A DNA stretch of 35,777 nucleotides from Desulfovibrio sp. (lineage in GTDB: Bacteria; Desulfobacterota; Desulfovibrionia; Desulfovibrionales; Desulfovibrionaceae), in contig JAISMK010000071.1 in assembly GCA_031276785.1 (NCBI GenBank), positions 1 through 35,777 of the forward strand, given 5' to 3'. The notes beneath the pieces were generated by a model. The model was not told where the DNA came from. It saw only the letters and a program-made list of their open reading frames with translations, and ran no database searches. The translations under genes were made by a program, and so were the position numbers. Every line of letters starts with the position of its first letter. Position 1 is the first letter of the stretch. Below are positions 1 through 35,777 of the stretch, in pieces.

Positions 1-28
1 AGGGGCAGGACGGAAGAGTCCAGCCCCT
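1..28. terminator. Possible hairpin downstream of the envelope operon
   Basis: The first 28 bases form an interrupted inverted repeat: AGGGGC pairs with GCCCCT and the inner GGA pairs with TCC, with one mismatch between. It lies about 75 bases past the stop of the minus-strand glycosyltransferase gene and could end that operon. The window edge hides any following T-run, so this is weak. Nothing else is seen in bases 29-100. Confidence 0.25.
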
Positions 29-100
29 CCGCAAAAAGAACTCGCGCCTTGCCAAACGAAAAAACTCAGCGTTTCCGAAATCCATTTAATCAGTGCTTAC

Positions 101-2230
101 TTAAAGGGCGGCCGGGTCAGGTTCCGGGGCGGCCGGGTCAGGTTCCGGGGCGGCCGGGTCAGGTTCCGGGGCGGCCGGAGGCGCCGGCTCGCAAGCCAGG
201 AGGATGCTGAGCCGCGTTTCCAGCCATTGCCGGTGAGCCTCCTCGCAGCCGGCGGGCCTGTCCGGCCAGGATTCCCAGACCGACAGGGGTATGGCCAGGG
301 CAATCCTCTCTCTGGCGGCCAGTTCAGCGACCACCGCAGGATCGCGGGTTTCCAGGATCGTCCTGCCCAGGTAATAGGTGTAGGTTCCGCCGTAATCCCG
401 GAAGGAGACCGGAGTGAATCCCCTGCCCGCCAGATCCTTCATGGCCCTGGCCTGGGATTCCGGGCTGAGGACGGCGGAGAAGGAAGGAGCCACCTGCGTT
501 GCCAGGGGGAAGGAAAGGACTGTCAGGGACAGAGCCGCCGTAAGGATCGTGCCTTCCGGACGGGAGGAGCGCAGGAGCAGCCAGAGCAGGAAGGCGGCCA
601 GGATCATCCCTCCTGCCGTCAGGAAGAACCATGTGTTCAGGGGCAGCTCCCAACCGGGCAGACCTTTCAGGGGCGGCCGAGGCAGAAGGCCGAAGAGCAT
701 CAGGGAGGCAATGCCCAGGGCCAGGCCGGCCAGAAGGATGGTCAGGGCCAGACTGTGCCGGAACAGGGCGGACCTCCGGGCGGAGAGCTGCAGGGCGGCC
801 CGGCCCGCCAGGAGAGCCAGGGCGGGAAGTGAGGGCAGGAAATAGACGGCGAGTTTGGTGCTTACGGCGGAGAGCAGAAGCAGGGAGGAGATCGCCACGC
901 ACCACAGGTAGCCGTAGCCCTCTCCTTCCGGACGGCGGGAGGCCGCGAGTCCTGCGCGCATTCTGGCGCCGAACAGCCCGGTCCAAGGCAGGGCGAGGAG
1001 GAGCGGGGTCCAGGGGAGGAAAATCAGGGGCAGGGCCGCCAAATAGTAATACCAGGGTTCCTGGTGGTGAAAGGCGTTGACCAGCCGGTTGACGGTCTGC
1101 TCTTGCACATAGACGCGGAAAAAGGCGTCAAAGCCGCCCAGTTCCAAGGCGGCTGGCGCGGCCCAGGCGCTGATCAGGGCCAGACCCACCAGGAGGCCGA
1201 GCAGGAAATCTCCGCGCAGGATGCGCCGGGGCGTGCCCCGCCAGCAGAGGAAAAACAGTCCGGCCGCAAGGGGCAGAGCCAGGCCCAGGGCTCCCTTGGT
1301 CAAAACAGCAAGGGCCGCCAAGGTAAAGCCCAGAACCATGCAGCCCGCTGCCTGGGGACGGACCCAGGCATGGTAGAAGGCGGCGTGGCTGCACACCACC
1401 AGGGCGGAAAAAAGCAGATCCATCCGGGCGTAATGCAAAAGTCCCATCACGGCGGCGCAGGTAAGCAGGATCAGCCCTGACGCCAGTTGGGTCCGCCCGT
1501 CATAGCGGGCGACAAAACGGCCGAAAAACAGGGCCGCCCAGAGAAACAGCAGGCCGGAGACCGCCGCGCCCGCGAAATACAGATTCACTTCTTCCGTTCC
1601 GGCCAGGGCCAGCAGTTCCCGCAATCCCAGCAGAAACCAGAAGTAGAGCGGCGGCTTGTCAGGATATAGCTCCCCATTAAGGCGCAGGAGCAGCCAATGC
1701 CCGTTGTCCGCCAGTTCCCGGAAGACGGCGGCGTGCCGGATTTCATCGGAATACCAGAGGGAGCGCGAGTCAAGGGCGGGAAGAACCTGGGCCGCCAGCA
1801 GCAGGGTAAGAACAACCAGAGGGGACAGGGCCAGAAGATTGAACAGCCGCGAACCCAGGCTGGCGGGCAGGCCCGGCTCGGCCCTGAGCAGGGGATGGGT
1901 GCGGAAAAAATCCGCCGCCCCGGGTTCCGCCCTTGGGCGGGAGACGGCCTGTTTGTTCTCCGTGTCCAGATAGGCGGAGGCTGCGGGCCGGGAGGCGCCG
2001 GCCTCCGGCTCCTGGCCCGGTTCCTCGGCGCCGGCGGCGTCGGAGGGGGTGGGGCCGGCGTCCGGGCGATCCCCGCCGTCCGGATTTTCCATGCCAGGGG
2101 CCTCGGACGGAGAGATATCCGAGGCCGGGAAGCCCTGGCCCGAACCATCCGCGCCAGAGGCGTCAGTTGGAGGAAATTCCTTTTCTGCGGGCAGGATCGG
2201 GGGATGGGAAGGGTCAGACGGCTGGTTCAC
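101..2230 (-). CDS. ArnT/PMT-family (GT39/GT83-like) membrane glycosyltransferase
   Basis: An integral membrane glycosyltransferase that probably transfers a sugar from a polyprenyl-phosphate donor onto lipid A or another envelope acceptor on the outer face of the inner membrane. After a first membrane helix comes SLWYSDEIRHA, the first-loop acidic motif of the PMT/ArnT superfamily, followed by the PDKPPLYFW segment typical of ArnT-like enzymes and then many hydrophobic helices. The track ORF extends to 2896, but that extension is the shadow of the PAP2 gene. The GTG at 2230 overlaps the PAP2 stop as GTGA, implying translational coupling and a 709-residue protein. Two oddities are visible: about 110 proline/acid-rich, low-complexity residues before the first helix, and a C-terminal PEPDPAA heptad repeat from a 21-bp tandem repeat. 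The acceptor and sugar cannot be told from sequence. Confidence 0.85.
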   Translation of the reverse strand: MNQPSDPSHPPILPAEKEFPPTDASGADGSGQGFPASDISPSEAPGMENPDGGDRPDAGPTPSDAAGAEEPGQEPEAGASRPAASAYLDTENKQAVSRPRAEPGAADFFRTHPLLRAEPGLPASLGSRLFNLLALSPLVVLTLLLAAQVLPALDSRSLWYSDEIRHAAVFRELADNGHWLLLRLNGELYPDKPPLYFWFLLGLRELLALAGTEEVNLYFAGAAVSGLLFLWAALFFGRFVARYDGRTQLASGLILLTCAAVMGLLHYARMDLLFSALVVCSHAAFYHAWVRPQAAGCMVLGFTLAALAVLTKGALGLALPLAAGLFFLCWRGTPRRILRGDFLLGLLVGLALISAWAAPAALELGGFDAFFRVYVQEQTVNRLVNAFHHQEPWYYYLAALPLIFLPWTPLLLALPWTGLFGARMRAGLAASRRPEGEGYGYLWCVAISSLLLLSAVSTKLAVYFLPSLPALALLAGRAALQLSARRSALFRHSLALTILLAGLALGIASLMLFGLLPRPPLKGLPGWELPLNTWFFLTAGGMILAAFLLWLLLRSSRPEGTILTAALSLTVLSFPLATQVAPSFSAVLSPESQARAMKDLAGRGFTPVSFRDYGGTYTYYLGRTILETRDPAVVAELAARERIALAIPLSVWESWPDRPAGCEEAHRQWLETRLSILLACEPAPPAAPEPDPAAPEPDPAAPEPDPAAL
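106..178 (-). repeat. 21-bp tandem repeat, about 3.5 copies, encoding PEPDPAA
   Basis: The unit gggcggccgggtcaggttcc plus one g occurs at 106, 127 and 148, with a partial unit at 169-178. The period is 21, so changes in copy number keep the reading frame. It encodes the proline/acid heptads at the very C-terminus of the glycosyltransferase. Confidence 0.95.
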
Positions 2231-2880
2231 GATAACCCCCGCGCGCTGATGTAGTGGACGGCGAGGGAGCAGAGAGCGCCTATGCCCATGCCGGCCGCGA
2301 TATCGGAGATGTGGTGCATGGAAAGATAGATACGGGAGTATCCGACAAGGGCCGGTACAAGGCCCAGCCCCAGCGAGAACAGAGGCCGGGCGCGGCGCGT
2401 GGCCAGAGGCGCGCAGGCGCCGATTATTTCGGCGGTATGTCCGGAGGGAAAGGAATGGTTGCCGTGTTCCAGAGTAAAGGGGACGTAGCCGACGCCCTGA
2501 AGCAGAGACTGGGGCCGGGGCCGGCCCACGGCGATTTTCAGGAGACGCACCAGGAGGAAGGAAAGGCTGATCTGGACGAGAACATAGGCGACGCACAGAC
2601 GCAGCAGGGAAAGATCGGGCATTTTCAGTCCCCGCCGGAAGATCCAGGCGTAGACCCCGTAGAACAGAGGCGTCGCTCCATAGGATACCGCCAGCATGGC
2701 CTGGGTGAGCAGGGGCTGCCTGGGCCGCAGGCCGCTGAAGTATTCGGCAAGTTCCCGGTTCGAGCCGAAAGCCGCGGACAGCCAGAGCAGAGTAAGAGCC
2801 AGAGGGGTCAGGCAGAGCATAAGATGGGTCCAGGGGTAGCCGCACAAAAAGACGGCGATCTCTCTTCCTTTCCCGGACAT
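2227..2880 (-). CDS. PAP2-family membrane lipid phosphatase
   Basis: A type 2 phosphatidic acid phosphatase family enzyme, probably dephosphorylating a lipid phosphate or pyrophosphate (undecaprenyl pyrophosphate, phosphatidylglycerol phosphate or lipid A) at the periplasmic face. With the start used here (217 residues) all three catalytic motifs are present: KIAVGRPRP at 115-123, PSGH at 145-148, and SRIYLSMHHISD at 182-193 with the catalytic His189 and Asp193. Several membrane helices surround them. I chose ATG 2880 because GGAG lies five bases upstream and the first helix follows soon after. ATG 2973 and ATG 3009 would add 31 or 43 unconserved residues. It follows mlaA in the same operon and overlaps the glycosyltransferase start by four bases, so the pair may act on one lipid-linked sugar system. 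Confidence 0.85.
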   Translation of the reverse strand: MSGKGREIAVFLCGYPWTHLMLCLTPLALTLLWLSAAFGSNRELAEYFSGLRPRQPLLTQAMLAVSYGATPLFYGVYAWIFRRGLKMPDLSLLRLCVAYVLVQISLSFLLVRLLKIAVGRPRPQSLLQGVGYVPFTLEHGNHSFPSGHTAEIIGACAPLATRRARPLFSLGLGLVPALVGYSRIYLSMHHISDIAAGMGIGALCSLAVHYISARGLS

Positions 2881-3022
2881 GCGGTCTCCGTGCCAATGCC
2901 GCCCTAATTTTATTTCCGATTCAAAACCGCGTCCTTGCTGTTTTGAATTGTCGGCCGGCGCTGTGGTACTCATGGCCTTCTTTAGGCCCGGTCCTGTTGT
3001 TTTGCGCAAGGCGGAGTTACCG

Positions 3023-3784
3023 TCAGCGGGCCGCCTTGCCCCGCCGATACTGGATGTAGCCGTTGCGCACGGCGGAGTAGGGTTCCACCGCCGTGCCGCG
3101 CATATCGTCGTAGATATCCAGAATCTTGTCCAGGTCGTTAAAGGTTTTCACAGCCGTAAGGCCGAAGCCGATCCAAGGGTCCATATAGGCCAGGGGATCC
3201 AGAAAGGTGTCTCCCACCATGCCCAGAGAATCCTTGAGAGTGCTTGGGCCCAGGAAAGGCCAGACAATATACAGAGTTTCCTTCATGCCCCAGACGGCCA
3301 GGGTCTGCCCCAGGTCCTCCTCTTCCACCGGGACAATGGCGGGGTGGGAGGGGGCAAGATCAAAGATGCCGCCCAGGCCGGCGGTGGAGTTCAGAATGAA
3401 CCAGGAGAATTCGGCTCCTGCCGCCAATCCCTTGCCCTGCAGCAGATTATTCACGAAGCGCACCGGGAAAAGGAGATTGTAGAATACATTGTGCAGGCCC
3501 GTGCGCACCGGATCGGGCGTTATGGCCACATATCCCCGGTGCAGGGGCCGGAGAACATAGTCGATGGCGACGTCGTTAAAGGACTGAACGGCTCTGTTCC
3601 AGCCCTCCAGAGGGTCTGGCACCCGATTGTCCTCATACTCCGCAAAGGGGTCGTCTTCTTCCAGGGAAGGATGGGGGCCGGCCGCGGCCGGCCCGGCGCC
3701 GGGCAGCAGGAGGCAGAAGATCAGGATCCCCGGGAGGAGAAAGCGTCGGCGCGTTCCGGAAGCGCAAGGCGGGCACGGGATCAC
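3023..3784 (-). CDS. mlaA: MlaA (VacJ) outer-membrane phospholipid transport lipoprotein homologue
   Basis: MlaA sits in the outer membrane, removes misplaced phospholipids from the outer leaflet and passes them to the periplasmic carrier MlaC. The 253-residue product has an N-terminal secretion signal and the family core: NRVPDPLEGWNRAVQSFND, then PVRFVNNLLQGK, NSTAGLGGIFDLA and GPSTLKDSLG. No clear lipobox cysteine is seen near the predicted cleavage site, unlike E. coli MlaA, so the homologue may not be lipidated. The start is a GTG at 3784 with GGAG upstream. It lies 16 bases after mlaC, so the whole pathway from outer membrane to inner-membrane ABC complex is in one operon. Confidence 0.93.
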   Translation of the reverse strand: MIPCPPCASGTRRRFLLPGILIFCLLLPGAGPAAAGPHPSLEEDDPFAEYEDNRVPDPLEGWNRAVQSFNDVAIDYVLRPLHRGYVAITPDPVRTGLHNVFYNLLFPVRFVNNLLQGKGLAAGAEFSWFILNSTAGLGGIFDLAPSHPAIVPVEEEDLGQTLAVWGMKETLYIVWPFLGPSTLKDSLGMVGDTFLDPLAYMDPWIGFGLTAVKTFNDLDKILDIYDDMRGTAVEPYSAVRNGYIQYRRGKAAR

Positions 3785-3800
3785 AGACCGCTTCTCCGCT

Positions 3801-4448
3801 CTACTGCGCGGCTTGCCGCGGTCGGTTAAGGTCGCGCATCTTGGCGGCCATGTCTCCGACCTGCCGGATCAATTGCTCCACGTCGCCCTTGCTCAGGAGT
3901 TCCTGGAACTGATCCCGGTAGTAATGGACCATGCTCACGCGCTCAATAACCACGTCATAGACGACCCAGTTGTCTTTGCGGGTCATGCAGTAGGCCACGG
4001 ACACGGGCGTGCCCTTGACGTCCACGCTGGTCTGGATCTCGGCGCGCCTGCCGTCCTTGCTGGCGCTCTCGTCCAGGTAGGTGACGGTTTCTCCGTCATA
4101 GCCGGCGAGTTTCTCAAGGTAGCGTTCCCGCAGCAGGTTGGTGAAGGCCGCCTGGAAACGGTTTTTATGATCTTCGCTGAAGGTCAGCCAGGCGGGACCC
4201 ACCGCGCGCATGGAAAGTTCGCCGAAGTCAAAGAGAGTCAGGATGATCTTTTCCACAGAGTCCATGATTTCCTGCTGTTTGGCCGGGTCGTTGCGCTCCG
4301 GCCGGCCCAGTTCCGCCAGCACGGCGTTGATGGTGGATTCCAGGCGCTGCCGGGCCTCGGATTCCGCCGCCAGGGCGGGGGAGGGCTGCCGGGAGACCAG
4401 CAGGCAGAGCAGAGCGTATGTAAGAAAACGCGCTAAAGAGGCCGTCAT
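3801..4448 (-). CDS. mlaC: MlaC periplasmic phospholipid carrier
   Basis: A 215-residue periplasmic protein (Tol-Tol-Ttg2 / MlaC family) that carries phospholipid between MlaA in the outer membrane and the MlaFED complex in the inner membrane. A Sec signal ending in PALAAES is followed by the family core, with the LTFSEDHKNRFQAAFTNLLRERYLEKLAGY segment and a later NWVVYDVVIERVSMVHYYRDQF segment, which is the usual family signature. Its ATG overlaps the mlaD stop (ATGA), giving translational coupling and matched amounts. Confidence 0.94.
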   Translation of the reverse strand: MTASLARFLTYALLCLLVSRQPSPALAAESEARQRLESTINAVLAELGRPERNDPAKQQEIMDSVEKIILTLFDFGELSMRAVGPAWLTFSEDHKNRFQAAFTNLLRERYLEKLAGYDGETVTYLDESASKDGRRAEIQTSVDVKGTPVSVAYCMTRKDNWVVYDVVIERVSMVHYYRDQFQELLSKGDVEQLIRQVGDMAAKMRDLNRPRQAAQ

Positions 4449-4891
4449 TTTACTCCTCCGAAAACGAATTTGCCGATGAGCGCTTCAATGTCCAGAGCGG
4501 ACTCCGTTTCTTCGATCTCCCCTCCGGGCGGCACCAGGGAGGAGGAACCGCCCGGAGACAGGCGCACATACTTATCGCCGATCAGTCCGCTGGTCTTTAT
4601 GGAGGCAATGGTATCCCCGCTGAGGGCGACATTCTTGTCCATCTGCAGAGTCACTTTGGCCCGGAAACCGTCCTGAAGGCTGATGCCGATCACCTTGCCC
4701 ACGCTCACTCCTGCGATTTCCACCCTGGCTCCGGGGCGCAGCCCGCTCACGGAGGCGAAGGTGGCCTCCACAAGGTAGCCGTCCGAGGAGAAAAGCTCCA
4801 TCCTGCCCAGCTTGATGGTCAGGTATCCGAGGCAGAGAAGGCCGGCAAGCACGAAAAGGCCGACTGAAAATTCCAGAGAATATTTTCTCAT
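4445..4891 (-). CDS. mlaD: MlaD, MCE-domain subunit of the phospholipid ABC transporter
   Basis: MlaD is the single-MCE-domain protein that forms the periplasmic ring on MlaFE and contacts MlaC. The product is 148 residues: one N-terminal membrane helix (VGLFVLAGLLCLGYLTIKLG), then the MCE domain with the SGLRPGARVEIAGVSVGKV segment, and a short C-terminal tail. The track ORF starts at 5032, but its first 47 residues are unlike MlaD and read through a pair of strong hairpins. ATG 4891 gives the canonical MRKYSLEFSVG start with a GGAC-AGGCGGA ribosome-site region in front. It ends in a four-base overlap with mlaC. Confidence 0.93.
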   Translation of the reverse strand: MRKYSLEFSVGLFVLAGLLCLGYLTIKLGRMELFSSDGYLVEATFASVSGLRPGARVEIAGVSVGKVIGISLQDGFRAKVTLQMDKNVALSGDTIASIKTSGLIGDKYVRLSPGGSSSLVPPGGEIEETESALDIEALIGKFVFGGVK

Positions 4892-4935
4892 TCCGCCTGT
4901 CCTTTTTCCGGTTCGCATTTGCCGCCCGTAAAGCC

Positions 4936-4972
4936 GGGGGGCGCTGCTCCCCCCTTTTCCCTGGCGGGAAAA
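4936..4972 (-). promoter_or_regulatory. Tandem hairpins between mlaF and mlaD
   Basis: Two adjacent perfect hairpins fill the only sizeable gap of the mla operon. GGGGGG pairs with CCCCCC around a 7-base loop (4936-4954), and TTTTCCC pairs with GGGAAAA around a 4-base loop (4955-4972). In an otherwise coupled operon they may set the ratio of MlaE/F to MlaD/C/A by processing or partial termination. The structure is visible; the role is inference. Confidence 0.55.
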
Positions 4973-5013
4973 GGCTTGTTGTCCGCGCGTGATTCCGCCC
5001 GGTTCCGGTTTGT

Positions 5014-5859
5014 TTAACGGCTCTCCAGCCAACTGTCCAGAGCTTCCGCCATGCGTCCCCGGACGGCAGGGTCCAGATCGGCCGCGGCCGGGCAGGGGGC
5101 GCCGTCATCCTCCCGGGGGGCGGCGCGGTCCAGAAACAAGCGCAGGTAGGGATTGGCCGTCTTCTGCAGACCGTCGAGATCTCCGGCATAAGCCACGGTC
5201 TTGTCCGCCAGGACCAGGATATGGTCGGCCAGGGCGCGCACGCTGGCCATGTCGTGGCTGACGGTGACGATGGTCATGTCCGGAAAGCGTTTTTTCATGG
5301 TCAGGAGCAGGGCGTCCATCTGGGCGGCATTCACCGGATCCAGGCCGGAGGTGGGCTCATCGCAGAGCAGAAGGGGCGGGAGCGTGACCAGAGCCCTGGC
5401 CAGGCCGGCCCGTTTTCTCATGCCGCCGGACAGCTCCGAGGGATAGTAGCCGGCGAATCCTGCCAGATTGACCAGGAAGAGGGTGTGCCGGACAATGGCG
5501 CGGATATCGTCGGGGGAAAGGCGGGTATGTTCGGCCAGGGGCAGGGCCACATTTTCCCCCAGAGTCAGGGATCCCAGCAGGGCGCCGTCCTGGAACAGCA
5601 CCCCCATGCGGCGTCGGATGCGGCGGAAGGCTTTGGGCGGCAGGGCGAAAAGATCCTGCCCGCCCAGCAGGATTTGCCCGGACAGAGGCCGGGCAAGGCC
5701 GATGATGTGGCGGAGCAGAGTGGATTTGCCGCTCCCCGATCCGCCCAGAATGACGGAGATTTTCCCGGCCGGCAGGACGGCGCTGAAGTTTTCCAGAACA
5801 ACGGTTTCGCCGTAGCCCAGGCGCAGATCCCGCAGTTCTATGTCCCAGAATGTTCTCAT
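5014..5859 (-). CDS. mlaF: MlaF, ATPase of the phospholipid ABC transporter
   Basis: The cytoplasmic ATPase that drives the Mla phospholipid transporter. Walker A is GGSGSGKST at residues 39-47, the signature is LSGGMRKRAGLARAL, Walker B is LLLCDEPTSGLD, and the switch histidine is in TVSHDM. This matches the MlaF/Ttg2A type. The C-terminal tail after about residue 245 is proline/acid rich and is probably the MlaB-facing extension, although no mlaB gene is seen here. The track start at 5889 would overlap mlaE by 26 bases. ATG 5859, four bases past the mlaE stop, gives the typical N-terminus MRTFWDIELRDL, so I prefer it. Confidence 0.93.
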   Translation of the reverse strand: MRTFWDIELRDLRLGYGETVVLENFSAVLPAGKISVILGGSGSGKSTLLRHIIGLARPLSGQILLGGQDLFALPPKAFRRIRRRMGVLFQDGALLGSLTLGENVALPLAEHTRLSPDDIRAIVRHTLFLVNLAGFAGYYPSELSGGMRKRAGLARALVTLPPLLLCDEPTSGLDPVNAAQMDALLLTMKKRFPDMTIVTVSHDMASVRALADHILVLADKTVAYAGDLDGLQKTANPYLRLFLDRAAPREDDGAPCPAAADLDPAVRGRMAEALDSWLESR

Positions 5860-5863
5860 TCGG

Positions 5864-6667
5864 TTACAGCAGGAAAGAGGTGAGCGCATAGTCTCCTGTG
5901 AGCAGGAGGACGCAGGAAAGAACCACAGCCGAGGTGGTGGCGTTGCTCACGGCCTCCGGACCCATGCCGTCCGTGCGCATGTGGGCGAAATATCCTTTGT
6001 AGCAGCAGACCAGGATCACCGTCAGGGCGAAGACCAGGGATTTGAGCAGACAGCCCTGAACATCCGCCCAGACCACGCTACTGGCGATCCGGTCGAAATA
6101 TACTCCCTGGCTGATGCCCAAGAGAAGCACGCCGGAGACATAGCCCCCCAGAATGCCCACGATGGTGAACACGGAGGTCAGCAGAGGGAAGCAGAGCAGG
6201 GATGCGGTGACGCGCGGGGCCACCAGATAGCCCATGGGGCTGATATCCATCACCTCCAGGGCGTCGATCTGATCGCTGATGCGCATGACCCCGATTTCCG
6301 CGGCCATGGCGGAACCGGCCCGCCCGGTGACCATAATGGCGGTGAGTACCGGGCCGAGTTCCCGGATCAGGCTCAGGGCCACAGCGGACCCGAGCAGTCC
6401 CTCGGAGCCGAACTGGGCCAGGTTGTAGTAGCCTTGCAGGCCGAGAACCATGCCGGTAAACAGCCCGATGAGTACAATGAGGAAAAAGGACCCCGCCCCC
6501 ATGAAGTAGATCTGGCGGATCACCTTGCCCGCCTGTCCGCGCGAGGGCATGTGGCGGATGCCTTGGGCCGCGAACAGGGCCATGGCCCCCATTTCAGCGA
6601 TGAAATTCAGGACAAGGCGGCCGAGAGAGGCAATAAGGCCGGTAAGGGCGAAATGCCGTTGCTGCAT
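5864..6667 (-). CDS. mlaE: MlaE, permease of the phospholipid ABC transporter
   Basis: A 267-residue MlaE-family inner-membrane permease and the first gene of the mla operon. It shows the family features: hydrophobic helices, the GQAGKVIRQIYFMG segment, the central SLIRELGPVLTAIMVTGRAGSAMAAEIG motif, and a later EALEVM-like DALEVMDISPMGYLVAPR segment. It pairs with MlaF (ATPase) and MlaD (MCE ring). No strong SD is seen before ATG 6667 and the promoter should lie in the 6668-6924 stretch, where I could not define -35/-10 boxes with confidence. Confidence 0.94.
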   Translation of the reverse strand: MQQRHFALTGLIASLGRLVLNFIAEMGAMALFAAQGIRHMPSRGQAGKVIRQIYFMGAGSFFLIVLIGLFTGMVLGLQGYYNLAQFGSEGLLGSAVALSLIRELGPVLTAIMVTGRAGSAMAAEIGVMRISDQIDALEVMDISPMGYLVAPRVTASLLCFPLLTSVFTIVGILGGYVSGVLLLGISQGVYFDRIASSVVWADVQGCLLKSLVFALTVILVCCYKGYFAHMRTDGMGPEAVSNATTSAVVLSCVLLLTGDYALTSFLL

Positions 6668-6924
6668 GGGAATTTTGTTGCCTGTTTCCCCGGGCTGGGC
6701 CAGGGGATGATTGTTTCCGGCCGCTGGCCGGCGGCCCAGAGGTTCCGCCGCGGAGCCTTTTCCGGGGAGTTTACTGCAGAGGGAAGAGGGAGGATCCTTT
6801 CCGGTCCGCCCGCTGTGGCCGGCGGCGCGGTATCCGCCTCGGCGCTATGCATATCCGCTGGACAGCGCCGCGTCAAGGCCGGAACCCATACCCCGAGGCC
6901 GGCATGCGCCTATTGGCTTTGATC
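6668..6924. other. Intergenic region upstream of mlaE, no gene seen
   Basis: This GC-rich stretch between the mla operon and the first dispersed repeat carries only short shadow ORFs. It must hold the mla promoter on the minus strand, but no convincing boxes are visible. The next 345 bases hold a repeat copy and the sigma-54 promoter, listed separately. Confidence 0.5.
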
Positions 6925-7052
6925 TAGAGCATTTTACGCTTGAAATGCTTGCTTGACGGCGAGCTTGGCTCGCCTGCAAGCATTTCGCGGCAAGGATTTG
7001 CAGGCAAATCCTTGCAGAGCGGTCCAACTTTTTCAAAGTTGAACTGCTCTAG
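6925..7052 (-). repeat. Three-hairpin dispersed repeat, copy 1 (full length, reverse)
   Basis: A full copy in reverse orientation, flanked by tagagc and gctcta. Read on the minus strand it holds three hairpins in a row: a GAGCAGTTCAACTTT/AAAGTTGGACCGCTC stem, a GCAAGGATTTGC/AAATCCTTGC stem, and a long AAATGCTTGC-GGCGAGC stem closing with AAATGCTCTA. It matches copy 6 at 33684-33810 almost throughout. Confidence 0.9.
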
Positions 7053-7094
7053 CTCCCCGCCCCCCGCCGTTAAATACAGTTCTACCCGGACGTA

Positions 7095-7110
7095 TTTTGT
7101 CGGCCCAAAA
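7095..7110. promoter_or_regulatory. Short inverted repeat, possible activator site
   Basis: TTTTG-TCGGCC-CAAAA lies about 95 bases upstream of the sigma-54 -24 element, a usual place for an enhancer-binding protein. The arms are only five bases, so chance is a fair explanation. Confidence 0.2.
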
Positions 7111-7202
7111 TGTATCTTTCGGCCCTGTTGTCATCCTCCCGGTTCCGTGCAAGTATCTTCCAACGCCAGTCGCGCTCGCGTCCAGGGGGGAGGAGGCAAT
7201 GC

Positions 7203-7219
7203 CTGGCATGTATATTGCT
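7203..7219 (+). promoter_or_regulatory. Sigma-54 (RpoN) promoter of the nitrogen-type cluster
   Basis: CTGGCATGTATATTGCT matches the sigma-54 consensus (YTGGCACG-N4-TTGCW) at every position but one, with GG at 7205-7206 and GC at 7217-7218, exactly ten bases apart. Transcription should begin near 7230, leaving about 40 bases before ATG 7270 and its AAGGAG site. Sigma-54 needs an enhancer-binding activator, and none is encoded in the window. This placement fits control by nitrogen state or by substrate. Confidence 0.7.
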
Positions 7220-7269
7220 AATGCTCCGCAGTATCTTGCCCTTACACATTATTATCCAAGGAGCCGACC

Positions 7270-7755
7270 ATGCCTATGGTACCCATTCCTCCCATTGTCG
7301 CCGGGGATGAAATTGTCAATCACGGGCCGAAAATTTTTGAAGACATCCAGGCGCGTCCCGGCGAAAAGGCGCTCATCACCATGCATACGGTTCCCTTTGA
7401 AGGCTCAGTCGGCCTGATCAACATGCTGACCGCGACCCGTCTGGTGCGCAAGGGCTATGACTTCACCATGCTGCTCTATGGTCCCGGCGTACTCATGGCT
7501 TCCAATACCCGGGGCTTCCCCAAGGTGGGGGACGAGGGCTTCGGAGGCAACCTGGCCTATAACAGGCAGCTTGCTACAATTATGAAAGAAGGCGGAAAGA
7601 TTCTGGCCTGTCGTTTCGCTATGAGCGCCCTGTACGGCATGCGCGAGGCGGACCTCCTGCCCGGCGTTCAGGCCATCCATCCCCTGGATGTCCTGGACTG
7701 CAGTCTTCTCCACCAGCGCGCCGGCGCCCTGATTATCTCAACATGGACCGTATAA
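7270..7755 (+). CDS. MSMEG_0572/Sll0783 family nitrogen-starvation response protein
   Basis: A 161-residue protein of the Sll0783/MSMEG_0572 family, a DsrE-like small-protein family known from the conserved Nit1 nitrilase clusters and raised under nitrogen starvation in Synechocystis. Family-like features are the N-terminal GEKALITMHTVPFEGSVGLIN segment, the LYGPGVLMA segment, GFPKVGDEGFGGNLAYN, and the AMSALYGMREADLLPGV segment. Its biochemical role is not known. The start has a clear AAGGAG (7258-7263) seven bases before ATG. It is the first gene after the sigma-54 promoter and heads the long plus-strand block. The usual next gene, a nitrilase, is absent and an amidohydrolase takes its place. 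Confidence 0.85.
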   Translation: MPMVPIPPIVAGDEIVNHGPKIFEDIQARPGEKALITMHTVPFEGSVGLINMLTATRLVRKGYDFTMLLYGPGVLMASNTRGFPKVGDEGFGGNLAYNRQLATIMKEGGKILACRFAMSALYGMREADLLPGVQAIHPLDVLDCSLLHQRAGALIISTWTV

Positions 7756-7797
7756 TAAAGGTGCCATTGCAAAATAAAATGCTCTACAGGAGACTAT

Positions 7798-8667
7798 ATG
7801 GAACGCTTCGATGCAAAGCATAAAGTTAAGCGTAAAGTGTTTGATGCTCATAATCACATTGGCTTTATGGAGGGCTTTCCGTACTATGGCCTGCCGAAAC
7901 CGGTTAATCCAACGGTTTACTGTGACAACGATCGCGCTGCCAAAATCAGGCAGATGGACGCCTTGGGAGTGGAGCGGGCCATTGTCATGTCCAATTACGG
8001 CATTCCGGACGCGGCCCAGCCCTTCGGGCTGAACCCGGTCGTTCTGGAGGCCTGCGCCCATCCTGATAAACGGATTCTCGGCGGGATATGGTTTTCTCCC
8101 CTGGCCAAGATGAAGGAGGCCAATGCCCGGTCCCTGAAGCTGGCCGGAGAGCCGGGAGTCAAGGTGCTCAAAGCCACCTGCCTCTTGGGCGGAACCTGGA
8201 ATCCCGAGGATTGGGACGGGGAAACCATGGCCATGTGGGAGGACATCATTGCCGTGGGCGAAAAGTATGACCATGTTTTTCATATTCATACCAGTCCGGG
8301 CGGCGGTTCAGACGTCAGCAACGGCATTAAGTTCGTCCGCGCCTACGGCAAGCGGGTTAAAGTGCATATTGTCCATTGCGGAGGAGGGGTTTCCGGGCAT
8401 ATCAAGTTTATCCCCGAGTTTTTCAAGCTCATTCAGGAGGAGTACAAGGTATACACGGACACCTCCTGGTCCGTCGGCTTCTGTACCCGCTACCTGTTTG
8501 AGGAAATGGAAAAGCAGGGAGTGGGCGACGATCGGGTTCTGTTCTCCTCGGATGAGCCGTGGTCGGATTTCTGGAGCGAATACTACAAATTTGAAGGACT
8601 CGGGCTTTCTTCCGAACTGAAGGACAAAATATTCTGGGGAAATGCCGAGAAATTATACGGAGTGTGA
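7798..8667 (+). CDS. Amidohydrolase-2 family metal-dependent hydrolase
   Basis: A 289-residue TIM-barrel metal hydrolase of the amidohydrolase-related (Amidohydro_2, ACMSD-like) family. Likely metal ligands are visible: His18 and His20 in DAHNHIG, His162/His164 in HVFHIHTS, His193 in IVHCGG, and Asp252 in SSDEPW. Lys122 or Lys125 might bridge metals in some relatives. The substrate could be an amide, ureide or carboxylic acid and cannot be read from sequence. It starts 42 bases after the Sll0783-like gene, with AGGAG in front. It sits where Nit1 clusters carry the nitrilase, so it may do the corresponding hydrolytic step. The gene is less GC-rich than its downstream neighbours. Confidence 0.85.
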   Translation: MERFDAKHKVKRKVFDAHNHIGFMEGFPYYGLPKPVNPTVYCDNDRAAKIRQMDALGVERAIVMSNYGIPDAAQPFGLNPVVLEACAHPDKRILGGIWFSPLAKMKEANARSLKLAGEPGVKVLKATCLLGGTWNPEDWDGETMAMWEDIIAVGEKYDHVFHIHTSPGGGSDVSNGIKFVRAYGKRVKVHIVHCGGGVSGHIKFIPEFFKLIQEEYKVYTDTSWSVGFCTRYLFEEMEKQGVGDDRVLFSSDEPWSDFWSEYYKFEGLGLSSELKDKIFWGNAEKLYGV

Positions 8668-8674
8668 TTGCCAG

Positions 8675-8788
8675 GAGCAGTTCAACTTTGAAAAAGTTGA
8701 ACTGCTCTGCAAGGATTTGCCTGTGAATCCTTGCCGAGCGATGGTCGCAGGCGAGCTTTGCTCGCCGTTAAGCAACCATCTCAAAGCG
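8675..8788 (+). repeat. Three-hairpin dispersed repeat, copy 2 (forward)
   Basis: Begins eight bases after the amidohydrolase stop. Hairpin 1 is perfect here (gagcagttcaacttt/aaagttgaactgctc), hairpin 2 is GCAAGGATTTGC/AATCCTTGC, and hairpin 3 is GATGGTCGCAGGCGAGC with GCTCGCC. The terminal aaaatgctctag end is eroded. It separates the first two genes of the block from the radical SAM gene. Confidence 0.88.
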
Positions 8789-8845
8789 AAATTGGTCAAG
8801 GCTGGCGACGGGGTGAAAATCGTCAACTGATGCGGATGAGCGGCT

Positions 8846-10420
8846 ATGGAAATGACCTTTTTGGATTATGTCTCCCTGCACAGCGGGGGGGCCAGGGTGG
8901 CCGACAGCCAGGGCATCCGCCGGGGAGGGGCCGGGCCGGCTGATGCCGGAGCTTATCTTATCCAGGGGCGGCCTCTGATGGTTCCGGCGTTGAGTCCGTC
9001 CGCCCGCCATTCCGAGTATGCCCTTGTGCGGGAGAACCAGCGCAGCAGGCTGGAGAGGAACGGGCGCTTTCTCTGTTACCTGGACCCGGTTCCCGCCGCC
9101 GGATTTTATCAGAAAAAGACCGCCGACGGCATTCCCTACCCCCAGATCGCGCGCCTGCACGGCAAGGACTGCCTGGCCTCCACCGTAATTCAGGAATGCG
9201 TCCGCTACAGCCATCCCCGGACCCGTTGTCGCTTCTGCGCCATCGGGGCTTCTCTGGAACGGGGCGCGACCATTCTGCGCAAAACCCCCGCCCAGTTGGC
9301 CGAGGTGGCGCTGGCCGCCCGGGAACTGGACGGCGTAACTCATGTGACCCTTACGGCCGGGACCACCGCCCCGCCCGACGCCGGCGCGCTGTACCTGGCC
9401 CGCTGCGCGGCCGCGGTGCGCGAGGCCGCCGGCCTGCCGGTGGAAATCCAGTTTGAGCCGGTGCGGGACTCTTCGTCCTATGCCCTTTTCCGGGAGCTGG
9501 GCGTGACGGATGTGGGTCTGCATGTGGAAAGCTTTGATCCCGCGGTGCGCCGCCGCGTTACGCCCGGCAAGGCGGAGATCGGCCTGGAGGAATATTTTGA
9601 AGCCTTTGCCCTGGCGGTTGACGTGTTCGGACGCAACAAGGTCAGCACTTACGTCATTCTCGGGCTGGGGGAGAACGAGCGGCTGACTCTGGAAGGATGC
9701 GCCCGGGCGGCGGCCTTGGGCGTGTATCCCATTGTGGTGCCTCTGCGCCCTCTGGTGGATTCCTGTTTTGCCCGGGCCAAACCCGTGGATCCCAAATACC
9801 TGGAGCGAATGTACCGGGCGCTGGGCCGTATCCTGCAAGAAAACGGATTGGCCGCAGAGTATAGTTCAGCGGGGTGTGCCCGTTGCAAGGCATGTTCTTT
9901 GCTGCAATTTACGGAACAGGAGCAGACTGCCGCCCAGCTTGGAAAAGACATAAACGCTGATAAAAAAGATATAAATATCCGTATTGCCGAAGATGAACGT
10001 GATAAAGATAGTTATATGCAAATACGCCATAGGGTTTTTGTGGAGGAACAAAAAATATTTCCCATATGCGACAAGGATGATCATGACGATGCCGCTGTTT
10101 ATATCCTTGCCCGCGTGCGGGGTGTTGCCGCCGGCGGTGTACGCTGCTACCCGCGCGGAGGCGGAGTCTGGTTCGGAGGCAGGCTGGCCGTACTCCCGGA
10201 ATTTCGGCAGGGATTCAATCTGGGCGTCCTGCTGGTGCGCGAGGCTGTGGACGTGATGCGCCGGACGCCCGGCGTCCGGCGCTTTCGCGCCGCCGTGCAG
10301 GACAGGAATGTGCGCTTCTTCTCCCGCCTGGGCTGGGAAAAACGGGGCAGGCCCTTTCTCTGGCACGGCTGGAAACATCAAATCATGGAATATCCGCTAT
10401 GCAAGAAGACGGGACAATGA
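8846..10420 (+). CDS. MSMEG_0568-type radical SAM protein fused to MSMEG_0567-type GNAT domain
   Basis: A 524-residue two-domain protein. Residues 1-355 match the MSMEG_0568/Sll0785 radical SAM family of Nit1 clusters. The unusual CX9CX2C cluster motif is at Cys118, Cys128 and Cys131 (CVRYSHPRTRCRFC), and three further cysteines (344, 347, 350 in CARCKAC) could bind an auxiliary cluster. Residues about 378-505 are a GNAT-type acyltransferase fold (IRHRVFVEEQKIF, GGRLAVLPEFRQG, NVRFFSRLGWE) like the N-terminal domain of MSMEG_0567 / Sll0786. In cyanobacteria these are separate genes; in mycobacteria the GNAT is joined to the AIR-synthase part instead. The joint, residues 364-412, is strikingly AT-rich. 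SD before ATG 8846 is poor. The reaction of this radical SAM family is unknown. Confidence 0.88.
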   Translation: MEMTFLDYVSLHSGGARVADSQGIRRGGAGPADAGAYLIQGRPLMVPALSPSARHSEYALVRENQRSRLERNGRFLCYLDPVPAAGFYQKKTADGIPYPQIARLHGKDCLASTVIQECVRYSHPRTRCRFCAIGASLERGATILRKTPAQLAEVALAARELDGVTHVTLTAGTTAPPDAGALYLARCAAAVREAAGLPVEIQFEPVRDSSSYALFRELGVTDVGLHVESFDPAVRRRVTPGKAEIGLEEYFEAFALAVDVFGRNKVSTYVILGLGENERLTLEGCARAAALGVYPIVVPLRPLVDSCFARAKPVDPKYLERMYRALGRILQENGLAAEYSSAGCARCKACSLLQFTEQEQTAAQLGKDINADKKDINIRIAEDERDKDSYMQIRHRVFVEEQKIFPICDKDDHDDAAVYILARVRGVAAGGVRCYPRGGGVWFGGRLAVLPEFRQGFNLGVLLVREAVDVMRRTPGVRRFRAAVQDRNVRFFSRLGWEKRGRPFLWHGWKHQIMEYPLCKKTGQ

Positions 10421-10836
10421 GCGTGCAGGCCAGGCACAGGGAAGGAGCGGTATTTGAGCTGTCCGCCGGACCCTTTGCCGCCCTCTCCGACAACAGCGCG
10501 GAATACGGGGGAACGGACAACGGTCCCCGGCCTTCGGAACTGCTGCTCTGGGCTGTTTCTTCCTGCCTGGGCCAGTCCATTCGCTACATGGCTCAGAGAA
10601 TGCGTAAAAATATTGAGGGACTGACCTTGGATGTGTCCGGCATCAAGGATCCTGGCAATTTTCGTTTCCGTGAAATCCGGGTGCGCCTGCGGACGACCGG
10701 AGACATTCAGGAACTCCGGAAGGTTCTCCGACTGGCCAAAAAATATTGCTTTGTCTCCAACAGTCTTGCAGTCCCCGTCAGCTATGAAGTTGTCGGAGAG
10801 GAAGAGGAAAGGGCCTACGACAACGAAAGCGGATAA
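10417..10836 (+). CDS. OsmC/Ohr family protein
   Basis: A 139-residue OsmC-like protein. Family features are GPRPSELLLWAVSSCLGQSI with Cys50 and a second cysteine, Cys111, in KKYCFVSNSL. This is the redox pair used by OsmC/Ohr proteins to reduce peroxides, though YhfA-like members have no assigned activity. I chose ATG 10417 because it overlaps the radical SAM-GNAT stop as ATGA; the track start at 10399 has no ribosome site and would extend the overlap. It may repair or protect a reactive intermediate or the Fe-S enzymes of the block, which is inference. Confidence 0.8.
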   Translation: MSVQARHREGAVFELSAGPFAALSDNSAEYGGTDNGPRPSELLLWAVSSCLGQSIRYMAQRMRKNIEGLTLDVSGIKDPGNFRFREIRVRLRTTGDIQELRKVLRLAKKYCFVSNSLAVPVSYEVVGEEEERAYDNESG

Positions 10837-11725
10837 CCCCTTGCGCGCGGCGCGGAAACTGCGGACTCCCTGCCTGTGGGGGGAGCTGTATCTGCCTTCC
10901 GGGGATCAGGACAAGCTGGCCGCCGTGGTCATCCTGAGCAGCAGCGCGGGAGTGTGCGACATCAGGGAACGCTATTATGCCGGTTTTTTCGCTTCCCGGG
11001 GGGTTGCCGCCCTGGCGGTGGACAGTTTTGGCCCGCGCGGCATAACGGAGACCATAACCGACCAGTCCCGGCTGGCGGAGGATGCTATGGAGAAGGATGC
11101 CTACGCGGCCTTTGCCCTGCTCTGCGCCGAGGAGAGGGTGGACTGCCGGAAGATAGCCCTCATGGGTGTTTCCCTGGGCGGCCTTGCGGTCCTGCGCACG
11201 GCCCTGACTGTCCGCAGAAGGATGTTCGCCCGGCCGGAACGGGATTTCGCGGCCCGCGCCGCCCTGGTGCCGCCCTGCCACATCCAGCAGAGGGATGCCC
11301 GCACGGACGGCAGGCCCCTGCTTGTCCTGCTGGCGGAGGAAGATGATTATACCGGCGTCGTCCAGCCTCTGATGTATGTGCGGCGTATGCGGGAGGCCGG
11401 CCCGGCGGACATCGTCCTGCGCGTATACCCCGGGGCCGGGCACTGCTGGGAGCTGGCCGGGCGGCCTGTTTTTCTGGAAGCGGCGGAAAACTATTCCGGC
11501 TGTCTGTGGTGGCAGGAGGACGACGGCCGGCTTACGGAGGCGGACAGCGGCCGGAGCATGGCGCAGGAGGAATTTGTCCTCCGGCGGCGGGAATTTTGCG
11601 CTCTGGGAGCCCATGCGGGCGGGGGCGGCAGGGAAATCAAACAGCGGGCGGCGGAAGATATCCTTGCCTTTCTGGAAGAACGGGCGGGATTTTCCGGGGC
11701 TGTCCTCGGGCGGGAGCGGACATGA
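10784..11725 (+). CDS. Dienelactone-hydrolase-like alpha/beta hydrolase
   Basis: A serine alpha/beta hydrolase of the dienelactone hydrolase-like group (COG0412-like). With the start used it has 313 residues: nucleophile Ser130 in GVSLGG, acid Asp187 or Asp188 in LAEEDDYTG, and His220 in GAGHCWE, in the right order. It begins as CLWGELYLPSG and AVVILSSSAGVCDIRERYY, as in relatives. The track start at 10631 reads through the OsmC gene and is unlikely. ATG 10784 still overlaps OsmC by 53 bases; TTG 10841, five bases after the OsmC stop, is an alternative (294 residues). An ester or amide substrate is expected but not identifiable. Confidence 0.75.
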   Translation: MKLSERKRKGPTTTKADNPLRAARKLRTPCLWGELYLPSGDQDKLAAVVILSSSAGVCDIRERYYAGFFASRGVAALAVDSFGPRGITETITDQSRLAEDAMEKDAYAAFALLCAEERVDCRKIALMGVSLGGLAVLRTALTVRRRMFARPERDFAARAALVPPCHIQQRDARTDGRPLLVLLAEEDDYTGVVQPLMYVRRMREAGPADIVLRVYPGAGHCWELAGRPVFLEAAENYSGCLWWQEDDGRLTEADSGRSMAQEEFVLRRREFCALGAHAGGGGREIKQRAAEDILAFLEERAGFSGAVLGRERT

Positions 11726-11943
11726 GCCGAAAGAAGGTCGCGGAAGCAGGAGGGGGGGAAGGGCCGGCCAGCCGGGCCGGGGGAACGGCCGTCATTCAGG
11801 CCAGACTCTCCCTGCTGGAAGAGAATTTCGCCCGGTTGTGTACTGTTGTCGGCAGCCTGGAAATGGAAATCCGGCTCCTGCGGGAGACGGCGGCGGCGCC
11901 TTGCGCGCGGGAAGGCTCCCTGGCGCCGCGCGCCGGGGAATGA
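11722..11943 (+). CDS. Small coiled-coil protein, 73 residues
   Basis: Not recognised as a known family. ATG 11722 overlaps the hydrolase stop as ATGA and the gene ends 12 bases before the DUF1116 start, so it sits in the translational chain. The track shows only a longer ORF from 11506 that is a shadow of the hydrolase upstream. The protein has a basic, glycine-rich start (MSRKKVAEAGGGEG), a predicted amphipathic helix ARLSLLEENFARLCTVVGSL with leucines at heptad-like spacing, and an alanine-rich tail. It may be a small accessory subunit or assembly factor for the DUF1116/FdrA enzyme that follows. A chance ORF is less likely given the overlap. Confidence 0.6.
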   Translation: MSRKKVAEAGGGEGPASRAGGTAVIQARLSLLEENFARLCTVVGSLEMEIRLLRETAAAPCAREGSLAPRAGE

Positions 11944-11955
11944 GGACGGAACGGC

Positions 11956-13359
11956 ATGGCGGACATCACCAGACGGATCCATCTTGTCAATGTGGGTTTG
12001 GAGGGATTCTTCCACGAGATCCGGGAACAGGGGACGCCGGCTGTGCATGTGGACTGGCGGCCGCCCGCCTCCGGGGATGTGGCCTTGATGCGTAAGATAG
12101 CCGCCCTGCGCGGCCCGGCGGTGGAAAAGGCCAATGCCGAGACCGTGGCCCGCATCAAGGCCGGCCGCCCTGTCTGGGTGGATGTCCAGCCCGCGGCCGA
12201 AGCCATTTATGGCATGGAGCGTAATGTTCTGCTGCATTCCGGGCCGCCCATTGATTTTTTCGATATGTGCGATCCTCAGCAGAGGGCGGTGGAGGCCGCC
12301 GCCATCTTTGAGGGCTGGGCGACGGATCGGGCTGGTCTCGCGGCCCGGCTGAAAAGGGGCGATATCCGGCTTCTGCCCAACTACGTCCTGGGCAGTGTGG
12401 GCGCCATGTGCGGCGTAATTTCCCCTTCCATGCCCGTGGTGGTAACCGAGAACGTCACCCGGGGCAACCGCTCCTGGACCACGTTCAACGAAGGCAAAGG
12501 CGCCGTCATCTGGATGGGCGCCTACAACGAGGAGACCTTCCGGCGCCTGCGCTGGATGCGGGACGTTCTGGCCCCCGGCCTGCGCGCCGCCTTGCGCGCC
12601 ACGGACGAGGGCATCGACATCTTTCCCATAATCGCCGAAGGCGTCCTCATGGGGGACGAGGTTCACGCCCGCAGCGCGGCCTGCACCCTTCTGCTTCTGC
12701 GCCGGCTGACGCCCCTGCTTCTGGCTGCCGATGTCGGCCGGGAAGCCATCCGGGAGATCGTCGAATTCATCGGCCGCAACAACCACTCCTTTCTGAGCCT
12801 GACCCTGACGGCCTGCAAAACCGTTGCCGACGCCGCCCACGGCCTGCCCGGCTCCACTGTGGTCACGGCCATGAGCCGCAACGGCGTGGATTTCGCCTTG
12901 CGCGTGGGAGGCATGGACGCCTGGTTCATTGCCCCCACCGCGCCCATGGACGAGGCCATTTATTATTCCGGCTACGGCCCCGAGGATGCCGCCGGCGACA
13001 TCGGCGACAGCGCCATTGTGGAAACCGTCGGCCTGGGCGGCATGATCATCGGGGCGGCTCCCAGCATCAGTTCCTTTGTGGGCGGCAGCATGCGGCATTC
13101 CCGGCGGGCCATGTCCGCCATGCGCTCTGTCTGCGCCGGGGAAAACCCGGCCTTTGCCCCCGGCTCCGTGGATTTTATGCCCGCTCCTGTGGGCATTGAC
13201 ATCCGCCAGGTCGTGCGCCTGGGGGTATCCCCCATCATTGACACCGGCGTGCTGCATAAACGTTCCGGCGTGGGACAGATCGGCACTGGCATCGCCAGGG
13301 CGCCCCTGGAAGCCTTCCGCAAGGCTCTGGCCGCCATGCCCCTGCCCCAGGAAAACTGA
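11956..13359 (+). CDS. DUF1116 protein (YlbE/AllG-like carbamoyltransferase subunit)
   Basis: A 467-residue DUF1116 family protein. E. coli YlbE (AllG) belongs here and acts with FdrA (AllF) and YlbF (AllH) as the oxamate carbamoyltransferase that splits oxalurate with phosphate into oxamate and carbamoyl phosphate. Visible family features are the N-terminal VHVDWRPPASGD, NYVLGSVGAMCGVISPSMPVVV, the central GEVHARSAACT-like GDEVHARSAACTLLLLRRL, IGRNNHSFLSLTLTACKT, and SVDFMPAPVGIDIRQVV at the C-terminal end. ArcC and fdrA follow directly, so the carbamoyl phosphate made would be used on the spot. No AllH-like gene (GPGLTPSHDD motif) is in the window. The carbamoyl donor need not be oxalurate. 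Confidence 0.88.
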   Translation: MADITRRIHLVNVGLEGFFHEIREQGTPAVHVDWRPPASGDVALMRKIAALRGPAVEKANAETVARIKAGRPVWVDVQPAAEAIYGMERNVLLHSGPPIDFFDMCDPQQRAVEAAAIFEGWATDRAGLAARLKRGDIRLLPNYVLGSVGAMCGVISPSMPVVVTENVTRGNRSWTTFNEGKGAVIWMGAYNEETFRRLRWMRDVLAPGLRAALRATDEGIDIFPIIAEGVLMGDEVHARSAACTLLLLRRLTPLLLAADVGREAIREIVEFIGRNNHSFLSLTLTACKTVADAAHGLPGSTVVTAMSRNGVDFALRVGGMDAWFIAPTAPMDEAIYYSGYGPEDAAGDIGDSAIVETVGLGGMIIGAAPSISSFVGGSMRHSRRAMSAMRSVCAGENPAFAPGSVDFMPAPVGIDIRQVVRLGVSPIIDTGVLHKRSGVGQIGTGIARAPLEAFRKALAAMPLPQEN

Positions 13360-13406
13360 AGGCCGGCGCCGAAAACCCCGCCGGCGGAAAATCCTGAGGT
13401 ATGCCT

Positions 13407-14354
13407 ATGCGAGTCAAACCAATCGCGGTTGTGGCCTTCGGAGGAAACGCGATTCTGGATGCCGGGGACGACGGCTCCTTTGCCGCGCAACTGGAAAAGG
13501 CCAAAGACGCCTGCAGGCGGATATTGTCCATTCTGCACAAGGGCTATCAGCTTATTCTGGTCCACGGCAACGGTCCCCAGGTGGGCAATCTGTTGATTCA
13601 ATTTGAAAAAGCAAGCGATATCATTCCCGCCCCTCCTTTGGACGCGGCAGTGGCTTCCACCCAGGGGCTGCTCGGCCACATGCTGGAAATCAGCATGCGT
13701 TCCGTTCTGGAGGAAGACCGTATGCAGCGTGAAGTGGCCACCATCCTCACCCAGGTGGTGGTCAGCGCCGACGACCCGGCTTTTGCCCGGCCGACGAAGC
13801 CCATTGGCCCGTTTTACACCAGAGAGCAGGCGGAATCCTACCGCGCTTCCGAGGGCTGGTCCATTGCCGAGGATTCCGGCCGGGGCTGGCGGCGGGTGGT
13901 CTGCTCCCCCCAGCCTCGCAAGGTGCTGGAACTCAGCACCATCAAGTATCTGGCCGCAAGCGATACCGTGGTGATTGCCTGCGGAGGCGGAGGCATCCCG
14001 GTTAACTACCGCACGGACAGCGTTGTCGGCACGGACGCGGTTATTGACAAAGACGCCACGGCCGCCCTGCTGGCCAGGAATATCGGCGCCGACCTGTTCA
14101 TCATCCTGACCGGGGTGGATATGGTGTTTCTGGACTTCGGCAAACCCACCCAGAGACCCGTTGAAGTCATGACTGTGGAGCAGGCCGGCAAATGGCTGGC
14201 CGAAGGGCAGTTCCCCGCCGGCAGCATGGGGCCTAAAGTGCGAAGCGCGGTGGAATATGTGGAAAAGGGCGGGCTGGAGGCGATCATTACCTCCCAGAAG
14301 GGTTTGATTACGGCAATGCAGCAGGGCAGAGGCTGTACCCGGATTGTCCAGTAG
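13407..14354 (+). CDS. arcC: Carbamate kinase
   Basis: Transfers phosphate from carbamoyl phosphate to ADP, giving ATP and carbamate, which falls apart to ammonia and CO2. The family motifs are all there: AFGGNAI, VHGNGPQVGNLL, STQGLLGHM, RRVVCSPQP, ACGGGGIPV, VIDKDATAALLA, LTGVDMVF and the C-terminal GSMGPKVRSAVEYV. The product is 315 residues, normal for ArcC. I prefer ATG 13407 over the track start 13401 because GAGG (13396-13399) then lies seven bases upstream rather than touching the start. Its stop codon TAG is supplied by the first bases of a dispersed repeat. Set between DUF1116 and fdrA, it makes this module energy-yielding. Confidence 0.95.
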   Translation: MRVKPIAVVAFGGNAILDAGDDGSFAAQLEKAKDACRRILSILHKGYQLILVHGNGPQVGNLLIQFEKASDIIPAPPLDAAVASTQGLLGHMLEISMRSVLEEDRMQREVATILTQVVVSADDPAFARPTKPIGPFYTREQAESYRASEGWSIAEDSGRGWRRVVCSPQPRKVLELSTIKYLAASDTVVIACGGGGIPVNYRTDSVVGTDAVIDKDATAALLARNIGADLFIILTGVDMVFLDFGKPTQRPVEVMTVEQAGKWLAEGQFPAGSMGPKVRSAVEYVEKGGLEAIITSQKGLITAMQQGRGCTRIVQ

Positions 14355-14425
14355 AGCATTTCGAGGCAAGGATTTGCGAGCAAATCCTTGCCGAGCAGTC
14401 CAACTTTTAAAAGTTAAACTGCTCT
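14352..14425 (-). repeat. Three-hairpin dispersed repeat, copy 3 (reverse, hairpin 3 deleted)
   Basis: Runs from the TAG stop of arcC to gctct at 14425. Read on the minus strand it has hairpin 1 (AGAGCAGTTTAACTTTTAAAAG...) and hairpin 2 (GCAAGGATTTGC/AAATCCTTGC), and then joins straight to the AAATGCTCTA end, so the third hairpin is cleanly missing. It lies between arcC and fdrA. Confidence 0.87.
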
Positions 14426-14471
14426 GGCGTCCAGCAACAATTGAGCAACAGATGCCTGTGGCGGTGGAATA

Positions 14472-15992
14472 ATGCGATACGTCATTGTGCGGAAAAATCA
14501 GTATCAGGATTCAGTGCGCCTGATGCAGATATCCCGGCGGGCCGGCGATCTGCCCGGCGTGGACAAGGTTCTTGCCCTGCTGGGAACGGACGGCAACAAG
14601 AAAATCATCTCTGATCTGGGGCTGATGGACGCCGCTGTGCGGGAGGCTACAGCCAACGACCTGGTGATTTGCGTGGAGGCCGAATCCGGGGAGTCCGCCC
14701 TGGCGGCGGTCGCCGCCGTGGATGAGGGCCTGGGGGGAACAGGGCGGGAGGAGGATGCTTGGCGGGAACGGCCGGCCTCCATAGAGCAGGCGGTGCGGGA
14801 GATGCCGGAGGCGAATTTCGCCCTCATTTCCCTGCCTGGCCCGCTGGCCAAGCTGGATGCCCTTGTGGCCCTGGAGCAGGGCCTCCATGTCATGCTTTTT
14901 TCGGACAATATGTCTCTGGAGGACGAGCTGGAGCTGAAGCAAAGCGCGGCGGCCAGGGATCTTCTGCTGCTGGGTCCGGACTGCGGAACGGCCATTATCG
15001 ACGGCGTGGCTCTGGGTCTGGCCAATATCGTCCGGCGCGGGGAAATCGGCATCGCCGCCGCCTCCGGTACAGGCATTCAGGAAGTTGTCAGCATCATTGA
15101 CCGTTTGGGCGGCGGCATCTCCCATGCCGTAGGAGTAGGCGGGCGCGATCTCAGTGAAGCCATCGGCGGCCTGATGATGCGCCGGGCCATTGGCGCTTTG
15201 GCGCGGGACCCCGCCACCAGGCGCCTCCTCCTGCTGTCCAAGCCCGGCGCCCCGGCAGTCATGCGCGCCGTTCTGGATGAGGCGGAAAAAACCGGGCTGG
15301 AAGTTGTAGCCTGCCTGCTGGGCGCGGATACCCGGCACAGCCGTCCGGGCATGGCCCTGGTTTCCACTCTGGAAGAAGCCGCCTTCGCCTGCATGGGCAA
15401 AGAGGTCCCTCCCTTCGTCGCGGATCAGGATCTGCGGAGGCGGGCCGCGGCCCTGGATCCCGGCAGAAAATATTTGCGCGGCCTGTTCAGCGGCGGCACC
15501 CTTTGCTATGAAGCCCTGTATATTCTGAAAGACGAACTGGAGGTGGCCTCCAATATCGCCGTGCGCGCTGATTTGAAGCTGCGCGAGGGGGAAAGGGGCC
15601 GGGCTCATTGCTGCATGGATCTCGGGGAGGACGAGTTTACCCGGGGCCGGCCGCACCCCATCATAGACCATGAGCTGCGCCGGGAGTGGCTGGCGGCGAA
15701 CATGGCCGATCCGGAGGTGAAGGTCATCCTCTTCGACCTGGTACTCGGCTATGGCGCAAACCGTTCCGGGGCGGCGGATCTGGTGGCCGGCCTGTCCGGG
15801 AGGCGGGAAGGCGGTCCCCTTCTTGTGGCCCATGTCTGCGGAACGCGGTCCGATCCGCAAGGACTGGGCGAACAGGAGGATATGCTCTCCCGGGCCGGGG
15901 TTCTGCTTTTTCCAACCAATGCCCAGGCGGCGCGGGCGGCCCTGGCCGTGATCCGCCTGAACGCGGAAACGAACTGCGGAGAAAGCGCATGA
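14472..15992 (+). CDS. fdrA: FdrA (AllF-like) carbamoyltransferase subunit
   Basis: A 506-residue FdrA-family protein with a succinyl-CoA-synthetase-like fold (CoA_binding then ligase-type domains). In E. coli FdrA/AllF is a subunit of oxamate carbamoyltransferase. Visible features are DSVRLMQISRRAG at the N-terminus, the ALISLPG and LLLLGPDCGTAIIDGVALGLANIVRRGEIGIAAASGTGIQEV core, GVGGRDLSEAIGG, the LFSGGTLCYEA segment, and the late RPHPIIDHELR and KVILFDLVLGYGAN segments. No CoA ligation need be involved. ATG 14472 has GGTGGA upstream. Together with the DUF1116 protein and carbamate kinase it forms the recognisable carbamoyl-phosphate module. The stop overlaps the next start (ATGA). Confidence 0.92.
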   Translation: MRYVIVRKNQYQDSVRLMQISRRAGDLPGVDKVLALLGTDGNKKIISDLGLMDAAVREATANDLVICVEAESGESALAAVAAVDEGLGGTGREEDAWRERPASIEQAVREMPEANFALISLPGPLAKLDALVALEQGLHVMLFSDNMSLEDELELKQSAAARDLLLLGPDCGTAIIDGVALGLANIVRRGEIGIAAASGTGIQEVVSIIDRLGGGISHAVGVGGRDLSEAIGGLMMRRAIGALARDPATRRLLLLSKPGAPAVMRAVLDEAEKTGLEVVACLLGADTRHSRPGMALVSTLEEAAFACMGKEVPPFVADQDLRRRAAALDPGRKYLRGLFSGGTLCYEALYILKDELEVASNIAVRADLKLREGERGRAHCCMDLGEDEFTRGRPHPIIDHELRREWLAANMADPEVKVILFDLVLGYGANRSGAADLVAGLSGRREGGPLLVAHVCGTRSDPQGLGEQEDMLSRAGVLLFPTNAQAARAALAVIRLNAETNCGESA

Positions 15993-17434
15993 ACGCCCAG
16001 GAAGAATTCCGGCAGGTCTTCGGCCCCGCGGTGTCCTTTGACCGTCAGATTATGGACAGCTATGACCACGATGCCGGCGAGATGCCCAGGGCGCTTATGT
16101 CTCTGGTCCGGCGCCGGCCGGACATGGTGGTGCTGGCCCGCAGCCGCGAGGATGTGGCCAGGGCGTTGGATCTGGCCAGGAAATACGGCCTGCCCCTCAC
16201 CCCCAGAGGGCAGGCCACCTCCGGCTACGGGGGGAGCATCCCCGCCAGGGGGGGCATTGTTCTGGATCTGTGTTCCTTCAACGCCCTTCTGCGGCTGGAC
16301 GTCCCCAACTCCTGGGCTGACGTGGAGCCGGGCATTGTCTGGGAGGAGCTTTCCCGCGCCCTTGCCCCCCACGGCCTGGACAACCGCGTCTGCCCGACCA
16401 GCGCCCCCTCCTCCACAGTGGGCGGCTGGTTCTCCATGGGCGGCATGGGCATCGGGAGTTTCGCCTATGGCTCGTTTTTGGATAATGTTCTGGAAATAGA
16501 CGTCCTGGCCTTTGACGGAACGCTCCATACCCTGAGCGGCGGGGACGCGGCTCTTTTTTACCAGACCTGCGGCGCCCTCGGCATAGTGGTCCGTCTGCGC
16601 CTTGCCTGCCGGGCGGCGGGCACTCCATTCACCCCGGCCGTCAGCCTGCCGGACGCCTCCGGCGTCATCCGCTTTCTGGACCTGGCCGGCCGGGATCTGC
16701 CCGTCTACTCCGCCTGCGTCCAGTCCGCCGGTTATTGTGAGCTGCGTGCCCGGGCAGAGGGGAAGGCCCCGCCCATATCCTCCGGCTTTATGGTGTCCCT
16801 GGCCCTCCTGGGCGCCGCGGACGGCGGGAGCGTCGCCGCCCTGGCCTCCGGCTGCGGCGGAAGCCTGCTGGACGAGGCCGTGGGCCGGGCGACCTGGGCG
16901 GACCGCTACTATCCAATGCGCCTGAAAAAGGCCGGGCCTTCGCTCCTGGCCGGCGAAAGCGTCATTCCCTTTGACGGCTTTGCCGGAGCCTGGGAGGATC
17001 TGCGGAAAACCCTGGGCGCTGACGGTTTCGGCCTGGAGGCCCATGCCGTCAGGGGCAGGCGTCTGGCGGTTCTGACCTATTGCCTGGACAATGCCAGGGA
17101 TTTTCTCTATCCCCTCCGCCTGGCCAAAGCCCTGATCCCCCTGCGGGTGGCCGCCCGTCACGGGGGCGGGCCCTATGCCTCCGGCATGTGGCTGGCCGCT
17201 CTGGCTCGGTCCCTGTACGGGAAGGAAAAATACCGGCGGGCGCTGGCCTTCAAGAGGCGGACCGACGATGGGGATCTCCTCAACCCCGGCACTCTGGAAG
17301 GCCCGCGCCTGCCCTTTACCCCCTTCAATCTGTCCCGCTGCCTGCTGGCCGGCGCCCGCATCGCCGCGCCCGTCGCGGCTCGCCTGACCTGCGCCAATAC
17401 CCGCCTGGACAGGCGGCAGGAGGACCGGCCATGA
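15989..17434 (+). CDS. FAD-linked oxidase, GlcD/2-hydroxyacid dehydrogenase type
   Basis: A 481-residue flavoprotein of the FAD_binding_4 (VAO/PCMH) group. The FAD-binding segment is PLTPRGQATSGYGGSIPARGGIVLDL, followed by VGGWFSMGGMGIGSFAYGSFLDNVLEID, and the C-terminal part ends in DDGDLLNPGTL, the usual GlcD/lactate dehydrogenase close. Such enzymes oxidise 2-hydroxy acids such as glycolate or D-lactate. The start at 15989 overlaps the fdrA stop (ATGA) with GGAG upstream; the track ORF from 15686 reads through fdrA and is wrong at its N-terminus. In this setting it could oxidise a ureido- or carbamoyl-hydroxy acid to the substrate of the FdrA module, standing in for the NAD-linked AllD. 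That is inference. Confidence 0.87.
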   Translation: MNAQEEFRQVFGPAVSFDRQIMDSYDHDAGEMPRALMSLVRRRPDMVVLARSREDVARALDLARKYGLPLTPRGQATSGYGGSIPARGGIVLDLCSFNALLRLDVPNSWADVEPGIVWEELSRALAPHGLDNRVCPTSAPSSTVGGWFSMGGMGIGSFAYGSFLDNVLEIDVLAFDGTLHTLSGGDAALFYQTCGALGIVVRLRLACRAAGTPFTPAVSLPDASGVIRFLDLAGRDLPVYSACVQSAGYCELRARAEGKAPPISSGFMVSLALLGAADGGSVAALASGCGGSLLDEAVGRATWADRYYPMRLKKAGPSLLAGESVIPFDGFAGAWEDLRKTLGADGFGLEAHAVRGRRLAVLTYCLDNARDFLYPLRLAKALIPLRVAARHGGGPYASGMWLAALARSLYGKEKYRRALAFKRRTDDGDLLNPGTLEGPRLPFTPFNLSRCLLAGARIAAPVAARLTCANTRLDRRQEDRP

Positions 17435-18612
17435 ATACTCGGGAAAATTATCCCCGCCGGGCGGAACAAGCCCTTTCCCCCCTTTCCGCCGAGGCGGCGG
17501 ATACCTGCGCCCGTTGCGGCTTCTGCAAAATACACTGCCCCACCTATCCCTTTGGCGGCGGATTTGAAACCTATTCCCCCAGGGCCAGGCTTCATTTCCT
17601 GCGGGCCTATTGCCAGGGCCGGGAAAAGCTGACCCCGGAATGGGTGGATCGCCTGTACCGCTGCACTTCCTGCGAGCGCTGCGAGGCGGTGTGCCAGACC
17701 GGCATTCCCCTGGTCCGGCTGTGGGAAGACATCCGGGCGGAAAGCGTGCGCAGGGGCCTGGGCCCGATGCCGGCCCACAAACGCGTCAGGGAGATGGCGG
17801 AAAAGTTCGGCAACCCTTACGGTGAAGATCCCTCCCGCCAGACCCATTGGCTCACCCCTGAACATACCCCCGCGCCGGAAGCGGAGACGCTGCTTTTCGG
17901 CGGCTGCACCGGAACGTACAAAATGCCCGGCATGCTGCGGACCGGAGTGGCCGTTCTGTCCCGCCTCGGCTTTGCCTTTACCTACGCCGGAGGCGAAGAA
18001 TGCTGCTGCGCCAGCCCCCTGCTGCGCACTGGGCAGGTGGACGCCGCCCTGTCCCTAATTGCCCGCAATCTCGATCTGTTCGCCCGCCGCAAGACGCGCC
18101 TTATCATCACGCCCTGCGGCGGCTGCTCCAAAACCCTGAAGAAGGATTATCCGCTCTACGCCCGGCGGTTGGGCAAACCCTTTGATATTCAGGTGATGCA
18201 TTTTTCCGAACTCTATGTGCGCCTGCTGCGGGAGGGCGGGTTGAAGCCCTCCCGGCCGGTGGACAAAACCGTGACCTTCCATGATCCCTGCCACCTGGGA
18301 CGCTCCCAGGGGCTGTTCCGGGAGCCGCGGGAGATCCTGGCGGCGATACCGGGCCTGCGCCTGACGGAGATGCCGGGAAACCGGGAGGCGTCACGTTGCT
18401 GCGGGGCCGGGGGCGGGGTGAAGGCCAATTATCCGCAGATGGCCGGGGACATTGCCAGAGACCGCCTGAGGGAGGCCGAGGCCACCGGCGCCGACTGTCT
18501 GGTGACCATGTGTCCCTTCTGTATGGGAAGTTTTAAACAGGCCATTGAGGAAAGCGGATCCTCCATCCAGTTGTGCGGCCTGGAGGAACTGCTTTGGGCC
18601 TCCCTGGAGTAG
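17431..18612 (+). CDS. CCG-domain iron-sulfur oxidoreductase, GlcF/HdrD-like
   Basis: A 393-residue electron-transfer partner of the preceding flavoprotein. Two [4Fe-4S] ferredoxin motifs are at Cys26/29/32/36 (CARCGFCKIHCP) and Cys78/81/84/88 (CTSCERCEAVC). Two cysteine-rich CCG-type segments follow: EECCCASPLLRTGQ with ITPCGGCSKTL, and FHDPCHLGR with SRCCGAGGGVKANYP. The protein is the same type as GlcF, LldE/LutA and the C-terminal part of HdrD. ATG 17431 overlaps the flavoprotein stop (ATGA) with AGGAGG in front. Electrons probably go to a membrane quinone or to a heterodisulfide-type partner; no membrane segment is present in the protein itself. Confidence 0.9.
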   Translation: MNTRENYPRRAEQALSPLSAEAADTCARCGFCKIHCPTYPFGGGFETYSPRARLHFLRAYCQGREKLTPEWVDRLYRCTSCERCEAVCQTGIPLVRLWEDIRAESVRRGLGPMPAHKRVREMAEKFGNPYGEDPSRQTHWLTPEHTPAPEAETLLFGGCTGTYKMPGMLRTGVAVLSRLGFAFTYAGGEECCCASPLLRTGQVDAALSLIARNLDLFARRKTRLIITPCGGCSKTLKKDYPLYARRLGKPFDIQVMHFSELYVRLLREGGLKPSRPVDKTVTFHDPCHLGRSQGLFREPREILAAIPGLRLTEMPGNREASRCCGAGGGVKANYPQMAGDIARDRLREAEATGADCLVTMCPFCMGSFKQAIEESGSSIQLCGLEELLWASLE

Positions 18613-18730
18613 GCCTTAAGGCCGGCAGGGCCGGCGGCGCGGCCGTCCCCCGGCGGGAGGGAAGGCCGCAAGGGTGGGCGCGCATGATCTTTGCGGAAAA
18701 ACGCCCGGAAAAAGCAGACGGAGAACGTCC

Positions 18731-19699
18731 GTGGCTGACGGCTTGGATCTTTACGCTATTGCCGAGGCCCTGCGCGGCTCGGAGGAATTCAGCAACAAAC
18801 GCCGCATTCCTTCCGTTGCCGGAATGTTCGCGGCTCTGGGCCAGGCTTTCGGCTTCAGAAACGGCGATGACGCCGCGCTGATTCCTCGGAACGGGGAATT
18901 CCTGCTCCTGGCCTGCGAGGGGATCCGGGCGGATCTGGTGCGGGAGGATCCCTATCTTGCGGGGCGTTGCGCGGTACAGGCCAATGTCAATGACATCTAC
19001 GCCATGGGCGGCTACCCCCTGGCCCTGGTGGATGCCGTCGGCGCTCCGGAGGAGGAGGTTGTCCGGCGCATCAGCCTGGGAATGCGGGATAACGCCGCGC
19101 GCTACAGAGTGCCGGTGGTCGGCGGGCACCTGCTGCTGACCAGAGAGGACTATTCCGTGTCCCTGGCCGTTCTGGGGCGGGCCGCGCGCTGCATTTCCAG
19201 TTTTGACGCCCGTCCGGAAGACCGCCTGCTGCTTGTCCGCAGGGACAACGGCATCCGGGTGGAAGGGCGGCGTTTCTGGAACTGCACCCTGCCCGAGGAC
19301 GACGCTTCTCTGCTCTCCAACCTGGAGCTTCTCCCCCGTTGCGCGGAAAGCGGGCTGGTGAAGGCCGGGAAGGATGTGAGCATGTCCGGCATTGCCGGAA
19401 CCTCCCTGATGCTGGCGGAAGGCTCCGGGATCGGCCTCAGCCTGTTTCTGGACGAGATTGCCGTGCCCGCCGCCTTTACGCTGTCCGAATGGCTGCTGGC
19501 ATTCCATTCTTATGGTTTTCTGCTGGCCGTGGCCCCAGGCAAGTTGGATCGCGTCCGGGATCTTTTTTCCGGCCGGGGATTGCGCGCGGCGGTAATCGGC
19601 GAGTTTTGCGAGGATCGCCGGGTCTGGCTGTGCAGCGGCCGGGAACGGAGCCTTCTCTGGGATCTTTCCTTGGAGCCTTTTGCCGGGGCGGGAGGGTGA
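18731..19699 (+). CDS. Sll0787-family AIR-synthase-like protein
   Basis: A 322-residue homologue of PurM/ThiL/HypE-type ATP-binding enzymes, closest in context and features to the Sll0787 family of Nit1 clusters (the C-terminal half of MSMEG_0567 in mycobacteria). The key segments are NGDDAALIP at 44-52, the NDIYAMGG motif at 87-94, VVGGHLLLTRED, and KAGKDVSMSGIAGTSLMLAEGSGIG in the second half. Relatives activate an amide or carboxylate oxygen with ATP. I chose GTG 18731 because GGAG lies seven bases upstream; GTG 18674 would add 19 unlike residues. Being here with the radical SAM-GNAT fusion and the Sll0783-like protein makes it the third diagnostic Nit1 member. Its reaction is unknown. Confidence 0.83.
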   Translation: MADGLDLYAIAEALRGSEEFSNKRRIPSVAGMFAALGQAFGFRNGDDAALIPRNGEFLLLACEGIRADLVREDPYLAGRCAVQANVNDIYAMGGYPLALVDAVGAPEEEVVRRISLGMRDNAARYRVPVVGGHLLLTREDYSVSLAVLGRAARCISSFDARPEDRLLLVRRDNGIRVEGRRFWNCTLPEDDASLLSNLELLPRCAESGLVKAGKDVSMSGIAGTSLMLAEGSGIGLSLFLDEIAVPAAFTLSEWLLAFHSYGFLLAVAPGKLDRVRDLFSGRGLRAAVIGEFCEDRRVWLCSGRERSLLWDLSLEPFAGAGG

Positions 19700-20460
19700 A
19701 GGCTCTGGAACCGGCCTGGGGGCGGACAAGCCGGTTCTATCTGCCCAACGAGGATGCCGCGGCGATCCGGTCCGCTCTGGGCGCTCTGGATGCCTTGCCG
19801 GAAAATCCGGTTTTCGTGGGAGGTTCCGGCATGGTTCTGCTGGAAGCCGCCCGGATGCTCTCCCCGGCGGCCTCCAGCCGCTATGTGGACATTGCAGCCT
19901 TCCAGTGCGCGTATTTCAGGCGTCTGCGCGACGCCTTGGCCGGGTGCGCCACGCCAGCCGCGTTGCGCCGCTGGTTCGCCCGTAAGGTCTATCCGGAGAT
20001 GCGCGGCCATTTTTTGGCCCGGGGCAGGGAATACGCGCTGCCCCAGGTCTGGCGCGCCCTGAGGGACATTTTCCGATGCCGCTTTTTTTTTGAGCAGGGG
20101 GCCTTTCTCGCCGCCCGGAGTGCGGCCGGCCGCGCGCTGGCGGCGCGGGAAGACATAGCCGTATGGCTGGCCGGCGCAAGGACCAGGCACGATTTCATAT
20201 ATCTGAGCAATGTCCCCGACTATCTGGATCCGGAAAAGGCGGAAGTATTGTTCGCGGCCTGCGCCCTGCACCGGGCGCCGACCTATGTGGCGCTGACCTC
20301 GGCCTGCGCGGATCAGCCGGCCGCGCACGCCGCCTGGCGGGCGGCCGGCTTCGCGCCCCATGCCTGCTGCGGGCGGCTGAACGCCCTGAACCGCGGTCTG
20401 GGTTCCGCCCTGCGCCGGGACTGGAACAGACCCGGAGAAATTTTTTTGCTTCTGCCTTGA
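19696..20460 (+). CDS. BtaA/DUF3419-like putative SAM-dependent transferase
   Basis: A 254-residue protein that I do not place with certainty. GTG 19696 overlaps the AIR-synthase-like stop (GTGA), so it belongs to the same translational chain. Residues 39-52 (VFVGGSGMVLLEAA) followed by VDIAAFQ at 64-70 resemble the SAM-binding glycine loop and acidic residue of class I methyltransferases, and HDFIYLSNVPDYLDPEKAEVLF at 166-187 resembles the conserved central segment of DUF3419/BtaA proteins, which transfer a 3-amino-3-carboxypropyl group from SAM. The match is by eye only. If right, the cluster carries a second SAM-using enzyme besides the radical SAM protein. It is not AllH: the GPGLTPSHDD motif is missing. 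Confidence 0.6.
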   Translation: MKALEPAWGRTSRFYLPNEDAAAIRSALGALDALPENPVFVGGSGMVLLEAARMLSPAASSRYVDIAAFQCAYFRRLRDALAGCATPAALRRWFARKVYPEMRGHFLARGREYALPQVWRALRDIFRCRFFFEQGAFLAARSAAGRALAAREDIAVWLAGARTRHDFIYLSNVPDYLDPEKAEVLFAACALHRAPTYVALTSACADQPAAHAAWRAAGFAPHACCGRLNALNRGLGSALRRDWNRPGEIFLLLP

Positions 20461-20473
20461 GCGTTGCGGGGTC

Positions 20474-20535
20474 AGAGCAGTTTAACTTTGAAAAAGTTGG
20501 ACTGCTCGGCAAGGATTTGCCTGCGCATCCTGGCA
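20474..20535 (+). repeat. Three-hairpin dispersed repeat, copy 4 (forward, truncated)
   Basis: Holds hairpin 1 (agagcagtttaacttt/aaagttggactgctc) and a decayed hairpin 2 (gcaaggatttgcctgcgcatcctggc). Hairpin 3 is missing. It begins 13 bases after the BtaA-like stop, and so separates the enzyme genes from the transporter genes of the block. Confidence 0.85.
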
Positions 20536-20560
20536 ATGGAATAAAACAAGGAGAAAGGGC

Positions 20561-21529
20561 ATGATTTTCCCTCCAGCCTTCGGGCGGCCGTTCCGCGGGC
20601 TTCTGTCCGCGCTTTCGCTGGCCTGCGCTCTGGCCGCTCCAGCGGGCGCGGCCTCTTCCGCCCTGCGTCTGGCCTATCTGCAGAACGACCTGCACCACCT
20701 GGCCCTGTGGGTTGGCATGGAAAAGGGTTTTTTCGCCCAGGAGGGGCTGCGGGTGGAGATTGCCGGTATTTTTCGCTCCGGCCCGGAAATGATGACGGCC
20801 TTTGGCGCCGGCGCGCTGGACGCGGCCTATGTGGGCGAGGCTCCGGCAGCCATTGCGGCCGTCCGGGGCACCGCCCGGATCCGGATTCTCGCCCAGGCCA
20901 ACACGGAAGGTTCCTCCCTGGTCTGGTCGGAAAAGCCTCCGGCCGGTAGGAGGCAGGCCCTCATTGCCGTGCCCGGCGCCGGCGGCGTGCAGGATCTCCT
21001 TTTGCGCAAGGCTCTCCCCCTGCTGGGCCTGGAGGCCAAGGATGTGGAGGTCCTGGTCCTCAGCCCGCCGGAAATGCTGTCCGCGCTGGCTGTGGGCGAA
21101 ATTGACGCCTTTGTGGCCTGGGAACCATATCCCGCCAAGGCCGTGGCCACGGGCATAGGGCGGGCGGCGGCCTCATCCTCCCGCATCTGGCCCGGCCACC
21201 TGTGCTGCGCCCTGGTCATAACTGAAAAACTGGCCAAGGAGAGGCCGGGGGACGTCCGGACTCTGCTGCGGGTCCACCGGCGCGCCACGCGTTTTCTGGC
21301 GGAGAACCGGGAGGAATCCGTGGCCATAGCCGTCCGCTGGACAGGGATGGAAGCATCCGTGATCCGGCGGGCCATGGATAACGTCATCTACACGGACGAG
21401 CCGGATATTCCGGGCCTGGAGGCCTACCTTTCCTTCCTGCGGGATCTGGGCATCATTGCCCTGGACGATCTGCCGGGTTTCGCCCGCGCCCTGGTGGCCT
21501 GGGAATTTCAGGACAGGGGCGGGCGGTGA
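20561..21529 (+). CDS. SsuA/TauA/NMT1-like ABC transporter substrate-binding protein
   Basis: A 322-residue periplasmic binding protein of the NMT1/SsuA/TauA family, which take up sulfonates, nitrate/cyanate, or pyrimidines. A Sec signal peptide (LLSALSLACALAAPAGAASS) is followed by the family fold: HLALWVGMEKGFFAQEGLRVE, AFGAGALDAAYVGEAPAAIA, the IAVPGAGGVQDLLLRKAL segment, and EIDAFVAWEPYPAKA. No true lipobox is seen, so a soluble form is expected. AAGGAG precedes ATG 20561. It lies just upstream of its permease and ATPase. The ligand is unknown; an organic nitrogen compound fits the neighbours better than a sulfonate, which is inference. Confidence 0.9.
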   Translation: MIFPPAFGRPFRGLLSALSLACALAAPAGAASSALRLAYLQNDLHHLALWVGMEKGFFAQEGLRVEIAGIFRSGPEMMTAFGAGALDAAYVGEAPAAIAAVRGTARIRILAQANTEGSSLVWSEKPPAGRRQALIAVPGAGGVQDLLLRKALPLLGLEAKDVEVLVLSPPEMLSALAVGEIDAFVAWEPYPAKAVATGIGRAAASSSRIWPGHLCCALVITEKLAKERPGDVRTLLRVHRRATRFLAENREESVAIAVRWTGMEASVIRRAMDNVIYTDEPDIPGLEAYLSFLRDLGIIALDDLPGFARALVAWEFQDRGGR

Positions 21530-22281
21530 TGGTCCGGTCCTGCCTCGCCTTTCTCCTGCTGCTGGCTCTGTGGGAAATTGTCTGTCTGGCCGGGGTTCTG
21601 CCCTCCGCTCTGCTCCCTTCGCCGCCGGAGGCGGCGGCGGCCTTCCGGGAGCTTTTATCCGTGGGCATGCCGCCCGGCCGTCTGCTCGCCGGCCATGCCC
21701 TGCACAGCCTGGCGCGGGTTCTGGCCGGAGTCGGCCTGGCCGTGCTTCTGGGCGTGCCCGTGGGACTGGCCCTGGGCGCCTCCGGAACATTCCGGAGCTT
21801 CTTCCTGCCCCTGATCAATTTTTTCCGCCCCATTCCGCCCCTGGCCTGGATTCCCCTGGCCATTCTCTGGTTCGGCCTGGGGTTTTTCTCTTCCGTCTAC
21901 CTCATCTTCCTGGGAGCCTTTTTCCCCATCGCCCTGGCCGCCTGTTCCGGAGTCCGCGGCGTGGACCGGCTGTATCTGGATTCGCTCCGCGTCCTCAGAG
22001 CCACGCGCCGCGACATCTGGCTGAAGGCCCTTCTGCCGGGGGCCATGCCCTCCATTGTGACCGGCGTCCGGGTGGGCTTGGGCGTGGGCTGGATGACCCT
22101 GGTGGCGGCGGAATTCGCCGGGACCAGGGGCGGCTACGGGCTGGGCTACATGATCATGACCGCCAGGGATCTTCAGCGCATTGACGAGGTGGTGGCGGGC
22201 ATGGCGGCCATAGGCCTTATCGGCCTTGGCCTGGAGTTTATCCTGGAACGCGCCGCAAGGCGCCTGCTGCGCTGGATGTGA
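21526..22281 (+). CDS. SsuC/TauC-like ABC transporter permease
   Basis: A 251-residue BPD_transp_1-type inner-membrane permease. It has an N-terminal helix, the PIPPLAWIPLAILWFGLG segment typical of SsuC/TauC/NrtB, and the cytoplasmic coupling loop DSLRVLRATRRDIWLKALLPGAMPSIVTG (EAA-type loop). The gene starts at GTG 21526, overlapping the binding-protein stop; ATG 21529 directly follows and is an alternative. Its stop overlaps the GTG of the ATPase gene. Confidence 0.92.
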   Translation: MMVRSCLAFLLLLALWEIVCLAGVLPSALLPSPPEAAAAFRELLSVGMPPGRLLAGHALHSLARVLAGVGLAVLLGVPVGLALGASGTFRSFFLPLINFFRPIPPLAWIPLAILWFGLGFFSSVYLIFLGAFFPIALAACSGVRGVDRLYLDSLRVLRATRRDIWLKALLPGAMPSIVTGVRVGLGVGWMTLVAAEFAGTRGGYGLGYMIMTARDLQRIDEVVAGMAAIGLIGLGLEFILERAARRLLRWM

Positions 22282-23048
22282 CTGTGGCCGCCGGCTTGCT
22301 CCTTGAGGATCTGGAGAAGAGCTGCCCGGGGCCGGGCGGGTCTCCGGCCGTCAAGGTTCTGGACAAGATCCGCTTTACCGCCAGGGCGGGCAGCATAACG
22401 GGCATTGTCGGCCTGAACGGCTGCGGCAAGACGACATTGCTGCGCATCATCGCCGGCCTGGAACCGGCGGACGCGGGCCGCATCCGGCTGGAAGGGGAAG
22501 GAGCGGGCGGAATCGGCATGGTTTTTCAGGAAGTCGCTCTCCTGCCTTGGCGCACGGTGCGGAGGAATATCTCCCTGGGGCTGGAACTGAACGGCACGCC
22601 GGAGGCGCGGCGCGGGAGGATTGTGGAGGGCTTCCTCTCCGTCTTCGGGCTGGAGGAGAACGCGGACCAATACCCCAGAGAACTTTCCGGGGGCACGCGG
22701 CAGAAAACGGCCATCGCCCGCGCCCTGGCCCCCGGGCCGGGCGTGGTACTCATGGATGAGCCGTTCAGCGCCCTGGACGCCCAGACCAGGGACGGCATGC
22801 AGAAATTCCTGCTCCGGGTTTGGACGGAGCGGCGGGACACCATCCTTTTTGTTACCCATAATATTGAAGAGGCGGTGTACATGAGCGATCAGGTCGTCAT
22901 CATCACCCCCAAGCCCGCCCGAGTGGCGGCCGTTATTCCCGTTCCCCTTCCCCGCCCCCGCGACAAGACCGGCCCGGAATGCAACCTTCTGCGCCGGGAG
23001 ATATTCTCCATCCTCCATAAGCCGGGCGCGTCCCCGCGCATGGAATAA
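22278..23048 (+). CDS. SsuB/TauB-like ABC transporter ATPase
   Basis: A 256-residue ATPase that powers the preceding permease. Walker A is GLNGCGKTT at 45-53, the Q-loop is in GMVFQEVALLPWRTV, the signature is LSGGTRQKTAIARAL, Walker B is VVLMDEPFSALD, and the H-switch is FVTHNIEEAV. The MVFQEVALLPWRTV and HNIEEAVYMSDQVVI segments are typical of the nitrate/sulfonate/taurine class. It starts at GTG 22278 overlapping the permease stop. It is the last gene of the plus-strand block and ends two bases from the convergent DUF2157 gene, with no terminator between them. Confidence 0.93.
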   Translation: MTVAAGLLLEDLEKSCPGPGGSPAVKVLDKIRFTARAGSITGIVGLNGCGKTTLLRIIAGLEPADAGRIRLEGEGAGGIGMVFQEVALLPWRTVRRNISLGLELNGTPEARRGRIVEGFLSVFGLEENADQYPRELSGGTRQKTAIARALAPGPGVVLMDEPFSALDAQTRDGMQKFLLRVWTERRDTILFVTHNIEEAVYMSDQVVIITPKPARVAAVIPVPLPRPRDKTGPECNLLRREIFSILHKPGASPRME

Positions 23049-23050
23049 TT

Positions 23051-25765
23051 TTATGGAGCGGGAAGCCGCCGTCCGTCGCCGTCCAGCAGGTGGGTGACAA
23101 TGGCGTCCCCGGCGGCGCTTACCCGTAATTCCGCCCGTCTGGCGGCGCTGAAGGACTCCTGCCGGTCTTCCTGAAAGAAAAAGGAGCCGCCGCCCACAGT
23201 GGCTTTCCAGCCGTCGTACCGGAATTTCAGGCGATGCTCCTGTCCGGCCGGAGGGCTGCCTTCGTCTTCCAGGCGGAGGAAGCTGGCCAGGCCCCGCCCG
23301 TCCAGAGCCACGATGGCGGTTCCCCGCCGGGGTGTCCCGGCGGCGGGCAGACGCGCGAGGGCGTTTTCTATGTCCTCTTCCAAATCCAGGTTCAGGATCA
23401 TGTAATCGCCCTGCATCAGGGAGCGCGGGTCCACAGGCCGGAGATCCAGGATCATGACCGTGCCCCGGGACAGAGTATATTCCCTGCTGCCGGCAGACAC
23501 GCAGAACAGAAGCAAAAAGACGGCCAGAGCCGCGGCCGGGGCCGTTTTGCGGAGCAATTCGGGCAGGCCGCCCGCAGAGGGGGCTTCCGCCCCGCCGGGC
23601 GGGGCGGGGCTTTTTTCCGGCTGGCTGTCCGCCAGGGAGGGCAGCCAGCCGGAGGCTATGGCGGCCTTAAGGACGCGTCCGGCCAGCAGGCCCATGCCCA
23701 GCAGGAGCAGGCCGGTTGCGGCCAGATAGCCTGATTTCAGCAGCAGGCTGATGTCCTGCAGATAATATTCCACATTTACGGCCAGGGCCAGAAAAGCGAC
23801 AGACAGGCCCATAAGGGGAAGGTTTTTGTCCATCCGGGCCAGGAGCAGGGCCAGGAAGCCGGAACTCAGCCAGGGAAGGCGCCAGCTCAGGGCGGCAATC
23901 AGCACGGCGGCGGCCGGGAACAGGAAGCGGCCGGGCCGCCCGATTCCCAGAGAGGACGGCAGGAGCAGGCCGGTGAAGATCAGGCCCAGTCCGGCTCCAG
24001 GGCCGGCGCCGCGCGCCGGGTGTCCCGGAAAGGCATAGGCGGCGAAAAGCGTCAGACAGAACAGGCCCGCCAGAAGCCCGTTGCGCAGGGGAAGGATCAG
24101 GCCGGCTTTGTCCGGCGGAGCCGGCCGGCGGAACAGGTATGCCGCGCAGAGGGAGGAAGCGGCGGCAAGCAGCGCGCCGGAGATGTCCGCCGTTGTCCGG
24201 GATTCCAGCTTCTGTAAGGCGAAAAGGCCGTTTTCCCAGAGGATCGCCTGAAGCATAAGGAGGACGGGCACGGCCGCCGCCGCGCAGGTCCGGTACAAGG
24301 GGATTTTCAGCAGGAGGAAGCCCGCCGCGCAGACCAGGACGGCCGGCAGCAGCACAAAGCGCTCCTCAATGGCGTACTCCCAAGGCAGCGCCAAGGATAT
24401 CCCCACGCTGCCCGCCAGAGCCAGGCTCAGAGCGGATTGGCGCAGAAACTCGCCCTGGGCGAAGGTCAGGGCAAAGGCCAGGCCCATGCCCAGCAGAGAG
24501 AGAACCAGCAGGGTTGCGGGCAGGGGCGAGAAATATTGGGCGCCGGCCAGCAGCATGGCGGCCAGGAGCAGGGGCAGGGCCGTCCAGGCGCCCAGGCCGA
24601 TCAGCAGGCGCAAAAACCAGGGGGGCTTCGCGGGGTTTTCTCTTTCCGGGGATTCCGGAGCCTGGGGCAGGCGGCCGGTCAGGGCGAAGAGCTGGACAGC
24701 CAGGCCGCCGGAGAAAGGGAGGATCTGTCCGCCCCGGCCGTCCGCGCCTTGCGGGTTTTTGCCCTCCCGGGCCAGGCAGGCGGCCCGGCGCTCTTCCTCC
24801 AGGCGATCCAGGACGGGTTGGAGCGCGCGCAGGCGGGAGCGCAGCAGGCGCGCGGAGAGGGCGGTGCCCCCGATGACCAGCAGGGCGCCCTGGAAGGCGG
24901 GCAGCATGAAGTTCACATTGTAGTAGCTGTGCGCGATGTGGCCGCCCACAAAGAGGCAGAGGGCCAGAAGGATAAGGCTGAAGAGGCCCATGGCCAGTAT
25001 GGGAATGTCCGGCCGCCGGTGTCCGTACCACCAGCCGCCGGCGCAGAGGCAGAAGAGAAATAGGTCGAAAGGGAAGAAAAGGAACAGGGATTGCGGCCTG
25101 ATTTCTCGGAAATGCACCAGAAACAAGTATCCCAGGCGGAAGGTAAGCAGGGCAAGGAGGAACAGGGCAATAAGGCGGGGCAGCAGGCGGGAGAAAAGAA
25201 AGGGCCTGGGGGGCAGGAAGCGGGCGGCGGTTTCCCAGGCCAAAAGGCAGGCCAGTTGAAAGATGGCAGCCGGGCTGCGGGCGATGAAGAAAAAGTTGGA
25301 AGAGAGGAAATATCCGTCAGGATCAAGGAAGCTGGGGGAGAGGGTCCTGGTGTACAGGATGATCCAGATGGTGGAGACCAGCCACAAGGCCAGCCAGAGC
25401 GCCGTTTTTTGCCCGGCCAGGGCCAGGGGCAGGAGGAAGAGGCCCCAGGCCAGGAACAGTTCCCAGGCATCGGCTCCGGTCTGGTAGGTTTGGCCGAAAA
25501 CCGCCAGCAGGGGACCCGCCAGCAGGCCGCAGGCCAGGAGGGCCAGCCCGCCTGATCCGGAATCCTCCCCCCGGATCCGGGCCAGGGCCGCTGTGCCCAG
25601 CATGAGGCTGATAATCAGGCCGAATTTGGCGAAGGCCGGCAGGGCGGCCCAGTTGAAGGCGACAAAACAGATGAGGCCGGCCAGGCAAAAGAGAACGCCC
25701 GCCTGGAGGCAGAAAAACCTGCAGAACAGACCCCAGCTCAGTCTTTCCGTGTTTGTTCCGGGCAT
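23051..25765 (-). CDS. DUF2157-DUF4401-GDYXXLXY fusion membrane protein
   Basis: A 904-residue polytopic membrane protein of unknown function. The N-terminal part (residues about 10-150: LSWGLFCRFFCLQAG, AVFGQTYQTGADAWELFLAWG) is a DUF2157 domain. The central helices (with LPWEYAIEERFVLLPAVLV) look like DUF4401. The C-terminal periplasmic part holds the GDYXXLXY signature as GDYMILNL after a membrane anchor. In many bacteria these are two or three neighbouring genes, so this is a fusion. The track ORF from 26188 reads through htpX; ATG 25765 (MPGTNTERLSWG) with GAGGG upstream is the real start. A strong hairpin sits just ahead of that ribosome site. Confidence 0.8.
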   Translation of the reverse strand: MPGTNTERLSWGLFCRFFCLQAGVLFCLAGLICFVAFNWAALPAFAKFGLIISLMLGTAALARIRGEDSGSGGLALLACGLLAGPLLAVFGQTYQTGADAWELFLAWGLFLLPLALAGQKTALWLALWLVSTIWIILYTRTLSPSFLDPDGYFLSSNFFFIARSPAAIFQLACLLAWETAARFLPPRPFLFSRLLPRLIALFLLALLTFRLGYLFLVHFREIRPQSLFLFFPFDLFLFCLCAGGWWYGHRRPDIPILAMGLFSLILLALCLFVGGHIAHSYYNVNFMLPAFQGALLVIGGTALSARLLRSRLRALQPVLDRLEEERRAACLAREGKNPQGADGRGGQILPFSGGLAVQLFALTGRLPQAPESPERENPAKPPWFLRLLIGLGAWTALPLLLAAMLLAGAQYFSPLPATLLVLSLLGMGLAFALTFAQGEFLRQSALSLALAGSVGISLALPWEYAIEERFVLLPAVLVCAAGFLLLKIPLYRTCAAAAVPVLLMLQAILWENGLFALQKLESRTTADISGALLAAASSLCAAYLFRRPAPPDKAGLILPLRNGLLAGLFCLTLFAAYAFPGHPARGAGPGAGLGLIFTGLLLPSSLGIGRPGRFLFPAAAVLIAALSWRLPWLSSGFLALLLARMDKNLPLMGLSVAFLALAVNVEYYLQDISLLLKSGYLAATGLLLLGMGLLAGRVLKAAIASGWLPSLADSQPEKSPAPPGGAEAPSAGGLPELLRKTAPAAALAVFLLLFCVSAGSREYTLSRGTVMILDLRPVDPRSLMQGDYMILNLDLEEDIENALARLPAAGTPRRGTAIVALDGRGLASFLRLEDEGSPPAGQEHRLKFRYDGWKATVGGGSFFFQEDRQESFSAARRAELRVSAAGDAIVTHLLDGDGRRLPAP

Positions 25766-25780
25766 GCTTTTTGTTCCCTC

Positions 25781-25805
25781 GGGCGGCGCGCGGCGGGCGC
25801 CGCCC
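25781..25805 (-). promoter_or_regulatory. Strong GC hairpin between htpX and the DUF2157 gene
   Basis: GGGCGGCGC and GCGCCGCCC form a perfect nine-base stem around a seven-base loop. It ends 15 bases before ATG 25765 on the minus strand, adjoining the ribosome site. It could trim or attenuate read-through from htpX. There is no T-run right after it. Confidence 0.55.
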
Positions 25806-25821
25806 TTTGCCTGGCCGAGCT

Positions 25822-26673
25822 CTATCCGGCGCGGGACATGGAGAGGAGCCGGCGGACCCGCTCCTCCACCGGGGGATGGGTGCTGAACAGTCCGCTCAGC
25901 CTCCCGGAAAAGGGATTGACAATGAACATGTGGGCTGTGGCCTGGTTGCCCCCGCCCAGGGGAATCCGCCGGGAATAGTCCGCCAGTTTCCGCAGGGCGG
26001 AGGCCAGGGCTTCGGGCCTGCCGCTGAGGCGCGCCCCGCCGGCGTCGGCCAGATATTCGCGCGAGCGGGAAATGGCGAACTGGATAAGGGCCGCGGCCAG
26101 CGGGGCCACCAGGGCCAGGAGCAGGGCGGCGGCTCCGGAGCGGTTTTCGCCGTCGCCGCTCCGGCCGGCGCCGAACAGGGCGCCCCACTGGAGGATATTG
26201 GCCAGGAACATGACCACCGAGGCCAAAACCCCGGCGACCGTCTGGATCAGGATGTCGCGGTGGGCGATGTGGCTGATCTCGTGGGACAGCACTCCCCGCA
26301 GTTCCTCCGGCTGAAGCAGGCGGACAATGCCCTGGGTGACGGCCACAACCGCGTGTTCGGGGTTTCGGCCCGTGGCGAAGGCATTGGGCGCCTCGGAGGG
26401 GATAAGGCAGAGGCGCGGCTTGGGTATGCCGGCCCGGGCGGCCAGCTCCTCCACCATGCGGTGCAGCAGGGGGGCTTCGGAGGCGGACAGCGGGCGCGCC
26501 TTGTACAGGCGCAGGACAATGGTATCCGAATACCAGTAGCCGCCGACGTTCATGAGCAGGGCAAAACCCAGGGCCACCATCAGTCCGGCGGTACCGCCCA
26601 GGGCCTGGCCCAGGAAGAGGATAAGCCCGGAAAGCAGAGCCAGCAGCAGAAAGGTCTTGAGTTGGCTGGTCAT
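25822..26673 (-). CDS. htpX: HtpX, membrane zinc metalloprotease
   Basis: A 283-residue M48-family protease of the inner membrane that degrades misfolded membrane proteins, working beside FtsH. Two N-terminal helices are followed by the zinc motif HEISH at 131-135, the RNPEHAVVAVTQGIVRLL segment before it, two more helices, and the third ligand in ISRSREYLADAGGARLSG. The C-terminal HPPVEERVRRL is typical. ATG 26673 has AAGGAG upstream; the track start at 26898 is a non-coding extension. A short inverted repeat lies just upstream, and a weak -35/-10 pair (TTGCCC, TTATCT) precedes it. Confidence 0.94.
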   Translation of the reverse strand: MTSQLKTFLLLALLSGLILFLGQALGGTAGLMVALGFALLMNVGGYWYSDTIVLRLYKARPLSASEAPLLHRMVEELAARAGIPKPRLCLIPSEAPNAFATGRNPEHAVVAVTQGIVRLLQPEELRGVLSHEISHIAHRDILIQTVAGVLASVVMFLANILQWGALFGAGRSGDGENRSGAAALLLALVAPLAAALIQFAISRSREYLADAGGARLSGRPEALASALRKLADYSRRIPLGGGNQATAHMFIVNPFSGRLSGLFSTHPPVEERVRRLLSMSRAG

Positions 26674-26701
26674 GGGGAACTCCTTCGCGGGAAAAGGGGA
26701 G

Positions 26702-26721
26702 ATCTCTCGCGCCAGAGAGAT
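26702..26721 (-). promoter_or_regulatory. Inverted repeat upstream of htpX
   Basis: ATCTCTC-GCGCCA-GAGAGAT is a perfect seven-base inverted repeat about 28 bases upstream of the htpX start. It could be a leader hairpin or an operator. No regulator is identifiable. Confidence 0.4.
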
Positions 26722-26845
26722 AAACACGAAGGAAGGCGCGGGCAAGGGCCTCATTCTCCTTGCCCCGGCGCGGAGAAGATCCGTCCTATTCCCCGCGGCG
26801 GCGCTCCGCAGCGGTCCGGCTTTGTCCAAGCGAACCGTTCCGGGT

Positions 26846-26920
26846 TCAGGAATTCTTTTTAATGTGGTAAAGGGCGCCGATGGTGGCGGCCAGTCCAAGG
26901 AAAAAGAAGATAAAGTCCAT
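26846..26920 (-). CDS. 24-residue single-helix membrane peptide
   Basis: Too short for the ORF track. ATG 26920 is preceded by AGGAG at ideal spacing. The peptide MDFIFFFLGLAATIGALYHI then KKNS is one hydrophobic helix of about 18 residues capped by a basic tail, the usual form of a real small membrane protein with the C-terminus in the cytoplasm. It lies between the hydrogenase maturation gene and htpX on the same strand, in a gap that is otherwise empty. Function is unknown; possible roles include modulating HtpX or a hydrogenase-linked membrane complex. A short inverted repeat (GAACC/GGTTC) overlaps its stop. Confidence 0.55.
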   Translation of the reverse strand: MDFIFFFLGLAATIGALYHIKKNS

Positions 26921-26994
26921 GCGCGCTCCTGGGGTTGCGGGGGGCGTTGGCCAGAGAAAGTTAAAATGGTCTGAAACGCGGTTTTAAGCGGTAG

Positions 26995-27013
26995 GAGGAA
27001 CAGCCAGTTCCTC
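26995..27013 (-). terminator. Hairpin directly after hynC
   Basis: GAGGAAC-AGCCA-GTTCCTC begins at the last base of the hynC stop codon. The seven-base stem on the minus strand may mark the 3' end of the hynBAC mRNA, though no T-run follows it. Confidence 0.4.
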
Positions 27014-27564
27014 TATCCCGCCGCCGGATTTTTTTCAAGATCGCCCCAAGGGGCCTCCTCGCCGCTCGGTCTCCGGGCTTCGCGGGGAAAGGCCCGGCCG
27101 CCCTGGGCTGCGAGTTCGCGCAGGATTTCGCTGATGAAGCGGGGAAAAGCCGCCGCGCACACCGGGGACAGCTCCAGGCGCAGGCTCTTCCAGTCCATGG
27201 GCTCCATGCCCAGAACCACGGCCGCCGGGCGGCTGTCCATCATCCCGCAGCCTATGAGCACGTCCACCAGATCCACCTGGTGCTGGGAGTCGTGAAAGCC
27301 CAGGCTCTTGCGCAGATCGTCGTCCTCCAGGCGGTACAGGGCGCCCGGAGGGCCTCCGCCCAGCACGGCGTCCATGACCACAAGCCTGTCGCAGTCCGCT
27401 ATGCTCCCCATAAGCAGCCTGCCCCGCGTTCCCCCTTCCAGCAGGGTGACGTTGCCGGAAAAGGTATAGTTCCGCTCCAGATGCCGGGCGGCATGGACGC
27501 CGACGCCTTCGTCGGCATAAAGGAGGTTGCCCACTCCCAGAAGAAGGATGCGCTGTTCCGGCAT
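27013..27564 (-). CDS. hynC: HynC, [NiFe]-hydrogenase maturation endopeptidase
   Basis: A 183-residue nickel-dependent protease of the HyaD/HybD/HynC family that clips the C-terminal tail of the hydrogenase large subunit once nickel is in place. The family core is GVGNLLYADEGVGVH at 10-24, with Glu19 corresponding to the nickel-binding Glu; the next ligand is the Asp in RLVVMDAVLGGG, and a His follows in HDSQHQVDLVD. It lies 21 bases downstream of hynA, whose product ends in the matching cleavage site. The C-terminal 25 or so residues are a charged extension without family features. Confidence 0.93.
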   Translation of the reverse strand: MPEQRILLLGVGNLLYADEGVGVHAARHLERNYTFSGNVTLLEGGTRGRLLMGSIADCDRLVVMDAVLGGGPPGALYRLEDDDLRKSLGFHDSQHQVDLVDVLIGCGMMDSRPAAVVLGMEPMDWKSLRLELSPVCAAAFPRFISEILRELAAQGGRAFPREARRPSGEEAPWGDLEKNPAAG

Positions 27565-27585
27565 GGGCGGCCCGTCCGGCTGGGG

Positions 27586-29259
27586 CTAGAGTACGGTGAA
27601 CACCCGCTTTTCATTGCTCACGGGGTCAATAAGGTGGATGGCGCAGGCGATGCAGGGGTCAAAGGAGTGGATGGTGCGCAGGATTTCCACCGGCCGCTTG
27701 GGATCGGCGATGGGAGTGCCCACCAGGGCCTCCTCAAAGGGACCGCACTGCTCCGCCGCGTCGCGGGGGCCCATGTTCCAGGTGGTGGGCACCACAAGCT
27801 GGAAGTTGGCGATCTTTTTGTCCTTGATGCGGATCCAGTGGCTCAGGCCGCCGCGCGGGGCGTTGACAAAGCCCACTCCTTCGGATTCATTGGGCATTTC
27901 CCATTCTTCGTAGATCCGGGGTTTGGCCTCTTTTGCGATTTGGTCCTGAAGTTCCGCCACCCAGCGTTCCATCTGGGCGGCGACAACGGCGGCCTGGATG
28001 CCGCGCGCCGCCGTGCGTCCCAGGGTGGAGAACAGAGCCTCCGCCCCGATGCCCAGGCTGGCCAGCACTTTATCCACCACCGGCACCACGTCCTTGTGCC
28101 CTCCGGCATAGGCCACCAGCATCTGGGCCAGGGGGCCTGTTTCCATGGGGGCGTCGCTGTAGCGGGGAGATTTGGACCAGGAATAGCGTTCGTCGCCGTG
28201 CAGATCGGTGTAGTTGGGATCGGTTACGCCGTCAAAGGGCTTGCGCGCCTCATCCCCCTGGAACCAACTGTGGCGGACGTGTTCGGTGATCTTGTCCGGC
28301 TCGAAGGCCCGGATGGCGGAAATATCCCTGTTGAATATCACGCCGGGCTGGAAGAAGCCGCTGGTCAGGTCGCGGTCGTCGCTGCGGAATTCGCCGAAGG
28401 TGATGAAGTTGGTCGTGCCGCCGTATCCGGCCACATCCTTGTATTGGGCGGCCACAGCCAGAAGGTCCGGAATGTAGACATCGTTGATGAAAGCGATCAC
28501 TTCCTTTTCCAGATCAAGGAATTCCTTGATCCGTTCAGGCCGCAGGGCGTCATAGCTGGTTACGCCGCCTGCCGCCGTGAACTGGGGATGGGGGTTCTTG
28601 CCCCCGAAAACGGCCATGGCCCTGGCGGCCTTCACCTGAAGGTGCAGGGCGTCCAGATAGTGGGCGGTGGCGATGAGATCCAGCTCCGGAGAGAGGATAT
28701 AGGCGGGGTGCTTGCCCAGGAAATAGGCGTTGGTAAGATGCCCGAGCTGGCCGCTGTCCACATACTTCTTGATGCGGTCCTTCACGGCCTGCATGGATTC
28801 GGCCGTGGTTCGGCGCGTCGAGATGTCCGAGGCGATTTTGGCCGCTTTGGCCGCGTCGGCGTTCAGGCAGTTGCTCACGTCCACAAAGTCCAGGGCGTGC
28901 AGGTGGTAGAAATGGACTATGTGGTCATGCAGATAGAGCGCGGCCAGAACCAGATTGCGCAACATCACGGCCAGAGGGGGGATGCTCACGCCCACGGCGT
29001 GGTCCACGGCCCGCGTGGAGGCCAGGGCGTGGACATAGGTACAGACGCCGCAGGTTCTCTGGGTGATGTGCTGGGCATCCCTGGGGTCGCGGCCGAGAAG
29101 GATTTTCTCTATGCCTCTCCACAGGGTGCCGCTGGAGTATGCCTTGCTGACCCTGCCGTTGGTAACTTCCACCTCAATGCGCAGGTGGCCTTCCAGGCGG
29201 GTGACGGGGTCAACGACAATGGGTCCGGAAAACGAGGTGTCTATGGCGGACTGAGACAT
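27586..29259 (-). CDS. hynA: Periplasmic [NiFe] hydrogenase large subunit
   Basis: A 557-residue group 1-type uptake hydrogenase large subunit that holds the NiFe(CN)2CO active site. The N-terminal L1 motif is RTCGVC with Cys70 and Cys73; the C-terminal L2 motif is DPCIACAIH. The gene encodes cysteine at all four nickel-ligand positions, so it is not the selenocysteine (NiFeSe) form. The tail after the L2 histidine (LIDPVSNEKRVFTVL, 15 residues) is the peptide removed by HynC. It lacks its own signal and would travel through the Tat system bound to HynB. It is 37 bases downstream of hynB. In desulfovibrios such enzymes pass electrons to cytochrome c3. Confidence 0.96.
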   Translation of the reverse strand: MSQSAIDTSFSGPIVVDPVTRLEGHLRIEVEVTNGRVSKAYSSGTLWRGIEKILLGRDPRDAQHITQRTCGVCTYVHALASTRAVDHAVGVSIPPLAVMLRNLVLAALYLHDHIVHFYHLHALDFVDVSNCLNADAAKAAKIASDISTRRTTAESMQAVKDRIKKYVDSGQLGHLTNAYFLGKHPAYILSPELDLIATAHYLDALHLQVKAARAMAVFGGKNPHPQFTAAGGVTSYDALRPERIKEFLDLEKEVIAFINDVYIPDLLAVAAQYKDVAGYGGTTNFITFGEFRSDDRDLTSGFFQPGVIFNRDISAIRAFEPDKITEHVRHSWFQGDEARKPFDGVTDPNYTDLHGDERYSWSKSPRYSDAPMETGPLAQMLVAYAGGHKDVVPVVDKVLASLGIGAEALFSTLGRTAARGIQAAVVAAQMERWVAELQDQIAKEAKPRIYEEWEMPNESEGVGFVNAPRGGLSHWIRIKDKKIANFQLVVPTTWNMGPRDAAEQCGPFEEALVGTPIADPKRPVEILRTIHSFDPCIACAIHLIDPVSNEKRVFTVL

Positions 29260-29296
29260 GGGGGCTTCTCCGTGAGCGGTGAGGATGACAACGGCC

Positions 29297-30265
29297 TTAG
29301 CGGTAGAAAGGGGTCATGTGGTCCCAGAAATCAGGCTCGGAGCATCCTATGCAGGGGTGTCCCGCGGCCACGGGCCAGTTGGTGCCGTTGAAAAGGACCT
29401 TGGGACAATTATTGTAGGTCTGCGGCCCCTTGCAGCCCAGGTTATACAGACACCAGCCCTGGCGGGCCTCCTCCGAGGAGAAGGAGTTGGCGAAGCGTCC
29501 GGCGTCGAAGTGGGGGCGGCGCTCGCAGAGTTCGTGCACGGACTTGCCGAAGAAAATGTTTGGCCGGCCGATATAGTCCAGCTCGGGCAGCGCCCCCTTG
29601 TGCTCCAGATAGTACGTTATGGTGCCCACGATGTTGATGGGGTTGGGCGGACATCCGGGAATGTTGATAAGGCCGGCGGCCTTGACCCCCAGAAAGTCAA
29701 GAGCGTCGCCGACTCCCTTGGCGCCGGTGGGGTTGGGCGCCGCCGCCTGGATGCCTCCGTAGGACGCGCAGGTGCCGTAGGCGATGACCGCCTTGGCTCC
29801 GGGCAGAACCTCTTTGTTAATGGAGAGCATGGTCCTGTTGGCGACCTTGCCGTATATGCCGTTGTCCGCCGTGGGGATGCCGCCTTCCACAATGCAGATG
29901 TAGCCGTCCGGGTTGTGGATGGCGCTGTGCAGAGCCTCTTCCGCGGCCTCGCCGGCGGCGGCCATGATGGTTTCCTGGTATTCCAGGGAAATGGCGTCAA
30001 AGAGCAGGACGTCCAGAAAGGGGGCGTTGGTGCGCAACAAGGCTTCGGAACATCCGGTACACTCCGCGTTATGCAGGTAGACCACGCAGGGGCGCCTGCC
30101 GGCTCCCCCGGTCATGGCTTTGGCCACGCGGGAGGCGTAGGCCGGGCCCATGCCCATGGCGGCGGCAACGGCCGCGCAGTAAGTGAGAAACTGGCGGCGG
30201 GTAATGCCGTGCGCCTGCAGGCGTTTTTCCACATTATCCCTGGCAAGACCAACGGCGATTCGCAT
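29297..30265 (-). CDS. hynB: Periplasmic [NiFe] hydrogenase small subunit
   Basis: A 322-residue iron-sulfur subunit with a Tat signal: TRRQFLTYC at residues 22-30 then a hydrophobic stretch and cleavage near AYASR. Proximal cluster cysteines are in [16 protein letters not shown] and IPGCPPNP. The distal and medial cluster ligands are in [25 protein letters not shown] and [19 protein letters not shown], the usual end of this family. It has no C-terminal membrane anchor and no cytochrome b gene follows, so the enzyme should be soluble in the periplasm. GGAGG precedes ATG 30265. The gene starts the hynBAC operon. Confidence 0.96.
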
Positions 30266-30600
30266 CTTTCCTCCTTGACCCGTGGAACGGGGGGTTCTAC
30301 GCCTGCCGGGCGCGTTTATCCGCTCCTTTCCCTAGGGCCGTCTTTCCGGGCGGCGCCCCAGCGGCGGGGGGGAAGGCCGGCGGCGATCCGGGTTCCCTCC
30401 TGTCCGCGTCCTCCCCCTTCCTCCGCGCTTCAGCGGGGAATTCTGCCCATACTATAAATATAGTTGGAGGAAATACAGGAGAGCCCGGAGAAAATCAAGC
30501 ATATAATTCAAGAAGGGCGCAGTCAATATATTCCGGAGCTATTTCACTTTGAAAATGCCTGGCCGGCCGGAAGCGGACTGTTCAGGCGTAAAATCCGCCT
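30266..30600. other. Intergenic region upstream of hynB with palindrome and 12-bp hairpin
   Basis: This gap between hynB and the ubiD side carries no convincing gene. It holds ACTATA-AA-TATAGT (30451-30464), a 14-base palindromic stretch that may be an operator, and an AT-rich patch to about 30560 whose TTG-started ORF (30464-30799) runs into a repeat and is doubtful. ACTGTTCAGGCG and CGCCTGAACAGT (30577-30588 and 30596-30607) form a perfect twelve-base hairpin around a seven-base loop at the edge of the repeat. The hynB promoter must lie here, but I cannot place it. Confidence 0.45.
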
Positions 30601-30757
30601 GAACAGTTTAACTTTGAAAAGTTGGACCGCTCTGCAAGGATTCGCCTGCGAATCCTTGCCGCGAGATGGTTGCAGGCGGGCTTGCGTCCTGGGGCCGGCT
30701 CTGTCATTCTCCCCCGGCAGGAGGGCTTTGCCCGCCGTCAAGCAGGCATTTCGAGAA
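30601..30757 (+). repeat. Three-hairpin dispersed repeat, copy 5 (forward, with insertion)
   Basis: Hairpin 1 (gaacagtttaactttgaaaagttggaccgctc) and hairpin 2 (gcaaggattcgcctgcgaatccttgc) are intact. Hairpin 3 carries about 40 extra bases that partly duplicate it (gcaggcgggctt ... gcaggagggctttgcccgccg). Copy ends near gcatttcgag. It lies upstream of ubiD. Confidence 0.82.
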
Positions 30758-30872
30758 GCAGGCGCCAAAAGAACGAGCAACGCGGTTCAAACGGAATAAA
30801 TCAGCGCTTCCAAAGGGAAAGAATGGACCAGGGCCGCCTTTGGCCAAAGGCCGGTCCGGAAGGAGAATGGCC

Positions 30873-32750
30873 ATGTCCTATCCCAACCTTGCCGCCTGTC
30901 TGGCGGATCTGGAAAAAAACGGCTTTCTGCGCCGGGTGGAAGGGCTGGAGGTGGACCCGCATCTGGAGGCGGCGGCCATCCAGCGCCGGGCCTTCCTGCG
31001 GGGCGGCCCGGCCCTGCTCTTCACCAGGGTCAAGGGCACGCCCTTCCCTCTGCTGGCCAATTTGTTCGGTTCTCTGGAGCGGACCCGTTTCATTTTTCGC
31101 CACAGCCTGAGGGCGGTGGAGGCCCTGCTGGCTCTGAAGGCCGATCCGCGCGATCTTCTGCGCCGCCCCCTGCGCCACGCCCGCCTTCCCCTGACCTTGC
31201 TGCGCATGATCCCGCGCCCGGTTAAGACCGGCCCGGTTCTGGAATGTTCCACCACCCTTTCCCGGCTGCCCCGTCTCGTCTCCTGGCCCGGGGACGGCGG
31301 CGGCTACATAACCCTGCCTCAGGTCTATTCCGAGGACCCGGACCGGCCGGGGTTCGCCTCCTCCAATCTGGGCATGTACCGGGTGCAGATCAGCGGCAAC
31401 GCCTTTGATCCGGAAACCGAAGCGGGACTGCACTACCAGATCCACCGGGGCATAGGCCCCCACCACGCGGCGGCTCTGGCCAAAGGGCGGGAACTGCCGG
31501 TGAACGTCTTTGTGGGCGGCCCGCCGGCCTTGACCCTGGCCGCTATTCTGCCCCTGCCCGAGGGAGTGCCGGAGATCTGTTTCGCCGGGGCTCTGGCCGG
31601 GCGGCGCATTCCCCTGGTCCGGCCCGGTCCCGGCGCTTTACCCATTCCGGCGGAAGCGGATTTCTGCCTTTCCGGCGTCCTGGCCGGCGGCGGAGGCCAG
31701 GCTCTGACCAAGCCCGAAGGCCCCTTTGGGGATCACCTGGGCTATTACAGCCTGACCCACGATTTTCCCGTCCTGCGCCTGCGCGGCATCCATCACCGCC
31801 GCGACGCGGTCTGGCCCTTCACCTCCGTGGGCCGCCCGCCTCAGGAGGATTCGGTATTCGGCCGGTTTATCCATGAGCTTACGGCCGCCCTGGTGCCCTC
31901 CACCTTCGCCGGGGTACATGAGGTCCACGCCGTGGACGCCGCCGGGGTGCACCCCCTTCTTTTGGCCCTGGGCAGCGAGCGTTACGTTCCCTTCGCCCGG
32001 GGGCGCGTCCCCCAGGAGCTGCTCACCTGCGGTTTTGCTCTTTTGGGAAACACCCAGACCAGCCTGAGCAAGTATCTGCTCCTGGCCGCCAGAGAGGATG
32101 CCCCAGGACTGTCCGTCCGCGACATTCCGGGTTTTTTCAGCCACATTCTGGCCCGCACCGATTTTGCCCGGGATTTGCATTTCATCACCCGCACCACCAT
32201 GGACACTCTGGATTACACCGGCATCAGCCTGAACCAGGGATCCAAGCTCCTGTGGGCCGCTACGGGGGAACCCCGGCGCGAACTCGCCCCCGCCGTGCCG
32301 GCGGACCTTTCCCTGCCTCCCGGTTTTGCCCACGCCCGCCTTTTTGCCCCTGGCATCCTGGTCTGCCGGGGACCGGAGCATACCCTGCCCCGCGATGTCC
32401 AGGATCCGGCCCTGGCCGCGCTGGCCGAAGCCCTGGGCCGCGCCGCTCCCCGCCGGGACGGCGGCCTCCCCCGGGAGGTCGCCCTTCTTGTGCTTGCGGA
32501 TGACCCTGATTTCAGCGCCGCTTCCTGGGACAACTTTCTCTGGACGGCCTTCACCCGTTCAGACCCGGCCACGGATCTGTACGGACCCCGCGCCGGCGTC
32601 CGGTGCAAACACTGGTTCTGCTCCGCCCCCCTTATCCTGGACGCCCGGCGCAAGTCCTTCCATGCCCCGGTTCTGGAAGAGGACCCGGAGACGCAAAGGC
32701 GCATCGACAGTCTGGCCGCTGCCGGCGGCCCTCTGCGCGGCCTGGTGTGA
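30873..32750 (+). CDS. ubiD: UbiD-family decarboxylase
   Basis: A 625-residue prenylated-FMN-dependent decarboxylase of the UbiD family. Family features are KTGPVLECSTTLSRLPRL, YITLPQVYSEDP, SSNLGMYRVQISG, HRGIGPHHAAALAKG, KPEGPFGDHLGYYS with the catalytic glutamate, and FITRTTMDTLDYTGISLNQGSKL. It is much longer than E. coli UbiD (about 500 residues) and close in length to the epsilonproteobacterial type, which is thought to act in the futalosine route to menaquinone (MqnL). That role fits a menaquinone-using sulfate reducer but is inference. ATG 30873 has AGGAG seven bases upstream, better than ATG 30867; the track start at 30666 reads through a repeat. Confidence 0.88.
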   Translation: MSYPNLAACLADLEKNGFLRRVEGLEVDPHLEAAAIQRRAFLRGGPALLFTRVKGTPFPLLANLFGSLERTRFIFRHSLRAVEALLALKADPRDLLRRPLRHARLPLTLLRMIPRPVKTGPVLECSTTLSRLPRLVSWPGDGGGYITLPQVYSEDPDRPGFASSNLGMYRVQISGNAFDPETEAGLHYQIHRGIGPHHAAALAKGRELPVNVFVGGPPALTLAAILPLPEGVPEICFAGALAGRRIPLVRPGPGALPIPAEADFCLSGVLAGGGGQALTKPEGPFGDHLGYYSLTHDFPVLRLRGIHHRRDAVWPFTSVGRPPQEDSVFGRFIHELTAALVPSTFAGVHEVHAVDAAGVHPLLLALGSERYVPFARGRVPQELLTCGFALLGNTQTSLSKYLLLAAREDAPGLSVRDIPGFFSHILARTDFARDLHFITRTTMDTLDYTGISLNQGSKLLWAATGEPRRELAPAVPADLSLPPGFAHARLFAPGILVCRGPEHTLPRDVQDPALAALAEALGRAAPRRDGGLPREVALLVLADDPDFSAASWDNFLWTAFTRSDPATDLYGPRAGVRCKHWFCSAPLILDARRKSFHAPVLEEDPETQRRIDSLAAAGGPLRGLV

Positions 32751-32762
32751 GGAGCGGTCCGC

Positions 32763-32784
32763 CGGCCTGTTGAAAAACAGGCCG
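32763..32784. terminator. Bidirectional hairpin between ubiD and cobM
   Basis: CGGCCTGTT-GAAA-AACAGGCCG is a perfect nine-base stem with a four-base GNRA-type loop, 12 bases past the ubiD stop and 21 bases past the convergent cobM stop. Its position and form suit a terminator serving both genes, though neither side has a long T-run. Confidence 0.65.
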
Positions 32785-32805
32785 CGCGCGCCGGGAGGGG
32801 CTTTG

Positions 32806-33603
32806 TCAACGCCCCGCTGCCGGCGGCCCTGTTCCGTTCCGGTATCCGTGGCTGAAATCCCCGGCGTAGAGGCGGGAGGGGGAACCGGGTAGACTCTCCC
32901 CCGGCAGGATCAGGACAATGGTCTGCCGGGCGAAACACTCCCGGCTCAAAATCCGGGCCAGATCCGCCAGAACGCCCCGTTCCAGGCGCTGCTCCGGCTG
33001 GCCCACCCGGCCCGCCACCACAACCGGGGTCTGTTCCGGCAATCCCCCGGCGCGTAGTTCGGCGGCCAGCCGTTCCGGATCCCCGGCGGCAAGATACACG
33101 GCCATGCTGCCTCCGTGGCGGGCATAGTCGCGGACGCGCTGCCCCTGGGGCACCGGGGTGCGCCCGTGCAGCCGGGCGAAGATCAGGGACTGGGCCGCCC
33201 CGGGCACGGTAAAGCTCACCCCCGCGGCCGCGGCCGCGGCAAAGGCGGCGCTGACGCCGGGGACCACGGCATTGGGAATGCCTTCGGCATCCAGGAGGAT
33301 CTTTTGCTCGCGCATGGCGCCGAACAGGCTCCCGTCGCCCGTATGCAGGCGGACGGCCGTTTCTCCCGCCCAGGCCGCCCCGCTAAGCAGAGCGTGCGTT
33401 TCTTCCAGGGTCAGGGCGGAGGAATCCTTCAGCCTGGCCCCCTGCCTGGCGCCCTCCAGCATGGCGGGGGGCACCAGGGAACCGGCGTAGAGGATCAGAT
33501 CCGCCCTGGCCAGGAGGTCGCGCCCCTTAACGGTTATCAGATCCGGGTCGCCCGGACCCGCGCCTACGAACCAGACCATGCCCGCCGCACGTCGCGCGCT
33601 CAT
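32806..33603 (-). CDS. cobM: Precorrin-4 / cobalt-precorrin-4 C11-methyltransferase
   Basis: A 265-residue tetrapyrrole methylase of the CobM/CbiF group, which methylates C11 in cobalamin synthesis using SAM. The N-terminal SAM loop is VWFVGAGPGDPDLITVKG, then LILYAGSLVPPAML, the RLHTGDGSLFGAMREQ segment, VPGVSAAFAAAAAAGVSFT, SLIFARLHGRTPVP and AVYLAAGDPERLAAEL. ATG 33603 has GGGAGG upstream, so I keep it over ATG 33579. Sulfate reducers need corrinoids and make cobalamin anaerobically, so CbiF-type function is likely. No other cobalamin gene is in the window; the upstream side lies toward the repeat at 33684. Confidence 0.92.
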   Translation of the reverse strand: MSARRAAGMVWFVGAGPGDPDLITVKGRDLLARADLILYAGSLVPPAMLEGARQGARLKDSSALTLEETHALLSGAAWAGETAVRLHTGDGSLFGAMREQKILLDAEGIPNAVVPGVSAAFAAAAAAGVSFTVPGAAQSLIFARLHGRTPVPQGQRVRDYARHGGSMAVYLAAGDPERLAAELRAGGLPEQTPVVVAGRVGQPEQRLERGVLADLARILSRECFARQTIVLILPGESLPGSPSRLYAGDFSHGYRNGTGPPAAGR

Positions 33604-33683
33604 TTTTTCCTCCCGCCTGAAGCCGTAAAAGGCGCGCCTTATCCGGATTCCAGAGCCATCTCATAATCAAAAAGATTGGAATT

Positions 33684-33810
33684 TAGAGCGGTTTAACTTT
33701 TAAAAGTTGGACAGCTCCGTAAGGATTTGCCTGCGAATCCTTGCCGCGAAATGCTTGCAGGCGGGCTTTGCCCGCCGTTAAGCAAGCATTTCAAGCGTAA
33801 AATGCTCTAG
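33684..33810 (+). repeat. Three-hairpin dispersed repeat, copy 6 (full length, forward)
   Basis: The best complete forward copy, framed by tagagc and gctctag. Hairpin 1 is GAGCGGTTTAACTTTTAAAAGTTGGACAGCTC, hairpin 2 is AAGGATTTGCCTGCGAATCCTT, and hairpin 3 pairs AAATGCTTGC...GGCGGGC with GCCCGCC...GCAAGCATTT, followed by caagcgtaaaatgctctag. It lies upstream of the cobM gene. Confidence 0.92.
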
Positions 33811-33831
33811 AAAATATCTATACTTTTTAGG

Positions 33832-33860
33832 CTGTTCCCCGCACGAATGGGGAATGGACG
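33832..33860 (+). repeat. Solo type I-E-like CRISPR repeat remnant
   Basis: CTGTTCCCCGCACGAATGGG and the nine bases after it form a 29-base unit matching the I-E repeat style of desulfovibrios (GTGTTCCCCGCACGCGTGGG-type) at 21 of 29 positions, including the TTCCCC/GGGGAA stem. An AT-rich, T-rich stretch ending in TTTTTAG precedes it, like an I-E leader end. No second repeat occurs 61 bases either side and no cas gene is present, so it is not an array. Confidence 0.35.
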
Positions 33861-33918
33861 TCAGCAAATGAGCAATGGGAACGACTTGCCCCTCTTCTGA
33901 GCGACACTCCCAGGGGTC

Positions 33919-33951
33919 TTGACATATTTCCAGCCCGTATTACAATGTAAT
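33919..33951 (+). promoter_or_regulatory. Sigma-70 promoter and operator of the antitoxin gene
   Basis: TTGACA (33919-33924) and TACAAT (33941-33946) are 16 bases apart, a near-consensus pair. The palindrome ATTACA-A-TGTAAT (33939-33951) covers the -10 box and lies 28 bases before the antitoxin ATG. Such placement suits autorepression by the RelB/DinJ protein. Confidence 0.75.
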
Positions 33952-33978
33952 GCGGCGAGTAAACAAAGGGAGTTAATC

Positions 33979-34239
33979 ATGGCCAAAGGACTCGTCCAGG
34001 CCCGCATAGACAACGCGATCAAAGAAGAAGCCGCCGCCGTGCTGGCAACCATAGGCCTCAGCCTATCAGACGCCGTGCGTTTGATGCTCATGCGGGTTGT
34101 ACAGGATAAGGCCCTGCCGTTCAACCCGCTCATTCCCAATTCCGAAACGATAGCGGCTATGGAAGAAGCCAGGGCGGGCAATCTGCCGCGCGCCAAAACC
34201 GTCAAAGAATTATTTGAGAAATTAAATGCGGACGGTTGA
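33979..34239 (+). CDS. RelB/DinJ-family antitoxin
   Basis: An 86-residue ribbon-helix-helix antitoxin. The N-terminal DNA-binding part is LVQARIDNAIKEEAAAVLATIGLSLSDAVRLMLMRVVQDKALPF, the standard RelB/DinJ layout, and the C-terminal toxin-binding part is NSETIAAMEEARAGNLPRAKTVKELFEKLN. ATG 33979 has AAGGGAG upstream; the track start at 33919 lies inside the promoter. It should repress its own promoter through the ATTACA palindrome. The toxin gene overlaps its end but is cut short, so the antitoxin is probably an orphan today. It is less GC-rich than the surroundings. Confidence 0.92.
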   Translation: MAKGLVQARIDNAIKEEAAAVLATIGLSLSDAVRLMLMRVVQDKALPFNPLIPNSETIAAMEEARAGNLPRAKTVKELFEKLNADG

Positions 34240-34333
34240 ACGGGAAATTGACTGGACATCAGCGTTCAGGCGGGATTACAGGCGCGAAAAAAAGACAGAT
34301 CGCCGGCTTGAAGCCCACCTTAGTACGCCGTAA
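34226..34333 (+). pseudogene. Truncated YafQ/RelE-type toxin
   Basis: The ATG lies inside the last codons of the antitoxin, as in dinJ-yafQ pairs. The 35-residue product MRTVEREIDWTSAFRRDYRR then EKKTDRRLEAHLSTP matches the start of YafQ-type ribosome-dependent mRNA endonucleases (about 90 residues), ending before the conserved catalytic C-terminal part. The frame is lost exactly at an AGTACGC...GCGTACT palindromic element, which is then followed by a dispersed repeat. It is very unlikely to be active. Confidence 0.75.
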
Positions 34334-34366
34334 ATTTATCCGCAATTTTAAATATTACAGCGTACT
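34322..34366. repeat. 45-bp palindromic element at the broken toxin end
   Basis: AGTACGC-CGTAAA at the left is mirrored by ATTACA-GCGTACT at the right around an AT-rich centre. The inverted arms are about 12 bases with one mismatch. Its left edge coincides with the point where the toxin reading frame ends, which suggests the element or a deletion next to it broke the gene. Confidence 0.55.
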
Positions 34367-34415
34367 AGAGCATTTTTCGCTTGAAATGCCTGCTTGACGG
34401 CGGGCAGATCCCGCC
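34365..34415 (-). repeat. Three-hairpin dispersed repeat, copy 7 (reverse, partial)
   Basis: ctagagcatttttcgcttgaaatgcctgcttgacggcgggc matches the terminal end and hairpin 3 of copies 1 and 6 in reverse; hairpins 1 and 2 are missing. It abuts the 45-bp palindrome. Confidence 0.8.
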
Positions 34416-34456
34416 TGGTGGAATACAGTTTTTTTGGCGTTTTCTTAAAAAACCCC

Positions 34457-34490
34457 TTGACATTTTGTAAAAGCGGTCCCATTACTGGCT
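34457..34490 (+). promoter_or_regulatory. Possible promoter for the adhesin gene
   Basis: TTGACA at 34457-34462 is a perfect -35 box, but the best -10 at the right distance is CATTAC, only three of six matches. If used, the leader would be more than 400 bases and would include the (CT)18 tract. No other gene is seen between 34416 and 34941. Confidence 0.35.
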
Positions 34491-34732
34491 CAGGGGGATA
34501 TTCCGGGGGGGGATGCCGGTTGCCGGCTGGCCCGGCCTATGGGCGGCATCCTGATTTTTCTTCCTTACCTCCTCAATTTCCCGGCTTTCAGCGTCCAGGT
34601 GTGTATCCTTGGCTTTTAGCGCCTCGCGCGCGGCCAAAAGGGATCGACGGCGTGAAAGAAAGAAGTTTTGCTTCTTTGTACCGGAATTATAATGCGGCCC
34701 AGGCTGAAGCCCTAGGCTTTGGCCTGATTTTT

Positions 34733-34774
<42 letters not shown>

Positions 34775-34941
34775 AGCTCTGTTTTTTTCCTTAATACAGG
34801 CGGATTTTCCGCCTGCCCGCGGCCCGAATTTCCTTTCCGGAAGAGGGCCGTTTCGGCGTTTTCCGCGCGGCTGGACCGGGGCTTTTGGGCCCCGTCCCGC
34901 CGCTTTTTTTCGGCAGCAATAATCTAACCAGGGGGAAAACC

Positions 34942-35777
34942 ATGTCGCCAGAGATGTCGCGCATCGCCCATGTGTCCAGACCGGCCGCGGGCAACGCCCA
35001 GATCGTTTCTTTTCCAGCCGGCCTGACGGGGCAGGTTCTGGCTCTTGATTTCGATCTTCAGGGTGTCAGCGTCAACCGTTCCGCCAACGATCTTGTTTTT
35101 ACCTTTGACGACGGCGGGGCGCTTACCCTGATGTCCTTTTTCAAAGTGGAAGGGGACACCCTTCCTCCTTTCCAGTTGCGGGACGGCACGCAGGTGGACG
35201 GCAAGGAGCTGCTCTCCTCCCTTAACGGCGCTCTGGACGTAACCCCGGCGGCCGGCCCCTCTCCCGGAGGGTCCTTGGGCGGTTTGGGTTCCTATTCCGA
35301 TGACGCCGGCTCTCTGCTGGACGGCGTGGACCGTATGGGCGCGGGCGATGACGCTCTGGGGCAGTGGGGCTACGGGAGCGGCGGCGGCGCTTTGGCGGGC
35401 GCGGGCGGCGGCGCGGCCGTGGATCTTAACGATCAGCCCGTGGTCTTCAACGCCGAGGCTACGGCCGTGGAAGACGAACTCCATCCCGGCGGCAGCCTGG
35501 CCGCCTATGTGCTGGACCCGGACGCCGGGGACGTCCACATTTTCCAGGCCCTGCCGGAGCTGATCTACACGGACGCCCAGGGCGGGCGGCATACGGTCAG
35601 CGCGGAGGAGGCGGGCTTCAGCCTCGCCCCGGACGGGACCTGGACTCTGGACACCACCAGGGATCTGTACCAGGATCTGAGCGCGGGGGCCAATGGCCGG
35701 CTGGAAATTTTCTACACCGCCACGGACAACTCCGGCGAAGGCAACGCCACCTCCGCCCCCGCCACCCTGGCCATTAC
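34942..35777 (+). CDS. RTX/LapA-like large adhesin, N-terminal part (runs off window)
   Basis: Missing from the ORF track because the stop is outside the window. ATG 34942 follows AGGGGG. The 278 visible residues start with the N-terminal module seen in large desulfovibrio RTX adhesins (GVSVNRSANDLVFTFDDGGA, LTLMSFF, DGTQVDGKELLSSLNG, DVTPAAGP). Next comes a glycine-rich linker with GSGGGALAGAGGGAAV, and then a cadherin/VCBS-like domain starting near DLNDQPVVFNAEATAVEDEL and including DPDAGDVHIF, GTWTLDTTRDLYQDL and YTATDNSGEGNATS. Such proteins are exported by type I secretion and held at the cell surface for attachment. Its expression may be phase variable because of the CT tract. Confidence 0.85.
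   Translation, partial: MSPEMSRIAHVSRPAAGNAQIVSFPAGLTGQVLALDFDLQGVSVNRSANDLVFTFDDGGALTLMSFFKVEGDTLPPFQLRDGTQVDGKELLSSLNGALDVTPAAGPSPGGSLGGLGSYSDDAGSLLDGVDRMGAGDDALGQWGYGSGGGALAGAGGGAAVDLNDQPVVFNAEATAVEDELHPGGSLAAYVLDPDAGDVHIFQALPELIYTDAQGGRHTVSAEEAGFSLAPDGTWTLDTTRDLYQDLSAGANGRLEIFYTATDNSGEGNATSAPATLAI

Follow-up and report, generated by a model that had tools for sequence, protein, structure and literature searches.

In the window, by which we mean the whole stretch of 35,777 nucleotides of Desulfovibrio sp. analysed here, a radical SAM enzyme and a GNAT, which the majority of bacteria produce as two proteins, are encoded by one gene. Among sulfate reducers and related bacteria such joined genes are common. 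The questions raised by this locus are whether the joining is real, how old it is, and what the joined protein could do among its neighbours. The fusion is a real, old and recurrent architecture, in which a known uncharacterised enzyme pair stands in a new variant of its operon, and it is the operon setting that is the new part of the finding. In the portions of the open-licence literature available for the cluster and its gene names, no mention of a radical SAM-GNAT fusion was found.

The gene and its two domains

The fusion gene (8846..10420; this and all other window features below are on the forward strand) is a single frame encoding 524 amino acids, without an internal stop. Residues 11-355 (domain at 8876..9910) match the MSMEG_0568 radical SAM family TIGR04043 with 382.9 bits, cut-off 303.7, over positions 3-352 of the 354 in the profile. 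Residues 376-516 (9971..10393) match the MSMEG_0567/Sll0786 GNAT family TIGR04045 with 97.6 bits, cut-off 68.45. Both domains lie above the curated cut-offs within one open frame, as an earlier, sequence-only reading of this DNA had proposed, and judged by these family matches the protein is a NitD-like radical SAM enzyme joined in frame to a NitE-like GNAT. That reading would have given way to a stop or frameshift hidden at the joint, or to close relatives that all have two genes; the joint contains neither a stop nor a frameshift, and close relatives are also fused. As 27 other intact fused genes occur in at least eight Desulfobacterota families, the window fusion is not a sequencing error.

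The AlphaFold model of the protein has a mean pLDDT of 93.1 and a pTM of 0.74, with residues 361-371 (9926..9958), the part with the poorest identity to relatives, below 50. The model suggests two well-folded domains with a flexible tether between them, whose relative placement is not firm at this pTM. The GNAT half matches the folds of SACOL1063, YjcF and ElaA, with TM-scores up to 0.92 by target length. The fold matches of the radical SAM half are more distant and include lipoyl synthase and NifB; its neighbours by sequence profile include ThiH and biotin synthase, in agreement with the fold matches. With lipoyl synthase and biotin synthase it would share the radical SAM fold and an auxiliary cluster, but the match is distant, without close sequence similarity, and the window family has a CX8-9CX2C core and a C-terminal CxxCxxCS as its auxiliary motif.

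In the window protein the core motif is C118-x9-C128-x2-C131, and the radical SAM domain ends in C344-x2-C347-x2-C350-S351. The sequence-only reading had pointed to the CXXCXXC at 344-350 as a possible site for a second cluster. The motif is present, but it is not special to this protein: C118, C128, C131, G343, C344, C347, C350 and S351 do not vary in any of the 50 aligned relatives, fused or separate, and the radical SAM domain of essentially every member looked at, again of both kinds, ends in AGCxxCxxCS. By this conservation CxxCxxCS is a family hallmark and no peculiarity of the window protein, and it is reasonable to infer that an auxiliary Fe-S cluster is bound at C344/C347/C350. The acyl-CoA loop of the GNAT reads RQGFNLG, compared with the expected R/Q-x-x-G-x-G/A. 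It is altered across the Desulfovibrionaceae clade and near-canonical in most other fused proteins. Together with the long branch of the window GNAT (0.73, compared with 0.27 for its sister; the radical SAM branch of the window is not long), the departing loop indicates that the CoA chemistry of this GNAT may be altered.

Distribution and age of the fusion

Within the same family, 149 genomes were searched and gave five more long matches, 50-66% identical, each in one frame across both domains, and a scan of the collection gave eleven Desulfovibrionaceae loci, ten of them fused in frame. The exception, a Desulfovibrio draft genome (L028), has a stop after the first half and then roughly 200 bases of non-coding DNA that include an inverted repeat (approximately 11100-11300), before an ATG opens the GNAT; with the halves kept apart in this way, a covalent link between them seems dispensable in this genome. 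Among a sample of 395 Desulfobacterota genomes, 34 contain a match above the cut-off. Reading frames confirm the fusion in seven families (coded f2, f8, f10, f16, f32, f49, f56) and separate radical SAM and GNAT genes in five (f3, f12, f35, f62, f75); one further locus (L082), from a draft genome, has the look of a fusion interrupted by a frameshift. The fusion is thus found in at least seven Desulfobacterota families besides Desulfovibrionaceae.

In other phyla the arrangement differs, much as the sequence-only reading had stated. The separate genes that it gave for cyanobacteria agree with PMC1199592, and in Proteobacteria the two relatives are adjacent but separate genes; the nitD and nitE genes of canonical operons share 4 bases or lie almost end to end. 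For mycobacteria it had described a GNAT joined to the AIR-synthase part, and actinobacterial canonical clusters do contain a GNAT-AIR synthase fusion. The radical SAM protein was found above the cut-off in 52 of 299 Mycobacteriales genomes, mostly in open frames of about unfused length. Longer open frames in seven of these genomes were checked, and all are unfused to the GNAT; in six of the seven the GNAT is joined to a longer downstream frame, and L099 shows this product to be a GNAT-AIR synthase. Actinobacterial tblastn matches that looked fusion-like at first are separate genes by their reading frames.

Trees were built separately for the two halves, from 67 and 65 sequences, with a quick search, so the fine branching is unsure. 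In both, the window falls with top support inside one Desulfovibrionaceae clade of eleven, ten of them fused and the other the split L028. The radical SAM tree places these eleven together with canonical nitrilase-type and actinobacterial proteins and apart from the fusions of other Desulfobacterota. Constraining every fused protein to one clade is rejected (AU test, p 6.8e-5), so fusion arose or was lost more than once. From the well-supported branches, the radical SAM tree requires at least four such changes and the GNAT tree at least two.

The remaining evidence on age is the composition of the joint (about 9935-10080), which had been described as far more AT-rich than the genes around it and taken as a sign of recent joining. 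The description is correct: the GC content of 9935-10080 is 0.35 compared with 0.64 for the window, which puts it in the bottom 0.05% of stretches of that length. The whole run of AT-rich sequence spans 9875..10119 and so takes in the radical SAM end, the linker and approximately the first 45 GNAT codons. At the GNAT start, total and third-position GC are 0.37 and 0.31, whereas the remaining GNAT codons have 0.66 and 0.74. Similar AT-richness is found in three further stretches of the window, of which two lie at the ends of the adjoining amidohydrolase gene. In the other fused genes compared, the linker and the GNAT start have about the same composition as the gene around them. Residues 361-390 are only 3-30% identical to relatives, and residues 391-420, still AT-rich, reach 50-57%, as does the rest of the GNAT. 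Since the AT-richness is seen in the window gene only, with homologous codons underneath, it is a local peculiarity of the window genome; its cause could be a mutation bias acting locally or a small recombination.

A fusion formed lately in this lineage, with the AT-rich joint as its scar, would account for the low GC, but we consider it extremely improbable, and refuted by the fused relatives. The fusion is common to Desulfovibrionaceae proteins that are just 50% identical and to other families, the joints of these relatives are not AT-rich, the AT-rich stretch reaches well-aligned GNAT sequence, and the two half-trees agree on the same old clade. It is also very unlikely that the stretch marks an internal start from which free GNAT is made as well. 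AT-rich starts do occur in some genes here, such as the amidohydrolase gene, but the in-frame starts are without a clear ribosome site, the later ones lie inside the GNAT fold, and a search for an internal promoter or terminator at the joint found neither.

A nitrilase-free relative of Nit1C

The fusion gene is part of an operon (7270-23048) with all genes in one direction. It starts with a NitB-like protein of the MSMEG_0572/Sll0783 family (7270..7755; TIGR04044, 216.4 bits, cut-off 109.85), which is 81-86% identical in Solidesulfovibrio-type relatives and gave no match among solved structures. The next gene encodes an amidohydrolase family 2 protein (7798..8667; PF04909, 70 bits) and occupies the place of the nitrilase in Nit1C. 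The end of the fusion gene is overlapped by an OsmC-like protein (10399..10836; PF02566), and an alpha/beta hydrolase, dienelactone-hydrolase-like, follows (10820..11725, exact start uncertain; PF01738, PF00326). Three genes resemble those for oxamate carbamoyltransferase and its companion kinase: an AllG-like subunit (11956..13359; PF06545, 242 bits), a carbamate kinase (13401..14354; TIGR00746, 360.2 bits, cut-off 358.25) and an FdrA/AllF-like subunit (14472..15992; PRK06091, 427.6 bits, below the cut-off of 433). Downstream are a GlcD-like FAD-linked oxidase (15992..17434; PF01565, 116 bits), a GlcF/GlpC-like iron-sulfur protein with CCG domains (17419..18612; PF02754, PF13183) and a NitF-like, Sll0787-like AIR-synthase-related protein (18674..19699), whose best match, TIGR04049 with 302.4 bits, is below the cut-off of 321.3. 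A conserved protein without a family match (19690..20460) is 42-54% identical in Desulfovibrionaceae loci, where it also follows the AIR-synthase gene. The operon ends with an ABC importer of SsuA/NMT1 type by family matches, consisting of binding protein, permease and ATPase (20561..23048).

The N-terminal 49 or so residues of the AllG-like protein (11962-12108) match the C-terminal tail of FdrA, and the FdrA-like protein of the window ends before that tail, a shifted domain boundary.

The Nit1C cluster (nitBCDEFGH) was defined in PMC1199592, and its counterpart in M. smegmatis is MSMEG_0565-0572, or gpr. The window operon resembles it in holding NitB, NitD and NitE together, and possibly NitF in the form of its AIR-synthase-like protein. 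It differs in the fusion of NitD and NitE, in the lack of nitrilase, NitG and NitH, and in the added amidohydrolase, transcarbamoylase and carbamate kinase, GlcD/F-like oxidase, OsmC and ABC importer. There is no nitrilase in the operon and none above the family cut-off in the window genome (87% complete), nor was a nitrilase gene seen in any Desulfobacterota locus read; NitG and NitH have no match among the operon genes. From its gene content the operon is a nitrilase-free relative of the Nit1C cyanide and nitrogen-starvation cluster, with genes for energy gain from carbamoyl phosphate.

Grouped AllF-like, AllG-like and carbamate kinase genes are also a likeness to allFGHK of E. coli, where AllF, AllG and AllH together were demonstrated to be the oxamic transcarbamylase (PMC11326118). 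Unlike in E. coli, the window genes are linked to NitB, NitD, NitE and NitF, the operon contains no identified allantoin genes, and a search of the whole draft genome, 87% complete, did not turn up AllH. Four related genomes encode AllH, three within the cluster (G080, G112, G530) and one beside it (G026). In two loci (L100, L101) it lies between the GlcF-like and AIR-synthase genes, and the corresponding gap in the window, 18612-18674, has only about 60 bases.

Across the Desulfovibrionaceae loci read, NitB and the amidohydrolase, the latter 70-86% identical, are found in all but L033. The set of AllG, carbamate kinase and FdrA occurs in L029, L030 and L032, whereas L101 shows the end of FdrA. 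In most of the other Desulfobacterota loci with the fusion, the stretch read contains no FdrA, AllG or carbamate kinase, so these downstream genes do not always accompany the fusion. Other fused Desulfobacterota often carry an FMN-reductase-like gene, the importer and a GlcF-like gene in their stead. FdrA and carbamate kinase also occur in Pseudonocardiaceae and Ilumatobacter, there beside unfused radical SAM and GNAT genes, and most Pseudonocardiaceae loci read also have NitB and nitrile hydratase alpha and beta. These two subunits come right behind NitB, at the nitrilase place of Nit1C, in L036 (3481-5285) and related Pseudonocardiaceae loci.

Possible role of the fusion

Published work connects the cluster with nitrogen and redox. 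MSMEG_0565-0572 is induced via GlnR in nitrogen starvation and increases peroxide resistance (PMC6039565), some of its genes rise in nitrogen limitation (PMC4617892), and in Pseudomonas Nit1C goes with cyanide assimilation via the nitrilase NitC (PMC11049912). The sources consulted name no substrate, activity or reaction for NitD, NitE or NitF, proteins that are conserved from phylum to phylum and whose expression is induced when cells are starved of nitrogen.

The reading we lean towards, at a little below an even chance, is that the fused radical SAM enzyme and GNAT work on a shared pathway intermediate and that, in this nitrilase-free Nit1C, the nitrogen of the intermediate is released as carbamoyl phosphate. 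The adjacent importer would bring in a nitrogen-containing substrate. The radical SAM half would cleave AdoMet at a cluster bound by C118/C128/C131 and act on this substrate, with the C-terminal CxxCxxCS as the predicted site of an auxiliary Fe-S cluster. The tethered GNAT would acylate the same intermediate, or an amine precursor or product of it, from acyl-CoA, the AIR-synthase-like protein would provide a partner ATP-dependent step, and the tether would keep the intermediate local. Such tethering would be optional, because separate genes do the same job elsewhere. The GlcD/GlcF-like oxidase could then turn the product into an N-carbamoyl (ureido) acid of the oxalurate type, which the AllF/AllG-like transcarbamoylase would split to carbamoyl phosphate, with carbamate kinase yielding ammonia, CO2 and ATP. 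In support of this route, genes for AllG, carbamate kinase and FdrA adjoin the cluster not only in several Desulfovibrionaceae but also, as a parallel case, in relatives from Pseudonocardiaceae and Ilumatobacter. E. coli requires AllH, and its absence from the draft genome counts against the full pathway, whose last steps may be incomplete in the window organism. The departing acyl-CoA loop of the GNAT and its long branch also count against the reading.

That the two domains perform consecutive steps is plausible. A GNAT of this family is also joined to a pathway partner in MSMEG_0567, where the partner is an AIR-synthase domain instead of the radical SAM enzyme of the window. Two different fusions of one GNAT family therefore link it to both partners, and with fusion to the radical SAM enzyme in Desulfobacterota, to AIR synthase in actinobacteria, and adjacency in Proteobacteria, the "Rosetta stone" pattern indicates that the three proteins cooperate. 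The same pattern bears on a rival explanation, in which the fusion is mere convenience of a shared transcript: adjacent overlapping genes merged by stop loss or frameshift, with equal stoichiometry as the result and no channelling or functional gain. We hold this to be a real possibility, if short of probable. Merging is easy where nitD and nitE overlap or nearly touch, the fusion has been gained or broken up repeatedly, L028 is split yet keeps both coding regions, and the linker is short, variable and disordered; against it, the fusion was kept through the deep divergence of the Desulfovibrionaceae clade, and the second, different fusion has the same partner.

Another explanation places the radical SAM half among sulfur inserters of the lipoyl/biotin-synthase type, with the CxxCxxCS cluster as sulfur donor and an operon that makes or breaks an organosulfur compound. 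The fold neighbour lipoyl synthase, the profile neighbours ThiH and biotin synthase, a weak LipS2 match, the serine found after the invariant cysteines in every one of the 50 aligned sequences, and the SsuA-like binding protein and OsmC within the operon would all fit. The lipoyl-synthase match is however at fold level only (TM about 0.55 by target length), LipS2 scores 25.6 where the cut-off is 270, and the published phenotypes of the cluster are nitrogen and redox, so we regard sulfur insertion as improbable.

Extending the preferred reading, the nitrogen route through carbamoyl phosphate, beyond this locus is more doubtful, and we propose it with reserve. An energy-conserving, nitrilase-free Nit1C may exist, in which the NitB/D/E/F core leads to a nitrile- or ureido-type product and the nitrogen comes off as carbamoyl phosphate, without hydrolysis by nitrilase. 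Pseudonocardiaceae would use nitrile hydratase, AllFGH and carbamate kinase for this, and Desulfovibrionaceae the amidohydrolase, GlcD/F-like oxidase, AllF/G and carbamate kinase, with the NitD-NitE fusion recurrent in such anaerobes. A transcarbamoylase of known chemistry, together with a nitrile hydratase at the nitrilase place in another phylum, narrows the product class to a nitrile, amide or ureido compound, and this narrowed class offers a way to test what the cluster does.

A sigma-54 activator counterpart was not found in the window. In several relatives a gene for such an activator, which has a GAF domain, separates the importer from NitB (for example L100, 5770-7404), and by analogy with NitA of Pseudomonas (PMC11049912) a NitA-like role is possible.
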